Below, one piece after another: positions 1 through 64,000 of a stretch of 64,000 nt of DNA. The position numbers were made by a program, and so were the translations under genes. Below the pieces are notes generated by a model. It was not told where the DNA came from. It saw nothing but the letters and a program-made list of their open reading frames with translations, and searched no databases. This DNA is from Frigoriglobus tundricola (GTDB taxonomy: Bacteria; Planctomycetota; Planctomycetia; Gemmatales; Gemmataceae): assembly GCF_013128195.2 (NCBI RefSeq), contig NZ_CP053452.2, positions 1,488,001-1,552,000 on the forward strand. Direction: 5' to 3'. Each line of letters opens with the position of its first letter. Position 1 is the first letter of the stretch.

Positions 1-1
1 G

Positions 2-2425
2 GGCCGGCTGATCGTGTCCGACCAGTACGGCGCGCTGTACCGCGTCCAGCCGGGACAGACGCCGGGCGAAACGCGCGTGAAGAAGATCATCGCCCAGGTC
101 GGCAGCGCGCAGGGACTGGTATGGGCGTTCGACGCGCTGTACGCGGTCGTGAACGCGCCGGGCAAGAGCGGGCTGTACCGCGTCACCTCGTCCAAGAACA
201 ACGACGAACTCGACACCGTGGAAACGCTGCGCCTGTTCCAGGACGGCGGGGGCGAACACGGCCCGCACGCCGTACTGCGGCACCCGGACGGCAAGCGCCT
301 CACGGTCGTCTGTGGGAACCAGACCAAGCTCGTGAAGTACGACACGACCCGCGTCCCGCCGGTGTGGGGCGAGGACCACCTGCTGCCGCGCCTGCCCGAC
401 GGCAACGGCTTCATGAAGGGCGTGCTGGGGCCGGGCGGGGCGATCTACAACGTCTCGCCCGACGGCAGGACGTGGGAACTGTTCAGCGTCGGGTTCCGCA
501 ACGAGTACGACGCCACCTACCACAAGAACGGCGACCTGTTCACCTACGACGCGGACATGGAGTGGGACTTCAACACGCCGTGGTACCGGCCGACGCGGGT
601 GTGCCTGGTGCCGAGCGGCAGCGAGTTCGGGTGGCGCAACGGCGCGGGCAAGTACCCCGCGTACTACCCCGACACGCTCCCGCCGGTCCACAACGTCGGC
701 CCCGGTTCGCCGACCGGCGTGTGCTTCGGGTACGGCGCGAAGTTCCCGCAAAAGTATCAAGACGCGTTCTTCATGTGCGACTGGAGCTACGGCAAGCTCT
801 ACGCGGCCCACCTGCGGCCCAGTGGGAGCGCGTACACGGCGGAACTGGAGGAGTTCGTCACCGGCACGCCGCTCCCGCTCACGGACGTGGTCATCAACCC
901 TGTTGACGGCGCGCTCTATTTCACCATCGGCGGCCGTAAAACCAAGAGCGGCCTCTACCGGGTGACGTACACGGGAACGGACAGCACCGAGCCGGCGGGG
1001 CCGATCAACTGGGCGGAGTTCGACAATCTTACTCTGAAGCAGCAATTAACCCTGTACGGCGAGAAGCTCACTCTCCGGCTCCTCAAAGAGCGGAAGGCGG
1101 AAGCCAACAGGCAACAGCGCCTCCATATCGAAAAATATCACCGCCGGCTCCCGGAAGAGGTGACGGAGATCATGCCCTCGATTTGGGACGGCCTCGGCAG
1201 CGCCGACCGGTACATCCAGTTCGCCGCCCGCGCCGCGCTCGAACAGCAAGACCCGAAAGTGTGGGCTAAAAAAGCGCTCGCCGAGAAGGAGCCGCAGAAA
1301 GCGATCCTTTCGCTACTCGCGCTAATTCGTGTGTCCGCACCGTGCCCGGAACACACGACCGACAAGAAGGTTCACGGCGCCCCGGCGCTGCGCGGGCAGA
1401 TCCTGACGGCTCTCAGCAAAATCGATTTCGCCCCGCTCACCGAGCAGCAGAAGTTAGATCTGATTCGTGTGTACCATGTACTCTTCAACCGCTTCGGGCC
1501 TCCGACCAGCGCCGAGCGGACCGCGTGGCTCAAGACGTTCTCTCCGGTCTTCCCCTCCGGCCTGCGCTACATTGACGGCGAACTGCTCCAGGTGTTCGTC
1601 TACCTTCAAGACGACACGGCCGCTTCGAAGGGCGTGAAGTTACTGAAGGACGCGCCGACGCAGGAGGAGCAACTGGAATACGCCCGGGCGCTGCGGGTGC
1701 TCCGGAGCGGGTGGACCCCGGACCTGCGGAAAGAATACTTCACCTGGTTCCTGAAGGCCGCAAACTACAAGGGCGGGAGCAGTTTCGGGAACTTCCTGAA
1801 GCTGATCAAAACGGACGCTATTGCGACCCTTACTCCGGCCGAAGCCGCGGCCCTCAAAGCCGTCATCAGTGCCGACCCGGCGACCGCGAAGTTGCCCGCC
1901 GAGCCGCCCCGCCCGTTCGTGAAGGCGTACAAATTGGCCGATCTGACGGAGGCGCTTGATACCGGGCTGAAGTCGGGCCGCGACTTCGACCGCGGCCGCA
2001 AACTGTTCGCCGCGGGGAAGTGCTTCGCGTGTCACCGGTTCGACAACGAGGGCGGGAGCAACGGCCCGGACCTGACCGGCGTCGCCGGCCGGTTCAGCCC
2101 GCGCGACCTGTTGGAGTCGATCATCGACCCGAGCAAGGAGATCAGCGATCAGTACGCGGCCGTGGAGATCCGCACGACGGACGAGCGCGTGGTGGTCGGC
2201 CGCATCGTGAACCTGAACAACGACGACGTGATGGTGAACACCGACATGCTGGACCCCGGGTCCACGGCGCGGGTGAACCGCAAGCTGATCGAGTCCATGA
2301 GGCCGTCAAAGGTCTCCATGATGCCGACCGGCCTTCTCGATACCTTCAAGGAAGACGAGGTGTTGGACCTCCTGGCTTACATAATCTCACGCGGGGACCG
2401 TAAGAGCGCGCTGTTCCGCAAATAG
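2..2425 (+). CDS. PVC-type haem-binding dehydrogenase-like protein (5' partial)
   Basis: The reading frame is open from the window edge, so the true start lies upstream; a GTG at 14 is an internal option. The first 320 or so visible residues have the repeated Gly/Tyr/Asp-rich pattern of a beta-propeller sugar-dehydrogenase-like domain. A helical middle region follows. A C-terminal cytochrome c domain has CFACH at about residues 674-678 counted from the edge and a likely distal ligand in SMMP near the end. This architecture matches the large planctomycete haem-binding family (TIGR02603 type), usually exported and linked to carbohydrate oxidation. Substrate and redox partner cannot be told. The gene ends just before a strong palindromic terminator. 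Confidence 0.85.
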   Translation, partial: GRLIVSDQYGALYRVQPGQTPGETRVKKIIAQVGSAQGLVWAFDALYAVVNAPGKSGLYRVTSSKNNDELDTVETLRLFQDGGGEHGPHAVLRHPDGKRLTVVCGNQTKLVKYDTTRVPPVWGEDHLLPRLPDGNGFMKGVLGPGGAIYNVSPDGRTWELFSVGFRNEYDATYHKNGDLFTYDADMEWDFNTPWYRPTRVCLVPSGSEFGWRNGAGKYPAYYPDTLPPVHNVGPGSPTGVCFGYGAKFPQKYQDAFFMCDWSYGKLYAAHLRPSGSAYTAELEEFVTGTPLPLTDVVINPVDGALYFTIGGRKTKSGLYRVTYTGTDSTEPAGPINWAEFDNLTLKQQLTLYGEKLTLRLLKERKAEANRQQRLHIEKYHRRLPEEVTEIMPSIWDGLGSADRYIQFAARAALEQQDPKVWAKKALAEKEPQKAILSLLALIRVSAPCPEHTTDKKVHGAPALRGQILTALSKIDFAPLTEQQKLDLIRVYHVLFNRFGPPTSAERTAWLKTFSPVFPSGLRYIDGELLQVFVYLQDDTAASKGVKLLKDAPTQEEQLEYARALRVLRSGWTPDLRKEYFTWFLKAANYKGGSSFGNFLKLIKTDAIATLTPAEAAALKAVISADPATAKLPAEPPRPFVKAYKLADLTEALDTGLKSGRDFDRGRKLFAAGKCFACHRFDNEGGSNGPDLTGVAGRFSPRDLLESIIDPSKEISDQYAAVEIRTTDERVVVGRIVNLNNDDVMVNTDMLDPGSTARVNRKLIESMRPSKVSMMPTGLLDTFKEDEVLDLLAYIISRGDRKSALFRK

Positions 2426-2445
2426 TGGGTGCGGGCACAGCGCAT

Positions 2446-2483
2446 GAGAGGAGCCCGGGAATGTACATTCCCGGGCTCCTCTC
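2446..2483. terminator. 38-bp perfect palindrome, probable bidirectional terminator
   Basis: The two 19-base halves are exact reverse complements (left half begins GAGAGGAGCCCGGG). It lies 20 bases after the stop of the haem-binding protein and 4 bases beyond the 3' end of the convergent tRNA-Leu. The stem is GC-rich and there is no long T tract. Position between convergent genes supports termination in both directions. Confidence 0.7.
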
Positions 2484-2487
2484 GTTG

Positions 2488-2572
2488 TGGGTGAGGCGGG
2501 ACTCGAACCCGCACGCCCCTTACGAGGCAGGGGCTTTTAAGGCCCCAGTGTCTGCCATTCCACCACTCACCC
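2488..2572 (-). tRNA. tRNA-Leu (UAA)
   Basis: Read on the minus strand, the acceptor stem GGGTGAG pairs with CTCACCC and is followed by discriminator A. The anticodon stem GGGGC/GCCCC encloses the loop CTTAAAA, giving anticodon UAA. The T arm is GCGGG TTCGAGT CCCGC. A long variable arm of the leucine class is present. The gene is 85 nt and CCA is not encoded (the next bases are CAA). Confidence 0.96.
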
Positions 2573-2668
2573 CGTTTGGCGCCGTGTTCCAGCGGCCAGC
2601 GAACCAACCGTCACAGCCATCCGATGGGGGAATGATGGCGAGCGGGCGCAGCGCCGGCAAGGCGCGCC

Positions 2669-3007
2669 TCACGAGAACATGCCGGCGACGTCCACCAGTT
2701 TCTTCACCTGCTCGGCCCCGAGGCGCGTGACCAGGCCGCGGATCGTCTCCAGGTCCGAGAACTGCGCACCGGACTTCCGGCCCCGCCGCCCGCCGGCGAT
2801 CCCGGCGACGGCCCCGCCGCCCTTTCGCTTGAGAACCGACTTGTAGTTCGAAATGATGTTCGGCGCCAACTCGGTGTTAAACTTCTCCAAAATGAACGTC
2901 TGCATGGGTTGCGGCTTGGCGTCCGGCCCGAACTCCTCGAGGGCCGCTCGGACCATCTCGATTTGCGTGACCTTCGCCTCGCTCACTTCCGGTTTTGCCT
3001 TCGCCAC
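2669..3007 (-). CDS. Conserved hypothetical protein, 112 aa
   Basis: A GTG start gives a 112-residue basic protein. The first half is helical (sequence around EMVRAALEEFG and MQTFILEKFN, then a Tyr-Lys-Ser-Val-Leu-Lys-Arg-Lys stretch). A Gly/Arg-rich linker follows, then a C-terminal helical segment ending in VDVAGMFS. The alternation of charged helices and a basic linker could suit a nucleic-acid-binding protein, but no family is recognised. The longer frame upstream of this GTG is antisense to nothing real and runs into scpB, so the short start is preferred. About 170 bases separate it from scpB. Confidence 0.55.
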   Translation of the reverse strand: MAKAKPEVSEAKVTQIEMVRAALEEFGPDAKPQPMQTFILEKFNTELAPNIISNYKSVLKRKGGGAVAGIAGGRRGRKSGAQFSDLETIRGLVTRLGAEQVKKLVDVAGMFS

Positions 3008-3177
3008 GGTCGTACTCCGATATTTGGTGCCCGCGCTTGAGATGTTACATCCGCCTGCTTTGATCTGATATATTCTATCTGGAGTACAGTGTGAAGTCTG
3101 ATATGTATTTTTTCCCAGAACAGTAATGATCCGCGGGCGATACGACCGGCCGCCGCGCGCGGTTCGCGGCGCGGCGC

Positions 3178-3834
3178 TCACGTCGGCCGGCGCAACGAGT
3201 CCACCTCCGGAAGGTCGGCAAGAGATTTGAGTCCGAACGCCTGGAGGAACTTCCTGGTCGTCCCGTAGAGTTGCGGGCGGCCGAGCGAATCGTGGCGCCC
3301 GGCGACGCGGACCAGCCCCTTTTCCATCAGCTGCCGGATCACCTCGCCGCACGCCACGCCCCGCACCTTTTCCACTTCGGCGCGCATGATGGGCTGTTTG
3401 TACGCGACCACAGCGAGCGTCTCCAGTGTGGTGGGTGTGAGCCGGAGTTCGTGGCCGGTGCGTTTGAGCCGGGCGAGCCACGGGTGGTACTGCGGCCGGG
3501 TGAGGAGTTGGTACCCGCCGGCGATCTCCTCCACCTGAAACGCGGACGCGTCCGCATCATAGAGCTGTTGCAACCGATCGATCAGTGCACGGGCCTCGGC
3601 GCTGTCCGCGAGCCCGGCCGCGTCCGCGAGCCTCCGGGCGGTCAACGGCTCGTCCGTGATGAAAAGGGCCGCCTCGACGCGGGCGAGTTTGCCGTCGCGG
3701 GCGTGCGGCTCGCGCGAGAGCGATTCGCCCGGTTCCGCCCGCCGCCGCAGCGCGCTCGGGAGCGGAGCGTTTCCGGGGCGCTGGGTGATCGGGCGGACGG
3801 TGGCGCTACCGTACCGTTGACGCAGGTGGTTCAT
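3178..3834 (-). CDS. scpB: Segregation and condensation protein B
   Basis: ScpB is the kleisin-associated winged-helix subunit of the SMC-ScpAB complex that compacts and separates replicated chromosomes in the cytoplasm. The 218-residue product begins its conserved domain near residue 50 (LARVEAALFITDEPLTARRL), continues with GGYQLLTRPQY, and carries the second winged helix with LTPTTLETLAVVAYKQP and the signature RAEVEKVRGV. It ends with GRPQLYGTT and LADLPEVDSL. The start MNHLRQRYGS was chosen because conservation is poor upstream; an in-frame ATG at 3900 is possible. No scpA is nearby. It is divergent from nuoH. Confidence 0.9.
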   Translation of the reverse strand: MNHLRQRYGSATVRPITQRPGNAPLPSALRRRAEPGESLSREPHARDGKLARVEAALFITDEPLTARRLADAAGLADSAEARALIDRLQQLYDADASAFQVEEIAGGYQLLTRPQYHPWLARLKRTGHELRLTPTTLETLAVVAYKQPIMRAEVEKVRGVACGEVIRQLMEKGLVRVAGRHDSLGRPQLYGTTRKFLQAFGLKSLADLPEVDSLRRPT

Positions 3835-4044
3835 GTGGGCTTCTGCTGGCAGATACCGGGCCGATTCGGTACACTTCTCAAACTGCCACCCGGCCGGCAT
3901 CAAGGTAGCGTATGCTGCGGCGTAACGCCGCGGAAGGCGAGTATCGCGTGCCCGAAAGATTTGGGTACGGTCACATGTGACCAGGGTCCATGAGACCGTA
4001 CCCTGTGCGGAGCAAGTACCCGGTCGGGTGGCCACTTATCCAAG

Positions 4045-5271
4045 GTGCTCGTTGTGCCCGAGTTCTGGTCCGCGTATTTACCGTACCCGTTGAACCTCGT
4101 CGCGTTCGGGGCGCTCGCGGCGGGTCTGGTGTTCGGGTTCATCGGCCTGGCCGCGTTCCTCGGCATCTGGGCCGAGCGGAAGGTGTCCGCGCGAATGCAG
4201 GACCGGCTCGGCCCCACCCGCGTCGGCCCGTTCGGGCTGCTGCAATCACTCGCGGACGGCATCAAACTGATCGTGAAGGAGGACGTCGCACCGGCCGGCG
4301 CGGACCGCTTCCTGTTCAAGCTCGCCCCGTACCTCGCGTTCTGCGCCAGCTTTTGCGGCTTCCTCGCGCTGCCGTTCGGCCTGGGCCTCGTCGCACAGGA
4401 ACTGAACGTCGCCGTGTTCTTTGTCCTCGCTGTGCTGTCGAGTGAGGTGTTCGGGATCGTGCTGGCCGGGTACGCGTCCGCGAGCAAGTGGTCGCTGTTC
4501 GGCGGCGTGCGCGAGGCGGCGCAAGTGGTGAGTTACGAAGTCCCGCGGGCGATGTGTGTGGTCGCGCCCGTGTGCGTGGCCGGCACCTTGAACCTCAACA
4601 CCATTGGTGCGCAACAAACGGGGTGGTTCTGGACGTGGAACGTGTTTCACGATCCGTTTACATTCGTTGCGTTCTTTATTTTCTTCATCACCGCGACCGC
4701 GAGTTGTAAGCGCGCCCCGTTCGACCTCGCGGAAGCCGAGAGCGAGTTGGTCGCGGGGTTCCACACCGAGTACAGCGGCATCCGCTGGTCGTACTTCTTC
4801 CTGGCGGAATACGGCAGCATGTTCGCCGCGAGCGGGCTGGCCGCCCTGCTCTTCCTCGGCGGATGGCACACGGGGCTCCTCCCGTTCGAGCCGGCGGCGG
4901 AGTTCGGCTTCTGGCCGGGCAGTGTGGTGAACCTCGCGGCCTTTGTCGGCAAATGTTCGGCGCTCGTGCTGGTGATGATGTGGATGCGCTGGAGCCTCCC
5001 GCGGCTCCGCATCGATCAGGTGATGATGACCTGCCTCAAATACTTCCTGCCGATCAGTTGCGTGCTGCTCGTGGGCGTGTGCCTGTGGCAACTGATGGTG
5101 CCTGCGGTGGTCGCTCGCGCCGTGAGCTACGCGCTCGCGTTCGGGTCCGCGGGGCTGATGCTCATTGTGTTCGCCAGCCTGTTCCGATCGCAAGGCACGG
5201 CGTTCGCGCCGCCCGGTCAACTGCCCGGCGCGTGGGACGGCCAACCAAACGTCGGGCTCGTAAAGAAATGA
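4045..5271 (+). CDS. nuoH: NADH-quinone oxidoreductase subunit H, orphan
   Basis: NuoH is the membrane subunit of complex I that connects the quinone cavity to the proton-pumping arm. The 408-residue product has at least eight hydrophobic segments and the family signatures ERKVSARMQDRLGP (about residues 47-60), LADGIKLIVKEDVAP, and KRAPFDLAEAESELVAGFHT followed by EYSG. The start is GTG. Its stop overlaps the ATG of the following leucine-rich gene (ATGA). No other nuo gene is in the window, although nuoH normally sits between nuoG and nuoI. It may serve a dispersed complex I or a related complex. Confidence 0.92.
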   Translation: MLVVPEFWSAYLPYPLNLVAFGALAAGLVFGFIGLAAFLGIWAERKVSARMQDRLGPTRVGPFGLLQSLADGIKLIVKEDVAPAGADRFLFKLAPYLAFCASFCGFLALPFGLGLVAQELNVAVFFVLAVLSSEVFGIVLAGYASASKWSLFGGVREAAQVVSYEVPRAMCVVAPVCVAGTLNLNTIGAQQTGWFWTWNVFHDPFTFVAFFIFFITATASCKRAPFDLAEAESELVAGFHTEYSGIRWSYFFLAEYGSMFAASGLAALLFLGGWHTGLLPFEPAAEFGFWPGSVVNLAAFVGKCSALVLVMMWMRWSLPRLRIDQVMMTCLKYFLPISCVLLVGVCLWQLMVPAVVARAVSYALAFGSAGLMLIVFASLFRSQGTAFAPPGQLPGAWDGQPNVGLVKK

Positions 5272-6580
5272 TACGCATGAGGTGCAACATGCTTCGTCTC
5301 ATGACTATCGCGCTTGTCGTTTTCGCGCTCGGAACGTTCGGGCTGCCGGCCGGCGCACAAGACAAGATCTCGTCAAAAGAGATTAAAGCCGCACTCAAGA
5401 AGGCCCGCTTCGACATCGCAGTGGATGAGGAACACCCGGACAAGCCGGTTATCGGGATCTGGGGCTACAAACCGACTATCGACGAGAAAACGGCGGCGCT
5501 GCTCAAGGGGCTTACGCACCTCGAGAGTATCGGGGGGTACGACCTGAAATTCGCACCGGGTGCAATGAAACTGTTGAAAGGGCACCCAGCACTCGAACGC
5601 CTCCGGTTCCAGGGTTCGACCGACCTGGCCGCGATTAAAGAGCTTCCCGAAGGTCCGCAGATCAAAGAACTCCATATGGGCGGCGGGGCGTTCACCGTCG
5701 AACATTTCGAGGCGATCGCTCAAGTGCCCTCGATCCGCACCGTGAGTATCTACCTGGCCACCATTAAGCCGGACGACCTGCGTCCGCTCCACAAGCTGAA
5801 GCACCTCGAGGTACTCATCCTCCCCCGGGGCCACCGCTTTCCGCGGCGGATCTGTCCGGCTTCAACTCATTGGTGCAACTCAAATGCACCGCGCCGTCCA
5901 ACTCAGAGCCGTTCTTTGAGGCGCTCGCGAAACTCAAGACGCTCCGCAAGCTCACCCTGTTTCCGGAAATCATAAACGGCAACCCGCCCGCAGCGGCCCC
6001 GGCGGGGTTGCCGAAGCTCTCGGCTCTGACGGAACTCACGGAACTGAAACTGCGCGTTCCGGTGAACGACGCAAGTATGACCGCCATCGCGTCGATCAAA
6101 ACCCTGACGGTTGTCGATTTGAGGACGCGGGGCGTCACGGCCGCGGGCATCAAGTCGCTCGCGGGACTGCCCAAACTCGCCTCGTTTGGCCTGTCTGGCG
6201 ATGAGTTACCGGAACCGGCAGTCGTGGAAATGAAGGGGCTGAGTACGCTCAAAGCGTTGCGACTCAGCGTCGGTCCGCTCACCGAAGAGGGAACGAAGGC
6301 GATCGGCACCCTGTCCGACCTGGAAGAGTTTCACCTGATGCTCCGGAAGGGCGCGGATAAGGCCGCGCCGGACATCGCGAAGCTGACCAAGCTCCGTGAA
6401 CTCGATCTCAGTTTGTCGGACCTCTCCGATACCGGCCTGAAAGCGCTGGTTCCGTTGAAGGAGCTCACAGAACTGAGGATCGGCTTCACCAAAACGACTC
6501 CAGCCGGCCAGGCCGCGTTCCAGAAGGCGCTCCCGAAAGTGAAAATCATCACCAGCGCCTCCACCGGCTCTGATAACTGA
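5268..6580 (+). pseudogene. Leucine-rich-repeat-like exported protein, frameshifted
   Basis: The ATG at 5268 overlaps the nuoH stop. Residues 8-31 form a signal peptide ending ...GLPAGAQ. The first reading frame carries irregular leucine-rich units (for example LLKGLTHLESIGG, LRPLHKLKHLEVLIL) to about 5825. Homology-like repeats then continue one frame over, from LPPGPPLSAADLSGFNSLVQLK to the stop at 6580. The switch falls in a CCCCCGGGG run and corresponds to one missing base. Joined, the product would be about 437 residues, the usual size of planctomycete exported LRR-like proteins. It may be a real pseudogene, a sequencing error, or less likely a programmed -1 shift. Confidence 0.7.
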
Positions 6581-6612
6581 ACCGGGTACTACCCCTGATA
6601 GAGGAACACCGA

Positions 6613-8892
6613 ATGGCCGTGCGGCTCCGGCCCTTCAGCCTCCTCGCGCTCCTCTGGCTCATGTATTTCCACCCGCTCGTTCTCCACCCGGCGCATACGC
6701 TCTATGCGCCGTACTCCGACTTTCTCGCGGAACACCTCCCGGCCAAGTTGTTTCTGAACCACGAATGGACCTCGCGCGGCGAACTCCCACTCTGGGACCC
6801 GTACCACTTCTGTGGAACCCCGTTCGTCCACGACATCCAGGTCGGCGCGTTCTATCCGCCGAACGCGGTCGTTTATCTCGTTCCCGAACACGCGATCGGA
6901 GCGGCACTCAGTTGGGTGATCGCGCTCCATGTCCTGGCGGCTGGCGTGTTCGCGTTCATCTACGCACGCGCTCGCGGCTTGAACGAGGTGGGCGGCCTCG
7001 TCGCCGCGGTCGGCTTCATGCTGTCCTCGAAGTGGATGACGCACCTGCTCCTGGCCGGGCACACCATCACCATCGGGCTAGCGTGGCTCCCACTGGTATT
7101 GCTCACCGTCGAACGCGGGATCGCGAATCGGAGCGCGTGGGGCGTTTGCGGTGCGGGGTGCGCGCTGGCGCTGTTGGGGCTGGGCACGCACCCGCAATGG
7201 GCGTTTTACGCCGGCGTGTTTGCGGTCGCGTGGACGGTTCCCGAGCGGGCGCGGTTCGTCCGGTTCGCCGCGTGCTGGGCCGGTGCGGTCGCGGTGGCGG
7301 GGTTGCTCGCGGCCGTGCAACTGCTGCCGACATGGGAAGCGGCGCAGTGGTCGGCGCGGAGCGGTACTGTGGAGGCGACCGGGGCACTGACACTCGGCCC
7401 GCGCACCGCGCTCGCACTGTTGGGGCCGTCGCTGTCGTATTCGGCGCCGCAGACCTGGGAAACGCAGGGCGTGTTCGGGCTGTTCTGGCTCACCGCCGCC
7501 GTCGCGGCCCCGGCCCTGGTCGGCGGGCGGGCGCGGTGGCGGTTCGGTGTCCTGTGCGGACTGGTCGCGTTCTCGATCGGCGGGGCCGCGCTCTTGGAAC
7601 CGTTACCCGGGTTCGGCTGGTTCCGCGTGCCGACGCGCATGTTACTGATTGCCGCGTTCCCGCTCGCGTTCCTCGCGGGCGTCACGACCGACGCGCTCGC
7701 CCGCGCGGCGTGGGCGCTCGACGCGCGGGCCGCCCTGGCGGCGGGCTTCCGCCGGGTGGCAATCGTCATCGGCGTGCCCACGATCATCGGCCTGTGGTTC
7801 GCCTCCGGAGCGACGTGGTGGGCGTTCGTCGCCTACTGGGCCGCGGTGGTCGTGGCCCTCGTGCCGTTCGTCCGCGTGCTTCAGAACCAAACCTCCTCGG
7901 TCCGGACGCGCACCCTCTTGTGGCTCGGCGTACTCCTCGTCGATCTCATCGCCCCGATCGCCGTTCTCCCCGCAGTCCGACGACAGACCGATCTCTACCC
8001 GAGTTCGCCCGCGATGGACGCTCTCGCCGCGTGCCCCGAGCCGCGGCGCGTGTTGGATTGGGACACCGGCGGGGAGAACGGCCAGGCGTCGTTCCTCGGG
8101 ATCGGTGCCCCGCACGCGCTGGTTCATCGCGTCGCCACGCCGCGGGGGTACAACCCACTCGATGTGCGGCACTACCGCGAGTTCCTGGCGTTCGTGGTGG
8201 ACGACCCGCAACCGGTACGCGGGAACAGCCCGTACACGCAACAGGTGGTGCCGAACTTCGAGGTGGGTAACCCCGAGTTGTTCCGCTTGCTCTGCGTGAC
8301 GCACCGTGTGGTCCCGGACGAAGCGCAACCGCTCCCCGGCGCGTGGAACCGGCTCCTGGTGGACCCGGCACCGCCCGCGCCGCCGCCGCTCCTGCCGCTC
8401 TCGCCCGATCCGCTGCCCCCGCACACGCTGAGCGAAGCCGCGAACCCACACGCCCGCACGTGGATCGTTCCCCGCGCCGAACGGCTAACCGGAAATCATT
8501 TGGAAGGGCTCAAGCAGGCGGACCTTGCGAACACGGTCCTGATCTCCAACGAATCCGCCCTCTCACACCCTCACGGCGACAAGCCCGGGGCCGCACGGGT
8601 CATCGAGTACCAGGCGAATCGTGTCACCGTCGAGTTGGACGGCACGGCCGGCTGGCTTGTGCTGTCCGACGTGTGGTTCCCCGGTTGGACGTGTCGTGTG
8701 GACGGCGTTGAGGTGCCGGTCGAACGCGCGAATCACGCGTTCCGGGCGGTTCCCGTCAGCGCGGGAGCGAAGCGTGCCGAGTTCACGTTCGCACCGCAAT
8801 CGTATCGCATCGGGTGGTGGGCGAGCGCGTGTACTGTGCTGGCGCTGATCATCGCAACCGGCATTTGTCGGCTTCGGCGCGGATTGTTGTAG
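6613..8892 (+). CDS. YfhO-like polytopic membrane protein
   Basis: The 759-residue product has a hydrophobic N-terminus, many transmembrane helices (about residues 5-420 and a last one near 740) and the early motif LPLWDPYHFCGTPFVHDIQVG, typical of YfhO-like GT-C-fold proteins. A soluble region follows residue 430. Members of this family are thought to be lipid-linked-sugar-dependent glycosyltransferases for cell-surface polymers; the acceptor here is unknown. GAGGAA 7 bases upstream supports the start. It is followed after six bases by the convergent TIGR02996 gene, with no clear terminator between. Confidence 0.8.
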   Translation: MAVRLRPFSLLALLWLMYFHPLVLHPAHTLYAPYSDFLAEHLPAKLFLNHEWTSRGELPLWDPYHFCGTPFVHDIQVGAFYPPNAVVYLVPEHAIGAALSWVIALHVLAAGVFAFIYARARGLNEVGGLVAAVGFMLSSKWMTHLLLAGHTITIGLAWLPLVLLTVERGIANRSAWGVCGAGCALALLGLGTHPQWAFYAGVFAVAWTVPERARFVRFAACWAGAVAVAGLLAAVQLLPTWEAAQWSARSGTVEATGALTLGPRTALALLGPSLSYSAPQTWETQGVFGLFWLTAAVAAPALVGGRARWRFGVLCGLVAFSIGGAALLEPLPGFGWFRVPTRMLLIAAFPLAFLAGVTTDALARAAWALDARAALAAGFRRVAIVIGVPTIIGLWFASGATWWAFVAYWAAVVVALVPFVRVLQNQTSSVRTRTLLWLGVLLVDLIAPIAVLPAVRRQTDLYPSSPAMDALAACPEPRRVLDWDTGGENGQASFLGIGAPHALVHRVATPRGYNPLDVRHYREFLAFVVDDPQPVRGNSPYTQQVVPNFEVGNPELFRLLCVTHRVVPDEAQPLPGAWNRLLVDPAPPAPPPLLPLSPDPLPPHTLSEAANPHARTWIVPRAERLTGNHLEGLKQADLANTVLISNESALSHPHGDKPGAARVIEYQANRVTVELDGTAGWLVLSDVWFPGWTCRVDGVEVPVERANHAFRAVPVSAGAKRAEFTFAPQSYRIGWWASACTVLALIIATGICRLRRGLL

Positions 8893-8898
8893 GGCGGA

Positions 8899-10386
8899 TC
8901 ACACTTTCACTCGATCACCGAACCGCGCACGCAAGGCGTTCGCGCCGGTGGCGGTGATGAGATTGTCGCGAATGCTCAGCTCGCGCACGCCGCTCAGGTG
9001 CGGCGATGCGGCCAGTGCCGCCGCGCCGGCGTCGCCGACGCCGTTCTTCCACAAATCGAGGTACTCCAGGTTCGCAACGTGCGGCGACGCGGCCAGCGCC
9101 GCTGCGCCGGCGTCCGACACCTGACACTCACGCAGGACCAGTTCCGTGAACGGTTCCAGTTGCGGGCTCGCGACCAGTGCCCGCGCGCCCGCGTCGCCGA
9201 TCGGGTTCATGGACAGGTTCAGTTCCGGCCCGATGAGGCGCTCCAGGAGCGGCGATTCGGCCAGCGCCTGTACCCCGCGGTCGCCGATGCCGGTGTTCTG
9301 AATTTCCAACACGTTCAACCGCCCGGCCAGCGGCGACGCGGTCAGTGCGACCAGACCGTCGCACCCGAAGCGGTTCCGGAACGCCCGTAACGAGATCAGC
9401 CCGTGCAGGTGCGGCGAGCCGGCGAGGAGGCGCATGCCGTCCGGCCCAATGTCGCACCCGGTCACGTCGAGCGCCGAGAGGTTCACGAACGGGGCCGCCG
9501 CGAGAAAGGCCGCGCTGGTGTCGGTCAGCGGCGCGCGCACCGTCAGCCACCGCACCCCGCGGAGATCGACCCCGGCCAGGAGGGGCAAGAAACCGGCTTC
9601 GACCGCCGGCGCGTACACGCTCAGCGAGCGGACGTGGGCGAAGTTCGCGCAGTCGAGGAGCCACTTGAGCTGCGACGCGTTGAGTTGTTCGTCCGGCGGG
9701 TTGACCAGGCGGAGCGTCGGTGGCGGAGCCCGACCCAGTTCGTACCGGACGCCGAGGTACGGGCGCAGGGCCCGAGACGCGCGCAGGCCCATGAGTTCGT
9801 TCAACCCGGCGACATCGACCCCGGCCTCTTCCACCCACGCGGCCAGCGGCGACGCGAACCACTTTCCGAGGGCGCGCTCCGTTAGCTCTTTGATCGTCAG
9901 GTTGACCGTGAGCAGCCCGCGGGAGAACCGCCACGGTGCGTACGGCGCGAGCGGGTCAAATTTGAACACCGGCGCCGCGTGCGGCACCACGCCGGCGAAC
10001 CCGAACGGCGGCCGCCGGCGCAACTCGTCCAGGCGCAGGGGCAGGTCGCCCAGCCACCGGGCGGCGTTCGCGGAGAGCAACCGCGCCTCGGCGGCGCGGA
10101 GCTGGGCGATCCGACCGGTGTCCCAGGTGGGGCGGCCGAGTTCCACCTGCGTGCGGATCAGCGCCGCCCGGTTGTGCGCGTCGTCCGGTCCGGGCAACCC
10201 GGCGGTGTCGGCGTTCTCGTCCAGCCAGTCGGCCAGGATCAGGCGCGGGGTGTCTACGGCGGGCGTGGCCCGGCACCCGGCCAACAGCGCGAGCAGGTCC
10301 GGCGACAGCGGGGAAGACCGAGCGGAGCGCCGAGCCACGTCGCACACCTCGCGAGTAATCGATCGCGCTTGAGCGGGGTCGCACAC
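8899..10386 (-). CDS. TIGR02996 domain and leucine-rich-repeat protein
   Basis: The 495-residue product starts at GTG, three bases after the hutU stop. The N-terminal part has the planctomycete TIGR02996 signature around PRLILADWLDEN and ALIRTQVELGRP (about residues 45-85). After a linker, residues 210-495 contain ribonuclease-inhibitor-like repeats with the pattern GDAGAAALAASPHLxxLxxLxL, at least five times. The family is massively expanded in Gemmata-type genomes and is probably a protein-interaction scaffold. No signal peptide is seen. Its position as last gene of the hut operon suggests cotranscription; a role in histidine use is not implied. Confidence 0.82.
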   Translation of the reverse strand: MCDPAQARSITREVCDVARRSARSSPLSPDLLALLAGCRATPAVDTPRLILADWLDENADTAGLPGPDDAHNRAALIRTQVELGRPTWDTGRIAQLRAAEARLLSANAARWLGDLPLRLDELRRRPPFGFAGVVPHAAPVFKFDPLAPYAPWRFSRGLLTVNLTIKELTERALGKWFASPLAAWVEEAGVDVAGLNELMGLRASRALRPYLGVRYELGRAPPPTLRLVNPPDEQLNASQLKWLLDCANFAHVRSLSVYAPAVEAGFLPLLAGVDLRGVRWLTVRAPLTDTSAAFLAAAPFVNLSALDVTGCDIGPDGMRLLAGSPHLHGLISLRAFRNRFGCDGLVALTASPLAGRLNVLEIQNTGIGDRGVQALAESPLLERLIGPELNLSMNPIGDAGARALVASPQLEPFTELVLRECQVSDAGAAALAASPHVANLEYLDLWKNGVGDAGAAALAASPHLSGVRELSIRDNLITATGANALRARFGDRVKV

Positions 10387-10389
10387 GAA

Positions 10390-12042
10390 TTATACCATCG
10401 GCAAGTCCAATCCGTTCTCGTTCGCGCATCGGACGGCGAGGTCGTACCCGGCGTCCGCGTGGCGCATCACGCCGGTTCCGGGGTCGTTCCGCAGCACGCG
10501 CGCGAGACGCTTGGCCGCCCCCGGTGTGCCGTCGCACACGATCACGACGCCCGCGTGCTGGCTGAACCCCATGCCCACCCCCCCGCCGTGGTGGAGCGAC
10601 ACCCACGTCGCGCCGCCCGCGGTGTTCAGGAGCGCGTTGAGGAGCGGCCAGTCGGACACCGCATCGGACCCGTCGCGCATCCCTTCCGTCTCACGGTTCG
10701 GGCTGGCGACCGAGCCGGAATCGAGGTGATCGCGGCCGATCACGATCGGCGCCTTCAGCTCCCCGGCCGCCACCATCGCGTTGAACGCGAGCCCGACGCG
10801 GGCGCGGTCCCTCAGCCCCAACCAGCAGATGCGGGCCGGCAGTCCCTGGAACGCGATCCGCTCCTTCGCCATATCGAGCCAGCGGTGGAGGTGCGGATCG
10901 GGCACGAGTTCCTTCACCTTCGCATCGGTCCGGGCGATGTCTTCGGCATCGCCCGACAGCGCGACCCAGCGAAACGGCCCGATGCCCTCGCAGAACAGCG
11001 GCCGGATGTATGCGGGGACGAATCCGGGGATGTCGAACGCGTTCGCCACCCCGGATTCTTTTGCGGCCTGCCGGATGTTGTTGCCGTAGTCGAGGGCGAC
11101 GGCCCCGCGCGCCTGAAGTTCCAGCATCGCGCGCACGTGAACGGCCATCGATGCTTTCGCCGCCGCGATCACCGCTTGCGGCTGCGTCTTCGCTTTCTCG
11201 CGCCACTCCGCGAGCTGCCATCCTTGCGGCAAATAACCGTTGAGCGGGTCGTGCGCGCTCGTCTGGTCGGTCACCACGTCGGGCGTGACGCCCCGCGCAA
11301 CGAGTTCCGAGCACACATCCGCCGCGTTGCCGAGCAACCCCACCGATACCGGCTTGCCTTCGCGGACGATCGCGAGGGCTTCGTCCAGGCTCGACGCCTT
11401 GCGGTCGAGGTAGCGCGTCCGCAGGCGGAAATCGATGCGGCTCTCGTCGCACTCCACCGCGAGCAGGCTGAAGCCGGCCATTGTCGCGGCCAGTGGTTGC
11501 GCACCACCCATGCCCCCGAGCCCGCCGGTCAGTATCCAGCGCCCCGCAGCGCGGCCATCAAAGTGCTTCTTCGCAATAGCCGCGAACGTCTCGAATGTGC
11601 CCTGTACGATGCCCTGCGTGCCGATGTAGATCCAGCTCCCGGCGGTCATCTGGCCGTACATCATGAGGCCGGCACGATCGAGTTCGTGGAAGTGTTCCCA
11701 CGTGGCCCAGTGCGGTACGAGGTTCGAGTTCGCGATGAGTACCCGCGGCGCGTCCGGGTGCGTCGGGAACACGCCGACCGGCTTGCCGGACTGCACCAGC
11801 AGCGTCTCATCGACCTCCAACCGCTTCAGCACCTCAACGATCTTGTCGAAACACTCCCAATTCCGAGCGGCGCGGCCGATGCCGCCGTACACAACGAGGT
11901 CCGCCGGTCGCTCGGCCACCTCGGGGTCAAGGTTGTTCATGAGCATCCGGAGCGCGGCCTCCGTCTGCCAGCTCTTGCAAGAACACGCCGGCCCCCGCGG
12001 CGCGCGAATCGTGCGCGACGGATCCGAACGGGTGAAGGTCAT
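10390..12042 (-). CDS. hutU: Urocanate hydratase
   Basis: HutU converts urocanate to imidazolonepropionate using tightly bound NAD+, the second step of histidine breakdown in the cytoplasm. The 550-residue length is normal. Visible signatures are [15 protein letters not shown], the glycine-rich [17 protein letters not shown], the conserved Cys in [19 protein letters not shown], and [17 protein letters not shown]. The ATG at 12042 overlaps the hutG stop by ATGA. An in-frame start eight residues upstream is possible but lies inside hutG. Confidence 0.95.
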
Positions 12043-12989
12043 GCCCAATCCCCTTTCCGGTCCCAACTCTTGGTGATCTGCCAGACGAGCCGCGCTGCGA
12101 CTCGCGCGCCACGACTATCAATGTCGAAACGCGGATTCAGTTCCACGAGATCAATCGCAGCGACTTTCTCCGACATCAAGGTCCGATCGAGAATGGCCTC
12201 TACTGTTTCGAGCGCGAGGCCGTGAGCAGCCGGCGCACTGACGGCGGGCATTGTCGCTGCGGGGAGGACATCGAGATCAACGCTCAAGTGAACCTGCTCG
12301 ACTCGACGAATAAATTCGTCGATGTAATCGCGAGGTTCTTGACGTCCCCACGGCAGAAAATCGACATCGGGTATGTACTCACCGCCAAGCGTTCCGAGTC
12401 GATCGAAGAGGGTGGCTGTATTTGATGGCTCGGCAACTCCCAGACACAAATAACGAAAGGGCCGAGAGGCACCTCCGAACCACTTCGCAATCTGATTGAA
12501 CGGCGTGCCAGAATTTCCTGGCTCATCCGCACGCAGATCGAGATGTGCGTCGATATTGATGACGCCGACACTCGCATCGGGGCGGGCCGTAACGATTCCC
12601 TGAAACGTGCCCCACGCCATTTCGTGACCGCCGCCGAGTACGAGTGGTCGGTGCCCCGCACGAATCGCTCTCTCAACCACATCCGCCAGGCGCATTTGCG
12701 TGCCCTCCATGTCGCCGTCATCGCAGCGCACGTCGCCCGTGTCGTACACGGGGCGCTCCTGGTGCCACGCGAGGTTCGCGAGCGCCGCGCGAATCGCACG
12801 CGGGCCGTCCTTCGCTCCGACACGACCGCCGTTGCGGCGCACGCCTTCGTCACACGCGAAGCCGATCAGCGCGACACCCGGCGGCGAGTCCGCGGCGAGC
12901 GGCTTCACCATCTGGTGCCACCGCAGCGCGTTCGGACCGTCCGCGGTGTCAATGCGTCCCGTCCACACGCTCATGTCGGGATCAGGCAT
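12039..12989 (-). CDS. hutG: Formimidoylglutamase, arginase family
   Basis: The 316-residue product belongs to the arginase/agmatinase fold and should hydrolyse N-formimidoyl-L-glutamate to glutamate and formamide. Binuclear manganese ligands are visible in [18 protein letters not shown] and [18 protein letters not shown]. Its place between hutI and hutU supports HutG rather than arginase. The ATG at 12989 overlaps the end of hutI by 8 bases; longer frames upstream lie inside hutI and lack conservation. Confidence 0.92.
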
Positions 12990-14214
12990 GGCTCGATTTT
13001 CCCCGAACGACGCGCGACACGAGCGGCGTGACACCCAACTGACACACGATCTCGGCCGGGTGCTGAACGTCCCAGACGAGAAAGTCCGCCCGCTTGCCCG
13101 CTTCGAGCGTACCCAGATGACCGCCACGTCCGAGCGCCTTCGCGGCTTCGCGCGTGACCCCGGCCAGCGCTTCCGCGGGCGAAAAGCCGTACAGCACGCA
13201 CGCCATGTTCATTGCGAGACGCAACGACGCGAACGGAGACGTACCGGGGTTCAGATCGCTAGCAATCGCCATCGCCACGCCGGCGGCGCGGAGTTGCTCC
13301 ACCGGCGGTTTCTGCTTCTCGCGGAGGAAATAGAACGCACCGGGTAACAGGACCGCAACCGTGCCGGCTTTCGCCATCGCGGCCACGCCGGCGTCGTCGA
13401 GGAATTCGAGGTGATCGGCCGACCAGCCGCCGTACCGGGCAACCAGTTCGGCGCCGTGGGAGTTCGTCAGTTGCTCGACGTGGCCCTTCACCGCGAGGCC
13501 ATGCGCTTTCGCCGCACTAAAGATGCGGTCGCACTGAGCCGGGGTGAAGGCGATCGATTCACAGAATACGTCCACCGCGTCCGCCAGTTGTTCCTTCGCG
13601 ACCGCGGGAATCATCTCGTTCACGATGAGCGAAACGTAATCGTCGGCGCGGCCGGCGAACTCCGGCGGGACCGCATGTGCGGCAAGGAGCGTGGCAGACA
13701 CCTCCACAGCCGCGACGTCCCGCAGTTTCTTCGCGACGCGAAGCATCTTCAATTCGTCAGCGAGTGTCAGCCCATAGCCGGATTTGATCTCGACGCACGT
13801 CACGCCTTCCGCGACGAGCGCGTTGAGGCGCGGAAGCGCCGCGTGGAGCAACTCGTCTTCGCTCCGCGTTCGTGTGGCGCGCACGGTGGAAAGGATACCG
13901 CCGCCGGCTTTCGCGATTTCGGTGTACGGCACGCCGCGGAGCCGCATCTCCCACTCGGCGGCCCGCGACCCGCCCCAGACGAGGTGCGTGTGACAGTCGA
14001 TGAAGCCCGGTGTGACGAGTTTGCCGCCGCAATCCGTGATTCCGCCGCGGTAGCCGCACATTTCGGCCGAATCGGCCGGGAATACGGCCGCGATCGTCTC
14101 GCCGCGAACCGCCAGAACGTGCCCTTCTAACAAACCGCACGCCCCGGGCACCCGCGGGTCGAAGGTAGCGAGTCGGGCGTTGATCCAGACGTGATCGAAC
14201 GAGTTGCGTTCCAT
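12982..14214 (-). CDS. hutI: Imidazolonepropionase
   Basis: HutI opens the imidazolone ring of imidazolonepropionate to give formimidoylglutamate. The 410-residue amidohydrolase shows the metal motif HTHLVWGG after the strand VTPGFIDC, the segments IKSGYGLT and LLAAHAVPPEF, HVEQLTNSHGA, and SDLNPGTSPF. The start MERNSFDHVWINARL was chosen because it begins the conserved domain. It is the first gene of hutI-hutG-hutU. No histidine ammonia-lyase gene (hutH) is in the window, so the first step must be encoded elsewhere. Confidence 0.95.
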   Translation of the reverse strand: MERNSFDHVWINARLATFDPRVPGACGLLEGHVLAVRGETIAAVFPADSAEMCGYRGGITDCGGKLVTPGFIDCHTHLVWGGSRAAEWEMRLRGVPYTEIAKAGGGILSTVRATRTRSEDELLHAALPRLNALVAEGVTCVEIKSGYGLTLADELKMLRVAKKLRDVAAVEVSATLLAAHAVPPEFAGRADDYVSLIVNEMIPAVAKEQLADAVDVFCESIAFTPAQCDRIFSAAKAHGLAVKGHVEQLTNSHGAELVARYGGWSADHLEFLDDAGVAAMAKAGTVAVLLPGAFYFLREKQKPPVEQLRAAGVAMAIASDLNPGTSPFASLRLAMNMACVLYGFSPAEALAGVTREAAKALGRGGHLGTLEAGKRADFLVWDVQHPAEIVCQLGVTPLVSRVVRGKSSHA

Positions 14215-14356
14215 GCCGTCATTGCACCAGCGGGACGCGCAGGGTGCAACGGGAAAGACAAGTCGGTGCTCAGACCCTGAGAGGCGCGACGCGGGTCTCT
14301 CCAAACGGATCTGGCCCCGTCGCCGTCACTGTCGGAGACAAGTGACCCACCCGACC

Positions 14357-15001
14357 TTACTTGAGCAGCTCTTGAACCCGGCCCTTCAGCCGCTCTAATC
14401 CGGATTCGAACAGGTCCTTGCCGTCAGGGAAGTTGTCGTCGGGAAGGCCGTCGTACATGCCGCGAATGACGCCCTTGCGGTCCACCAGGATCAGCTTCGT
14501 ACTGTGACCGAACTCATCGCCGGGCTTCACGTCCGGGCCGAGTTTCCGTTCGGCGGCCTGCTTGAACTGTTCCTGAAGCAACTTGTGGATCGTCTTTTCC
14601 TCGCCCGTGAGGAACAGCCAGTTGTTCGGATCGGCCTGGCGGTTGTTCGCGTAGTCCTTGAGCGCGGCGAGATCGTCACGCGCCGGGTCCACGGTGAACG
14701 TCACCAGCTTGACCCGCCCGGTCTTCAGGTCGTCGGCGAGGTCACGCTGGAGGCGGGCCATCGTGTTGGTGACCGCCGGGCACGGGCCGCTGCACCGCGT
14801 GAAAATGAACGACCCGACCCACACCTGCCCGCGCAGATCCTTGTCGGTGATCGTTTTCCCGCTCCGCTCGGTCAGCGTGAACTCGCCCACGGGGTAGTCG
14901 AGATCCAGTTGAGCGGGCGACGGGTGCGTCGGCGTGCGCGAACCGGCGCCCCCGCACCCGACGGCAACCAGCGCGAGGAGCGGTAACAAGCGGCGAACCA
15001 T
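14357..15001 (-). CDS. SCO1/SenC-family copper chaperone lipoprotein
   Basis: SCO proteins deliver copper to the CuA centre of cytochrome oxidase or keep it reduced. The 214-residue product has a lipoprotein signal (LALVAVGCGG, lipid Cys near residue 16) and a thioredoxin fold with the copper motif CSGPC near residues 70-74 and the third ligand His in FGHSTKLILV. It is the last gene of the ACIII/oxidase operon, 21 bases after ctaB, and is a second SCO copy in the operon (see 22,422). Confidence 0.92.
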   Translation of the reverse strand: MVRRLLPLLALVAVGCGGAGSRTPTHPSPAQLDLDYPVGEFTLTERSGKTITDKDLRGQVWVGSFIFTRCSGPCPAVTNTMARLQRDLADDLKTGRVKLVTFTVDPARDDLAALKDYANNRQADPNNWLFLTGEEKTIHKLLQEQFKQAAERKLGPDVKPGDEFGHSTKLILVDRKGVIRGMYDGLPDDNFPDGKDLFESGLERLKGRVQELLK

Positions 15002-15022
15002 GCGGCACCGGAGGAGGAGCGA

Positions 15023-15994
15023 TTACTTCAACAGAAGGGCGTCGAACATCAGTACGGCGAACACGGACGGCAAGTAGAACAGCGACGCGTGCAGCACGCG
15101 ACGGGCCTTGCGGTCGGTGCGGTCGCGGGCGAACTCGACGGTGCGGCGCAGGAAGTACACGCCGAACACCGTGGACCCGGCGGCGAACACCCAGCCGCCG
15201 AGCCCCGCCGGCGCGGCGCTGAAGCCGAGCGGGATCAGCGCCGCAGCGGTCACCACCATTACGACGGCCGTGCGCCACCCTGACGGGTCACAGCCGGGGA
15301 GCATCTTCAGCCCGCCGGCCGCGTAGTCCTCGCGGTACATCCACGCGATCGCCAGAAAGTGCGGGATCTGCCACAGGAACAGGAGGCCGAACACCACCGC
15401 GGCGCCCTCCCACCCCTCCCAGCCGGCCCACCCGCGGGCGGCGTACCAGCCGATCACCGGCGGCAGCGCGCCCGGGACCGCACCGACGACCGTGTTCCAG
15501 ACGGTGAGCGTCTTCAGCGGCGTGTACACGAACGCGTAAGCGATGAACGTGAGCCCCGCGGCGATGGTGGCGGGGGCGGGCACGGTGGCGGCCAGCAGCG
15601 CCAGCCCCGCCCCGGCCAGCGTCGCACCGAACATCGCTACTTCTTCCGGGGTCACGCGCCCCGCGGGGAGCGGGCGCTTCATCGTGCGGCGCATCCGCGC
15701 GTCGATCTTCCGTTCGAAGAGCTGGTTCAGCGCGCTGCCGCCCGCCGCGACCAGTCCGGCGCCGAGGAGCGTCAGGAACAGCACGCGCACTTCGGCGTCC
15801 GGACCGGCGCCCAGCAGGTAGCCGGCGGCCACCGTGAACAGCGCCATTACCGCGATCCGCGGTTTGGTCAGTTCGAGGTAATCGGCCATGCGGGACGGAG
15901 CGTGTCCGCGGGCGCGCGGACGGGCCACGGGCGTTGAGCCGGACGAAAGCGCGTTCAACGTGTCCACTTCACCCGTGAGCGTCACCTTCATCAT
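15023..15994 (-). CDS. ctaB: Protohaem IX farnesyltransferase (haem O synthase)
   Basis: CtaB adds a farnesyl group to haem B to make haem O in the membrane. The 323-residue UbiA-fold protein has several transmembrane helices, the first Asp motif in ALNQLFERKIDARMRRTMKRPL, PGALPPVIGWYAARG, and the second Asp-type region around FLWQIPHFLAIAWMYREDY. Length is normal. The ATG overlaps the ctaA stop (TAATG), indicating translational coupling. An ATG one codon later is an alternative. Confidence 0.94.
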   Translation of the reverse strand: MMKVTLTGEVDTLNALSSGSTPVARPRARGHAPSRMADYLELTKPRIAVMALFTVAAGYLLGAGPDAEVRVLFLTLLGAGLVAAGGSALNQLFERKIDARMRRTMKRPLPAGRVTPEEVAMFGATLAGAGLALLAATVPAPATIAAGLTFIAYAFVYTPLKTLTVWNTVVGAVPGALPPVIGWYAARGWAGWEGWEGAAVVFGLLFLWQIPHFLAIAWMYREDYAAGGLKMLPGCDPSGWRTAVVMVVTAAALIPLGFSAAPAGLGGWVFAAGSTVFGVYFLRRTVEFARDRTDRKARRVLHASLFYLPSVFAVLMFDALLLK

Positions 15995-17196
15995 TACGCG
16001 TCTCCGCGGACCGGTGTGAGGGCGGTGGTGTGCGAAACCGCTTCCGGTTGCCACACGGCATTGGGTTCCAATGTATTGGCGGGCGCGGCGACCGGCCGGA
16101 GGCGAACCGCCATCGCGAGCGACACGGCCCACACGCCGCTCCCCACCAGCGCGTGCAGCGTCCGTATGGCCCCGCCCTCGGCCGTCACCTTGACCATTTC
16201 CGGCGGGACGTACTGGCCGAACTTCGCCATCCACGCTTCGACGCCGAGGTACAGTTGAGCGACGAGCAGCGCCGTCAAGGCCCACGCAAAGGCACCCGCA
16301 CGCCGGCGCGCGGCCGGATCGTAGAACACCGCCCGCAGCACCAGCACCGCGACCGCCGTGGCGGCGAACGCGGTGAGGAAGTGCAACCGCTGCGAGAGCG
16401 GCAGCGGGTAGTGCCGGACCAGTGCCCCGAACACGACCTGGAGCAGCACGAGGTGCGCGAGCCCCGACGCCCACAATCGCAAGCGGCGTGCGGCCGGGCC
16501 GGTGTAAACCGTGGGCCGGACGGTCAGCACCGCGATCGTGACGAGCAGCCCGAACACCACCTGCGCGAACACGCCGTGGAACGCCGCGAGATCGGTTCCC
16601 ACCAACTCGTTCAGCTTCACACGGAAGCCGCCGAGCAGCCCTTGAATCATCACCGCGATGAGCGCGAACGCGCCGAGCACCCGAGCGCCGGCGCCTCGGG
16701 CGCCCGCAAACAGTCCGCTGACCGCTGCGCCGAGCATCAGGGCCGCACCCGCGAGTACGGTCCCCAGTGGCCCGGCCGGCAGCCGCACCTCGCGCGGCGG
16801 CGTGTCCTTTTGAGCCATCAGCCCGCGGTGGAACTCGCCGTACCCGGCGACCAGTACCAGCAGCCCGAAGAGTGCCGCCCACAGTACCACTTTCCGCGGT
16901 TCCGTCCACAAAAGGCCCACGGCCAGGACGATCACGAGCCCCCCCACCGCCCACGCCGCAATGCGGTGCGAGTGTTCGATGAAAAAGCCGAACTCCTCTT
17001 TGAACCGAGCCTTCTCGGTGTCGGTCGCGGTCTCGAACACGTACCACGGTTCGGTCGGCCACACGCGGTCGGCCATGCCCGCGCCGAAGCTGGTCACCAG
17101 TTGGCCGATGGCAAGCAGCACGAGGGTGGCCGCGACCGCGAGGACGGCCCAGACGTGTAGCCAGCGCGGAACCGGACGCGGGAGCGGATCGGTCAT
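15994..17196 (-). CDS. ctaA: Haem A synthase, COX15/CtaA family
   Basis: CtaA oxidises the haem O methyl group to the formyl of haem A. The 400-residue product has eight or more transmembrane helices. It has EHSHRIAAW (about residues 73-81, His ligand pair region) and conserved His residues again in the second half (AFHGVFAQVVFG, LVRHYPLPLSQRLHFL and TLHALVGSGVW). It carries an insertion of about 25 residues relative to short bacterial forms. It is translationally coupled to ctaB. Confidence 0.92.
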   Translation of the reverse strand: MTDPLPRPVPRWLHVWAVLAVAATLVLLAIGQLVTSFGAGMADRVWPTEPWYVFETATDTEKARFKEEFGFFIEHSHRIAAWAVGGLVIVLAVGLLWTEPRKVVLWAALFGLLVLVAGYGEFHRGLMAQKDTPPREVRLPAGPLGTVLAGAALMLGAAVSGLFAGARGAGARVLGAFALIAVMIQGLLGGFRVKLNELVGTDLAAFHGVFAQVVFGLLVTIAVLTVRPTVYTGPAARRLRLWASGLAHLVLLQVVFGALVRHYPLPLSQRLHFLTAFAATAVAVLVLRAVFYDPAARRRAGAFAWALTALLVAQLYLGVEAWMAKFGQYVPPEMVKVTAEGGAIRTLHALVGSGVWAVSLAMAVRLRPVAAPANTLEPNAVWQPEAVSHTTALTPVRGDA

Positions 17197-17240
17197 CGGT
17201 GCGGAACTCGGAGCGGAGCGGCAAAGGTGCGAATTTTAGC

Positions 17241-18392
17241 CTACGGATTCGGGTACACCACGGCCCGCACGTCGGGCGGGAGCTTCACGCGGTACGGGGC
17301 GGCCGTCACGAACCGCACCAGGTCCCACACGTCGCGCTCGGTATACTTCGGCGGGGCGTGCGCCGGCATGCCGACCGACGGGATGCCGTACCGGATGCGG
17401 GCGTACACGTCTTCGGCCCGGTTCCCGCCTTTGAGGAGCGGTTCCGTAAGGACCGCCGGCTTCGCCACCGTCCCCCACACGTCGTACCGCAGCACCGGCT
17501 TGCGACCGTAGTCGGCGTGGCACGTCACGCACGCGTCTTCGGTCCTGGCAATGAACAGCGTGTGGCCCCGCCGCACGGCCTCTTGGTACGCGGGCGATTC
17601 CGGTTCGCCGTCGTTCGGCTCGGCAGCAAGTGGGGGAGCGGCCTCCGCCTTCTCCCATTCACGGATCGCATTCCGGAGCCGGGCGCCGGGGTCGTTCGGT
17701 TGACCTTCGATGAGCGCCCGGAGCGACTCGAACTCCACCTGCCCGCGGACCGACAGGTAGATGACGTACCCGGCGAGGAGGTCGCGCTCGCCCTCTTGAA
17801 GTAGCGCGAACGAGGGCATCGCGGTGCCCTTGAGGCCGTCGTTGAGCGTGCGGAGCAGATCGGCCCGGCGGGGCTTGGTGGCGTCGCCCGACGTGCTGAA
17901 CTTGAACACGCCCTGTCGGTAGTCACGCGGAAACGGAACGACGAACTGCCCCGATTTCGCGCCGCGGCCGTCTCCGGTGATGTTGTGGCAATCGACGCAG
18001 TGCCGTTTGAAGAGCTTCGCCCCTTCCGCAACGTACATCTTCGCGAGCTTCAACTGGCCCGGGACATCGACCGGCTCCGCGGGGGTGCCGAACGTGTCCT
18101 TCAAAAACGCCTCCAAACCGGCCCGAGCGTCGGCGGGAACGGTTGTGGGATCGACCGTGCGGCCCCCGAGGGCGTCGAGGCCGGCGATCTCGTCGTCGCG
18201 CTTGCCGGCGGTGTTGATCGCCGGGGCGGGCTTGTCGGGGAGTTTGAGGACCACGCGATCGGCGCGGGCCGGAAACGTGAAGCTCGGCGGGTACTCGATC
18301 TGTTGGCCGCAGCCGCCGCAGCCGGGTGCGATCGCGAGCAGGGCGGCGACCGCCGCGACCCGCCACCCGCACCCGGCGAACGAAAGCCGCAT
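17241..18392 (-). CDS. Dihaem cytochrome c lipoprotein
   Basis: The 383-residue exported protein has a hydrophobic signal and a lipobox-like AIAPGCGGC near residues 20-28. Two c-type haem motifs are visible, CVDCH (about 131) and CVTCH (about 288), each followed by a Met-containing cytochrome fold (TAMPSF; GIPSVGMPAHAP). It lies between oxidase subunit IV and haem A synthase. It is therefore probably an electron carrier between ACIII and the caa3 oxidase on the outer face of the cytoplasmic membrane. The specific partner is inferred from context only. Confidence 0.88.
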   Translation of the reverse strand: MRLSFAGCGWRVAAVAALLAIAPGCGGCGQQIEYPPSFTFPARADRVVLKLPDKPAPAINTAGKRDDEIAGLDALGGRTVDPTTVPADARAGLEAFLKDTFGTPAEPVDVPGQLKLAKMYVAEGAKLFKRHCVDCHNITGDGRGAKSGQFVVPFPRDYRQGVFKFSTSGDATKPRRADLLRTLNDGLKGTAMPSFALLQEGERDLLAGYVIYLSVRGQVEFESLRALIEGQPNDPGARLRNAIREWEKAEAAPPLAAEPNDGEPESPAYQEAVRRGHTLFIARTEDACVTCHADYGRKPVLRYDVWGTVAKPAVLTEPLLKGGNRAEDVYARIRYGIPSVGMPAHAPPKYTERDVWDLVRFVTAAPYRVKLPPDVRAVVYPNP

Positions 18393-18410
18393 CCGGTTTC
18401 GAGCCTCCGC

Positions 18411-18755
18411 TCAGCCGATGAGGAGGTGCCGCGTCATGTAATCCGACAGGAACAGCACGAACAGGATGCCCATCCAGAACAGCGACGACAGCGCGGTGAG
18501 GGTCACCACCTTGTCGGCCTGCTTGAGGTGCATGAAGTAGTACGCCACGAGCCACGCCTGCACGGACCCGATGGCGAGTTGAAAGACGAGGGTAAACTTC
18601 GTCGGCCCGATGGCCCCGGAGCCGAAAATGTTGACCAGCGCCAAACCAATGACGGCGGCGAACACCACCAGTAACTGGCCCGGCGAGTCCAGTTCCTTGC
18701 GAACGCCGTGCGGGTCGTCGGTGGTCGCGCCGGGGGCGGGGCTGTGGTCGGCCAT
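18411..18755 (-). CDS. Cytochrome c oxidase subunit IV (caa3 type)
   Basis: The 114-residue product has three hydrophobic helices (about 29-50, 60-80 and 88-108) with VNIFGSGAIGPTKFTLVFQ and AYYFMHLKQADKVV, the pattern of bacterial subunit IV (CoxD/CtaF). It probably stabilises the oxidase and contains no cofactor ligands. It sits 18 bases upstream of the dihaem cytochrome gene and downstream of subunit III. Confidence 0.88.
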   Translation of the reverse strand: MADHSPAPGATTDDPHGVRKELDSPGQLLVVFAAVIGLALVNIFGSGAIGPTKFTLVFQLAIGSVQAWLVAYYFMHLKQADKVVTLTALSSLFWMGILFVLFLSDYMTRHLLIG

Positions 18756-18796
18756 TGGAAGAATCCCACCTGAGCGGTTGTTCGTGGTTCTTACGT

Positions 18797-18871
18797 GGGT
18801 GGGACAAGGCTCTGCGCCGTCCCTCCCCCTTCACACGCACGGGTGGGACGGCGCAGAGCCTTGTCCCACCC
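18797..18871. repeat. 27-bp perfect inverted repeat inside the oxidase operon
   Basis: The left arm (18797-18823, begins GGGTGGGACAAGGCTCTGCG) and right arm (18845-18871) are exact reverse complements separated by 21 bases. The element fills most of the 123-base gap between subunits III and IV and ends seven bases before the subunit III stop codon. It could act as a processing or attenuation hairpin, or be a miniature dispersed palindrome. Confidence 0.8.
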
Positions 18872-18878
18872 TACGAAA

Positions 18879-19557
18879 TCAGTGGTGCGCGCCGTAGCCG
18901 GCGCCGGCGAGGTACAGCAGCGGCATCAGGAACAGCCAGATCGCGTCCACCAAGTGCCAGTACAGGCTGACCACTTCGACGGTGGAGTAGTTCTCCGGCG
19001 GAATGGCGCCGCGCCACGCCTCCCACACCAGCCACAGGATGCAACCGATCCCGATGATGATGTGGATGCCGTGGATGCCCGTCATCACGTAGTAGAAGCA
19101 CAGGAACAGTTGGACCTTACCGGGGTCCAACCCTTTGTCCGATGCCTCTTTACCGATGTCGGCGGAGAACCCCGGACCGGGAACCAGGTGCTCGTGGAAG
19201 TCCTCGGCGTACTCGAACCCCTTCACCACCATGAATGCGGTCGCCAGCGCCGCGGTGATGAGCAGGTTGCGGACCAGCGCGCCTTTGTCGCCGAGTTTGG
19301 CGGACCGAATCGCCAGCGTCATCGTTAGACTACTGGTGATGAGGAACATCGTGTTGACGGTAGCGAACACCCGGTTCAGGTGCGAGCTGGCGAACTCGAA
19401 CTCGTGCGGGTACCACAGCCGGTAAACGGTGTAGGCGCCGAAGAGCCCGCCGAAGAACAGGATCTCCGTGGCCAGGAACATCCACATTCCCAGCCGCTCG
19501 CAGGCGTGCTGCTGACCCAGGTCTTCGAAGTGGTGCTTCAGCACCGGTGAGTGGGTG

Positions 19558-19568
<11 letters not shown>
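18879..19568 (-). CDS. ctaE: Cytochrome c oxidase subunit III
   Basis: The 229-residue product has the five-helix form of subunit III found with caa3 oxidases. It shows [21 protein letters not shown] and, near the C-terminus, [10 protein letters not shown] and [20 protein letters not shown]. The start is TTG and overlaps the 3' end of ctaD by 11 bases, indicating coupling. Confidence 0.93.
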
Positions 19569-21321
<1,753 letters not shown>

Positions 21322-21324
21322 GTG

Positions 21325-22425
21325 TTATTTCCCTCCCGACGGCTGCGGCGACTGCTGGCGCTCGGTCGGCGCCCCGTTGGGTGCGGGGAACCGCTCGGTG
21401 CGGTCGGGCGTGGTGCCCTTCCGCAGGCTACGAATGTAAGCCACAACCGCGTTCAACTCTTCCGCCGAAACCTGGGTCTCGTCGTAGGCCGGCATGATCG
21501 CCTCCCACCCGTCCACGACCTTGAGGCGCGGGCGGCGGATCGATTCGATGATGTACGCGTCGTCCGCGATCTCGGCCCCGCCGCCCTTGAGCGGGACGCG
21601 GCTGCCGTACAGCCCCTCGAGCACGGGCGCCTTGCCCGTCGGGGTCGCGCTGTGGCAGTTGATGCACTGGAGCTTGAGGAACAGCTGCCGCCCCTCGTGG
21701 GCGAGCGAGCCGTCCACCGCGTTCTGCGTCCCCTGCAGCGGCGCGTACCCGCTCAGGAACTCGTCGAACTCCTTGCCCTCGACCACCTTGATCTTGCCGA
21801 CCATGAGCGAGTGCCACGTGCCGCAGTACTGGTCGCAGTACACGTGGTACTCGCCCAGCTTGGTCGGCTGGTACCACACCTGCGAGTACCGGCCGGGGAT
21901 CACGTCGATCTTGGACCGGAACGCGGGCACGCCGAAGTCGTGGATCACGTCCTCGGAGATGAAGGTCAGCTTGACCGGGCGGTTCATCGGCAGCACCAGC
22001 TTCCCGATCGACTGCCGCTCGGACTCGCTCATGTTCCGCGGGTTGCCGCCGATGATCACCCGCTGGCCGTTGGGGTACTGCGCCTTCCACATCCACTGCT
22101 TGCCGATGACGAAGATCTCGGTCGCGTCCTCGGGCGGGTGGACGGCCTTGTTGTAGACCATCGCGCCCCACGCGTAGTAGGTGAGGAACACGAACATCGG
22201 CACCAGGGTCCAGGTCAGTTCCAGGCGGACCGAGCCCAGGATGCGCGGGGTGGACCCGGTCGTCTGGCCGCGGCGGTACCGGACGCAGAAGTACAAGAGC
22301 GCGATGTAGACCCCGATCCCCACGGCGCTCGAGGTGAGCGTGATGTACCAGAACAACGCCTCGAAGTGCCGCGCGCCGTCGGACGCCATCTCGGGGATCA
22401 GCGGTAACATGTTCATCGTCGTCAT
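21325..22425 (-). CDS. ctaC: Cytochrome c oxidase subunit II with fused cytochrome c
   Basis: The 366-residue subunit II has two transmembrane helices near its N-terminus, the conserved GKQWMWKAQYPNG, and a cupredoxin domain. The CuA motif is YCDQYCGTWHSLM, where the usual backbone-liganding Glu is Gln. A C-terminal cytochrome c domain has CINCH and a likely Met ligand in AIMPAYDE, making this a caa3 oxidase. The ATG overlaps the SCO gene stop by ATGA, consistent with copper delivery in step with synthesis. Confidence 0.95.
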   Translation of the reverse strand: MTTMNMLPLIPEMASDGARHFEALFWYITLTSSAVGIGVYIALLYFCVRYRRGQTTGSTPRILGSVRLELTWTLVPMFVFLTYYAWGAMVYNKAVHPPEDATEIFVIGKQWMWKAQYPNGQRVIIGGNPRNMSESERQSIGKLVLPMNRPVKLTFISEDVIHDFGVPAFRSKIDVIPGRYSQVWYQPTKLGEYHVYCDQYCGTWHSLMVGKIKVVEGKEFDEFLSGYAPLQGTQNAVDGSLAHEGRQLFLKLQCINCHSATPTGKAPVLEGLYGSRVPLKGGGAEIADDAYIIESIRRPRLKVVDGWEAIMPAYDETQVSAEELNAVVAYIRSLRKGTTPDRTERFPAPNGAPTERQQSPQPSGGK

Positions 22426-23399
22426 GCGGTCCCCCCCGAAGGCAGTGCGTCGTTCGGGCGCGTGCCGTCGGCCGCGGGCGCCTTCGGCTTGCGCCAGTCC
22501 CGGCGGAAGGCCAGGAACACCCCCGTGCCGACCGCGAGGAGTGTGATGATTCCGCCGAGCTGCACCGCCCGAAGCACGTTCAGCGAGTAGCCCTGGTGCA
22601 GCTGATCGTAGCGGTAGCAGAGCAGCGTCAGCTTGTCCAACAGCGACCCGCCCTTCCCCTCCGCGGCCTCGATCAGCGAGAGGCGGAGCGTGGTGGTGGG
22701 CCGGGTCAGCTTCCCGTTGGCGCCCGGCACCGGTTCACCGGCCAGTTCGTAGTCGCCGTCGTAACCGATGCCGTAGAAGTACCGGGTCACCTTGCCCTGG
22801 GGCGACAGCAGGATGATGCCGCTCGGGTGGTTGTACTCCTTGAGCATCTTGTCGAACTCGAACTTGTACCCGACGGCGTCGAGCAGGGCCGCGAGGTTCT
22901 CTTTCTTGCCCGTCAGGAACCGCCAGCCGGCTTCGGCGCCGGGGCGGCCGTATTCGTCCAGGTACGCCTTCTTCTTCGGCCGCGCCAGGTCGCCGTGCTC
23001 CTTCGGGTCCATGCTCACGGTGACCACGTTGAACCGGTCGCCGACGGAGAAGTCGTTCGGCATCGCCCGGAGCGCGTCGAGCAGCCCGTTCAGCACCTTC
23101 GTGCAGAGCATCGGGCACCGGTAGTAGACCGGCACCAGGATCGTCGGCCGGCCGGCCATCGCGTCGCCGAGCGTGACCGGCTGGTCGTTCTCGTCGCGGA
23201 GCTGCACGTCGAGCGGCACCGTCGCGCCGATCTGCTCCGTGATCCCGGCTTCCGGGCGGTACTCCTTCGGCTTCGGGCGCTCGTGCTGCGGCACGACCCC
23301 GTCGTTACCGGCCCGCGCCGGGAGCGGCGCCGCCACCACGAGCGCGAGTGCGACGAGTGGAGCGGTCCCGAACAGAACGCTGCGCGTGCGAGCGGTCAC
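22422..23399 (-). CDS. SCO1/SenC-family copper protein with C-terminal membrane anchor
   Basis: The 325-residue product begins at GTG, has a signal peptide cleaved after about ...LPARA, and contains the SCO copper motif RCPMLC near residues 93-98 with the third ligand His in EYNHPSGIIL. A transmembrane helix (IITLLAVGTGVFLAF) lies near residue 295. This longer, C-anchored form differs from the short lipoprotein SCO at 14,357. It overlaps ctaC by ATGA and the upstream accessory gene by GTGA, so it probably matures the CuA site. Confidence 0.92.
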   Translation of the reverse strand: MTARTRSVLFGTAPLVALALVVAAPLPARAGNDGVVPQHERPKPKEYRPEAGITEQIGATVPLDVQLRDENDQPVTLGDAMAGRPTILVPVYYRCPMLCTKVLNGLLDALRAMPNDFSVGDRFNVVTVSMDPKEHGDLARPKKKAYLDEYGRPGAEAGWRFLTGKKENLAALLDAVGYKFEFDKMLKEYNHPSGIILLSPQGKVTRYFYGIGYDGDYELAGEPVPGANGKLTRPTTTLRLSLIEAAEGKGGSLLDKLTLLCYRYDQLHQGYSLNVLRAVQLGGIITLLAVGTGVFLAFRRDWRKPKAPAADGTRPNDALPSGGTA

Positions 23400-24079
23400 G
23401 GCTTGCCTCCCTTGGGAGTGGGCGGCGGTGCGGGGGCCTGAGCGGGCGCGGGGATCTTGGGCGACGCCGGAACGACCACCACCGATCCCTCCGCGCCGCG
23501 GCCGGCGTTGGACGCGGTCGGCACGTGTTGCGAATCGGCCGGCTTCGCCCCACCGGCCTGGACCGGGAAGAGCGACTTCAGCGCCTCGTCGCTGAGCGCC
23601 ATCGTCTTGTCGAGGCCGAGCCGGTTCTGGCCGGTGGCGTAGAGCTCCGGGAACCGCTCTTTGGTCGGGTTCAGGTCCTCCGGGTGCAACTGGGGGGAGT
23701 TCCCCTCCGCCAGCAGCGGTTCGTTCGTCGCGCGGGCGAGGTCGCCGCCCCGCCGGACCGTCAGCGGTTCGAGCCGCGGCTGGTCGACGTCCTTCGACCC
23801 GCGGTGGATGCGGTTGAGGCGCTCGTCGAGCGGGGCCTTGTTCCGGGCGACCGCCCCGGGGTGCACCTTCGGGTCGGGCTTCGGGTACGCGATGAACGAG
23901 AAGATGATCGTCACGGTCGCGAACGCCAGCACGAAGAACACGACCACCAACAGCGGCACGCTGAGAACGCTCTTCGTGTCGTAGCCGTCGAGTTCGTAGC
24001 CGCGGGCGATGACCTCGGCCGGCGGCGGCCCGCTCGGCGCGTGGTCGTCGTGGGCCGGGTTCGGGTTAGTGGTGGTCAT
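23396..24079 (-). CDS. Accessory single-span membrane protein of the ACIII operon
   Basis: The 227-residue product has a His/Pro-rich N-terminus, one transmembrane helix (about residues 38-64, LSVPLLVVVFFVLAFATVTI) and a long extracytoplasmic tail with LDERLNRIHRG and LEPLTVRRGGD, ending in Pro/Ala low complexity. No cofactor motif is seen. It overlaps actF by 14 bases and the SCO gene by GTGA. Proteins of this layout occur in ACIII operons and are likely small structural or assembly subunits; the function is inferred only from position. Confidence 0.7.
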   Translation of the reverse strand: MTTTNPNPAHDDHAPSGPPPAEVIARGYELDGYDTKSVLSVPLLVVVFFVLAFATVTIIFSFIAYPKPDPKVHPGAVARNKAPLDERLNRIHRGSKDVDQPRLEPLTVRRGGDLARATNEPLLAEGNSPQLHPEDLNPTKERFPELYATGQNRLGLDKTMALSDEALKSLFPVQAGGAKPADSQHVPTASNAGRGAEGSVVVVPASPKIPAPAQAPAPPPTPKGGKP

Positions 24080-25499
24080 GATGGTGCCCCTCCGGCAGCA
24101 GGAACGCCTGATTGTCCGGGAACAGCGGGCGCTGCCTCAGTTGGTAGATGAAGAACAGCCCCCACACCCCGCCCACCCCGAGGACCGCGCCCACGTCGAT
24201 CAGCCACGCCGGGAAGCCGTGGCCCTGGGCGCTCGGCGCGATCCACCAGACCACATCGACCGCACAGATCAGGCACAGGTACACCGCCACGACCCGCAAC
24301 CGCACCGGGTGCATCTTGATGTTGCGGAACAGCAGCAGCAGGAACGGCAGGGCGAAGTGCAGCGCGATCAGCGCGGCCGAGACGTACCACCAGCCCGACC
24401 GGCCGCCGTCGTAGTTGGACCGCTTCAAGTAGAACGGGATCTCTTCCGGCAGGTTCCCGATCCACACCAGCATGAACTGGGAGAACGAGGTGTACGACCA
24501 GAAGAGCGTGAACACGAGCATCAGGGTGGCCATGTCGAGCTGGAACTTGGGCCGCATGTGCCCCGCGAACGGCGGGCGCCCGGCCACGAGCAGGAACAGC
24601 GACAGGCAGAACGCGAAACAGGTCAGGAACTGGTTCACCGCGAATATCACGGGGAACATCGTCGAGGACCAGCCCGGCTCGAGCGACATCACCCACTGGG
24701 ACGCCGACGCCGTTGTGGTGATCGCGAACACGATCAGCCCCGGCCCCGAGATGTTCTGCAACTTCTCCAGCCCGCGATCGACCACCGCCGGGTCGGTCGC
24801 CTCGGAGGTCTCCTTGCCCCACTTGTTGAGGAGACCGATCATCACGCCCCAGATCAGGAACAGCACGCCGCCGACGGCAATGTAGCCCATCGGTGACAGG
24901 AAGCCGTACTGGGCCTCGCGGATCTCCTTCTCCTCCTCCTCGTGCCGCTCTTCGATCCGCTTCTTCATCGCGAGCTGACCGGTCTTGACCGTCTGCTCGC
25001 GCTTGTCGCCGGGGTGGTCCTGCGCGTGCGGGTTCAGGTCCGGGTGGGGCACCTCGGTGTGGTGCGAGTGCGACCACCAGTAGGGTGAGAACTCGGCCTG
25101 GTGCGTCTTGTCGTCCTTGAAGGCGACCGTCGCCGCGAGCGGCAACCACAGCACCACCAGCAGCGGCAGCGTCCGGGTCGCGGCCTCGAACGGCCGCGTC
25201 AGCAAGAGGCCCCAGGAGGTCTTGCAGACGTACCGGATCATCAGCAGGGCCATCGCGCCCAGCGGCAGGCTGGCCCAGTAGGTGAAGCCGGACAGGTAGC
25301 CGACCATGAACCGCGACTTGGCGGCGCTCTTGGCGGCCTCGCCTTCGGCGGCACCCAAGTTGGCGATCCCGGCCACGACGAACAGCGCCCAGCCGACAAT
25401 CGCGGCGATCACCGCGACGCGGGTGAACGCGGCCCAGTTGGGCTGGTCGGTGTGCGCCGGCGGCGGGGCCCCGGGCGTAGCAGCGGGGTCGGTGTTCAC
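24066..25499 (-). CDS. actF: Alternative complex III subunit ActF
   Basis: ActF is one of the two large membrane subunits (NrfD/PsrC-related) of ACIII, a quinol:cytochrome c (or direct oxidase) oxidoreductase. The 477-residue product starts at GTG (GTGA overlap with actE) and has about ten transmembrane helices. It includes the conserved region SQWVMSLEPGWSSTMFPV and the His-rich C-terminus GHHHDHH. A charged helix with EERHEEEEKEIREAQ lies near residue 170. The region before the GTG belongs to actE. Confidence 0.9.
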   Translation of the reverse strand: MNTDPAATPGAPPPAHTDQPNWAAFTRVAVIAAIVGWALFVVAGIANLGAAEGEAAKSAAKSRFMVGYLSGFTYWASLPLGAMALLMIRYVCKTSWGLLLTRPFEAATRTLPLLVVLWLPLAATVAFKDDKTHQAEFSPYWWSHSHHTEVPHPDLNPHAQDHPGDKREQTVKTGQLAMKKRIEERHEEEEKEIREAQYGFLSPMGYIAVGGVLFLIWGVMIGLLNKWGKETSEATDPAVVDRGLEKLQNISGPGLIVFAITTTASASQWVMSLEPGWSSTMFPVIFAVNQFLTCFAFCLSLFLLVAGRPPFAGHMRPKFQLDMATLMLVFTLFWSYTSFSQFMLVWIGNLPEEIPFYLKRSNYDGGRSGWWYVSAALIALHFALPFLLLLFRNIKMHPVRLRVVAVYLCLICAVDVVWWIAPSAQGHGFPAWLIDVGAVLGVGGVWGLFFIYQLRQRPLFPDNQAFLLPEGHHHDHH

Positions 25500-26347
25500 T
25501 TCGGGCCTCCCGCTGCGTCGAGCAACTTCTTGACGTCCGGCGGCAGTTTGGCCGGGTCCGTGTTCTGGCTCATCTGCAACACGCGAATGTAAGCGATGAT
25601 CTTCCACCGGTCCGGGGCCGGGATCTGGGCCGAGTAACTCGGCATCCCGCCGTAGCCCTTCGTCACCACCTCGAAGATGTACCCGACCGGCACCTGGTCC
25701 ATCGGGATCGGGTGCCCCCACAGCTTGTACCCGCGGGAGATGCCCAGCCCCTCGGCCGGGTTCTTCAGATCGACCTGGTTCGGGGTCACCTTCCGGGTGT
25801 GGAAGGAGGTCGGGGTCAGGTAGCCGCGCTCCCAGATCTTGCCCTCGCCGTTGCCGAGCGGGCCGTGGCACACGGCACAGTAAATGGTGTAGCGCTCCTG
25901 CCCGCGCTTCAGGTCGGCGTGCGTGATCGCGAAGGGGAAGTCGTCGACGTACACCTTGGGCTTGGTCGGGTCCTTCGGGTCGTACCGCGGGGCACCGATC
26001 GCCCGGCGGATCTTCTCGGGGTCGTTCACCTTGAGCGCCTCAACCATGACCGGCGCGTCCGGCTTGGCCGGAATTTCGTACTCGTAGGCCCGGCCCCACT
26101 CTTCGGCGGTCAGCCCGGTCGCGATCGGATCGCTCTCGAGCCGCTGCGCGCGGTGGACGGTGCCCCGCTCCAGCGGCCGACTGGCCCGGCCGTCCGGGAA
26201 GAAGTCGGACTCTTCGAGCGGCCGGTAGTACGGCTGATCGGCCATCTTCTGGCGGCACCCGGTGCCGCCGGTGAGGCTCAGGCCCGCGGCGCACAGCGCC
26301 CAGATTACGAAGGTGGTTCGGGACGTCATTTGGCGGAAGGCGGTCAT
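25496..26347 (-). CDS. actE: Alternative complex III monohaem cytochrome c subunit ActE
   Basis: The 283-residue product carries a lipoprotein-like signal (lipid Cys in GGTGCRQK near residue 31) and one haem motif, CAVCHGPLGNGEG, near residues 155-167. A distal Met is likely in YGGMPSYSAQI. ActE is the terminal cytochrome that passes electrons from ACIII to the oxidase or a soluble carrier. Its ATG overlaps the actD stop (ATGA). Confidence 0.9.
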   Translation of the reverse strand: MTAFRQMTSRTTFVIWALCAAGLSLTGGTGCRQKMADQPYYRPLEESDFFPDGRASRPLERGTVHRAQRLESDPIATGLTAEEWGRAYEYEIPAKPDAPVMVEALKVNDPEKIRRAIGAPRYDPKDPTKPKVYVDDFPFAITHADLKRGQERYTIYCAVCHGPLGNGEGKIWERGYLTPTSFHTRKVTPNQVDLKNPAEGLGISRGYKLWGHPIPMDQVPVGYIFEVVTKGYGGMPSYSAQIPAPDRWKIIAYIRVLQMSQNTDPAKLPPDVKKLLDAAGGPK

Positions 26348-26940
26348 TCCATCACCTCCTCGACCGACAGGGGATGGAGGTCGTTCAGGAAGGCCCGCGT
26401 GGCGGCCGCGTCGTACTTCGGGTCGGTCGCTTCGATGCACACGAAGAACCGGTCCCGGGTCGCGCGGTCGAACGTCTTCGAGTTGAAGAGCGGGTAGTTG
26501 TACCGCGGCAGCCCGCAGATCGCTAACAGGCCGAAGAACCCGCTGAGCGCCGTCGTGAGCACCATCATCTCGAACGTGATGGGCACGAACGACGGCCAGC
26601 TGAAGTACGGGCGCCCGCCGATGTTCAGCGAGTAGCCCCAGGTGTTCGCCCAGTACTGCATGATGAACCCGGAGCACGCGCCGGTGAGGCCGCCGATGAA
26701 CATCACCGGCCCCATCTCGGACTTCGGGAACTTCAGCGCGTCGGCCGCCTCGCCCACCGGGTACGGGCTGAACCCGTCCAGGTGGGTGTAGCCGGCGGCG
26801 ACGGCCTTTTCGATCGCGTGCGCCATCGCGTCGCCGGTCTCGAACTCGGCCAGGAGGCCGTGGGCGACCGGCACGGTCGGGTCCGCGTGCGCGTGGTCGG
26901 TGTGGCCCGGCGCGTGGCCGGGGGTGACGGTCGTACTCAC
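26344..26940 (-). CDS. actD: Alternative complex III membrane subunit ActD
   Basis: The 198-residue product starts at GTG, has a His-rich N-terminus, the DUF3341-type region with GYTHLDGFSPYPV, and two transmembrane helices (about 77-97 and 113-135, including FEMMVLTTALSGFFGLLAI). The C-terminal DRFFVCIEATDP is conserved in ActD. It is coupled to actC (GTGA) and actE (ATGA). Confidence 0.9.
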   Translation of the reverse strand: MSTTVTPGHAPGHTDHAHADPTVPVAHGLLAEFETGDAMAHAIEKAVAAGYTHLDGFSPYPVGEAADALKFPKSEMGPVMFIGGLTGACSGFIMQYWANTWGYSLNIGGRPYFSWPSFVPITFEMMVLTTALSGFFGLLAICGLPRYNYPLFNSKTFDRATRDRFFVCIEATDPKYDAAATRAFLNDLHPLSVEEVME

Positions 26941-28373
26941 GGCGCGTTCTCCATGATCGAGTGACCGCCGCCGCCGCCCTGCTTCTTCGGCAGCAGTTCG
27001 CGCATCTCGGTGATCGAGATCATCGGCAGGTATCGGAGGAACAGGAAGAACAGGAACAGGAACAGCCCCAGCGAGCCGACCATCGTGGCGTAGTCCCACA
27101 GGGTCGGGGCGTAGTGGCCCCAGCCGGCCGGGATGTACTCGCGGGTGAGCGTGATCACGATGACGTACCGCTCGAACCACATCCCGATGAGCACCGAGAT
27201 GCAGATCAGCTCCATCCAGAACGGGCTCCGGCGGATCTTCTTCGACCACAGGAACGTGAGGGGGAACACGCAGTTGAACCCGATCAGGCACCAGTACGAC
27301 CACCCGTAGGGGCCGAACATGCGCTCCATCGTGGTGCCCCACTCGTAGAGCGTGTGGCCGTACCACGCCATCCACGCCTCGCTGAAGTAGCCGTAGGTGA
27401 CGAGGAACCCGGTCGCCAGCATCACCTTGCCCATAATGTCCAGGTGGTGGTCGCTGAAGAAGTCTTCGAGCTTGTACCACTTGCGGACCGGGATGGCGAT
27501 CGCCACCACCATCGCGAAGCCGGAGTAAATGGCCCCGGCCACGAAGAACGGCGGGAAGATGGTCGCGTGCCACAGGGGCACGATGGACACGGCGAAGTCG
27601 AAGGACACGACCGTGTGGACCGAGAGCACCAGCGGCGTGCTGATGCCGCCGAGAATCAAATACACCTTCTCGTACCGCCGCCAGTGGATCGCCGACCCGC
27701 GCCAGCCGAGGGCGAGCAGGCCGTACACGACCTGCTGCCACCGCTTCTTGGCCTGGTCGCGGAGGGCGGCGAGGTCGGGCACCAGGCCCAGGTACCAGAA
27801 CACGAGCGACACGGTGAAGTACGTGGTGACCGCGAACACGTCCCACGTCAGCGGGCTGCGGAACTGGGGCCACACGCCGGCGACGTTGGGGAACGGGTAC
27901 AGCCAGTAGAAGAACCACGGCCGGCCCATGTGCAGGAGCGGGAACAGGCCCGCGCACATGACCGCGAAGATCGTCATGGCTTCCGAGAAGCGGTTGATGC
28001 TCGTGCGCCACTTCTGGTGGAGCAGGAGCAGCACGGCGGAGATCAGCGTGCCGGCGTGGCCGATGCCGATCCACCACACGAAGTTCACGATCGCGAAGCC
28101 CCAGGCCACCGGGACGTTGATGCCCCAGATGCCGACGCCCATGTAGAACAGCCAGCACACCGCCATCGCCAAGATCTGGAGCATGGCGAACCCGGCCAAA
28201 AAGCCGATCCACCAGCCGGTCGGGTGCTTGCCGTCGAGGACGACGTTCCCGATGGCGTCGCCGACCGACACGAGGCCGTGCGGCTTCTGGTCGTAAGTGC
28301 TCCGCACCAGCGGGTGCATCTCCGGCTCGAGCGGCAGCTCGGTGGAGCGAGCGGTGGAGGACGCGGTCGCCAC
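26937..28373 (-). CDS. actC: Alternative complex III quinol-binding membrane subunit ActC
   Basis: The 478-residue product is an NrfD/PsrC-type protein with about ten transmembrane helices. It begins at GTG one base after actB. Visible regions include WGINVPVAWGFAIVNFVWWIG, HMGRPWFFYWLYPFPN and the polar loop following VPLWHATIFPPFF. ActC is thought to hold the quinol oxidation site and to form the membrane pair with ActF. The C-terminus is Gly-rich. Confidence 0.93.
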   Translation of the reverse strand: MATASSTARSTELPLEPEMHPLVRSTYDQKPHGLVSVGDAIGNVVLDGKHPTGWWIGFLAGFAMLQILAMAVCWLFYMGVGIWGINVPVAWGFAIVNFVWWIGIGHAGTLISAVLLLLHQKWRTSINRFSEAMTIFAVMCAGLFPLLHMGRPWFFYWLYPFPNVAGVWPQFRSPLTWDVFAVTTYFTVSLVFWYLGLVPDLAALRDQAKKRWQQVVYGLLALGWRGSAIHWRRYEKVYLILGGISTPLVLSVHTVVSFDFAVSIVPLWHATIFPPFFVAGAIYSGFAMVVAIAIPVRKWYKLEDFFSDHHLDIMGKVMLATGFLVTYGYFSEAWMAWYGHTLYEWGTTMERMFGPYGWSYWCLIGFNCVFPLTFLWSKKIRRSPFWMELICISVLIGMWFERYVIVITLTREYIPAGWGHYAPTLWDYATMVGSLGLFLFLFFLFLRYLPMISITEMRELLPKKQGGGGGHSIMENAP

Positions 28374-28374
28374 T

Positions 28375-31300
28375 TCAGGCTCCCTTCGGCATAGCGGGGT
28401 TCGGGTTCCGAATGGTGGCCATGTGCGTGAGCCGCGGCCGGGTGTTCAGTTCGGCCAGGAGGCCGTAGCTCGTCGGCTCGTTCTTCCAGCGGGAGACGGC
28501 CGCGGTCTCGTCGTTGATGTCGCCGAACACGATCGCCGCGGACGGGCACGCCGCCTGGCACGCGGTGAGGATCTCGCCGTCGCGGATCGGCCGGCCCTCG
28601 CGCTCGGCCACGATCTCGGCCCCGCGGAGGCGCTGGACGCAGAAGGTGCACTTCTCCATCACCCCGCGGCTGCGGACCGAAACGTCCGGGTTGCGCCCGA
28701 GCTTGAGCGTGTCGGTGCTCCAGTCGTTACCGGCGAAGGTGAGGAAGTTGAAGCGGCGGACCTTGTACGGACAGTTGTTCGAGCAGTACCGGGTGCCCAC
28801 GCACCGGTTGTAGGTCATGTCGTTGAGGCCGTCGGCCGAGTGGACGGTCGCGCCGACCGGGCAGACGATCTCGCAGGGCGCGTTCTCGCACTGCACGCAC
28901 ATGCGCGGCTGGAAGTACGCCCTCACCCCGCTCGGGTCGCCGTCCACCCCTTCGTAGTACCGGTCGATGTTGATCCAGTACATCTCCCGGCCCTTGGTGA
29001 CCTGCGTCTTGCCGACGGTCGGGATGTTGTTCTCGCTCTGACAGGCGATGACGCACGCGGAGCACCCGTTGCACGCCGTGAGGTCGATGGCCATCGCCCA
29101 GCGGCGCCGCTGCGACTCCCGCAGGTCGGGCACGAGCCCCTCGGCCGGCTGGTACATGTTGAGCGGGACGAGCCGGTGATCGTGATCATCGTGCTCGTCG
29201 TGGCCGTGCTTCTTCGGCTGCGGCACGTTGGCGTCGATCAGTTCGGTTTCGCCCGTCGCCATCGGCGGGATCTTGGCGAACTTCGGAACCTTTTGCAGCC
29301 CGGCGAGGTCGCCGTAGCGGACCGGCCGGCGGTCGAGCATCTTGCCGGAAATGGGATCCTTCTCGGCCATCGCCCAGTGGCCCTGGGTGCAGGCGAGGAA
29401 GTAGTGCTCGCCCGTCTTCGCGGCCTTCGCCGGTGCCGCCCACGGGGCGGTCGAGGTCCGCACCGGGTAGACGTTGAACCCGTGGACCGGTTCGCCGTCG
29501 GCGTTCGGCTCGTCCGGCGAACTGGTGACGCGGCCGTCCTTCAGGGAGCGCCCGTGGCCCAGGTGAACGGTGATCGCCCCGTCCGCGTGGCCCGGCAGGA
29601 TCCAGGCCGGGGCTTTGATCTTCTTGCCGCCGACTTCCAGTTCGATCACATTCACTTCGGCCCGGCCGTGCTCGCCGGCCCCGCGGTTCCACGGGAACGA
29701 CGTCGAGAGGCCGAGCTTCTTGGCCGTGGCCGGGCTGAGGAACGCGGCGTTGTCCCACGAGATCTTCGTGAGCGGCTTGGGCAGCTCCTGGAGCCACGCG
29801 TTGTTGGCGAACCGGCCGTCGTACAGCGCCGGGCAGGCGCGGAAGTTCAGTTCGTACTCGCTCGAGCCGACGGCCGCGGCCCCCGCCCCCAGATCAGCGG
29901 ACCAGTTCGCCGCGAGGCCGGCCTTTTCCTCGACCGCCGCGGTCCCGGCGATGACGCCCGAGCGGACCGACTCTTGCCAGAACACTTCAAAAACGGCCGG
30001 CTTCTGGTAGCCCGGGAAGGTCTTCTTCACCTCGTCCGCATTGGCCCACGTCGCCTTTACGATGTCCAGCGGGTCGCGCGGCGCTCCGGGGAGGGCCGCG
30101 TCGGTGCCCTTGAGCAGCGTGACGAGCAGCTCGATGGCCGACCGCCCGCCGTGCAGCGGCGCGATCAGCGGCTGCTGGATCGAGACCGTACCATCGTGAC
30201 CGCGGATGTCGCCCCAGGTCTCGAGGTAGTGGGCCTCGTTGATGTGCCACTCGCACAGGACGCCGGTCTCGTCCTGGTACGCCCCGAGGTGAAGGGTGAA
30301 GGGCACGTTCTTGAGCGCGCCGGCGAAATCGACGTCGGCAGGGGCCGTGAAGGCCGGGTTGGACGCGCCGCCGAGGACGATCAGCACGTCCACGGTTTTC
30401 GCGGCCATCTCGGCGGTGAGCGTCTTGAGGTCGATCACCTTGCCCGCAACCTGACCCTCGACGGGCGCCGTCAACTTGACCGTCGAGCCGATGTTGCCGA
30501 GCTTGTCGTTGATGGCGGCCACGATGGCGTGGACCGCGGCCGGCAGGTGGTCGCCCGCGACGACGATGCCCTTGCCCTTTTTCGCAAGGAGGTCGTCGGC
30601 CAGCGGCTTCACCCACTCCTGCGCGTCCTTCGGGAGATCACTCGCGGCCGGCACCCCGGCGACGCCCAGGGCGGCGGCGAGGGAGCGAACGAACTGGCCG
30701 ATTTGAGCACTGGTGAGCGCGAGGCGGTGATCGGCCACGGCGCCCGTGTTCGTCGGCATCGTCTCGACCGCGTACAGGCGGTTGACGAGCGCCGTCTTCA
30801 CGTCGGCCTTGTCGTAATCGAACGTTACGCCTTCCTTGAAGGCCACGCCCGGCTTGCGGCCGGCATCGATCTCGGCGCGGTCCTTCCCGTCGTGGCGGAT
30901 CTTGCGGCGGTCGGCGAAGTCGCGGGCGTACCGCACGTGCCCCGGACCGCTCGTGAGGAAGTCGGCGTCGAGGGACAGAACGACGTCGGCCTTGAGGAAG
31001 TCGTAGGTGACGTTCAGCGGCTTGCCGAACGCCTTCTTGATCCCGTCGCGGGCGCCGTCCCGGCCGACCGGGTCGTACTGCACCCACCGGGCGTTGGGAA
31101 ACGTCCCGAGCAACTGCGTGAGCTGAGCGGTGAGCGTCGGCGACGTCACCGTTTCGGTGAGGATGCGGAGCCGAACCGCGGTGTTGGCGGTCGCACCGGC
31201 GAACAGCTTCGCGCGGACGGCCGCAACCGCCACATCGTAGTTGGCGGGCGCGCCGCGGCGGGTCACGCTGCGGGAGCGGTCCGGGTCGTACAGATCGAGG

Positions 31301-31698
31301 ACCGACGCGAGCGAGTGCAGGCTGGCGCCGCCGAGGCTGGAGGGCGCGTCCGGGTTGCCCTCGATCTTGGTCGGCCGCCCCTCGTTGCTGCGGACGAGGA
31401 CGCCCTGGCCGTAGCCGGCGAGCGGCGCGGCGGAGGCGTAGAACAGCGGGACGCCCGGGGTGAGCTCATCGGGCTGAGTCGTGTACGGAACGATCTTCCG
31501 CTGCGCCGCCGGCCGCAGGTTGCACCCCGCGCCGCTGGCCAGCGCGATCGAGGCGCTCATGATCGTGAGGAACCGCCGGCGGCTCGGCTCGTCGGTGAAC
31601 TCGCTGGCCCCGTCGGGGAACTCGTTCTGGCCCGGCCCGAGCAGCGCCGAGGGCGGCGCGCTGGGGTCGGCGACGGTGTCCGTGCTGTCGGGTTTCAT
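28375..31698 (-). CDS. actB: Alternative complex III iron-sulphur subunit ActB
   Basis: The 1107-residue product fuses a molybdopterin-oxidoreductase-like domain, which has no cofactor in known ACIII, to a four-cluster ferredoxin-like domain. A Tat-like signal, SRRRFLTIMSASIALASGAG, is near residues 40-60. C-terminal cluster motifs are CNGCSACVIAC, CVQCENAPCEIVC, CVGTRYCSNNCP and CTFC with CQAAC. A His/Asp-rich linker precedes the clusters. The start at 31698 has GAGG upstream; a frame ten residues longer exists. It is separated from actA by a dispersed repeat. Confidence 0.95.
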   Translation of the reverse strand: MKPDSTDTVADPSAPPSALLGPGQNEFPDGASEFTDEPSRRRFLTIMSASIALASGAGCNLRPAAQRKIVPYTTQPDELTPGVPLFYASAAPLAGYGQGVLVRSNEGRPTKIEGNPDAPSSLGGASLHSLASVLDLYDPDRSRSVTRRGAPANYDVAVAAVRAKLFAGATANTAVRLRILTETVTSPTLTAQLTQLLGTFPNARWVQYDPVGRDGARDGIKKAFGKPLNVTYDFLKADVVLSLDADFLTSGPGHVRYARDFADRRKIRHDGKDRAEIDAGRKPGVAFKEGVTFDYDKADVKTALVNRLYAVETMPTNTGAVADHRLALTSAQIGQFVRSLAAALGVAGVPAASDLPKDAQEWVKPLADDLLAKKGKGIVVAGDHLPAAVHAIVAAINDKLGNIGSTVKLTAPVEGQVAGKVIDLKTLTAEMAAKTVDVLIVLGGASNPAFTAPADVDFAGALKNVPFTLHLGAYQDETGVLCEWHINEAHYLETWGDIRGHDGTVSIQQPLIAPLHGGRSAIELLVTLLKGTDAALPGAPRDPLDIVKATWANADEVKKTFPGYQKPAVFEVFWQESVRSGVIAGTAAVEEKAGLAANWSADLGAGAAAVGSSEYELNFRACPALYDGRFANNAWLQELPKPLTKISWDNAAFLSPATAKKLGLSTSFPWNRGAGEHGRAEVNVIELEVGGKKIKAPAWILPGHADGAITVHLGHGRSLKDGRVTSSPDEPNADGEPVHGFNVYPVRTSTAPWAAPAKAAKTGEHYFLACTQGHWAMAEKDPISGKMLDRRPVRYGDLAGLQKVPKFAKIPPMATGETELIDANVPQPKKHGHDEHDDHDHRLVPLNMYQPAEGLVPDLRESQRRRWAMAIDLTACNGCSACVIACQSENNIPTVGKTQVTKGREMYWINIDRYYEGVDGDPSGVRAYFQPRMCVQCENAPCEIVCPVGATVHSADGLNDMTYNRCVGTRYCSNNCPYKVRRFNFLTFAGNDWSTDTLKLGRNPDVSVRSRGVMEKCTFCVQRLRGAEIVAEREGRPIRDGEILTACQAACPSAAIVFGDINDETAAVSRWKNEPTSYGLLAELNTRPRLTHMATIRNPNPAMPKGA

Positions 31699-31714
31699 TA
31701 CTACCTCTTCAGTT

Positions 31715-31829
31715 CCAGGGGCTCGCACCCCTGGCTACAGACGGTCGCCCTTCCCGGGCTCAGAAGAACACCGAATCTCAGCCCCGGAGGGGCGGCAGTT
31801 CAGAGCCAGAGGCGGGCACCCCTGGCCGC
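31715..31829. repeat. Dispersed palindromic repeats between actA and actB
   Basis: Almost the whole 131-base actA-actB gap is repeat. The first unit (31715-31765) starts CCAGGGGCTCGCACCCCTGG and runs to CGCCCTTCCCGGGCTCAG. It is clearly related to the units at 45688-45745 and 47353-47403. A second unit (31776-31829) contains GCCCCGGAGGGGC and GGGCACCCCTGG. Such palindromes inside an operon could tune relative expression of actA and actB. Confidence 0.75.
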
Positions 31830-32522
31830 TTAACGGTGGCACATCGAGCAGTTGGTCAGCGTGACCGCGTCGCGCACGCGGTGCTGCTCCTTCAACTTGA
31901 GGCCGAGCTCGTGCTGCGTGTACGGCTTGTTGGTGTCCGGGTTCACGCCGGCCTGGTCGGCGGTCCACTGCATGTTGAACACCTCGTCCTTCGGGCGGAG
32001 GTGCTTCTCGGGGGCGCGGTGGCAGGCGATGCACCACTCCATGAGCAGGGTGCTCGACTGCATCGTCAGGTTCATCTGGTCGAGGCGCCCGTGGCACGTC
32101 GCACAGCCGACGCCCTTGGCCACGTGGATCGAGTGATTGAAGTAGGCGTAGTGCGGCAGGTTGTGAACGCGGTTCCACTCGATCGGCTTGTTGTCCCGGT
32201 AGCTCGCCCGGACCGGCTCGAGCATGTCCGCCCCTTGCCAGATCTGCTGGTGGCAGTTCATGCACGTTTTGGTCGGCGGGATGTTGGCGAACCCCGACAC
32301 CTCCACACTGGTGTGGCAGTACGCACAGTGGATGCCGAGCTGGCCGACGTGGTGCCCGTGGCTGAACGCGACCGGCTGGGCCGGCGTCTCGTTCACGCCG
32401 GTGGCGTAACTCGACCGGTAGAACGCGGCGCCCGTCACGCCCGCCGCCCCGCCCAGGAGCGGGAGCCCGAGGACGATCATCTTGGCGATCGGGTTCAGCG
32501 CCTTCGGGAAGATCTGGGCCAT
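31830..32522 (-). CDS. actA: Alternative complex III pentahaem cytochrome ActA
   Basis: The 230-residue product has an N-terminal transmembrane anchor (about residues 12-35) and five c-type haem motifs in order: CAYCH, CMNCH, CATCH, CIACH and CSMCH, the pentahaem form of ActA. It transfers electrons within ACIII on the outer face of the membrane. The ATG at 32522 has GGAAAGGTGG upstream and begins MAQIFPKALNPIAK; the longer frame lacks conservation. Confidence 0.95.
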   Translation of the reverse strand: MAQIFPKALNPIAKMIVLGLPLLGGAAGVTGAAFYRSSYATGVNETPAQPVAFSHGHHVGQLGIHCAYCHTSVEVSGFANIPPTKTCMNCHQQIWQGADMLEPVRASYRDNKPIEWNRVHNLPHYAYFNHSIHVAKGVGCATCHGRLDQMNLTMQSSTLLMEWCIACHRAPEKHLRPKDEVFNMQWTADQAGVNPDTNKPYTQHELGLKLKEQHRVRDAVTLTNCSMCHR

Positions 32523-32589
32523 TGTCCCGCCACCTTTCCTTCGACTCCGACCGGAACCCACACCACGCACGCACGCACGCCGGACCCGC

Positions 32590-32919
32590 TCACCACAGGT
32601 ACGGGAGCGTGTCCCACTGGGCGTAACGCAACACTTGATTCAGGGTGACCGTGATGGTCAAACTGGTGGCACACAGAATTGTGCCGACCATCGCGTAGTT
32701 CTCACCACGCAACCCGCCTTTGACCCCGCGGGCCACCGAGATCAGCCCCAGGACGAGACCGACACTCGACAGGAGCGACGTGAACGGCGTCCAGAAGAAA
32801 ACGACCGCGCTGAAGAAGCCCATGCCGACGGACGCGGCGGCCACGCCCCGCGCGACGTAGGAGTCGTTCGGCGAGCCGGTGCCGGCGGGCGTGTGGGAAG
32901 TCGGTGCGGGGTGATCCAC
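32590..32919 (-). CDS. Small two-helix membrane protein at the head of the ACIII operon
   Basis: The 109-residue product has a Pro/Ser/Thr-rich N-terminus and two or three hydrophobic segments (about 30-48, 50-64 and 78-92) joined by a short basic loop RGVKGGLRGENYA. This pattern resembles small DUF4190-like proteins. It is 67 bases upstream of actA in the same direction and is probably the first gene of the operon. No cofactor motif is present. Confidence 0.6.
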   Translation of the reverse strand: MDHPAPTSHTPAGTGSPNDSYVARGVAAASVGMGFFSAVVFFWTPFTSLLSSVGLVLGLISVARGVKGGLRGENYAMVGTILCATSLTITVTLNQVLRYAQWDTLPYLW

Positions 32920-33457
32920 CTCAAGCCTCCGTCCGAGGGGTCCGTTTCAGGCGCGAGCGAGCGGCGCGCGACGACCGTCGACCGAAACAGAACCGCCAAC
33001 GGGCACCGGGCGCAACCCGGGCGGAGCGGTCCACGTTCGGGCCGCGTGCGCGTGGGCGGACCCGCCGCGAGTGGTCGAATTTCTCCGGCAGGGAGAGGTG
33101 GAAATGAACCGCCTGTCTGCCGGTGCTTTGTGATTACGAGTGCCGCCGGGGAGTGTCCACCCGACTTTGCCGCTCTCTGCACAAAGTCGAGATAGTAGCC
33201 GCGGTGCCGCTGATGACAACTAAAAAATGGCGAAAAAGAAGTGGTGACAACCCGGTGTCACTCCTGCAAACGTCCACCCGATCGGTCGCGCCCGCGCTGG
33301 TCCGCTGCGCATCTCCTGTCCCCGCTAGGGCGAGCGGCGGCCGGGCTCTCAATTCGGCGCGCACGTTCACCGGGTCGAGTTCCGTAGTCGGCGAAGAAAA
33401 ACTCTTCGCCCCCCGACGCGGCCGTGCCGCGCAGTTCGTCGATCGATTCGGGTTTTC
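32920..33457. other. Intergenic region between the ACIII operon and uspA
   Basis: About 540 bases without a convincing gene; open frames here have poor codon bias. It must hold the promoter for the ACIII operon, but no clear -35/-10 pair stands out. Two hairpins are visible: GTGACA/TGTCAC at 33242-33259, and an 8-bp stem GGCGAAGA/TCTTCGCC at 33390-33410 that extends with flanking GTCGG/CCGAC. Confidence 0.5.
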
Positions 33458-33475
33458 TTGGCCCCCGAATTGCTT
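33458..33475 (+). promoter_or_regulatory. Putative sigma-54 promoter of uspA
   Basis: TTGGCCCCCGAATTGCT matches the -24/-12 consensus TTGGCACG-N4-TTGC at 10 of 12 fixed positions, with the obligatory GG and GC ten bases apart. The expected start of transcription is near 33485, about 50 bases before the uspA ATG. Confidence 0.55.
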
Positions 33476-33534
33476 TCTTTGTTCTTCTGTTTGAGGGGTC
33501 ACGCATCCGCACGCCGCTCACCCAGGAGACCGTC

Positions 33535-34014
33535 ATGCTCCCGATCCGCACGATCCTGCACCCGACGGATTTATCCGATTCCGCGCGCCCGGCCTTTGAG
33601 CTGGCCTGCGCGCTGGCGCGGGACTACAAGGCCGAGCTGGTCATTGTTCACGTCGTTCCGCCGACGCGCGTGTTCGCCCCGGACGGGATCGCTGTGCCGT
33701 TCCCGTCGGAACAGCCGTATGAGGCTCTCGTCCGGCTCGCGCGGGTTCACCCCGTCGATCCGCAGGTCAAAGCGGACCACCGGCTCCTTGAGGGCGAACC
33801 GACGGAAGAAATTCTGAAGGCCGCGCGCGACGTGAAGGCGGACGTGATCGTGATGGGGACGCACGGCTCCAGTGGGCTCACGCGGCTCCTCGTGGGCAGC
33901 GTGGCCGAGAGCGTCATGCGAAAGGCGCCGTGCCCGGTGCTGACAGTCCGGGGTCCGTTCCACCTCGCGCCGACTCACGCGACGCCGGCCGAATCGCATG
34001 CGGCGCCGGTGTAA
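33535..34014 (+). CDS. Universal stress protein, UspA family
   Basis: The 159-residue cytoplasmic protein has the single-domain Usp fold: IRTILHPTDLSDSARPAFELA at the N-terminus and the ATP-binding loop VIVMGTHGSSGLTRLLVGSVAESVMRKAPCPVL near residues 106-140 (GxHG...G...GS). This loop predicts an ATP-binding subclass. AGGAG lies seven bases before the chosen ATG. It is preceded by a sigma-54-like promoter and its 3' end overlaps, on the opposite strand, a CsrA-like frame. It heads a cluster of stress-type genes. Confidence 0.92.
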   Translation: MLPIRTILHPTDLSDSARPAFELACALARDYKAELVIVHVVPPTRVFAPDGIAVPFPSEQPYEALVRLARVHPVDPQVKADHRLLEGEPTEEILKAARDVKADVIVMGTHGSSGLTRLLVGSVAESVMRKAPCPVLTVRGPFHLAPTHATPAESHAAPV

Positions 34015-34138
34015 CCGGGACGGTCTCGTGTGCCTGCGCGTGAGGCGCGCGAAGCCCGAGCGTTAAAGCCGGCACGCGAACCACGGTCCCGCCGCCGATC
34101 ACCACCCCTTCGTTGATCTTGCGACTCAGTACCAACAT
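33914..34138 (-). CDS. Shortened CsrA-like protein
   Basis: The first 15 residues, MLVLSRKINEGVVIG, are a near-perfect CsrA N-terminus, the RNA-binding translational regulator that works as a dimer of beta strands. The next part (GGTVVRVPALTLGLRAP) looks like beta2 and beta3 with the connecting RxGxxVR segment shortened by roughly eight residues. The ETVPV that follows resembles the VPVHR region. The remaining 30 residues are unlike CsrA and run about 100 bases antisense into uspA. GGAAGAAG precedes the ATG and a strong sigma-54-like site lies upstream. It may be a diverged regulator or a decaying copy. Confidence 0.65.
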   Translation of the reverse strand: MLVLSRKINEGVVIGGGTVVRVPALTLGLRAPHAQAHETVPVTPAPHAIRPASRESARGGTDPGLSAPGTAPFA

Positions 34139-34177
34139 GAGACTTCTTCCGGCAATGTGAGCAGGCGGCTGGCCGAT

Positions 34178-34194
34178 TCGCAAAGCGCGTACCG
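34178..34194 (-). promoter_or_regulatory. Putative sigma-54 promoter of the csrA-like gene
   Basis: On the minus strand CGGTACGCGCTTTGC has GG and GC exactly ten bases apart, GGTACG at -24 (consensus GGCACG) and a perfect TTGC at -12. The GC lies 42 bases before the ATG of the CsrA-like gene. Confidence 0.55.
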
Positions 34195-34701
34195 GGCGTA
34201 TGGTCCCAAGCTGCTCTCGTTTTCCCATCGTTTCCGCACACGCACCCGCCCCATTTCGCACTCCGGCTGTGTGATCTCACCCGCCCGACAAACGAGTCCT
34301 GTCCCGCAGTGTGCTCCGCTCGCGGAGCTGCGCGTGACGCAACAGAACCGCCGCGTCACATCCGCCGGCGTATCACAACCGCTCACGGATCGAGCGGACC
34401 ACTCTCCGAGCCACCGCCATCGAACGACCGCGACCGGTACGACGCGGAAGCACATTCGTTACGTGAATTGTTCTGTTCACTGCCGGTCGTGTTCAACCTG
34501 AGCCCCTCGCCTCTCGGCACTGCTCCCGTCGCCGTTCGCACGATTTGTTCCTCCGTCCAGCAAGTTCGTTCCACACCAATCTGACCCAGCGGTGTGCGGG
34601 CACGACGCACGCCCGCGCGGTTGAGTCACAGATGGGGAGGCCCGTGCGGTCACGCGGAGTCGATTTCCGCTGATAACGCCCCTGTGCGGCTCTTTCGGCA
34701 A
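34195..34701. other. Intergenic region upstream of the GNAT-acyl-CoA synthetase gene
   Basis: About 500 bases between two divergent sigma-54-like sites. Short open frames have no recognisable protein pattern. No tRNA, strong hairpin or repeat was seen. It is a plausible place for enhancer sites of a sigma-54 activator, but no site could be identified. Confidence 0.4.
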
Positions 34702-34718
34702 TTGGCATGACCGGTGCG
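34702..34718 (+). promoter_or_regulatory. Putative sigma-54 promoter of the GNAT-acyl-CoA synthetase gene
   Basis: TTGGCATGACCGGTGCG matches TTGGCACG-N4-TTGC at 10 of 12 positions with GG-N10-GC spacing. The GC is 41 bases before the ATG at 34758. Confidence 0.5.
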
Positions 34719-34757
34719 TTAACTCGGTCACATTCACCTCACCGCCGGAGACCACCG

Positions 34758-37495
34758 ATGAACGCGCCCGTGCGCCTGCGCTACGTTGCCACTCCCGTAC
34801 AAGACACGGCCGAGTCGGGGCGCCTCATCCTCCGCGACGGGTCCACCGCTCACGTCCGCCCCGCGGAACCGGACGACCGGGCAGAACTCACGCGCTTCTT
34901 CGCCGCCCTGGCCGCGGAGGCCCCGAGCCAGCGGTTCCGCTCGATCGCCGTGCCCGGTCCGGAACTGATCGCCCGGCTCGCGACACAAGGCGATCCCGGG
35001 ACCGCGCTGACGCTGGTCGTCCTCCGGGTGTCCGCGGGCGACGCGCGGATCGTCGCGGTCGGCTCCTACTTCGCACGCACCGCGCACGCGGCCGAAGTGT
35101 CACTCGCGGTCGCCGCCGCGTTCCGCGGCAAGGGGGTCGGCACGCTGCTCCTGGAGCGCCTGGCGCTCGTGGCGGTGCGGAACGGCTTCGGGCGCTTCCG
35201 GGCGCTCACGGCCGCGGAGAACACCCCGATGCTGGAGCTCCTCCGCGCGTCCGGGTTCGAGGTGCACGAGCGCCCGGACGGGGGCGACATCGAGATCAGC
35301 CTGAACGTGACCGCGTCCGAAGGGAGCGTGGCGCGTCTGGACACCCGCGACCGCGTGGCGACCGTCGCCTCGCTGCTCCCGCTGTTCCGCCCGAACGCGG
35401 TCGCGGTGGTCGGCGCCTCGCGCGACCCGGCCGCGATCGGCGCCCGCGTCCTCGACGCGATCGTGAGCGGCGGGTTCCGCGGTCCCGTCTACCCGGTAAA
35501 CCCGAACGCGACCGAAATCGCCGGGCTCACAGCGTACCGGTCCGTGCGCGAGATCCCGGCGCCGGTCGACCTGGCCGTACTGGCGGTCCCGGCCGCCGCG
35601 GTGCCGCGCGTGGTGGACGACTGTGCCGCGCGGGGGTGCGGGCGGTGACGGTGATTTCGGCCGGGTTCGCCGACGCCGGCCCGGCGGGCGCCGCGGGCCA
35701 GCGCGCGCTCGTCGAGAAGGTGCGGGCCCACGGCATGCGGATGGTCGGCCCGAACTGTTTGGGCGTCCTCAACGCCGATCTGGCCGTGCGGCTCAACGCC
35801 TCGTTCTCGCCGGTGTTCCCGCCGCCGGGCCGGATCGCGATGTCGTCCCAGAGCGGCGCCGTCGGCCTCGCCGCCCTCAGCGCCGCCCGGCGGTACGGGC
35901 TCGGGTTCTCGACGTTCGTGAGCGTCGGGAACAAGGCCGACGTGTCGGGCAACGACCTGCTCCAGTACTGGGAAGAGGATCCGGCGACCGACGTGATCCT
36001 GCTCTACCTCGAGTCGTTCGGGAACCCGCGCCGGTTCGCCCGGGTCGCGCGCCGCGTCGGGCGCCGCAAGCCGGTCGTGGTGCTGCACAGCGGACTGACG
36101 CGGACCGGCGCGCGGGCCGCCGGGTCGCACACCGCGGCGCTCGCGACCAACGCCACCGCCGTCGAAGCTGCTGTTCCGCCAGACCGGCGTGATCCGGGCC
36201 GGCTCGCTGGAAGAAATGTTCGACCTGGCCCTCGCCCTGGAGTGCCAACCGCTCCCGCGCGGCCGCCGGGTGGGCATCGTCACCAACGCCGGCGGGCCGG
36301 GCATCCTGTGCGCGGACGCGTGCGAGGCGGGCGGCCTGACCGTGCCCGCCGGCCGGCCCCCGACCTGCACGCGAAACTGCTGGCCCAGCTCCCCGGGGCG
36401 GCGTCCATCAACAACCCCATCGACCTGATGGCCGGGGCCGGCGCCGACGCGTACCGGACCGCGGTCGAAACGCTGCTGACCTCCGGCGAGGTGGAAGCGG
36501 TGATCGCGATCTTCACGCCGGTCGGCCTGGCCGACGCCGGCGCCGTGGCGCGGGCCGTCACCGACGGGGTCGCCGCGGCCCGGGCCGCGGGCGCGAAGAA
36601 CAGACCCGTACTCGCGTGCGTCCTGGGCGAGGACGGCCGGTCGCACCTGGAAGGAGCGGGCGAGCGCGTCCCGTGCTACCCGTTCCCGGAGATCCCGGCC
36701 CGGGTACTGGGAAAGGCCGCCGAGTACTGCGCGTGGCGGACCCGCCCGCCGGAGCGGTTTCCCGAGTTCGAGAACCTCGACGCGGCGCGGGCCAAACAGG
36801 TCTGTCGCCGGGTCGCGGCGGAGCGCGGCGAGGGCTGGCTCTCGGCCGAAGAGGTGCAGACCGTTCTGGACGCCATCGGCCTGCCCCTGGTGCCCTTCGA
36901 GTTCGCCCGGACGGCCGACGAGGCGGTGGCCGCCGCCGCGCGGCTGCGGTTCCCGGTCGCGGTCAAGCTCGCGTCGCGCCACTTCGTCCACAAGACCGAG
37001 GTCGCCGGGGTGCAGCTCGGGCTGACGAACGCCGACGCCGTCCGCCGCGCCGTGGACGAAATTCGTCACCGCGTCGAGCGGGAGAACCGCCCCGGCGCCC
37101 TGGACGGCGTGACCGTTCACCCGATGGTGTCGGGCGGCGTCGAGGTGCTGATCGGCGTGACGCAGGACCCGCTGTTCGGTCCGCTCGTCGCCGTCGGGCT
37201 GGGCGGGATTCACGTCGAGGTCACGGGCGACGTGTGCTTCCGGGTGGCGCCACTCAGCACGCGGGACGCGGCCGAGATGGTGCGGGGCATCCGGGGCTAC
37301 CGGCTGCTCGAAGGCTACCGCGGACACGCGCCCGCGGACGTCGAGGCGATCGAGGAGGTCCTCTTGCGCGTCTCGCGCCTGGCAGAAGAAGTGCCCGAGA
37401 TCCGGGAGATCGACCTGAACCCGGTGTTCGCGTTCCCGCCGGGACAGGGCTGTCGGGTTGCCGATGCCCGCATCCGGGTTCGACCGGTCAAGTGA
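34758..37495 (+). pseudogene. GNAT - ADP-forming acyl-CoA synthetase fusion with three frameshifts
   Basis: Read across frames this is one long protein of about 910 residues. It has a GNAT acetyltransferase domain (AAFRGKGVGTLLLERL, about residues 115-130). Next come the CoA-binding NDP-forming domain (NAVAVVGASRDPAAIG, VYPVNPN), the ligase-CoA domain with SSQSGAVGLAAL and the phospho-His region GSHTAALA, and a C-terminal ATP-grasp domain (FPVAVKLASRHFVHKTEVAGV, REIDLNPV). Shifts occur near 35634 (one G short in a G run), 36172 (one base extra) and 36350 (one base short). The family acetylates or acylates proteins, or makes acyl-CoA with ATP. The shifts may be errors or true decay. GGAG precedes the start. 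Confidence 0.82.
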
Positions 37496-37885
37496 ACCGG
37501 CCACCGGTCGGGCAGCGGTTGAAGCGCGGGCACGACGGCCCATCTGGTGGAACGTGCGTTCCCCGCTCTGACTGTAGCCGGCCCCATCGGTCGGCCGACC
37601 CGTCGGCAGGCCGACACAATCGGCGGGAGGCCGGTGCTCCGCGCGTCGTGTCGCACCGGCCTCACAGAAGCCGGCTCCAGACCGAAACCAACTGCCTTTG
37701 GGCTCCCCGCGCGGGCGCGGGGAGCCGCGTCCGTGAGCGGTGTGCCGCACGCGTGCCCGGAGGTCACACGCGCGTGTCGCGCCCGCACACCGCGACCGCG
37801 TCCGGCCCGTTCGCGCGCGACCTGCGATCTCGAAAAGCCTAGGATTTCTTGCCGTTTCGCCACATTTTCGGCCGAATGGCGGAAC
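37496..37885. other. Intergenic region with dispersed palindromes
   Basis: About 390 bases after the synthetase gene. Frames here lack coding bias. It contains nested inverted segments built from CCGGCC and the 39-base palindromic repeat at 37627-37665, which could end transcription of the synthetase gene. Confidence 0.5.
37627..37680. repeat. Palindromic repeat, copy 1
   Basis: The core (GAGGCCGGTGCT... to ...CACCGGCCTCAC) matches, in reverse complement, the unit at 39146-39188 with few differences, followed by a CCGGCTCCAG tail (CCGGCTACAG in the other copy). The pair flanks the small-gene cluster at 38.0-38.9 kb in opposite orientation. Confidence 0.7.
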
Positions 37886-37903
37886 CGGTACGGCGCGTGC
37901 TTT
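37886..37903 (+). promoter_or_regulatory. Putative sigma-54 promoter of the GFLG/dksA-type cluster
   Basis: CGGTACGGCGCGTGCTTT has GG-N10-GC spacing, GGTACG at -24 and GTGC at -12 followed by TTT. The -24 box is the same as in the csrA-like promoter. The GC is 104 bases before the ATG at 38004. Confidence 0.4.
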
Positions 37904-38003
37904 ATCCCCTCGCACAGCAGCCAGACACGAGCTGAGTTCGGGGCGGCCGGGGAGTTCTCCACCGCCCGTCGCTCACAACTGCCGCCTCACAGCGGAGCAC
38001 CTT

Positions 38004-38237
38004 ATGAACCACGCAGGAACACACACCCCGTCCGAAATGGCGAACCAGCGGCGGGTCGCACGCGGCGCGCTTTTCAGCCTCCTGAGCCTCCTCAGCCTCT
38101 CCAGCTTCGGGGCCGTGTTCACCGGGAACAACGCCTGGTTGGGTTTCCTGGGCTTCCTGGGATTCCTCGGGTTCCTGGGGTTCCTCGGGTTCCGCAACCC
38201 GCCGGTCGAGCGACACGCACCGGGCCACGCGCCGTGA
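38004..38237 (+). CDS. Small membrane protein with tandem GFL repeats
   Basis: The 77-residue product has a basic N-terminal region, a first hydrophobic segment (SLLSLLSLSSFGAVF, about 28-42) and a second made of six tandem Gly-Phe-Leu/Gly-Phe triplets (about residues 48-65), encoded by a 9-base repeat at 38150-38190. A short polar tail follows. Such GFLG repeats occur in micro-membrane proteins of unknown function. GCGGAG precedes the ATG. The nearest downstream gene is the DksA-like protein, 38 bases away, so they are probably cotranscribed. Confidence 0.65.
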   Translation: MNHAGTHTPSEMANQRRVARGALFSLLSLLSLSSFGAVFTGNNAWLGFLGFLGFLGFLGFLGFRNPPVERHAPGHAP

Positions 38238-38275
38238 GGCCCCAACGGATCAAGACCTTCCATCGGAGGACCGCT

Positions 38276-38656
38276 GTGAGTACGACCGCGATCGACCTCT
38301 GGGGCTACCGCCAGCGCCTCTTGACGCTCGCCGAGCGCCTCTCCCACGGGGTCTCCCAATTGACCTCCGAAGCGACCCGGCCGACGGGCGCCGAGGGGAC
38401 CGCGGCGGAAGCCCCGGCCCACGACCCGACGGCGACGAGTACCGCGGCCGACGAAGAAGTCGCGCTCTCCGTGCTGGTCTCGGAGGGGCAGATTCTCGCC
38501 GAGGTGCGCGCCGCCATCGCACGGTTCGAGGCGGGCACGTTCGGCCGGTGCGAGAAGTGCGGTCGGGCCGTCTCTCGGACCCGCCTCGACGCCGTGCCGT
38601 ATGCCCGCCACTGCATCCGCTGTGCGCGGGCGGACGAGAGCAACGGCACCAATTGA
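38276..38656 (+). CDS. DksA/TraR-family zinc-finger protein
   Basis: The 126-residue product has an N-terminal helix (DLWGYRQRLLTLAERL), a variable Ala/Thr-rich stretch, a second helix (ILAEVRAAIARFEAGTFG) and the C4 zinc finger CEKCG...CIRC near residues 98-121, with ARHCIRC as in DksA. DksA-type proteins enter the RNA polymerase secondary channel and adjust transcription under starvation. The acidic coiled-coil tip (DxxDA) is not evident. GGAGG seven bases before supports the GTG start. Confidence 0.88.
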   Translation: MSTTAIDLWGYRQRLLTLAERLSHGVSQLTSEATRPTGAEGTAAEAPAHDPTATSTAADEEVALSVLVSEGQILAEVRAAIARFEAGTFGRCEKCGRAVSRTRLDAVPYARHCIRCARADESNGTN

Positions 38657-38744
38657 CCTCAGGGTTCGTTCATCCGACGTCCGACCGCACGCCACCCGCG
38701 GTCGGGTCCGTCAGACACCAACACGGGTGGCGGGAGGAAAAGTC

Positions 38745-38945
38745 ATGTACGTACCTGATGGCCTGCAATACTGGGAAATCGTCGCCGCGTCGGGGCTGTG
38801 CGCCCTGGGCTTCTTGTCCGTGGCGACGGTGGTGAGCGCGACGGTCGCCGTCTTCGCGACGCGCGAACCCGCTCCCGTTCGCGCTCCGGCCGCGGCCCCG
38901 GCCGCGCCCGCCAGCGAAGCCCGGCAACCGGCCTACGCGGCGTAA
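38745..38945 (+). CDS. Small single-span membrane protein, 66 aa
   Basis: The product has a polar start (MYVPDGLQYWEIVAASG), one transmembrane helix (about residues 18-38, LGFLSVATVVSATVAVF) and an Ala/Pro-rich tail. A strong GGGAGGAAAA ribosome site is seven to eight bases before the ATG. It follows the dksA-like gene by 88 bases. The family is not recognised; the good ribosome site supports a real gene. Confidence 0.6.
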   Translation: MYVPDGLQYWEIVAASGLCALGFLSVATVVSATVAVFATREPAPVRAPAAAPAAPASEARQPAYAA

Positions 38946-39374
38946 CGTACCCCGCGGGTCGAATGGGGCGTGCCGGTCGGGTCCGGCGAAACCCGCACGT
39001 TCCACTCGCGCGGAGTATCCGTTGTTCGGGCAGCCGACTGTCGCCGACAGTCGGTGGTTGCTCCCCAGGTGTCGCGGCACCGTCTTTCTCGAAGCGACCC
39101 GCGCGCCGACGGTATTCGCTGGTGGGCGTGGCCCGCTCTTCTGTAGTGAGGCCGGGGCGACACGAGGCGCACAGCACCGGCCTCACAGAGGCCGGCTACA
39201 GTCCGCAATCCACGCGATTTGGTGTGAGGCGAGCCGCCGGTCTTCCAAGTCGGCGACGCGCTCCGCGCGTCGCGCCCTGGCCTACGAGGAATTCGTGGCG
39301 GGCGCGGTTCGCGGAGCGAGTACCGCGCTTCCACTCTGGAGCCGGTGGCGGGCGTTACGCGCGGAGCGAGTGAC
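38946..39374. other. Intergenic region with palindromic repeats
   Basis: About 430 bases with no convincing gene. It contains a GACTGTCG/CGACAGTC hairpin near 39040-39057 and the palindromic repeat at 39141-39201, which probably terminates the small-gene cluster. Confidence 0.5.
39141..39201. repeat. Palindromic repeat, copy 2 (inverted)
   Basis: The unit runs from CTGTAGTGAGGCCGG to CCGGCTACAG. Its inner 43 bases are the reverse complement of copy 1 at 37627 with few differences, and it is itself palindromic (GTGAGGCCGG/CCGGCCTCAC). Confidence 0.7.
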
Positions 39375-39660
39375 CTACTCTAATCTCTTCGACAGCTCCT
39401 CTTCCCGCACCAGGCTCTCCTTGTCGCTGAAGTCCGCGACGGACGCAGCCTCCGCGTCGATGTGGACTTCGGCGGTGTGCGGGGCGTACTCCGGGCCGAG
39501 CACGTCCACCACCGTCGGGTGAACCGGCGGCTTCTCCGGCGACACGAAGTAGCCGTGAACCTCCAGCGCCTCGTCCCGGTACTCGGGACCGCTCGCAGCA
39601 TTCGAGTGGAGCGGTTCCCCGGAAGCACTGGGCGCCGCGATGGCCGCCCACCCGTCCCTA
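39375..39660 (-). pseudogene. Remnant coding frame downstream of the DUF1559 gene
   Basis: On the minus strand a frame with strong GC bias at the third codon position runs from the DUF1559 stop to a TAG at 39375. It reads WAAIAAPSASGEPLHSN, EYRDEALEVHGYFVSPEK and, near the end, ADFSDKESLVREEELSKRLE. It has no ATG or near-terminal GTG start; a GTG at 39545 would give only 56 residues. It looks like the 3' end of a gene whose start has been lost, or a very short gene. The family is not recognised. Confidence 0.4.
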
Positions 39661-40019
39661 GTCCACCACCAGGACTTCCCCGCCCGCCGGTGTCACCATG
39701 CCCCAAAACGCCGCCGGGTCGATGGCCGGGGCCAGTAACCGTGTGCTGCCGTCCGCCAGGCCGACCTGAAGCCCCCGCCGCGAACCGGCGTTCGGGAGCC
39801 GCGGGTTACATTCGCCGACCGGGGGGCGGACCTGGAACGTCACCCCGTCGGCCGCCACGCTGACCGGCGGATTCCCGGAGGTGATCGGCAGATAGTCACC
39901 GGGTGCCGGGCGCAGATTCTCGCGTGATTGAGCGAACGTGGCAGGCTGCACGTAGCCCCAGCTATTGTCCGGACCGCTGGCCGCCGCCATCATATACATA
40001 AAAGTTACGCCGCCACAAT
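39658..40019 (-). pseudogene. DUF1559 prepilin-like protein, 3' fragment split by IS66
   Basis: This piece encodes the C-terminal half of a DUF1559 protein: MYMMAAASGPDNSWGY, then GLQVGLADGSTRLL, the H-X9-DG-like end of the family, and a stop after GGEVLVVD. It has no start of its own. Joined to 42342-42881 with one copy of the 8-bp duplication, it restores an uninterrupted frame of 297 residues. Confidence 0.85.
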
Positions 40020-40087
40020 GTACTTGTTTAGCGCGTCGATCTCTGCCGCGCCTCGATCACCAAGCCGTTAACCCGCTAAGTCGCCGA

Positions 40088-40804
40088 TCACTGTTTGTTG
40101 AGCACGGCATCCAACACCCAGCATCCTCGGACGTGAAGGCCGGGGATGCGGCAGTGGGCCAGAATGTCCGTGTTCTCGCAGCCCGCGTCCTGTAGCGCGT
40201 CGGCGAGGATCGGCATCGCGCCGAAGTCGCGTGACTCGTACATCTGTCGCGCGAGGGCAACGGCGGTGTCAGTCCGCCACGACGGAGAGAAGGCGACCGG
40301 GCGGAAGGGGTTCCCGAAGATGTCGCGGATGAGTCCCGTCTGCGCTGCCAACTCTTTGCCTCTGGCTGCTCGCTCGGACTTCTTGTTGAGCCGCTTGTAA
40401 ACTGTTGCCTGGGCTGCACACTGCGAACTGTCTTCAGCCGCTCGATAGTCGTCCTCGTCACTCTCGCGTGGGAGAAATGCTCGATCATCATCCGCCGCCG
40501 ACATCGAAGCGCAGTTGCTCATCTCGCGCGCTGAATCGCGCTCTCCATCCACCCGCGTAATCTGCCAGTCGAGTTCGATGGTCGCGGTACGCGCAGCCTC
40601 CCGCTCTTGGTCCGTTGCGAGGTCGTCCGCGTAGCGCTCAGCGACTTCGACCGCAGTGCGACTCCGCGCATCAGTGAGAAGCGGCCACACGCGACGGCAG
40701 CAAGAACAAGCAAACAGTCGGAGCTTCCGCGCTCTCGCCCCATCACCGAGGAACCTTAACATCTGGCGTGGTTCAACGCACGTCTCCCATTCCGCTTCGG
40801 TCAT
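40088..40804 (-). CDS. Planctomycete paralogous-family protein, IS66 passenger
   Basis: The 238-residue soluble protein begins MTEAEWETCVEPRQMLRFL and contains RKLRLFACSCCRRVWPLL, EVAERYADDLATDQE, LIRDIFGNPFRPV and, at the end, DALQDAGCENTDILAHCR with HVRGCWVLD. I recognise the pattern from a large Gemmata-type paralogous family, often near TIGR02996 proteins, whose function is unknown; the Cys-Cys pair and the HCR motif could bind metal. It lies downstream of the transposase within the element ends, so it is mobile cargo. It uses more A/T at third positions than its neighbours. Confidence 0.8.
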   Translation of the reverse strand: MTEAEWETCVEPRQMLRFLGDGARARKLRLFACSCCRRVWPLLTDARSRTAVEVAERYADDLATDQEREAARTATIELDWQITRVDGERDSAREMSNCASMSAADDDRAFLPRESDEDDYRAAEDSSQCAAQATVYKRLNKKSERAARGKELAAQTGLIRDIFGNPFRPVAFSPSWRTDTAVALARQMYESRDFGAMPILADALQDAGCENTDILAHCRIPGLHVRGCWVLDAVLNKQ

Positions 40805-40907
40805 CGGTCACCCCTCGGGCATTCCCTTCCACAGTAACCCCGGCGTTCATCGGATTCTTTCTCCGGTGGTCTCACCCCGACCGACCTCCTTTTCCGGCAG
40901 TCGTTCA

Positions 40908-42284
40908 TCACCCTAACAGCAGCGGGCGCGGCAGGAGCCGGTTACCGAACCAGCGCAACGTCCGGCTGACGTGATCCACGACCGAGAGCGTCTGGCGGCG
41001 GCACGTCTCGAACACGGACATCAACACGCCCTGCGCTCGCGCGCCCGTGACGGTCCGGTTGCCGCCCCACACCTTCCGATTTACCACCGCCGGGCGGATC
41101 GCCTGCTCGGCCTTCCAGTTCGTCGGCTCGATCCGCGGGTCGAACACGAACGCGAACCACTGCTCGAAGTGGTTCCACAGGTGCCTCGCCAGGGTCGCGT
41201 ACTCCGGCACCGCCCGCGGTCGCGTCACCAACTCCAGCAGGCGGTCGTCGAACTGCCCCCGGTGCGCGTCGAGTTGGTCGTCGGTCCACGTCCCCGGCAC
41301 ATACCCGTTCCGCCAGTGGATCGCCTCGGTGAGCAGCGCAATCACCTGCCGTGGGAACCGCACGGCCCCGCGGGTGGCGCGCTCCAGCAACTCCCGCGCG
41401 CGGCGGAGCACGTGGGCCAGGCACTGCTGGTGGATCGCCGCCTCGAACCGGTCGTACGAGGCGAACCCGTCGTGGCTCAGGATGCCGGACCAGTCCGCCC
41501 CGATCACCCGCTCCAGGACGGCGGCACTGCGTTGGGAGTCGATACCGTAGGCGGTGGCCCGGTCACCGACCCACGCATGGAGCCAGGCGGGATGCCCTCC
41601 GATCCGCCACCCCGTCTCGTCGGCCGCGATCTGCTCGGACGACCGCACCTCGTCGAGGATCAGTTGGTAGTCGGGTTCCAGTCGCGACGCTGTGCGGAGG
41701 TCGATCTGGGCGCTGGCCCCGCGGGTCAGGGTGATGCCGAACAGGGTCCGGAACACCGACGCGACCTTGCCGTGCGACAGGCCCATCTGGGTGTGCAGGA
41801 CCGCGGCCGCGGCCTGGGCGTCAGGGCCGATCTGGCTGGCAGCCGCGCCAAGGGCGTCGGACGTCTGGAGCGGATGCCGGCCCTGGGTCCGCTTCCCGCA
41901 CGACTCGCAGTGACCGATGTGGACGCGGAACTTGCGGAGCAGCGGGGTGCGTGGGATCTCGGTCTGGAACTGCTCCGCCGTGCCGGTCTCGACCAGCCGG
42001 CCCCGGCAGTGCGGACAGGAGTCGGGGAGGTGCGCCTCGTGGCACTCCGCAACCTGATCGTGAGGCGGGGGCGGGCGGCGCCCGTGCTTGCCGTGGGCGT
42101 CGCCCGACTTGCGACCGGGTGTCTTCGGGTCGGGCTTGGGCGGACCCTTGCGGAACGGGGCGGCCTGTCGCTTGCCGGCGCGCACTGCCTCGTCGAGCCG
42201 CCGGGTCAACTCGGCGACCTGGGCTTCGAGTTCGGCGACACGCTGGAGGAGATCCCGACAGCCAGGACACGCGGGTTCGGCCAT
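40908..42284 (-). CDS. IS66-family transposase
   Basis: The 458-residue transposase has a leucine-zipper-like N-terminus (LLQRVAELEAQVAELTRRLDE), a CPHC...C zinc-binding region near residues 92-130, and the DDE residues in AADETGWRIGG, LSHDGFASYDRF and KAEQAIRP. It appears intact. It is the single long-ORF form, without the tnpA and tnpB accessory genes. Confidence 0.95.
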   Translation of the reverse strand: MAEPACPGCRDLLQRVAELEAQVAELTRRLDEAVRAGKRQAAPFRKGPPKPDPKTPGRKSGDAHGKHGRRPPPPHDQVAECHEAHLPDSCPHCRGRLVETGTAEQFQTEIPRTPLLRKFRVHIGHCESCGKRTQGRHPLQTSDALGAAASQIGPDAQAAAAVLHTQMGLSHGKVASVFRTLFGITLTRGASAQIDLRTASRLEPDYQLILDEVRSSEQIAADETGWRIGGHPAWLHAWVGDRATAYGIDSQRSAAVLERVIGADWSGILSHDGFASYDRFEAAIHQQCLAHVLRRARELLERATRGAVRFPRQVIALLTEAIHWRNGYVPGTWTDDQLDAHRGQFDDRLLELVTRPRAVPEYATLARHLWNHFEQWFAFVFDPRIEPTNWKAEQAIRPAVVNRKVWGGNRTVTGARAQGVLMSVFETCRRQTLSVVDHVSRTLRWFGNRLLPRPLLLG

Positions 42285-42341
42285 GACGACATCGTAGTGA
42301 CCGGGGCGTCGAGCAGTCCGAACGACGCGCTAATCAAGTAC

Positions 42342-42881
42342 GCCACAATTCCATGCGTAGTGTTCGGTCAGCCAGACGGTCTGCGAGAGGCCGTCCGTGA
42401 TCCGGTTCAAGGCCGGGTACTTACCGAAAATTGTCATGTTGATGGCGTAACTTGACACGGACCACGTAGCCGGGTCGGAGCCTTCGCCGACGTAGTTGAA
42501 TAGGAACGGATCGGGCGACGACGTGCGGCTGGGATCGAGTGGGGAAACGTACACCTTCACCGGGAGAAGATAATGATTCGCGCCTGAGTCGAGGTCAAAT
42601 TTCCTGTATTTCGCTTCGGCATCTAAGTATAACAAGAGTTCAATTTGTGTCGCTTCACCAAAGGCATCAATGCTGTCTAGTTGGCCGGGGAGGCAGCCCT
42701 CGTGGGCATCGGCCGCGAGGTGGAGCGCCAGACCGATCTGCCGCACATTGTTCTGGCTCTGTGCCACCAGCGCCATCTCCCGCACCTTCTGCACCGCGGG
42801 CAACAATAGAGCCAGCAGAACGGCGACGAGGCCCAACGCTACTAGCAGCTCGAGCACCGTAAACCCCCGCCGCATGATCAC
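42342..42881 (-). pseudogene. DUF1559 prepilin-like protein, 5' fragment split by IS66
   Basis: It begins with a type IV prepilin-like N-terminus (MRRGFTVLELLVALGLVAVL), then VQKVREMALVAQSQNNVRQIGLALH, the hallmark of DUF1559 proteins. These are abundant in planctomycetes and probably form pseudopilins or surface fibres. The frame is cut after NRITDGLSQTVWLTEHYAWNCG by the IS66 insertion; seven IS-encoded bases then give a stop. The rest is at 39658-40019. Confidence 0.88.
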
Positions 42882-43002
42882 ACCCTTGCATCAGCAGGAT
42901 CGCACAACCCAAGACGACCTGACGCGAAAGTACGTCAGATGCGGATAGCGATCAATCCCAACCGATACACGTTCCTCGGGCTGAGCCATTCCATGTTTCA
43001 CG

Positions 43003-44311
43003 CAGGGCAAACGCACTCATTTTGCTGGGAAATCGCGGAAGATCTGTTCGAGGAACCCTGGATTCCATGCGGCATAGAGACGTTTATTCTTGATGCCCAT
43101 CTTGGCGTCGGCCTTCTTCAACATGGCCAGCGCCATCTTCCGGATCAGGGCCATGTTTTCCGGTGCGTGGCCCACGCGGAGTCGATGGGCGTCCTCTCGG
43201 AAGGCGACATCCAGGACCCAATGACACGCGTTCTCAATCGACCAATGCGCCCGCACGCTTTTCTGGAACTCTCGGGCCGACGCCTTCCGCGAGCTGATGT
43301 ACAGGCGCACCTCGTCGCTCGCCTTGCCCCCGACGACGCGACTGCTGACGACCACAACCACCGAACGCAACTGGGGCCACAGGAGACGATCCCGAACCGA
43401 CGTCAGATCCTCGATCACGTAACAGAACCGCATCTCCTGACGCCCGTGGCCCGTGTCGTTTTGGAGGTCCGTATCCAGGTCCGCATAATTGGTCTCCAGC
43501 GCCCGGTCCGCCAGGCGCTGGAGATCCTCGAACAGACGCGGTTGGTTGTCCTTCACCGCCAGCAGGTAGTCCCCCTTCTGGGTGACGATCTGCTGGGCGA
43601 TGTCCTTCTGGCACCCCATCGCGTCAATGCTCACCAGCGCACCTGAAAGGTCCAGCACACGCAGCACTTCGGGGATCGCGGTGATTTCATTGGACTTCTC
43701 ATCGGTCTTGACCTGGGCCAGGGTCAGACCGTGTTCGCACGACCAGGCGCTGACGATGTGTGTGGCCTTGCAACTCCTTCGCCCCTTGCGGGTGCCACGC
43801 ATGGTTTTGCCGTCGATGGGGATCTGCCGGATCTTCCCCTTCAGGGTGTCGCACAGGGATTCCACCCACATCACGAAACAAGACCCGAACTCGCGCGGAT
43901 CGATGGTCGCCAGGATGCGGTTGAGGGTGTCGTGTGACGGAACGCCCTTGGGCAGTTTCAACCCCAGACGCTCTTTCAGCCACGCCTCGTGGGTTTGCGC
44001 AAAGGCCGCCATACTGACGCAGTCGTCGGCACCCGCGAGCGTGGCACACAGGGCGATCAGGACCACGTCCAGAAACATATGCTCGCACTTCTTCTGGACC
44101 CATCAGTCCTGGAGTCCGGCGAAGCAAGCAACCAACGCACGCGGCTTGGAGGACATCGGCACACCCGGGCGGAAAATTCGGACCTTCTCCTACAAGTGGT
44201 ATCTGCGGCATCACCGACTCGACAAGGGAACGATCAAAGCTCATCGCTTCGGCTCGCGTTAGACTGTGTCCAAAACCGCGATTTCACAGTAAATTGAGTA
44301 CGTTTGCCCTG
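43003..44311 (-). mobile_element. ISAs1-family element, 1309 bp
   Basis: The left end CAGGGCAAACGCACTCATTT and right end CAGGGCAAACGTACTCAATT are imperfect inverted repeats that continue to about 36 bases (both reach GAAATCGCGG). A 10-bp duplication ATGTTTCACG flanks them (42993-43002 and 44312-44321), as expected for ISAs1. It contains one transposase gene with a premature stop. Confidence 0.93.
43017..44156 (-). pseudogene. ISAs1-family transposase with premature TGA at codon 18
   Basis: The frame from ATG 44156 reads MSSKPRALVACFAGLQD, then TGA (44103-44105), then WVQKKCEHMFLDVVLIALCA without further interruption to 43017. ISAs1 transposases normally have DPR at this point, so the stop lies in the place of the Pro codon. 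The rest has IPIDGKTMRGT, VSIDAMGCQ and HWSIENACHWVLDVAFREDA, containing the DDE residues. An ATG at 44078 could start a 353-residue protein lacking the N-terminal 26 residues. Activity is doubtful. Confidence 0.88.
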
Positions 44312-44463
44312 ATGTTTCACGCTCGCCAGCCGAAGCCGGGAGGAATAACGACTTACGGCGATTTCCGGTGGCGTCCGGCGCCCATTGCATAGGTGGATTT
44401 CGCGGCTTACAACCCCGCTCGAACGCGGTTTTTTAGCCGTTTTTTTGCTCACGTGCAACGCTA

Positions 44464-45585
44464 CTGACCCGCAGGTTTACAACCCTGTACAATTCACCCA
44501 ATCATCATAACCTGTTACTCCATGAGACCTAAAGGTACTGCGGCTGAGTTGGAAGCCCGTCGTCGCTTGGCCGTGCAGCGGGTGGCGGACGGGTGGTCCC
44601 GTGCCGAGGTGGCCGCGTTCCTCGGCGTCCACCGGGAAACGGTGGCCGAGTGGGTGCGGGCCCACAAGGCCGATGGGGACCCGGCTCTGGCGGCCAAACC
44701 ACACCCGGGCCGCCCCCCGTTCCTGACCCCCGAGCAGGAAAAGCAGGTGCTCGGGTGGCTGGCCGAGGCGCCTACGAAGCACGGGTTCCGGACCGACCTG
44801 TGGACGGCCAAGCGGGTGGCCCAACTGATCCTCCAGAAGTTGGAGGTGAAATTCCACCCGCACTACCTGCGGGAATGGTTGACGAAGCGCAACTACACGC
44901 CCCAGAAGCCGGCCCGGCGGGCCAAGCAGCGGAACCCCGAAGCCATCGCGGGGTGGCTCCAGAAGGACTGGCCGCGGATCAAAAAAAAGTCCGGCGCCAG
45001 AACGCCCACCTCGTCTTGATCGACGAAACCGGTGTGTTCCTCAACCCGCTGGTCCGCCGGTCCTGGGCGGTGCGGGGCCAGACCCCGGTGATCGGCGGGG
45101 ACGGGGGGCACCGGAAGAAGGTGTCGGTCATCGGGGCGCTGAGCATGTCCCCGAAGGCCCGGCGCCTGGGGCTGTACTTCGCCACCCGCCCGGACGGGTT
45201 CTTTACGGCTGACGCCGTGGTTCCGTTCCTCCGCGACCTGTTGACGCACCTGCGGGGGAAGGTGGTGGTCCTGTGGGACGGTGGATCCAACCACCAAGGG
45301 CCGCTGATCCGGGCGTTCCTGCAACGGAACCGGCGCCTCGCCCTGGAGCGGTTGCCCGCGTACGCCCCGGACCTGAACCCAGTCGAGGTGGTCTGGTCGT
45401 GGCTCAAGTACGGGCAACTGGCCAACTATGTGCCCGACGGGATCAAGGAGTTGGATAACGAGATCCTGGACCGCCTCATCGAGTTGAGGTGCGACCCGAA
45501 CCTCCTTCGGAACCTGTGGGACGGGTCGGATTTGCCCTTCCCACATCTGAGGACGGGTTAACAGGGTTGGTTACCTGCGGATCAG
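44464..45585 (+). mobile_element. IS630-family element, copy 1, 1122 bp
   Basis: The ends CTGACCCGCAGGTTTACAAC and CTGATCCGCAGGTAACCAAC are inverted repeats flanked by TA on both sides, with C before and G after. This matches the CTAG target preference and TA duplication of IS630. The predicted proteins are identical to those of copy 2 at 48332-49453, which lies in the opposite orientation. Confidence 0.93.
44522..45561 (+). CDS. IS630-family transposase made by -1 frameshift, copy 1
   Basis: ORF A (44522-45019) encodes the helix-turn-helix part (VADGWSRAEVAAFLGVHRET, GFRTDLWTAKRVAQLI). ORF B continues in the -1 frame and encodes the DDE domain (HLVLIDETGVFLNPL, VVLWDGGSNHQGP, PDLNPVEVVWSWLKYG). 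The frames meet at A AAA AAA AG (44981-44989), a classic -1 slippery run. A fused product of about 346 residues is expected, normal for IS630. Identity with copy 2 argues the shift is programmed, not damage. Confidence 0.93.
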
Positions 45586-45687
45586 TAGCCGAACAATACC
45601 CGACTTCCGACCTCAACACATACTACAGGTGTGAAACCAGGGACGACCCAAGCTCCTGATACATGAACCCGATAATGCGGCTTTGAC

Positions 45688-45745
45688 CCAGGGGTTTGCA
45701 TCCCCGGCTACGGATTCCGGTTATGCGCCCTTCCAGGGCTCAAAT
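45688..45745. repeat. Left arm of a long palindrome hit by IS66
   Basis: This segment (CCAGGGGTTTGCATCCCCGG ... GCGCCCTTCCAGGGCTCAAA) is the inverted counterpart of 47353-47403. It is related to the unit at 31715-31765. Before the IS66 insertion the two arms would have formed one imperfect hairpin with a loop containing CATAAAGG. Confidence 0.8.
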
Positions 45746-45753
45746 CATAAAGG

Positions 45754-47344
45754 GTAGCCGTTCACAGGTGAGACGTCGGCATATCAGCGAATTGATATGC
45801 CGACGCCGTGAGGGAATTCGGATTAGGCCGGGAGCAGTGTCGGTGCCGGCTCGCCATTGCGGTGTGCGCGGATGGCGTCGGTGAGGAATGCCAATACGTT
45901 GCGGTTCTGCCGGCGGCACGAGGCGAGGACCGTCAAGATGCGTTCCACGAATCGGCTCCCGCGTTCGCTGTCGGTCCCGAAGCTGGTTTTGCGCCAGCAC
46001 ACCGCGTGGCGCACCTCGCGCTCGGCCGCGTTGTTGGTCGGTTCCACACCGACGACCCGCGCGAACGTCCACAACGACGCCTCGACGGCCAACAGGTCGC
46101 CGCAGGTGGCGGCGGTCTTGGCGCAGCCGCACGCAGCCCCGGTCCGCAGGTGCTCGCCGATCTGGTGACGCAATTCGGGGACGTAGTTCGATCGGAATGT
46201 GGACCGCGCGAGGGTTCCGTCCCGGACCCGATACCAATGCTCGAACAAGGCGTCCGAACTCGCCAACAGAGCCGCACCGATCGCCGTCCCGGAACCGCCG
46301 CGGTCGATCATCGCCTGGAAATCGCGACGCAGGTGCGCCCAGCACAGCTGGCGCGTGTGCTTGGAAAGGTGCGTGTACACCGGATACCGGTCGGTCGTGT
46401 GGACGGCCGTCGAGCCCGCTCGCAGATCATCGAAGGCGCTTCGGCCCCGGGTCTTTCGGATCAGGAAGGCCACCACGAACGTGGTCACGGCCACCCACAA
46501 CCAGGCCCGCTTGCGGCCTTGGGTCCAGCCGGTCTCGTCCACGTTGGCCGGTTGTCCGCGGGTGTAGATCAGGGCGTCCTCGGCCACCGGCTTCAACGCC
46601 TCCGCGGTTCGGTGCTGGAGCTTGCACACCATCGCCGGGCTCAGGGGCAGGCCGAACAGGTCGGCGAACAATTGGCTCGTGCCGCGCTTGCCCAGGCGGC
46701 ACGAGCCGGTGAGCACCGCGGCCACCGCCTGAGCCCGGGGTCCGTATCCGGTCGCCGCCTCGGCCGGCACCGTCGCCGCGGTCGTCGTGCCGCAGTGCGG
46801 GCACCGGAGCCGGTGGCACCGATACTCGGTGACGTGAGGCGTGATGACGGGGATCTCGTGGACCTGATGAACGGCCGGTTGTGGGTCGTCCCCGGTCAAC
46901 GGGTGCGCACAGTCCCGGCACGTGGACGGCTTAAGTGCCCGGATCTCATCGGGCGGCAGCAGGGTGCGTTCGGCTTTGGGGTGCCCCGGTTGCCCGCCTC
47001 GTCTCTTGCCCGAGGGCGGCTTGGGCGGGGCCGGTTTCACGTGCGGGGCGTCGGACGAAGGGGGCTTGGACGAGTTGGTGGAGTTCTGGTTGAGACGGGC
47101 CTCGAGTTCCGCGACGCGGGTGGTGAGCCCGGTGACCTGGGCGGTGAGTTCGGCAATCGTGGCCTCAAGAATGCGGATATACGCCACGACCTGTGGGGGC
47201 AGGTCGCTCGGGAGTTCCGGCGGTTGAGGGACAGGCGTCATCGCGTCCGTTCAATTACGGAAGACGGGTATGTGAGGCAACCACTCACGGACCTCATGCA
47301 AAAAGCCCTGAAAAACGCAGGGCCAGTCTCCTGTGAACGGTTAC
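45754..47344 (-). mobile_element. IS66-family element, single gene, 1591 bp
   Basis: The ends GTAGCCGTTCACAGG and, on the other strand, GTAACCGTTCACAGG match at 14 of 15 positions. An 8-bp duplication CATAAAGG (45746-45753 and 47345-47352) flanks them. A perfect 13-bp subterminal hairpin (CGTCGGCATATCA, 45774-45805) lies inside the left end, just past the transposase stop. The target was the loop of a long palindrome. Confidence 0.94.
45823..47241 (-). CDS. IS66-family transposase
   Basis: The 472-residue transposase has a coiled-coil N-terminus (ILEATIAELTAQVTGLTTRV), a Pro/Lys-rich linker, the zinc region CRDCAHPL and CPHCGTTT (about residues 105-150), and DDE residues in NVDETGWTQ, TTDRYPVYTHL and NNAAEREVRHAV. 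It is intact and only distantly like the IS66 transposase at 40,908, so it is a separate IS66 subgroup. Confidence 0.95.
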   Translation of the reverse strand: MTPVPQPPELPSDLPPQVVAYIRILEATIAELTAQVTGLTTRVAELEARLNQNSTNSSKPPSSDAPHVKPAPPKPPSGKRRGGQPGHPKAERTLLPPDEIRALKPSTCRDCAHPLTGDDPQPAVHQVHEIPVITPHVTEYRCHRLRCPHCGTTTAATVPAEAATGYGPRAQAVAAVLTGSCRLGKRGTSQLFADLFGLPLSPAMVCKLQHRTAEALKPVAEDALIYTRGQPANVDETGWTQGRKRAWLWVAVTTFVVAFLIRKTRGRSAFDDLRAGSTAVHTTDRYPVYTHLSKHTRQLCWAHLRRDFQAMIDRGGSGTAIGAALLASSDALFEHWYRVRDGTLARSTFRSNYVPELRHQIGEHLRTGAACGCAKTAATCGDLLAVEASLWTFARVVGVEPTNNAAEREVRHAVCWRKTSFGTDSERGSRFVERILTVLASCRRQNRNVLAFLTDAIRAHRNGEPAPTLLPA

Positions 47345-47352
47345 CATAAAGG

Positions 47353-47403
47353 TTTTGAGCCCTGGAAGGGCGCATGTCCTTAGCCAGGAGTGCAACCCCC
47401 TGG
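47353..47403. repeat. Right arm of the long palindrome hit by IS66
   Basis: Reads TTTTGAGCCCTGGAAGGGCGC onward to CCCCCTGG. It is the inverse of the left arm at 45688-45745 with a few differences. Between it and 47549 lies about 145 bases of AT-rich spacer with nothing else recognised. Confidence 0.8.
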
Positions 47404-47548
47404 ACCTTTTCGGGACACGCCCAATGGAACCGCATCGGCGCACGAGCCATTCGACAAAAGGCTTAAACCAACACAAGCCGAGCAGCAACGATTACGCAGA
47501 TTAAAAATTTATATATACATTATAACATTATGCCATGGAAACAGCTCA

Positions 47549-48329
47549 CTATTTGCCGAAATCGACATCAACTTTTTCTTTCACAGTCGTTCCGTCGGCG
47601 TAATTTAGGGTAATCTCGACTGTGTGCTTCCCTGTTATGCCAGCCTTTGCCATTACGATATTCCCAGCAAAGTCGCCATTCGAGTTTTTAAAGGCATTAG
47701 CGAGATCGACCTTCACCCCGTCAATCGTGAGTCCCGCGACGAGCATGTTCTTATTGAGCTTTTTACCTTTTCCCGCAAGCGCAAATTCGATGGTTGTGTC
47801 TTTGCTGGTAGCGTTGGTCGACGCTGTGACCTTAATGGGCAGCTTAGCGTCCGCATTCACCAACATAGGATTCGGGCTGCCCACCTCCACAGCAGTTACC
47901 GTCAGGTTTGTCATACTGATCGAGGTCAACGGAAAGCCGGGCAAGACCGGGGCCACGCCAAAGTTTACCCCTTGAAAGTAACCATTGTTGAACTGAATCG
48001 TAGGACTTTCTGTGTAGGTCGTGTTACCCGGCTGGTAGGCGAAGTCTTGACCAGCGATATTCAGATTGAACGCGGTTGGGGTAACCGTCTGGCTTGGCTG
48101 ATCCAAATTGACCTGGTCCCACGGAACGTTGTAAGAGATTGCACCCTCAGTGCCGTCGGCCAGCGTAAAGGTGATCTGGGTATCGGCTGCGTCGTAAGCC
48201 ACAGGCGCCGAGTAGCCCCTGGCAGTTACGATCCCCTGATTCACAGTAACAGTAAGCGCCCCGAAACCAGTAGCCGTGGCGTTCCCGCCCACCAGGACAC
48301 CGTACTGATACGTCGCAGTCGCGCCGGGC
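47549..48329 (-). pseudogene. Surface protein, 3' fragment separated by IS630
   Basis: The frame downstream of the IS630 copy reads PGATATYQYGVLVGGNATAT, then beta-rich repeats (LTVTVNQGIVTARGYSAPV, ITFTLADGTEGAISYNVPW) and an Ig-like end (LTIDGVKVDLANAFKNSNGD, HTVEITLNYADGTTVKEKV). The composition (Thr, Gly, Asn; few charged residues) suits an exported adhesin-like protein. A GTG at 48292 could start a 247-residue fragment, but there is no signal peptide, so it is best seen as the tail of the gene beginning at 49674. Its GC content is lower than the window average. Confidence 0.75.
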
Positions 48330-48331
48330 TA

Positions 48332-49453
48332 CTGATCCGCAGGTAACCAACCCTGTTAACCCGTCCTCAGATGTGGGAAGGGCAAATCCGACCCGTCCCA
48401 CAGGTTCCGAAGGAGGTTCGGGTCGCACCTCAACTCGATGAGGCGGTCCAGGATCTCGTTATCCAACTCCTTGATCCCGTCGGGCACATAGTTGGCCAGT
48501 TGCCCGTACTTGAGCCACGACCAGACCACCTCGACTGGGTTCAGGTCCGGGGCGTACGCGGGCAACCGCTCCAGGGCGAGGCGCCGGTTCCGTTGCAGGA
48601 ACGCCCGGATCAGCGGCCCTTGGTGGTTGGATCCACCGTCCCACAGGACCACCACCTTCCCCCGCAGGTGCGTCAACAGGTCGCGGAGGAACGGAACCAC
48701 GGCGTCAGCCGTAAAGAACCCGTCCGGGCGGGTGGCGAAGTACAGCCCCAGGCGCCGGGCCTTCGGGGACATGCTCAGCGCCCCGATGACCGACACCTTC
48801 TTCCGGTGCCCCCCGTCCCCGCCGATCACCGGGGTCTGGCCCCGCACCGCCCAGGACCGGCGGACCAGCGGGTTGAGGAACACACCGGTTTCGTCGATCA
48901 AGACGAGGTGGGCGTTCTGGCGCCGGACTTTTTTTTGATCCGCGGCCAGTCCTTCTGGAGCCACCCCGCGATGGCTTCGGGGTTCCGCTGCTTGGCCCGC
49001 CGGGCCGGCTTCTGGGGCGTGTAGTTGCGCTTCGTCAACCATTCCCGCAGGTAGTGCGGGTGGAATTTCACCTCCAACTTCTGGAGGATCAGTTGGGCCA
49101 CCCGCTTGGCCGTCCACAGGTCGGTCCGGAACCCGTGCTTCGTAGGCGCCTCGGCCAGCCACCCGAGCACCTGCTTTTCCTGCTCGGGGGTCAGGAACGG
49201 GGGGCGGCCCGGGTGTGGTTTGGCCGCCAGAGCCGGGTCCCCATCGGCCTTGTGGGCCCGCACCCACTCGGCCACCGTTTCCCGGTGGACGCCGAGGAAC
49301 GCGGCCACCTCGGCACGGGACCACCCGTCCGCCACCCGCTGCACGGCCAAGCGACGACGGGCTTCCAACTCAGCCGCAGTACCTTTAGGTCTCATGGAGT
49401 AACAGGTTATGATGATTGGGTGAATTGTACAGGGTTGTAAACCTGCGGGTCAG
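48332..49453 (-). mobile_element. IS630-family element, copy 2, 1122 bp
   Basis: Same length, ends and predicted proteins as copy 1, opposite orientation. Flanked by TA at 48330-48331 and 49454-49455, again within CTAG-type context. It sits inside a surface-protein gene. Confidence 0.93.
48356..49395 (-). CDS. IS630-family transposase made by -1 frameshift, copy 2
   Basis: The two frames (49395-48898 and the DDE frame ending at 48356) give proteins identical to copy 1, joined at the same run of eight A then G (48936-48928 on the minus strand). The helix-turn-helix domain is in the first frame. The catalytic residues are in LIDETGVF, LWDGGSNHQG and PDLNPVEVVW. The conserved frameshift site supports a functional fused transposase. 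Confidence 0.93.
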
Positions 49454-49455
49454 TA

Positions 49456-49674
49456 GACAGTAAGAGCCAACCCGCCTGTGGTGCTGCCGGGGATGCTGAC
49501 GGTCATACTCAGGTCTGTAACGGGGAGTGTCTGACTTGCCTGGGTCGGGTCCACCCCTGCAGGCGTTGAGAACTCACCGAAGCCATTCATACCATTCGCG
49601 AAGTGCGCCGTGATAGAGGCCGGGACTTCGCGGGTCTCGAGAAGGCTCAGTTGCGGACGGAAGCGATTCGACAT
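49456..49674 (-). pseudogene. Surface protein, 5' fragment separated by IS630
   Basis: It starts MSNRFRPQLSLLETREVPAS, the recognisable N-terminus of many Gemmata-type exported surface proteins, followed by GMNGFGEFSTPAGVDPTQAS and STTGGLALTV. The IS630 copy begins here. Rejoining the flanks at a single TA gives gtc TAG ccc, an in-frame amber codon exactly at the CTAG target, before the frame continues into the 3' fragment. The gene may therefore already have been interrupted before the insertion, or the fragment may naturally end here. Confidence 0.75.
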
Positions 49675-49893
49675 GCAATTCTCCTGTTGAACGAAATAGC
49701 CACCGTTAGCGGCTTAGGGTATTCTGTCACAGAAGATCCATCCGTCAATAGCCGTCGAGGCAAAATCACCTCTCACTGTGTCAACGATCACTATTTCTAA
49801 AAAACACAATTAATATCATACGCTTGCAATTACTACATACGTGATTAACGCACTGGCTACAGAAGCGCGGCCGAAGACCGCCAACTCACCCTC

Positions 49894-51165
49894 ATGGAGT
49901 CTCAAGTTCATACGGTCGCAAGTCGTAAAGTCGAAAATCCCGTTCCACCGTACGCGTTCACCGGCCGGCAGAAGATGACGGTGCCCGAAGCGCTCGACGT
50001 GAAGGACGAGCTGGAGGCCATCGACAAGCTCCTCAAGCAGCTCGACGAGGCCAAGAAGACCGCCCAGCTCGCGATCATCGACATGGAGGAGCTCGAAAAG
50101 TTCGCCCAGCCGGGCGACATCGAGAACCTCAAGGCGCTCCAGCAGCAGGTGGAGGACTACATCCGCGAACAGGCCGAGAAGCAGGGGCTGGAGGGCGACG
50201 GGGCCGGCAAGTACCGGCTCACGCCCAAGGCGCTGCGGCTGTTCCAGTCGAAGGTGCTCACGCAGATCTTCAGCGAGCTGCAGGCGTCGCGCTCCGGCCG
50301 CCACCCCGACGCGGTCACCGGCGAGGGCGCGGTCGAGTCCGCGAAAACCAGGCCCTACGAGTTCGGCGACTCGGTCTCGCAAATGGACATCCCCGCGAGC
50401 ATCGTCAACGCGCTCGTGCGGACCGCGGGCGAGGCCCCGGAGGGCTCCCCGCGCGCGGTCCGCATGAAACCCGAGGACATCCTCATCCACCACACCCGGG
50501 TGAACCCGAAGGCCGCCACCTGCGTGCTGCTCGACATGTCCGGGTCCATGCGGTACGACGGCCAGTACGTGAACGTCAAGCGCATGGGCCTCGCGCTCGA
50601 CGGGCTGATCCGCAGCGAGTACCCCGGCGACTTCCTCCAGTTCATCGAGATGTACACGTTCGCGAAGCCGCGGCACCTGTCCGAGATCGCCGGGCTGATG
50701 CCCAAGCCGGTCACCATCTTCAACCCCGTGGTGCGGCTCAAGGCCGACATGAGCAACCCGAACGTGAGCGAGTTCGGGGTGCCGCACCACTTCACCAACA
50801 TCCAGCACGCCCTTCAGACGGCCCGCCGCTTCCTGGCGACCCAGGACACCCCGAACCGGCAGGTGGTGCTCATCACCGACGGCCTGCCGACGGCGCACTT
50901 CGAGGGGAGCACCGTGTACATGCTGTACCCCCCGGACCCGCGGACCGAAAACGCGACCATGCGCGAAGCGCTCCTCTGCGCCCGCGAGGGGATCACGATC
51001 AACATCTTCCTCATCTCGAACTGGAACCAGTCGCAGGAGGACGTGCAGTTAGCCTACCGCATGGCGCGGGCCACGAAGGGCCGCGTGGTGTTCACCGCGG
51101 GCCGCGACCTGGACCGGTTCGTGATCTGGGACTACATCAAGCGGCGCAAGCAGATTATCAGCTGA
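49894..51165 (+). CDS. VWA-domain protein (COG4867-like), possibly N-truncated
   Basis: The 423-residue soluble protein has a helical region with coiled-coil character (LEAIDKLLKQLDEAKKTAQL, LKALQQQVEDYIREQAEKQG), then KYRLTPKALRLFQSKVL and YEFGD. It ends with a von Willebrand A domain whose metal site is LLDMSGSM (about residue 215), with the later Thr and Asp in HHFTNIQHAL and LITDGLPTAH. The family usually carries a longer N-terminal region and sits beside a magnesium-chelatase-like ATPase; neither is present here. The start directly follows the IS island, so loss of the 5' part is possible. Confidence 0.82.
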   Translation: MESQVHTVASRKVENPVPPYAFTGRQKMTVPEALDVKDELEAIDKLLKQLDEAKKTAQLAIIDMEELEKFAQPGDIENLKALQQQVEDYIREQAEKQGLEGDGAGKYRLTPKALRLFQSKVLTQIFSELQASRSGRHPDAVTGEGAVESAKTRPYEFGDSVSQMDIPASIVNALVRTAGEAPEGSPRAVRMKPEDILIHHTRVNPKAATCVLLDMSGSMRYDGQYVNVKRMGLALDGLIRSEYPGDFLQFIEMYTFAKPRHLSEIAGLMPKPVTIFNPVVRLKADMSNPNVSEFGVPHHFTNIQHALQTARRFLATQDTPNRQVVLITDGLPTAHFEGSTVYMLYPPDPRTENATMREALLCAREGITINIFLISNWNQSQEDVQLAYRMARATKGRVVFTAGRDLDRFVIWDYIKRRKQIIS

Positions 51166-51221
51166 GTCCGGCGGTGCTTCACATTGTGAAGCGCCGCCGG
51201 ACTCACACGCATTCGTACCCT

Positions 51222-52673
51222 TCACTCGACCGCGTGGTCGCTCACGACGTCCGTCGGCGTGCTGGCCGGCGCGAGGGCGAATTTTTCGATGAGCCGATAG
51301 AGCGTGCGGCGGCTGACGCCCAGCGCCTTGGCCGCACGCACCTTGTTCCCGCCGTAGCGCCGCAGCACGTCCATGACGTGACGCCGTTCGACACCGTCCA
51401 GGTCGTCCGGGCCGGTTTCCGGCACCTGCGGGGCGGGCGTCGCGGCCCCCGCGGGGCCCGCGACCGGCTTGCTCGCGAGGAGCAAGTTGTCCGGCAGATC
51501 GTCGGTCGTAATGGTCTGCCCGTCGGCCAGGATCTGCGCGCGCTCCAGGACGTTCGCCAGCTCGCGGATGTTCCCGGGCCAGTCGTAGCCGCACAGTACC
51601 CCCTGCGCCGCCGGGTCCATCCGGAACGGCACCTTCCCGACCGGGCGGGTGTGCAGGAAGTGGGCGATCAGCTCCGGGATGTCCTCGCGCCGGTCCCGCA
51701 GCGCCGGCAGCGTGATCGCGATCACGTTGAGCCGGAAGAACAGGTCCTCCCGGAACCGCCCGGCCTTCACCTCGTCCTCCAGCGGCTTGTTCGTGGCCGC
51801 CACCACCCGCACGTCGGCGTGCTTCTCCTGGGTGCTCCCGACCCGCCGGTAGTGGCCGTCCTCCAGCACCCGGAGCAGCTTCGCTTGCAGGGCCGGGGTC
51901 ATTTCCGCGACCTCGTCCACGAACAGCGTGCCGCCCTCGGCCACCTCGAACAGCCCGGCCTTGGGCCGATCGGCGCCGGTGAACGCGCCCTTCTCGTGGC
52001 CGAACAGTTCGCTCTCCAGCAGGCTCTCCTGGAGCGTCGCGCAGTTGACCGTGACGAGCGGCTGGTCCCGCCGGGCACTGTTCCCGTGAAGCGCGCGGGC
52101 GACCAGTTCCTTTCCGGTCCCGCTCGGGCCGCGGACCAGCACCGTCGCGTCCGTCCCGGCCACTTTCAAGATGAGCGCGACGACCTTTCGCACCGCCGGG
52201 CTGGAGCCCACGATCCGGTACCGGTCCGATTCGTAGGTGAGCCGCCCGAGCGCCTGCCGCAGCCGGGCGTTGTCAACGCGCAGCCGCCGCACCTCCATCG
52301 CCCGGTCGAGGACGGGGAGCACGTGCTGAAGGCGGAACGGTTTGAGGATGTAGTCGAACGCGCCGGCCTTCATCGCCTCGACGGCGGTCTGGATCGTCCC
52401 CTGACCGGTCATGATGACGCCGACCAGGTTCGGGTCGAACTCGAGCGACTGGCGGAGGAGTTGGATGCCGTCGATACCGGGCATCATCAGATCGGACAGG
52501 AGCAGGTCGAACCCGCCGGCCCGGAGCTCGTCCGCCGCGAGCGCGGGATCGGACAGCCCGCGCGTCTCGAACCCCTGCTCGTCGAGGGACTCGCACAAGG
52601 CGCGCATCAGTTCCACTTCGTCGTCCACGACGAGCAGCTTGCCGCGCCGGGCCGGTGTCTTGTCGGTGGCCAT
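51222..52673 (-). CDS. Sigma-54-dependent response regulator, NtrC family
   Basis: The 483-residue activator has a receiver domain (LLVVDDE at residues 13-19, phospho-acceptor Asp61 in SDLMMPG, Lys in YILKPF) and an AAA+ domain with Walker A GPSGTGKE, the sigma-54 contact loop GAFTGA and Walker B LFVDEVAE. The Fis-type helix-turn-helix is near the C-terminus ([22 protein letters not shown]). When phosphorylated it should drive open-complex formation at sigma-54 promoters. The start [10 protein letters not shown] was chosen over a frame 21 residues longer. It follows the histidine kinase gene by 102 bases. Confidence 0.93.
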
Positions 52674-52775
52674 TGTCGCGTGGACCCCAATCGTGATCGT
52701 TGCGGGCGGTGTTACGGGGGGTAACACTTGAACCAAACGCAGAGGGTCTGGCGCCGCCGCGCCACGGCCCCGGTG

Positions 52776-54428
52776 CTATTGCTGCAAGCCGACGACGTTC
52801 GTGTCCGGGCGCAGGGGCAGCGTGATCCGGACGGTCGTCCCCTCACCGGGCCGGCTGTCGATCTCAAGGGTGCCGTGGTGCTGCTGAACGATGCGGCGGC
52901 AGATCGCCAGCCCCAGCCCCGTGCCCTTGCCCTCTTCCTTGGTGGTGAAGAACGGCTCGAACACGCGCCCGAGCAGTTCCACCGGGATGCCGACCCCGGT
53001 GTCGGTGACCTCGATCACGACGCCCGGTCGCCCGCCCGGCAAGGTGCCCGGCCGCACCCGCGGGACGAGCCGCCCGCCACCGGGCATGGCGTCCGCGGCG
53101 TTGGTGAACAGGTTGAGGAACACCTGGCGGAGCTGCTGCCGGTCGGCGTGGATGATCGGCACGTCGGGGGCCATGTGCGGTTCGACCTTGACCCGCCGCT
53201 TGCGCAGGTGGTGCGCGATCAGTTCCACCGTCCGGCTCACCTCGTCGCACACGTCGACCGTGGACACCTGATCGCGGCCGGCGCGGCTGAACTGGAGCAG
53301 GTTGGCGACCAGGCTCGCCATCCGCTCGATCTCGCCCTCGATGATCTCCAGCGGTTTGCGGCGGGGGTCGTCGGCCGGCGTCTTCGCCAGCACCCCCTCG
53401 ACCCGCAGGCTGACCGTGCCGAGCGGGTTGTTCAACTCGTGCGCGATGCTCGCCGCGAGTTCGCCCACGCCCGCGAGCTTGGCGGCCTGCCACAGTTGCT
53501 GGGTCGTCCCCTTGAGTTCGTCCGTGCGCGCCTGGAGCTCGCTTAGGGCCTGCTCCCGCTGCCGGGCCGTTTCGCGCAGCTCCACCTCGGCCCGTTTCCG
53601 CTCCGTCACGTCGCGCACAATGAGCGTGTGAACGGTCTGCCCGCCGCTCTCGGTGCGCGACGCCGACACTTCCAGCGGGACCGGCCGGCCGTCGCGCCGC
53701 CGCCCCTCGATCTCGTGCGGGGTCGTACCCGAATCCGCCGTCGGGAGCCCGGCCGGGAGGAAGTTCGACAGGCCCGCCCCGAGCGCGGCGCCCGCGGGGC
53801 ACCCGAACACCTGCTCGGCCGCCGGGTTGAACAACAGCACCCGCAGGTCGGCGTCGAGCAGGATGATCGCGTCGTGGGCCGACCGGATGACGACGTCGAG
53901 GCGGGCGCGGGCCTCGGCGAGTTCGGCCCGTGCCCGCAGGTGCTCCACTTCCCGCTGCACGGCCTCGTACTGTTTCCGGTCGCTCACGTCCCGAACGATC
54001 GCGGTGAACAACAACCCCGCACCGGTTCCGAACTTCGAGATCGAGATCTCGGCGGGGAACTCGACCCCGTCCTTGCGCAGCCCGAACACGGCGCGGCGCT
54101 CGCCCATGAGCCGGGCCGCTTCGGGCGCCTGTGCGAACTGCTGCATCTGCGCCGGGTGCGGCCCGCGGAAGCGGACCGGAAGGAGCACCTCGAGCGGGCG
54201 CCCGAGCACCTCCTCCAGGGCGTAGCCGAACAGTTTGGCCGCGCCGCGGTTGAACAGGACGATCTCCTGTCGCGCATCGACGGTCACGATCCCGTCCTCG
54301 GCGATGTCGAGGATGTCGGCCAATTGGTCGGGGGAAATGCGTGCCAGCACGGGATTCCTTGCGGACCAGAGGGCGGGACCGGGGTCAATCTGCGGCTCTG
54401 ATGAAGATGGTTCCAGATCGGCCGGCAC
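52776..54428 (-). CDS. PAS-PAS sensor histidine kinase, NtrB-like
   Basis: The 550-residue kinase has no transmembrane helix. Two PAS domains (about residues 32-155 and 175-290; GYALEEVLGRPLEV, FRKDG-type and PAC endings FTAIVRDVSDRKQ and TLIVRDVTERKRA) are followed by a coiled coil. The dimerisation helix has the phospho-acceptor His in ASIAHELNNPLG. The ATPase domain has NLFTNAADAM, DTGVGIP and GKGTGLGLAI. It is cytoplasmic, so it senses an internal signal. It lies directly upstream of the sigma-54 response regulator, its likely partner. Confidence 0.93.
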   Translation of the reverse strand: MPADLEPSSSEPQIDPGPALWSARNPVLARISPDQLADILDIAEDGIVTVDARQEIVLFNRGAAKLFGYALEEVLGRPLEVLLPVRFRGPHPAQMQQFAQAPEAARLMGERRAVFGLRKDGVEFPAEISISKFGTGAGLLFTAIVRDVSDRKQYEAVQREVEHLRARAELAEARARLDVVIRSAHDAIILLDADLRVLLFNPAAEQVFGCPAGAALGAGLSNFLPAGLPTADSGTTPHEIEGRRRDGRPVPLEVSASRTESGGQTVHTLIVRDVTERKRAEVELRETARQREQALSELQARTDELKGTTQQLWQAAKLAGVGELAASIAHELNNPLGTVSLRVEGVLAKTPADDPRRKPLEIIEGEIERMASLVANLLQFSRAGRDQVSTVDVCDEVSRTVELIAHHLRKRRVKVEPHMAPDVPIIHADRQQLRQVFLNLFTNAADAMPGGGRLVPRVRPGTLPGGRPGVVIEVTDTGVGIPVELLGRVFEPFFTTKEEGKGTGLGLAICRRIVQQHHGTLEIDSRPGEGTTVRITLPLRPDTNVVGLQQ

Positions 54429-54770
54429 GCGTCAACCCTCCTGAGCCCCGGATCGCTCCCCCCCGCATTGAAGTACGCATCAGAAAACCGTCCGACCTAG
54501 CGAACGAATGGCCTGCGAAACAGGAGCGCACTGCACCCGAAGAGCATCGCGACCAAAACGACACCGAACGCGACCATTGTCACGGTTTCCATGACGACCC
54601 CCGCGGTTGAGAGAAGCGATGCGGGTCCTCAACGCAACCCCGATGCCGTTCCAATCAATGACCTAAAATGCTTATTTCGCTGGTTATTCGGCCCCGATTC
54701 GGGGCGCCGAGAGCCCGGCCGTGTGTGGACGTGACACAGCGGTGTGCGGGCGTGTGCGAGGGCGACACAA
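54429..54770. other. Intergenic region between the kinase and the DUF6496-like gene
   Basis: About 340 bases. It contains a possible 31-codon membrane peptide gene (54497-54592, minus strand) and GC-rich leader sequence. The divergent promoters for the kinase and for the gene at 54838 must lie here; only the latter can be suggested. Confidence 0.5.
54497..54592 (-). CDS. Possible 31-aa single-span membrane peptide
   Basis: Reads METVTMVAFGVVLVAMLFGC, then SALLFRRPFVR and a TAG stop: one hydrophobic helix of about 20 residues followed by a basic tail, like a KdpF-type micro-protein in layout. GGGGG lies about six bases before the ATG. It is 68 bases upstream of the histidine kinase on the same strand and could be cotranscribed. 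No homology can be claimed. Confidence 0.4.
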   Translation of the reverse strand: METVTMVAFGVVLVAMLFGCSALLFRRPFVR

Positions 54771-54787
54771 CGGCACGCCTCGTGCTC
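54770..54787 (+). promoter_or_regulatory. Putative sigma-54 promoter of the DUF6496-like gene
   Basis: CGGCACGCCTCGTGCTC has GG-N10-GC spacing, a perfect GGCACG at -24 and GTGC at -12. The GC (54784-54785) is 53 bases before the ATG at 54838. Confidence 0.5.
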
Positions 54788-54837
54788 CGGATGAGGCCAG
54801 AATGTCGCCCGACGGGTGCTGACAAGGAGAACCGTTT

Positions 54838-55017
54838 ATGAAACGCAAGTACGGCCCGAAGGCTCAAGAGAAGGTCGAGGAGACGATGCACGAGTTCAAG
54901 CGGGGCAAGCTGAAAAGCGGGTCCGGCCGGACCGTGACGAACAAGAAACAGGCGATCGCCATCGGCCTGTCCGAAGCCCGGAAAGCCGGCGCAAAGGTGC
55001 CACCCAAGAAGTCCTGA
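54838..55017 (+). CDS. Small basic DUF6496-like protein, 59 aa
   Basis: The product begins MKRKYGPKAQEKVEETMHEF, then KRGKLKSGSGRTVTNKKQAI, and ends AIGLSEARKAGAKVPPKKS. This pattern (K-x-Y-G-x-KAQ, AxAIGLSEARKAG) matches short DUF6496-type proteins found across many soil bacteria, often with stress genes. It is very basic and probably binds nucleic acid or acts as a plasmid- or stress-linked small protein; the function is unknown. AAGGAG lies eight bases before the ATG, and a sigma-54-like site is upstream. Confidence 0.8.
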   Translation: MKRKYGPKAQEKVEETMHEFKRGKLKSGSGRTVTNKKQAIAIGLSEARKAGAKVPPKKS

Positions 55018-55039
55018 TCCGTGCCCGGTTGGCGGCGTA

Positions 55040-55080
55040 CCTCCTCTTGGAGGGCGCGGCCGCACCCTTCCAAGAGGAGG
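55040..55080. terminator. Long hairpin after the DUF6496-like gene
   Basis: CCTCCTCTTGG (55040-55050) pairs with CCAAGAGGAGG (55070-55080), and the interior continues as a near-perfect stem around GCGGCCGC. It begins 23 bases after the stop and probably terminates that short transcript. Confidence 0.65.
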
Positions 55081-55169
55081 CACACGCCCGACCGGATTCG
55101 CGTATGAGATCGGACCCCAAAATGGACCGCGGGGTCTTCCACGGAGTGGATCGCCCCAAAACGCAGGCA

Positions 55170-56576
55170 TCACCTGGTCGCCGATCCCGGTTTTGGGATC
55201 GACCGAGATGGCCCTGTCGCTCGCGCCGGTACGCTCGCCGTCCGGACCGGTAACGCTACCCCCCCGTGATCGGGCCGGATTCGGAGCCACGCGGCGTAAA
55301 ACGATACGAAAACGGCCAGGGGGGCGATCTGGAGCATGATACGGTGAACAGTCATCTGGTTGCTGAGCCAGACGTGAGCGGAGGTGCAGCCGAACACGAA
55401 GAACGTGGCCACACACGTCACCGCCAGAGCGGCCAGCAGGGCCCGACCCGTCCGGTCCCGGAGGAGCGCTCGACTCCCGCCGCAGATGCCGATGCCGACG
55501 CCGACCCACAGGATGCTGCTCGTCGGCCCCGTGACGACGTAATCCCATAACAGTTCGAACGTGTCAGGGTGCCAGCTCAACTTGTCGTCATTCGGCGTCA
55601 CCCCCAGCGACAGCACGTATTTGGCGACCAGCCACGGGGCCAGCGTCGCGCAACCGCCCAGGAACCATGCGACCGCCCGCAGGCGTTCCGGCCGACCCGG
55701 CCCCGCCAAAAGGCAGGTCCCGACGAGCGTCGCGGGCAGGAACAGAACCAGCCCGTCGTTTTTGCTCCAGGCGGCGCCCGCGGCGAGAACGCCCGCCAGT
55801 AGCCACTCTCTACGGAGCAGCGCGGCCAGCGACGCGAAGGAAAAGGCCGCGACCGCGATGTCGCTGTACCCGGCCGCCGCGTGCCAGGCCAGCAGCGGGA
55901 TGGCGGCCGTTACGAACGCCCCGAGCGCGGCCAACCAGCGGGACCGCGAGAAATCCCAAACCGCCGCCCAGACCGTTGCCACGAGTGCCACCAGGAACAG
56001 CACCCCATCGGCCCGGGCGAGCAGGTCGTCCCAGCCCCCGCTCACGACTGCCGTTTCCGCCCGCCAGACAATGGCCAGCAAAGGATAGTGGCGGTGACCG
56101 AGTCCGCCCCGGGTCCCCAGCCACACGGGCGACTCCGGATCGACCGACCAGTTCACCCCGCCGAAGAGCGCCCGCGCGCGGCCCGACCAGTGCGTCGATG
56201 CGTCATCGAAATACAGCGGCAACCGGGCCAACTGCCAGCACGCGAACGCCACCTTTTCCGCCACGCTCACCAGAACGAGCCATTCGTACCACCGGAGGGG
56301 CGGAACGGACCCACGCGGCGCCTTCAGCGCCCCGCGGCGCGCGGCCGCGGCGATCACCGCAGCCGCGACCGCCGCCATCACGACCATGGCGGGTAGCAAA
56401 GGCACGCCGCACAAGACGAGGGAGCCTACGAACAGGGTCTCCGCGTACAGGCCCAAAAGGAACGCGGCGGGCAGGTGTACGGCCCCGGGCGGGCCCACCG
56501 TTCGCAGGCCCAACAGCGCCCACCCGAGCAGCAGGTCCAGCACCACGTGGCCGATCACGGCAAGTGTCGAACTCAC
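55170..56576 (-). CDS. Polytopic membrane protein, probable GT-C-type glycosyltransferase
   Basis: The 468-residue product has about ten to twelve transmembrane helices. Between the third and fourth lies a polar loop with FDDASTHWSGRARALFGGVNW and LGHRHYPLL, the kind of acidic loop seen in dolichyl/undecaprenyl-phosphate mannosyltransferase-like (GT39/GT83) enzymes. AAAWSKNDGLVLFLPA follows. It probably transfers a sugar from a lipid carrier to a surface polymer. The GTG start overlaps the upstream gene (GTGA). The last 40 residues are low-complexity and may run into repeat sequence. Confidence 0.72.
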   Translation of the reverse strand: MSSTLAVIGHVVLDLLLGWALLGLRTVGPPGAVHLPAAFLLGLYAETLFVGSLVLCGVPLLPAMVVMAAVAAAVIAAAARRGALKAPRGSVPPLRWYEWLVLVSVAEKVAFACWQLARLPLYFDDASTHWSGRARALFGGVNWSVDPESPVWLGTRGGLGHRHYPLLAIVWRAETAVVSGGWDDLLARADGVLFLVALVATVWAAVWDFSRSRWLAALGAFVTAAIPLLAWHAAAGYSDIAVAAFSFASLAALLRREWLLAGVLAAGAAWSKNDGLVLFLPATLVGTCLLAGPGRPERLRAVAWFLGGCATLAPWLVAKYVLSLGVTPNDDKLSWHPDTFELLWDYVVTGPTSSILWVGVGIGICGGSRALLRDRTGRALLAALAVTCVATFFVFGCTSAHVWLSNQMTVHRIMLQIAPLAVFVSFYAAWLRIRPDHGGVALPVRTASVPARATGPSRSIPKPGSATR

Positions 56577-57442
56577 CGCACGGTCCTCCGGACCAGGTAT
56601 AAGCCCCCGTGGGACACCACGACCTCTCCTTGTGTCGGATCACAGGTCACCAGAAAGTCTGCGCCACTGTTACCCGGGTCGTTGGGTCGGTACCGACGGT
56701 CGGCGAACGCGTAACCCACGAGGTAATTCCTGGCCAGCGGCTGCGCATCAAGTGACGCATCCGCGGTCCAGCTCCCGTCCCCGATGGTCGGTGCGGCCCG
56801 GTCCGCGAACGTCAACCCGTCCCCCAAAGACGTCACGCGCAAATCATCCCGATGGGCCTCGTGCCACCGAACGGCACTCGCGTGGTCCGCGATCGACCGG
56901 GCGTCCATAACCGCCCACGCGAGGCAAAAGCCCAAAAGGAGCGACATTTCGACGCGGTGCGTGCGCGAGTAGAAAAAAACGGCCGCCGGGACGAACAGGA
57001 GCAGCAGTGCCCACTCCCAAGTCATCCCGAACAGGTGATGGCCCTGCAAGACATTGACCGTCGATGGGATCAGCGGCTCGGGCTCGAGAAACGAATCGAT
57101 CTCATCTTCGGTGGTGGGCTGCCGCACCCGCCCGTTCGCTCCGACGAGGGTGGTCCCCACGATACGGGCTCGTCCGCGCCAGTCCGGCCGATGCCGAAGG
57201 TCGTATACGTGCTGTCCGATCCGCGCCAAGGCCGGGTACACAACCATATCACCCTTGCTGTCCACGAAGAAAATTCCGAACGGCGTGCCGTCCAGACCTT
57301 CTGGAACGTCCAGGACGACGACCACGTCTTCCAGCACCACGTTGTTCGCTAACACCTTGGTCGAGACCGTATCCGCTCCAACGGAAGTCTCAGCGATAGA
57401 GACCAAGCCCAGAACGGCACCAGCGACACGAAGCCAGCGCAT
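56573..57442 (-). CDS. Exported/membrane protein of unknown function in an operon with a GT-C protein
   Basis: The 289-residue product has a signal peptide (cleavage near SVGADT), a soluble domain of about 120 residues (VLEDVVVVLDVPEGLDGTPFG, VYPALARIGQHVYDLRHRPDW), two transmembrane helices (about 143-160 and 168-185) and a C-terminal soluble domain (YLVGYAFADRRYRPNDPGNS). The split soluble-membrane-soluble layout resembles accessory proteins of surface glycosylation. It is coupled by GTGA to the membrane enzyme downstream. No family is recognised. Confidence 0.65.
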   Translation of the reverse strand: MRWLRVAGAVLGLVSIAETSVGADTVSTKVLANNVVLEDVVVVLDVPEGLDGTPFGIFFVDSKGDMVVYPALARIGQHVYDLRHRPDWRGRARIVGTTLVGANGRVRQPTTEDEIDSFLEPEPLIPSTVNVLQGHHLFGMTWEWALLLLFVPAAVFFYSRTHRVEMSLLLGFCLAWAVMDARSIADHASAVRWHEAHRDDLRVTSLGDGLTFADRAAPTIGDGSWTADASLDAQPLARNYLVGYAFADRRYRPNDPGNSGADFLVTCDPTQGEVVVSHGGLYLVRRTVR

Positions 57443-57794
57443 GAAAGCTCCCCGATTGGCCGGGCCTTCCGATTTTGGAGTGTTTTACGTTTTTTTCGAC
57501 AGCAACAGTGGAATCAGAAAAACTTAACAGAAATGACTTGAGGAGTTCACCAACCGCCTGTGCGAATGCACGAACGCCCCGACCGCATGCTGCGCGAGGC
57601 ACGGTCTGGGACCAAGCTCTGAAACGGTTGTGAAGTGAGGAACAGAGAGAGGGTAAACAGAATAGGATCTCGCTGTTGAACTGAACGTGGACCCAATTCC
57701 GCGACGTTCAGTTCATCAAAACCGCGTACAAGGGAATCCCATCGAGTGAGGAGAACATTTCCCACCTGCATCATGTGCCGCGGAGTGCGTCGAT
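57443..57794. other. Intergenic region between the membrane operon and the Pmp3-like gene
   Basis: About 350 bases. It starts with the AT-rich leader of the operon at 57442. No gene, RNA, palindrome or repeat that I can support was seen. Confidence 0.4.
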
Positions 57795-58028
57795 TCACGC
57801 AGCCGTCGGGTACGTGGCGCGTACTCCGGCCGTGGCACGGTCGTCAAGAATCCGCATCAGTTTATCGTACTGGCGATTCACCGAATACTTCTCAACGGCC
57901 TTGCGCGCGTGAAGTACGCCGGGAACGTACAGGAACAGAGTCAACCCGAGGTTCGTGGCAGCTTGAAGGGGGCTCGAGGTCAGCAGAACGGCCAGCGGCG
58001 GACAAACGATAGCGAAGACGGATAACAT
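57795..58028 (-). CDS. Pmp3/YqaE-family small membrane protein
   Basis: The 77-residue product shows the two-helix Pmp3 pattern: FAIVCPPLAVLLTSS, then NLGLTLFLYVPGVLHARKAV. The usual length is about 52; here a 25-residue polar tail (VEKYSVNRQYDKLMRILDD) is added. Family members affect membrane potential and salt tolerance. CTGGAG lies about ten bases before the ATG. It is monocistronic. Confidence 0.85.
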   Translation of the reverse strand: MLSVFAIVCPPLAVLLTSSPLQAATNLGLTLFLYVPGVLHARKAVEKYSVNRQYDKLMRILDDRATAGVRATYPTAA

Positions 58029-58363
58029 GATGACAACTCCAGTAACCGAATCCGTCCGGTGATAATGATTCCCGACGGTTCAAGTACACCTTACAAGACG
58101 AACGGTTAAATCCCGCTTAACCGCATCTGAGTAACTGATGAGAGTATTGTCCATTCGGCAAACCGTGCCGCGCGTGTCACGCTTACCAGTACGCGAGGTC
58201 AGGTTAAATGGGACGACTGGGCACCCTTCACTCAACGATTCGTCGAGTTAGGGGTGTCCATTTGAAGCGAGTTGTGGAAAAGACGCGCGAACCGTCACTC
58301 GGGTTCGCGTGTGGAAGTGCTCCAATCGATCAGCCCGTCGGCGTCTCGCGCGACAGTTCCCGC
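58029..58363. other. Intergenic region upstream of the Pmp3-like gene
   Basis: About 335 bases holding the Pmp3 promoter and the 3' flank of the Rieske gene. A GGCACGGTTTGC string on the minus strand resembles sigma-54 boxes but has only eight bases between GG and GC. No other element was seen. Confidence 0.4.
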
Positions 58364-59554
58364 TCACCCCACAGCGTTAACGTCAGCTGGAGTTTCGACT
58401 TCCAGCAGCGGAAGCTCGCGCGGGCCGCGCGTGTTGTCCAGCACGTACTTCTGGAAATAGTAAATGCGTTCCTCCCGGGTCCCGATCACACCGGCATGGG
58501 GGCTCGCAGCCATCCCCCTCTGGACACCCGTGTAGATCGCACCGTCCTCGGCGAACACCTGTTTGGCGACGAGTGTCGCGAGGGTGCGGAGCGAGCGGTA
58601 GAGTGCCCAGGCGAGCGGGTTCTTTCGGAAGCCGCGCAGGGTGAAGAAGATCGAGCGATACCGGCACGTCGTCGGCCCGGTCGGGAAGACGCACTGCATC
58701 ATGCGGAACGAGTCGAGCGAACTCCCGGTCGCGTGCGGGTGCAGAACGCGGTGCCAGTAGTCCTTCGTAACAGGCACGCCGAGCCGCCGGATGATCCAGT
58801 CCTGTGACCGCGTCGCGAAGTCCCGCGGCGGGGTCGTCCGGAACGACGTGAACTGCTCGGTCAGTTCGTGCCACGCGCTCTCTTCCGGCGGGAAGTCTTT
58901 GAACGTGTGCGGGTGAACTTCCGGAATGTGGTACGACTCGAGCGAGTTCTCCAACACCACTTTCCAGTTACACTCGAACTCCTTCTCCCACGTGGCGGCG
59001 TGCCGGTACGCCCCGCCATGGCTCTGCCACACGTCCCACAGCGGCCCGATCCACTCGCGCAGCGACGGACCGGTGTCGGACAGGTTGATGAACACGAGGT
59101 CGCCGCAGGTGTCCAGACGGAACGGTTTGAGACACGAGTTGTCGCGGTCCCAGGGGCGAAACGCCCGCGCGTCCGGGATCTTCCCGGTGCCGCCCTCCTT
59201 GGTGAACTCCCACCCGTGGTACTGGCAGCGCAACTTCGCCGCGTTGCCCTTCCGCTTGTCCGTGAGCCGACTGTGGCGGTGCGGGCACACGTTCAGGAAC
59301 GCGCGCAACTCGCCGTCGAAGTTGCGGACGAGGATCGGCGTTTCGAGCAGGTCGAGCGTCAAGAAGTCGCCGGGTCGCGCGACTTCGGCCCTCGCCGCGA
59401 CCGGGTGCCAGGCGGGCTTGAACAGGTGCCGGAGCTCGAGCCGGTACTGGTCCTCGGACGTGTAGTGTTCCGGCCGCAGCAGGTGGCGAAGGTGGTGCTG
59501 GTTGGTAAACATTTCGGGACTGTAGCGGGTGCGGAATCTGGAATAGTGAACCAT
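58364..59554 (-). CDS. Rieske [2Fe-2S] ring-hydroxylating oxygenase, alpha-subunit type
   Basis: The 396-residue product has an N-terminal Rieske domain with CPHRHSRL and CQYHGWEF (about residues 89-112). The C-terminal catalytic domain has the mononuclear iron motif ENSLESYHIPEVHP (about residues 203-216), whose two His lie five apart as in aromatic-ring dioxygenases and choline/carnitine monooxygenases. It would add oxygen to an organic substrate with electrons from an unlinked reductase; none is nearby. A start at MFTNQHH (59512) is possible. Confidence 0.88.
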   Translation of the reverse strand: MVHYSRFRTRYSPEMFTNQHHLRHLLRPEHYTSEDQYRLELRHLFKPAWHPVAARAEVARPGDFLTLDLLETPILVRNFDGELRAFLNVCPHRHSRLTDKRKGNAAKLRCQYHGWEFTKEGGTGKIPDARAFRPWDRDNSCLKPFRLDTCGDLVFINLSDTGPSLREWIGPLWDVWQSHGGAYRHAATWEKEFECNWKVVLENSLESYHIPEVHPHTFKDFPPEESAWHELTEQFTSFRTTPPRDFATRSQDWIIRRLGVPVTKDYWHRVLHPHATGSSLDSFRMMQCVFPTGPTTCRYRSIFFTLRGFRKNPLAWALYRSLRTLATLVAKQVFAEDGAIYTGVQRGMAASPHAGVIGTREERIYYFQKYVLDNTRGPRELPLLEVETPADVNAVG

Positions 59555-59641
59555 ACCGCCCGGAGACGCCCCTTTCTCCGCAGTCCGCCTATTTTTCTAA
59601 TCTTCTACGTCCCTCCCGCGTTCCATATTCCGCACATTCGG

Positions 59642-60658
59642 TCATTTGCCGCCCATCTTCTCCAGCGTCAGTTCGGGTTGCCACACGCTCAGGAAGGTCG
59701 GCAACTTGCTCCGATCGAGACCGGGCAGGTTCGGGAGCAGGCCGGAGCCCTGGAGCGGAACGTTCGGCGTGATCGCGTACACCGACCGGGCCGGGTCGTT
59801 GCCGCGCCGGTACATCACCACCCCCGGCCGCGCGGTCAGGCCGGGGCACCCCATCCCGGCCGCGAGTTGAATCGCTTCGTCCAGATCGCCAATGTGATCC
59901 ACCAGTCCCTTTGCCTTCGCCTGCGTACCCGTGAAGATGCGCCCGTCGAACGTGGCGGCCTCGGTCGCCGCCGGACGCGCCCGCTTGACGTCGGCGATCA
60001 ACTGGCCGTGGAACTCGTCGGCCATGGCCTGGAGGAGTTTCTTCTCGTCGTCCGTGAGCTTCCGGGCCGAAGTACCGATCTCGGTCAGGTCGCCCGCTTT
60101 GATCGATTGGGGGATGATGTTGAACTGCGCCATTAGGTCTTGAAGGTTGAACAGGTTCAACAGAACGCCGATCCCGCCCGTGACCGTGGCCGGACCGGCA
60201 ACGACCTGGTCCGCGCCCGACGCGAGGTAGTAGGCCCCGCCCGTAGCGGTGTCCATCAGGCAGGCGATGACGGGCAGTTTGGACCGCTCCCTGAAACGTT
60301 CGAGGTCGTGGCGCATCGCGATGCACGCGGCCACGCCGCCACCGGGACTGTTCACCCGCAACACGACCGCCTTGACGCACGGGTCACACGCGACCGCTTC
60401 GAGCTTCTCGCGGAACAGCGCGACCGGGTTCTCGCCGACCGAAAGCGGGCCGACGAACGGGGTGTTGAGAATCAACCCGTCCACGTCCAGAACGGCGATG
60501 CGGCTCGCGCCGGCCTGTACAACAACGGGCCTCACGTTGCCCGCGGTCGGGCTCACGGGCGTCGTGTCCAGCCGGGTCTCCACCTGCGACCGGAGGACGA
60601 ACCGGTTGCACCCGACGAGTACCGGCACCAGCGCGAGAACGATCGTTACGAGACGCAT
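59642..60658 (-). CDS. S49-family (SppA-like) lipoprotein with Thr at the usual Ser position
   Basis: The 338-residue product has a lipoprotein signal (LVPVLVGCN, lipid Cys near residue 17) and the ClpP-like S49 fold: VVLRVNSPGGGV, then ATGGAYYLASGADQVVAGPAT, TGGIGV and GRIFTGTQAKAKGLVDHIG. In SppA the nucleophile is the Ser of ASGGYY; here the aligned residue is Thr (ATGGAYY). The likely catalytic Lys is kept (ADVKRARP). It could be a Thr-dependent or inactive signal-peptide-peptidase-like protein facing the periplasm. The start MRLVTIVLAL was chosen because it begins the signal peptide; GAGGG is upstream. Confidence 0.85.
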   Translation of the reverse strand: MRLVTIVLALVPVLVGCNRFVLRSQVETRLDTTPVSPTAGNVRPVVVQAGASRIAVLDVDGLILNTPFVGPLSVGENPVALFREKLEAVACDPCVKAVVLRVNSPGGGVAACIAMRHDLERFRERSKLPVIACLMDTATGGAYYLASGADQVVAGPATVTGGIGVLLNLFNLQDLMAQFNIIPQSIKAGDLTEIGTSARKLTDDEKKLLQAMADEFHGQLIADVKRARPAATEAATFDGRIFTGTQAKAKGLVDHIGDLDEAIQLAAGMGCPGLTARPGVVMYRRGNDPARSVYAITPNVPLQGSGLLPNLPGLDRSKLPTFLSVWQPELTLEKMGGK

Positions 60659-61006
60659 AACCCGCCCTCTTACCCCACCGACCGCATCAGCCCGTGTCAA
60701 CCCCTTCTATCGGAACAACCGGTATTCCCCATTAACCCAATTCCCGGCACAACAGATGCACTCGCTGCAACCCTCCCTACCAGCCACCTTTGAGGATGGG
60801 GTTTTAGTGAGACCCACTTGTAACCAGGTCCAAATATGCCATAGCTCTCCATACTGCCCAATTTGCCGAATCACCACGAACTTCCGATACTATCTGCTGA
60901 CCGTATCAGTGTGTTACGGCCGCATTTGCCCGATAGTCCGTGGTGCCGGGACGTACCCGGCGGCAGTATTTTCCCGGACAGGAGGTCCAGCCACTAGAGG
61001 CGAGTG
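60659..61006. other. Intergenic region between the S49 gene and the megasynthase
   Basis: About 350 bases between divergent genes. It is AT-richer than its neighbours and must hold both promoters. No promoter, operator or repeat could be identified with confidence. Confidence 0.4.
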
Positions 61007-64000
61007 ATGGAACCGCGCGACCTCATTGTTTCGTCCCCAGCGGGCGCCACCGACCCGTCTCTCGTGATCGCCGCCTGCCGTGCCGGAGCATGGGGCGTTC
61101 TTGATCTGGAGTTCAGCGACCTTGCCGCCGCTACTGCCGCCTTGGCCCGGTCGGCCCGATTCGTGCCCGGCCAGTTCGGGGTCCAACTGCGGGCCGACGC
61201 GACCCATCTGTTCCCGCTCCTTTCTCAGTTCAAACCCGCCCGGGTGATCCTCGCGGGCGCGGCCGGGACCGAAGATCTCGCCGCCCGCGTCCGCGACCTG
61301 AAAGCCGCGAACATCGGCGTCCTGCGCGAAGCGGTGAGCATGGCCGAAGCGCGGCTCGCGATCGATCTCGGTGTCAGCGGCCTCGTCCTGAAGGGCCACG
61401 AGGCCGGCGGGCGCGTCGGCGCGGACACGTCGTTCGTGCTGATCCAGCGGTGGCGGCAGGTTGCTCAAAAGCGCTCGCTCGCGGTGCCGTTCTGGGTGCG
61501 CGGCGGGGTCGGGGCGAACACCGCCGCCGCGTGCCTCGCGGCGGGCGCGCGGGGTGTGGTGCTCGATTCCCAGGTGCTCCTGACTCGCGAAACGCCCCTC
61601 CGCGACGGCGCGCGGAAACGCCTCGCCGGCCTGGACGGCGGCGAAACGCTCGTCCTCGGCGCGCGCCTGGGCGAGGGGTACCGCATTTACGCGCGCCCCG
61701 ATTGCGCCGCCGCACAAGAACTCGCGAAAGAAGACGAGCGGATTCAGCACGCGGCGCTGACCCCGGACGAAAAGCTCCTCGCGTGGCGTGAGGCGGTGGC
61801 AACCCGAGTGGCAGCCGACCCGGCCGACGGCGTGTGGCTCATCGGCCAGGACGTGGTCACCGCGGCCCCGCTCGCGGCGCGGGGCCGGACCGTCGCGGGG
61901 GTGGTGCAAGCGATCTGCGAACGGGCCACGAAGCAGCTCGAAACCGCGAAGCGGCTCGCGCACCTCGCGCCGGATTCGCCGCTCGCGAAATCGCACGGAA
62001 CGAAGTACCCCATCCTGCAAGGCCCGATGACCCGGGTGAGCGACACGGCCGCGTTCGCGGACGCCGTGGCCGCGGGCGGCGCCCTGCCCTTCCTCGCGCT
62101 CGCGCTGCTCCGCAAGGCGGAAACCGAAAAGCTCCTGGCCGAAACGAAGGCGAAGGTCGGACCGAAGCCCTGGGGCGTCGGCATCCTCGGTTTCGTCCCG
62201 AACGAGATCCGGAGCGAGCAGCTCGAAGCGATCCGCACGCACAAGCCGCCGTTCGCGATCATCGCCGGCGGGCGCCCCGATCAGGCCCGCGAACTCGAAG
62301 CGTTAGGCGTCCCGACGTACCTGCACGTACCGTCGCCGGGCCTGCTGAAGATGTTCCTCAAGGACGGCTCCCGGCGGTTCATCTTCGAGGGCCAGGAGTG
62401 CGGCGGGCACATCGGCCCGCGCGCGAGCTTCGCGCTCTGGGAGGCGATGGTCGAAGTCCTCGTGGACCACATCGGCGGGAAACCCGCCGACGACCTGCAC
62501 GTCGTCTTCGCCGGGGGCATTCACGACGCGCTCTCCGCGGGCATGGTCGCGGCCCTGAGCGCCGTGCTGGCGGAGAAGGGCGTGAAGGTCGGGGTGCTCC
62601 TCGGCACGTCGTACCTTTTCACGAAGGAAGCGGTTGCGGGTGGAGCGATCACGGAACGGTTCCAGAAGGAAGCCCTCGCCTGTGCCGAGACGGTGCTGCT
62701 CGAAACCGGCCCCGGCCACGCGATCCGCTGCATCCCGACGCCCTACGCCGACGTGTTCGAGGCCGAAAAGCGGAAGCTGCGTGCGGAGGGCAAGTCGCCG
62801 CTGGAAGTCGGCATCGCGCTCGAGCGCATGAACCTCGGCCGGCTGCGCGTTGCCAGTAAAGGTGTCGATCGCGCGGCGTCGGCGAACGGCAACGGCAGCG
62901 GCCTCTCGGACGTGACGCCGGACGACCAGTTCGCCCGCGGCATGTACATGATCGGCCAGATCGCCGCGCTCCGCGACACGGTCACCACGATTGCGGAACT
63001 GCACGCAGACGTGACCGGCGGCCTTGTGCTGCCGGAGGTGAACGCGGCCCCCCAGAACCCGGAACTGCCGCCGCCGCCGCCCTGCGACGTCGCGATCGTC
63101 GGGCTGTCCTGCTTCTACCCCGGTTCGACCTCCCTGTGGGGCTACTGGGAAAACATCCTCGCGAAGACCAACGCGGTCATCGAGATCCCGCCGAGCCACT
63201 GGGACTGGCGCCTCTACTACGACCCGGACCCGCGGGCCCGCGACAAGATGGTGTCGAAGTGGGGCGGGTTCATGTCGGACGTCACGTTCGACCCGCTGAA
63301 GTACGGCATCACGCCCAAGAGCATCCCGAACATCGAGCCGCTGCAACTCCTGCTGCTCGAAGCGGTGAACCAGGCGCTCGGCGACGCCGGCTACCTCGAT
63401 CGGCCGTTCGCCCGCGAACGCACCTGCGCCATCCTCGGCGTCGGCGGCGGCGGCATGCCGTTGTCCGTCTCGTACGGCTTCCGCGCCTGTATGCCGCTGA
63501 TGGACACCATCCCCGGCGTGCAGACGCGCTCCGACGACGTGATCCGGCTCGGGCAGGGGATTCTGCCCGAGTGGACCGAGGACTCGTTCCCCGGCATCCT
63601 GCTGAACGTCGCGGCCGGGCGGGTGGCGAACCGGTTCAACCTCGGCGGCCCGAACATGGCGATCGACGCCGCGTGCGGGTCGTCGCTCGCGGCCCTCTAC
63701 GCCGGCGTCCGCGAACTCAACGACGGCACGAGCGACGTCGCCATCGTGATGGGCGGCGACGCCGTCCAAACGCCTTACGCCTATGTGGCGTTCTCGAAAA
63801 CGCACGCGCTCAGCCCGAAGGGCCGGTGCCGCCCGTTCGACGCGGACGCCGACGGCATCGCGCTCGCCGAGGGCGTGGGCGTCGCGGTGCTGAAGCGCCT
63901 CGCCGACGCCGAACGCGACGGCGACCGCATTTACGCCGTCATCAAGGGCGTGGGTGCGTCCAGTGACGGCCGCGACAAGGGGCTGACCGCACCGCGGGCC
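61007..64000 (+). CDS. Pfa-like type I polyketide/fatty-acid megasynthase, N-terminal part (3' partial)
   Basis: An uninterrupted frame of 998 codons starts at ATG 61007 (AGAGGCGAG upstream) and leaves the window. Residues 1-320 and 330-600 form two nitronate-monooxygenase/PfaD-like flavin TIM-barrel domains (RGGVGANTAAACLAAGARGV; KYPILQGPMTRVSDTAAFAD; EGQECGGHIGPR). From about residue 693 a ketosynthase begins (CDVAIVGLSCFYPGS), with FGITPKSIPNIEPLQLLLLE and the active-site Cys890 in DAACGSSLAALYA. The His pair would be beyond the window. The order reductase-then-ketosynthase in one chain differs from classic PfaD, which is separate. It probably makes a long-chain polyunsaturated or reduced lipid. 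Confidence 0.93.
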   Translation, partial: MEPRDLIVSSPAGATDPSLVIAACRAGAWGVLDLEFSDLAAATAALARSARFVPGQFGVQLRADATHLFPLLSQFKPARVILAGAAGTEDLAARVRDLKAANIGVLREAVSMAEARLAIDLGVSGLVLKGHEAGGRVGADTSFVLIQRWRQVAQKRSLAVPFWVRGGVGANTAAACLAAGARGVVLDSQVLLTRETPLRDGARKRLAGLDGGETLVLGARLGEGYRIYARPDCAAAQELAKEDERIQHAALTPDEKLLAWREAVATRVAADPADGVWLIGQDVVTAAPLAARGRTVAGVVQAICERATKQLETAKRLAHLAPDSPLAKSHGTKYPILQGPMTRVSDTAAFADAVAAGGALPFLALALLRKAETEKLLAETKAKVGPKPWGVGILGFVPNEIRSEQLEAIRTHKPPFAIIAGGRPDQARELEALGVPTYLHVPSPGLLKMFLKDGSRRFIFEGQECGGHIGPRASFALWEAMVEVLVDHIGGKPADDLHVVFAGGIHDALSAGMVAALSAVLAEKGVKVGVLLGTSYLFTKEAVAGGAITERFQKEALACAETVLLETGPGHAIRCIPTPYADVFEAEKRKLRAEGKSPLEVGIALERMNLGRLRVASKGVDRAASANGNGSGLSDVTPDDQFARGMYMIGQIAALRDTVTTIAELHADVTGGLVLPEVNAAPQNPELPPPPPCDVAIVGLSCFYPGSTSLWGYWENILAKTNAVIEIPPSHWDWRLYYDPDPRARDKMVSKWGGFMSDVTFDPLKYGITPKSIPNIEPLQLLLLEAVNQALGDAGYLDRPFARERTCAILGVGGGGMPLSVSYGFRACMPLMDTIPGVQTRSDDVIRLGQGILPEWTEDSFPGILLNVAAGRVANRFNLGGPNMAIDAACGSSLAALYAGVRELNDGTSDVAIVMGGDAVQTPYAYVAFSKTHALSPKGRCRPFDADADGIALAEGVGVAVLKRLADAERDGDRIYAVIKGVGASSDGRDKGLTAPRA

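Follow-up and report, generated by a model that had tools for sequence, protein, structure and literature searches.

Sigma-54 elements before stress genes of Frigoriglobus tundricola: a likely regulon with a common enhancer dyad and an NtrC-type activator

Do the sigma-54 promoter-like elements before several stress and regulatory genes of Frigoriglobus tundricola mark a single regulon and, if so, which activator and which signal would drive it? The region analysed (the window) comprises 64,000 nt, NZ_CP053452.2 1,488,001-1,552,000, and positions count from its start. The sigma-54 consensus, TTGGCACG-N4-TTGC, has GG and GC 10 bases apart. The original prediction placed four such sites before usp, a csrA-like gene, a GNAT-acyl-CoA synthetase gene (ACS) and the GFLG/DksA genes, as one stress module with an activator encoded nearby. 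All four were present as described, matching 10, 9, 10 and 8 of the 12 fixed positions; a GGTACG -24 box is indeed common to two of them, and the distances from site end to start codon (61 nt for usp, 41 for the csrA-like gene, 40 for ACS and 102 for GFLG) are plausible.

33458..33473, + strand: sigma-54 -24/-12 element before usp, TTGGCCCCCGAATTGC, 10/12
33535..34014, + strand: universal stress protein (Usp), PF00582 E 4.7e-34
33914..34138, - strand: csrA-like gene, probably degenerate, PF02599 residues 1-22, 22.8 bits against a cut-off of 27
34180..34195, - strand: putative sigma-54 element before the csrA-like gene, CCGGTACGCGCTTTGC, 9/12
34702..34717, + strand: sigma-54 element before ACS, TTGGCATGACCGGTGC, 10/12
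34758..37495, + strand: GNAT-acyl-CoA synthetase (ADP-forming type), frame interrupted; Acetyltransf_1, CoA_binding_2, Succ_CoA_lig, ATP-grasp_5
37886..37901, + strand: sigma-54 element before the GFLG/DksA genes, CCGGTACGGCGCGTGC, 8/12
38004..38237, + strand: small LGF-repeat protein, first gene after the promoter, no Pfam match
38276..38656, + strand: DksA/TraR zinc-finger protein, PF01258 E 9.4e-11
38745..38945, + strand: small 66-aa protein behind DksA, no Pfam match

The ACS homology passes from frame 3 to frame 2 and, over a short stretch, back to frame 3, so that the reading frame is interrupted. The 66-aa protein also follows DksA in two relatives (G043 and G064; 49 and 51 % identity).

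The genome contains rpoN (a single match to Sigma54_DBD, E 7.3e-60). When GG and GC are required, two window sites reach 10/12 against 3.5 expected under an order-1 Markov model, and 16 score 9/12 against 21.7; since these counts are at or below expectation, the number of sites is not unusual. Scans of the organism's own genome gave no excess over reversed patterns. Placement was assessed by defining a promoter position as strand-specific, intergenic and 30-130 nt before a called gene, which covers 3,070 of 128,000 positions. Both window sites at 10/12 fall in such positions (P 0.0006), as do four of the 18 that score at least 9/12, where 0.43 would be expected (P 0.0008); both P values are post hoc and based on our own gene calls. 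The four are the usp and ACS sites, one at 54770 before a DUF6496 gene and one at 3864 on the minus strand. The csrA-like site fell outside this test because its gene was not called by the caller used, and the GFLG site because it scores 8.

Conservation was examined at Gemmataceae loci as a sense-strand site of at least 9/12 within 250 nt upstream. Such sites precede 22 of 30 usp homologues (3 antisense, 3 in-gene, 1.03 in shuffles) and 13 of 30 DksA homologues (2 antisense, 1 in-gene, 1.04 in shuffles), each set including the window's own locus; a separate check of three loci truncated by contig ends did not alter the family counts. In G065, a genome of the same genus, a HAQK-usp gene pair is preceded by a 16-mer identical to the usp element at all 16 positions. 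Across the family, ACS homologues had as many antisense as sense sites (3/9 each). Within the genus, all four full-length homologues carry one (10, 10, 10 and 11/12 in G070, G074, G071 and G068), at -48 to -85, and the G032 ACS has a 10/12 site. Thus, the expectation that the same boxes precede the relatives' genes held for usp, DksA and same-genus ACS, but not for csrA. Placement and conservation are above chance; the count alone is not.

A matrix learned from related genomes, without the window, yielded a 17-bp dyad, TGTGCSG-N3-CSGCACA, with a log-likelihood of 89; none of 10 shuffled sets exceeded 27. Its four best matches in the window lie upstream of the operon encoding a histidine kinase and an NtrC-type activator (HK-EBP operon; ranks 1 and 2), the GFLG/DksA genes and ACS, so that these three promoters have an upstream enhancer in common.

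34593..34609: enhancer dyad (UAS) TGTGCGGGCACGACGCA, 109 nt upstream of the ACS site, score 14.6, rank 4
34614..34630: weak candidate for a second UAS copy at a distance of 21 bp, score 4.8, rank 92
37752..37770: weak overlapping possible UAS copies at 37752 and 37754, scores 6.9 and 7.0, ranks 43 and 40
37773..37789: enhancer dyad (UAS) CGTGTCGCGCCCGCACA, 113 nt upstream of the GFLG site, score 14.8, rank 3
54634..54649, - strand: putative sigma-54 element of the HK-EBP operon, ACGGCATCGGGGTTGC, 8/12, 89 and 120 nt from two dyads
54722..54738: enhancer dyad TGTGTGGACGTGACACA, score 18.2, rank 1
54753..54769: enhancer dyad TGTGCGAGGGCGACACA, score 18.1, rank 2

Of 47 sites, 21 have a dyad scoring at least 12 within 400 nt upstream and none has one downstream, the set being mostly the training stretches themselves. 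Of 35 dyad matches examined in the organism's own genome, 5 of the 15 intergenic ones, two of them in the window, are followed by a 9/12 site at a distance of 40-220 nt, as against none of the 20 in-gene ones. At same-genus loci outside the training set, 26 of 30 dyad matches are intergenic, and a site of 9-10/12, accompanied by a dyad at -91 to -121, precedes each of the six called DksA genes. GGTACG variants precede DksA in G074, G065 and G071, with the dyad at -91 to -120. A loose dyad pattern gave 76 hits in the own genome against 66 for its reversed control. A strict combined pattern (GTGC-N7-GCAC, 85-115 nt, GGCAY-N6-TGC) exceeded its control within the genus (30 vs 16), with no excess across 95 family genomes (65 vs 62) or in the own genome (1 vs 3). 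The G071 and G068 ACS genes have the site with no dyad found, and no good dyad accompanies the usp promoter of the window (rank 179, score 3.2 at best); at 2 of 4 genus loci a dyad lies within 400 nt of the HAQK-usp promoter. It is very improbable that the sites are chance GG-N10-GC matches without meaning in a 67 % GC genome: the Markov counts and the genome-wide scans would allow this, but their position before genes, their strand-specific conservation before homologues, the ranks 1-4 of a dyad learned elsewhere and the agreement of loci outside the training set argue against it.

The activator lies 13 kb from the other promoters:

40908..49395: transposase-rich stretch between promoters and activator; two IS66-type transposases, one DDE_Tnp_1, two copies of an identical HTH gene that we take to be IS630-like
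51222..52736, - strand: NtrC-type sigma-54 activator (EBP) with REC (PF00072), Sigma54_activat with GAFTGA (PF00158 E 1.5e-68) and Fis HTH (PF02954)
52776..54428, - strand: PAS-PAS histidine kinase, first PAS FixL/DosP-like (FixL 1d06 E 1.6e-18)
54497..54592, - strand: small hydrophobic ORF between kinase and putative promoter, read from the sequence
54770..54785, + strand: possible divergent sigma-54 element before the DUF6496 gene, 9/12
54838-55017, + strand: DUF6496 gene, PF20106 E 4.9e-23

G043 has a 40-aa ORF at the place matching the small ORF. The arrangement is odd on the DUF6496 side, where the dyad directly adjoins the -24 box.

The matches listed include 30 activator orthologues in 29 genomes (56-82 % identity; the next matches have at most 47 %). 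Orthologues or remnants adjoin the target genes in G032, G049, G051, G062, G063, G064, G065, G071 and G074, and transposase genes are present in the gap here; for these reasons the distant activator is very probably the cognate regulator. For ten of the 30, a listed usp, ACS or DksA match is at most 20 kb away, a raw count without an expectation. The promoters could be real and driven by another of the genome's many activators, the HK-EBP pair being a bystander. Consistent with this are at least 25 activator relatives in the own genome (25 scored of 173 first-look candidates), the usp promoter lacking a dyad here and the 20 orthologues with no listed match within 20 kb, many on short contigs. 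However, the dyad marks the activator's own operon along with ACS and DksA, and this, with the nine genomes named, makes a bystander role improbable. We consider it likely, from sequence comparison, that the sites are genuine sigma-54 promoters belonging to a single regulon, on which the HK-EBP pair acts through the dyad. The single-module claim is thus borne out by site conservation before homologues, by the dyad common to the ACS, GFLG/DksA and activator-operon promoters, and by activator orthologues beside the same genes in several relatives.

Its four-member form stood for usp (with the reservation about its dyad), ACS and GFLG/DksA; the csrA-like promoter is a weak member, because its gene's similarity to CsrA is confined to the first 22 residues, under the Pfam cut-off, and the nearest good dyad is 398 nt away. 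That the site belongs to the regulon, and brings CsrA-type control into it, is doubtful. Its 9/12 score and suitable distance, the presence near usp and DksA in G007 of a csrA gene that a 9/12 site precedes by 35 nt, and the naming of COG1551 among sigma-54-linked groups (PMC12316311) speak for it; against it stand the gene's mere 22 matching residues, the remote dyad and the best-scoring CsrA homologues, taken as a negative comparison, which show no excess (2/30 sense, 0 antisense, 0 in-gene, 0.86 in shuffles).

These observations suggest a circuit in which the kinase (52776-54428, FixL-like PAS) would phosphorylate the activator (51222-52736) in response to what is probably haem-sensed low oxygen or another diatomic gas. 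The activator would oligomerise on the dyad about 110 nt upstream of the promoters and drive ATP-dependent opening by sigma-54 polymerase at its own operon and at the promoters of ACS-GNAT and GFLG/DksA; usp would probably be switched on by the same activator. We infer this binding, the firing of the promoters and the nature of the signal. The outputs (Usp, a DksA-like protein and protein acylation/acyl-CoA synthetase) would resemble a hypoxia or energy-stress set.

Among solved structures, the best relatives of the kinase's first PAS are FixL and DosP. The haem-ligand His position is kept in six of six close kinases (the window, G043, two of G051, G032 and G052), and the distal Arg position is Gln in the G032 kinase; we take these positions to correspond to H200 and R220 of Bradyrhizobium FixL. 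FixL-like His and Arg positions also occur in PAS domains that do not necessarily bind haem. FixL-type sequence was found in kinases of G021, G038, G039 and G028. In G024, G037, G023, G071 and G044, protoglobin kinases adjoin the activator or lie within its cluster, and in the last two a protoglobin kinase, double receiver and receiver-kinase precede it. The kinases of G040 and G007 lack a FixL-like PAS, and several other activators had no full kinase resolved. It is possible, if less probable, that the regulon is real and driven by the HK-EBP pair with a signal other than oxygen, such as energy status, redox state or a different ligand. This reading draws on the versatility of PAS domains, on haem residues that are no more than suggestive and on two kinases that do without the PAS. 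Against this, orthologous activators are paired with protoglobin or FixL-type PAS kinases, and a lone protoglobin gene in G004 lies behind a 10/12 site.

The low-oxygen reading recalls known systems. The kinase resembles FixL of the rhizobial FixL-FixJ pair, but its output would be an NtrC-type sigma-54 activator, which differs in architecture from FixJ. The gene set is similar in kind to the DosR dormancy regulon of Mycobacterium (Usp, Hsp20, CBS), although DosR is not known to be a sigma-54 activator. The closest parallel is NmpRSTU of Myxococcus xanthus, an oxygen-linked sigma-54 system described in PMC11841059, and the regulon is probably best read as Nmp-like; the circuit would work in a similar way. 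Common to both are an NtrC-type activator with REC, AAA+ and Fis HTH domains, a GYGC-N7-GCRC geometry (GCGC-N7-GCGC in Myxococcus, GTGC-N7-GCAC as consensus here), and targets that include Usp, CBS and the system's own genes (PMC11841059). Two relatives, G071 and G044, encode all four kinds of part of NmpRSTU (PMC11841059), in nmpU-T-S order with the activator downstream. In contrast, the window has a single PAS-PAS kinase instead of U, T and S, the half-sites differ (GCGCA-N5-TGCGC there, TGTGCSG-N3-CSGCACA here), nmpR is in a separate operon in M. xanthus (PMC11841059), and DksA-like and GNAT-acyl-CoA synthetase genes are among the targets here. Reported M. xanthus targets include cbb3, hemN and hemerythrin, and the same paper states a link between Usp and hypoxia (PMC11841059). 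Carrera-Reyna et al. (2025) found sigma-54 promoters enriched before COG0589 (Usp) genes in Planctomycetia, and their regulon prediction mentions COG1551 (CsrA) and COG2204 regulators; in the sections at hand we found no enhancer, no activator named for these genes and no oxygen link, and the word Gemmata is absent from the main text (PMC12316311).

A guess about four promoter-like sites has thereby become a testable regulatory circuit, in which activator, enhancer, promoters and likely signal can be specified jointly and put to the test in culturable strains. At least 25 relatives of the sigma-54 activator are encoded in each of 45 among 61 planctomycete genomes; to our knowledge, few have known binding sites. 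The circuit would tie gas sensing to stress survival in Planctomycetota and would show sensor exchange around a constant sigma-54 output. With about even confidence, we propose that Gemmataceae have a sigma-54 counterpart of other phyla's hypoxia/dormancy regulons, in which a single conserved activator and enhancer would serve exchangeable haem sensors (a protoglobin relay or a FixL-like PAS kinase, by species). Its output would comprise Usp, DksA-like protein, acyl-CoA synthetase/acetyltransferase, CBS, Hsp20 and perhaps hydrogenase; here mobile elements would have moved the activator 13 kb from its targets with the circuit unbroken. Genes for CBS, Hsp20 and PEP/pyruvate dikinase lie behind such sites in relatives, with NiFe hydrogenase genes close by.

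Scoring of the window sequence confirmed that the four putative sigma-54 elements of the original prediction lie where they had been placed and match the consensus as well as had been claimed, and that their spacing and the GGTACG box common to two of them are correct. The elements, together with the kinase-activator operon (HK-EBP) of the same window, are as follows:

33458, plus strand: putative element before usp
34180, minus strand: putative element before the csrA-like gene
34702, plus strand: putative element before the GNAT-acyl-CoA synthetase gene (ACS)
37886, plus strand: putative element before the GFLG/DksA pair
51222-52736, minus strand: NtrC-type sigma-54 activator
52776-54428, minus strand: PAS-PAS histidine kinase

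By number alone, such sites were not in excess. The window (66.6 % GC) contained 16 sites matching 9 of the 12 fixed consensus positions (9/12), against 21.7 expected from a Markov model, and two 10/12 sites against 3.5 expected; both of the latter lie 30-130 nt upstream of a gene on the correct strand (P = 0.0006, post hoc). Nor did enrichment appear across the F. tundricola genome, where TTGGCNCNNNNNTTGC gave 18 matches against 55 for its reversed control and TGGCAYNNNNNTTGC, in a second scan, 27 against 42. The TTGGCNCNNNNNTTGC matches included sites before rpoN, which gave one match in this genome, and before some other genes. A 12/12 element, TTGGCACGCGGGTTGC, was observed at C1:7667343 (L116, 9343), inside the end of the gene preceding rpoN and ~260 nt ahead of the called rpoN start; it may serve in rpoN autoregulation.

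To assess conservation, we searched 61 Gemmataceae genomes with usp, DksA, ACS and CsrA and, for the best homologues of each, scored the 250 nt upstream of the match. Measured against antisense, in-gene and shuffle controls, conservation was clear before usp relatives (at least 9/12 in 22 of 30 loci; antisense 3, in-gene 3, shuffles 1.03) and DksA relatives (13 of 30; antisense 2, in-gene 1, shuffles 1.04), and the best-scoring CsrA homologues showed no excess (2 of 30; antisense 0, in-gene 0, shuffles 0.86). The csrA-like gene of the window is itself degenerate. None of L132, L154 and L175, which lie at the ends of contigs, had a 9/12 site. For ACS, conservation was not clear family-wide (at least 9/12 in 3 of 9; antisense 3, in-gene 1, shuffles 0.36) and was clear within the genus, all four full-length homologues carrying 10-11/12 sites at -48 to -85 (TTGGCATGCCCGGTGC, CTGGCACGACGGGTGC, TTGGCATGGCGGGTGC and TTGGCACTCGCGTTGC; gene starts in G071 and G068 were placed by homology). 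Another of the genomes, G032, likewise carries such a site before ACS (TTGGCATGACGGCTGC), the window element being TTGGCATGACCGGTGC. The window ACS gene (34758-37495) is split over reading frames, which may reflect an assembly error or decay to a pseudogene; relatives have uninterrupted versions of 910-917 aa.

The usp element, TTGGCCCCCGAATTGC, recurs as an identical copy before a HAQK-usp gene pair in G065, and near variants precede HAQK genes in G062, G063 and G064 and a HAQK-like gene elsewhere in the F. tundricola genome. Members of this family ('HAQKVLE'), small and probably secreted proteins, were seen near usp in L118 (10112-10546; without a Pfam match), L009 and L269 (12902-13351). 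The first gene after the DksA promoter (38004-38237) encodes a 77-aa protein in which LGF motifs recur and which has no Pfam match.

A putative enhancer emerged from the regions upstream of such sites. The word TCCGCACA was present in 13 of 51 upstream stretches (four of the 51 from the window), against 0.3 expected. A palindromic motif search of 44 stretches, from which the four window stretches and three overlapping or near-identical ones (L071, L056 and L023) had been dropped and in which six same-genus stretches (L052, L053, L126, L127, L128 and L122) were kept, returned the dyad TGTGCSG-N3-CSGCACA with a log-likelihood of 89, compared with no more than 27 for any of ten shuffled sets. Motif seeds were picked after a k-mer count that took in the four window stretches; an unrelated seed (NGGTCA...) reached the same motif. 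In a scan of the ~64,000 positions of the window, the top four dyads were:

54722 and 54753: dyads between the HK-EBP operon and the divergent DUF6496 gene
37773: dyad 113 nt before the GFLG/DksA site
34593: dyad 109 nt before the ACS site

No dyad was found at the usp promoter in the window. Around 47 sites in other genomes, mostly those used in training, dyads scoring at least 12 within 400 nt lay upstream in 21 cases and downstream in none. In the F. tundricola genome the loose dyad pattern gave 76 matches, against 66 for the reversed control. We examined 35 of the 50 places listed for these matches (15 with loci and the 20 best-scoring others): a 9/12 site followed 40-220 nt downstream at 5 of 15 intergenic dyads (two within the window, the others in L234, L238 and L247) and 0 of 20 in-gene ones, or 7 of 15 against 3 of 20 at an 8/12 threshold. 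At same-genus loci outside the training set, 26 of 30 dyad matches were intergenic, and each of the six called DksA genes was preceded by a 9-10/12 site, together with a dyad between -91 and -121; for ACS in the genus, G070 and G074 showed both elements, and G071 and G068 the site without a dyad. A strict enhancer-plus-promoter pattern showed no excess across the family (65 against 62 for the reversed control), the counts being 30 against 16 in the genus and 1 against 3 in the F. tundricola genome.

The activator combines a receiver domain with sigma-54 activation and Fis-type domains. Its orthologues, the 30 best matches, in 29 genomes, share 56-82 % identity, the following matches falling to 47 % or less; 10 of the 30 lie within 20 kb of usp, ACS or DksA among the matches listed. 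In G032, HAQK and usp lie directly beside the genes for the activator (73 % identity) and the kinase (62 %); DksA, a molybdopterin oxidoreductase gene and ACS are found farther along. In Gemmata sp. IIL30 (L269) HK-EBP, DksA, usp and HAQK are clustered; the sites there match at 9-11/12, and two dyads reach scores of 18-19. An rpoN-like gene, judged by eye, was noted in that locus (1032-2618), ~6 kb away from the operon of kinase and activator. Between the promoters and the activator of the window lie 13 kb with many transposase genes; one transposase-like unit occurs twice in the window (44522-45561 and 48356-49395), in opposite orientation and ~2.8 kb apart.

Among solved structures, the haem domains of FixL and DosP are nearest to the first PAS domain of the window kinase. 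Kinases adjacent to the activator are of FixL-type sequence in G021, G038, G039 and G028 and carry protoglobin domains in G024, G037 and G023 (E = 7.8e-35 to 5.9e-39); when 80 loci of distant or named activators were filtered, one protoglobin locus (L279) and one FixL-type locus (L340) remained. The PAS domain is absent from the kinases of G040 and G007, that of G032 has lost the Arg, and several activators had no full kinase resolved in their loci. From these sequences we infer that oxygen may be the signal of the system. A stand-alone protoglobin gene was also observed in G004 (L117, 12667-13239), downstream of a 10/12 site and in the vicinity of usp and ACS, and an acyl-CoA synthetase gene after an 11/12 site, near NiFe hydrogenase and Hsp20 genes and a usp fragment, in G016 (L122, 4736-13622).

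A sigma-54 promoter before usp is by itself not new, since Carrera-Reyna et al. (2025; PMC12316311) report Usp genes in Planctomycetia to be enriched for such promoters. Our searches of open-access papers found no description of such a system in planctomycetes; within the reach of those searches, the likely cognate activator and its enhancer are new, as are the inclusion of ACS-GNAT and DksA-like genes and the connection with haem-sensor kinases.

A close parallel lies in Myxococcus xanthus. In G071 a protoglobin kinase, a double receiver, a receiver-kinase and the activator follow one another, and in G044 the first three keep this order and a CBS gene precedes the activator; this set has the make-up of NmpU, NmpT, NmpS and NmpR. 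The M. xanthus report (PMC11841059) describes Nmp as a sigma-54 system whose first kinase requires haem, with nmpU, T and S transcribed in this order and nmpR in a separate operon, a hypoxia-induced mxan_4236 promoter, and Usp and CBS genes among its targets. The kinase of the window is simpler, a PAS-PAS protein, so in gene content the window does not qualify as an NmpRSTU locus; by analogy, we take its system to work like NmpRSTU despite this difference. The NmpRSTU enhancer, GCGCA-N5-TGCGC, and the dyad described here share the geometry GYGC-N7-GCRC.
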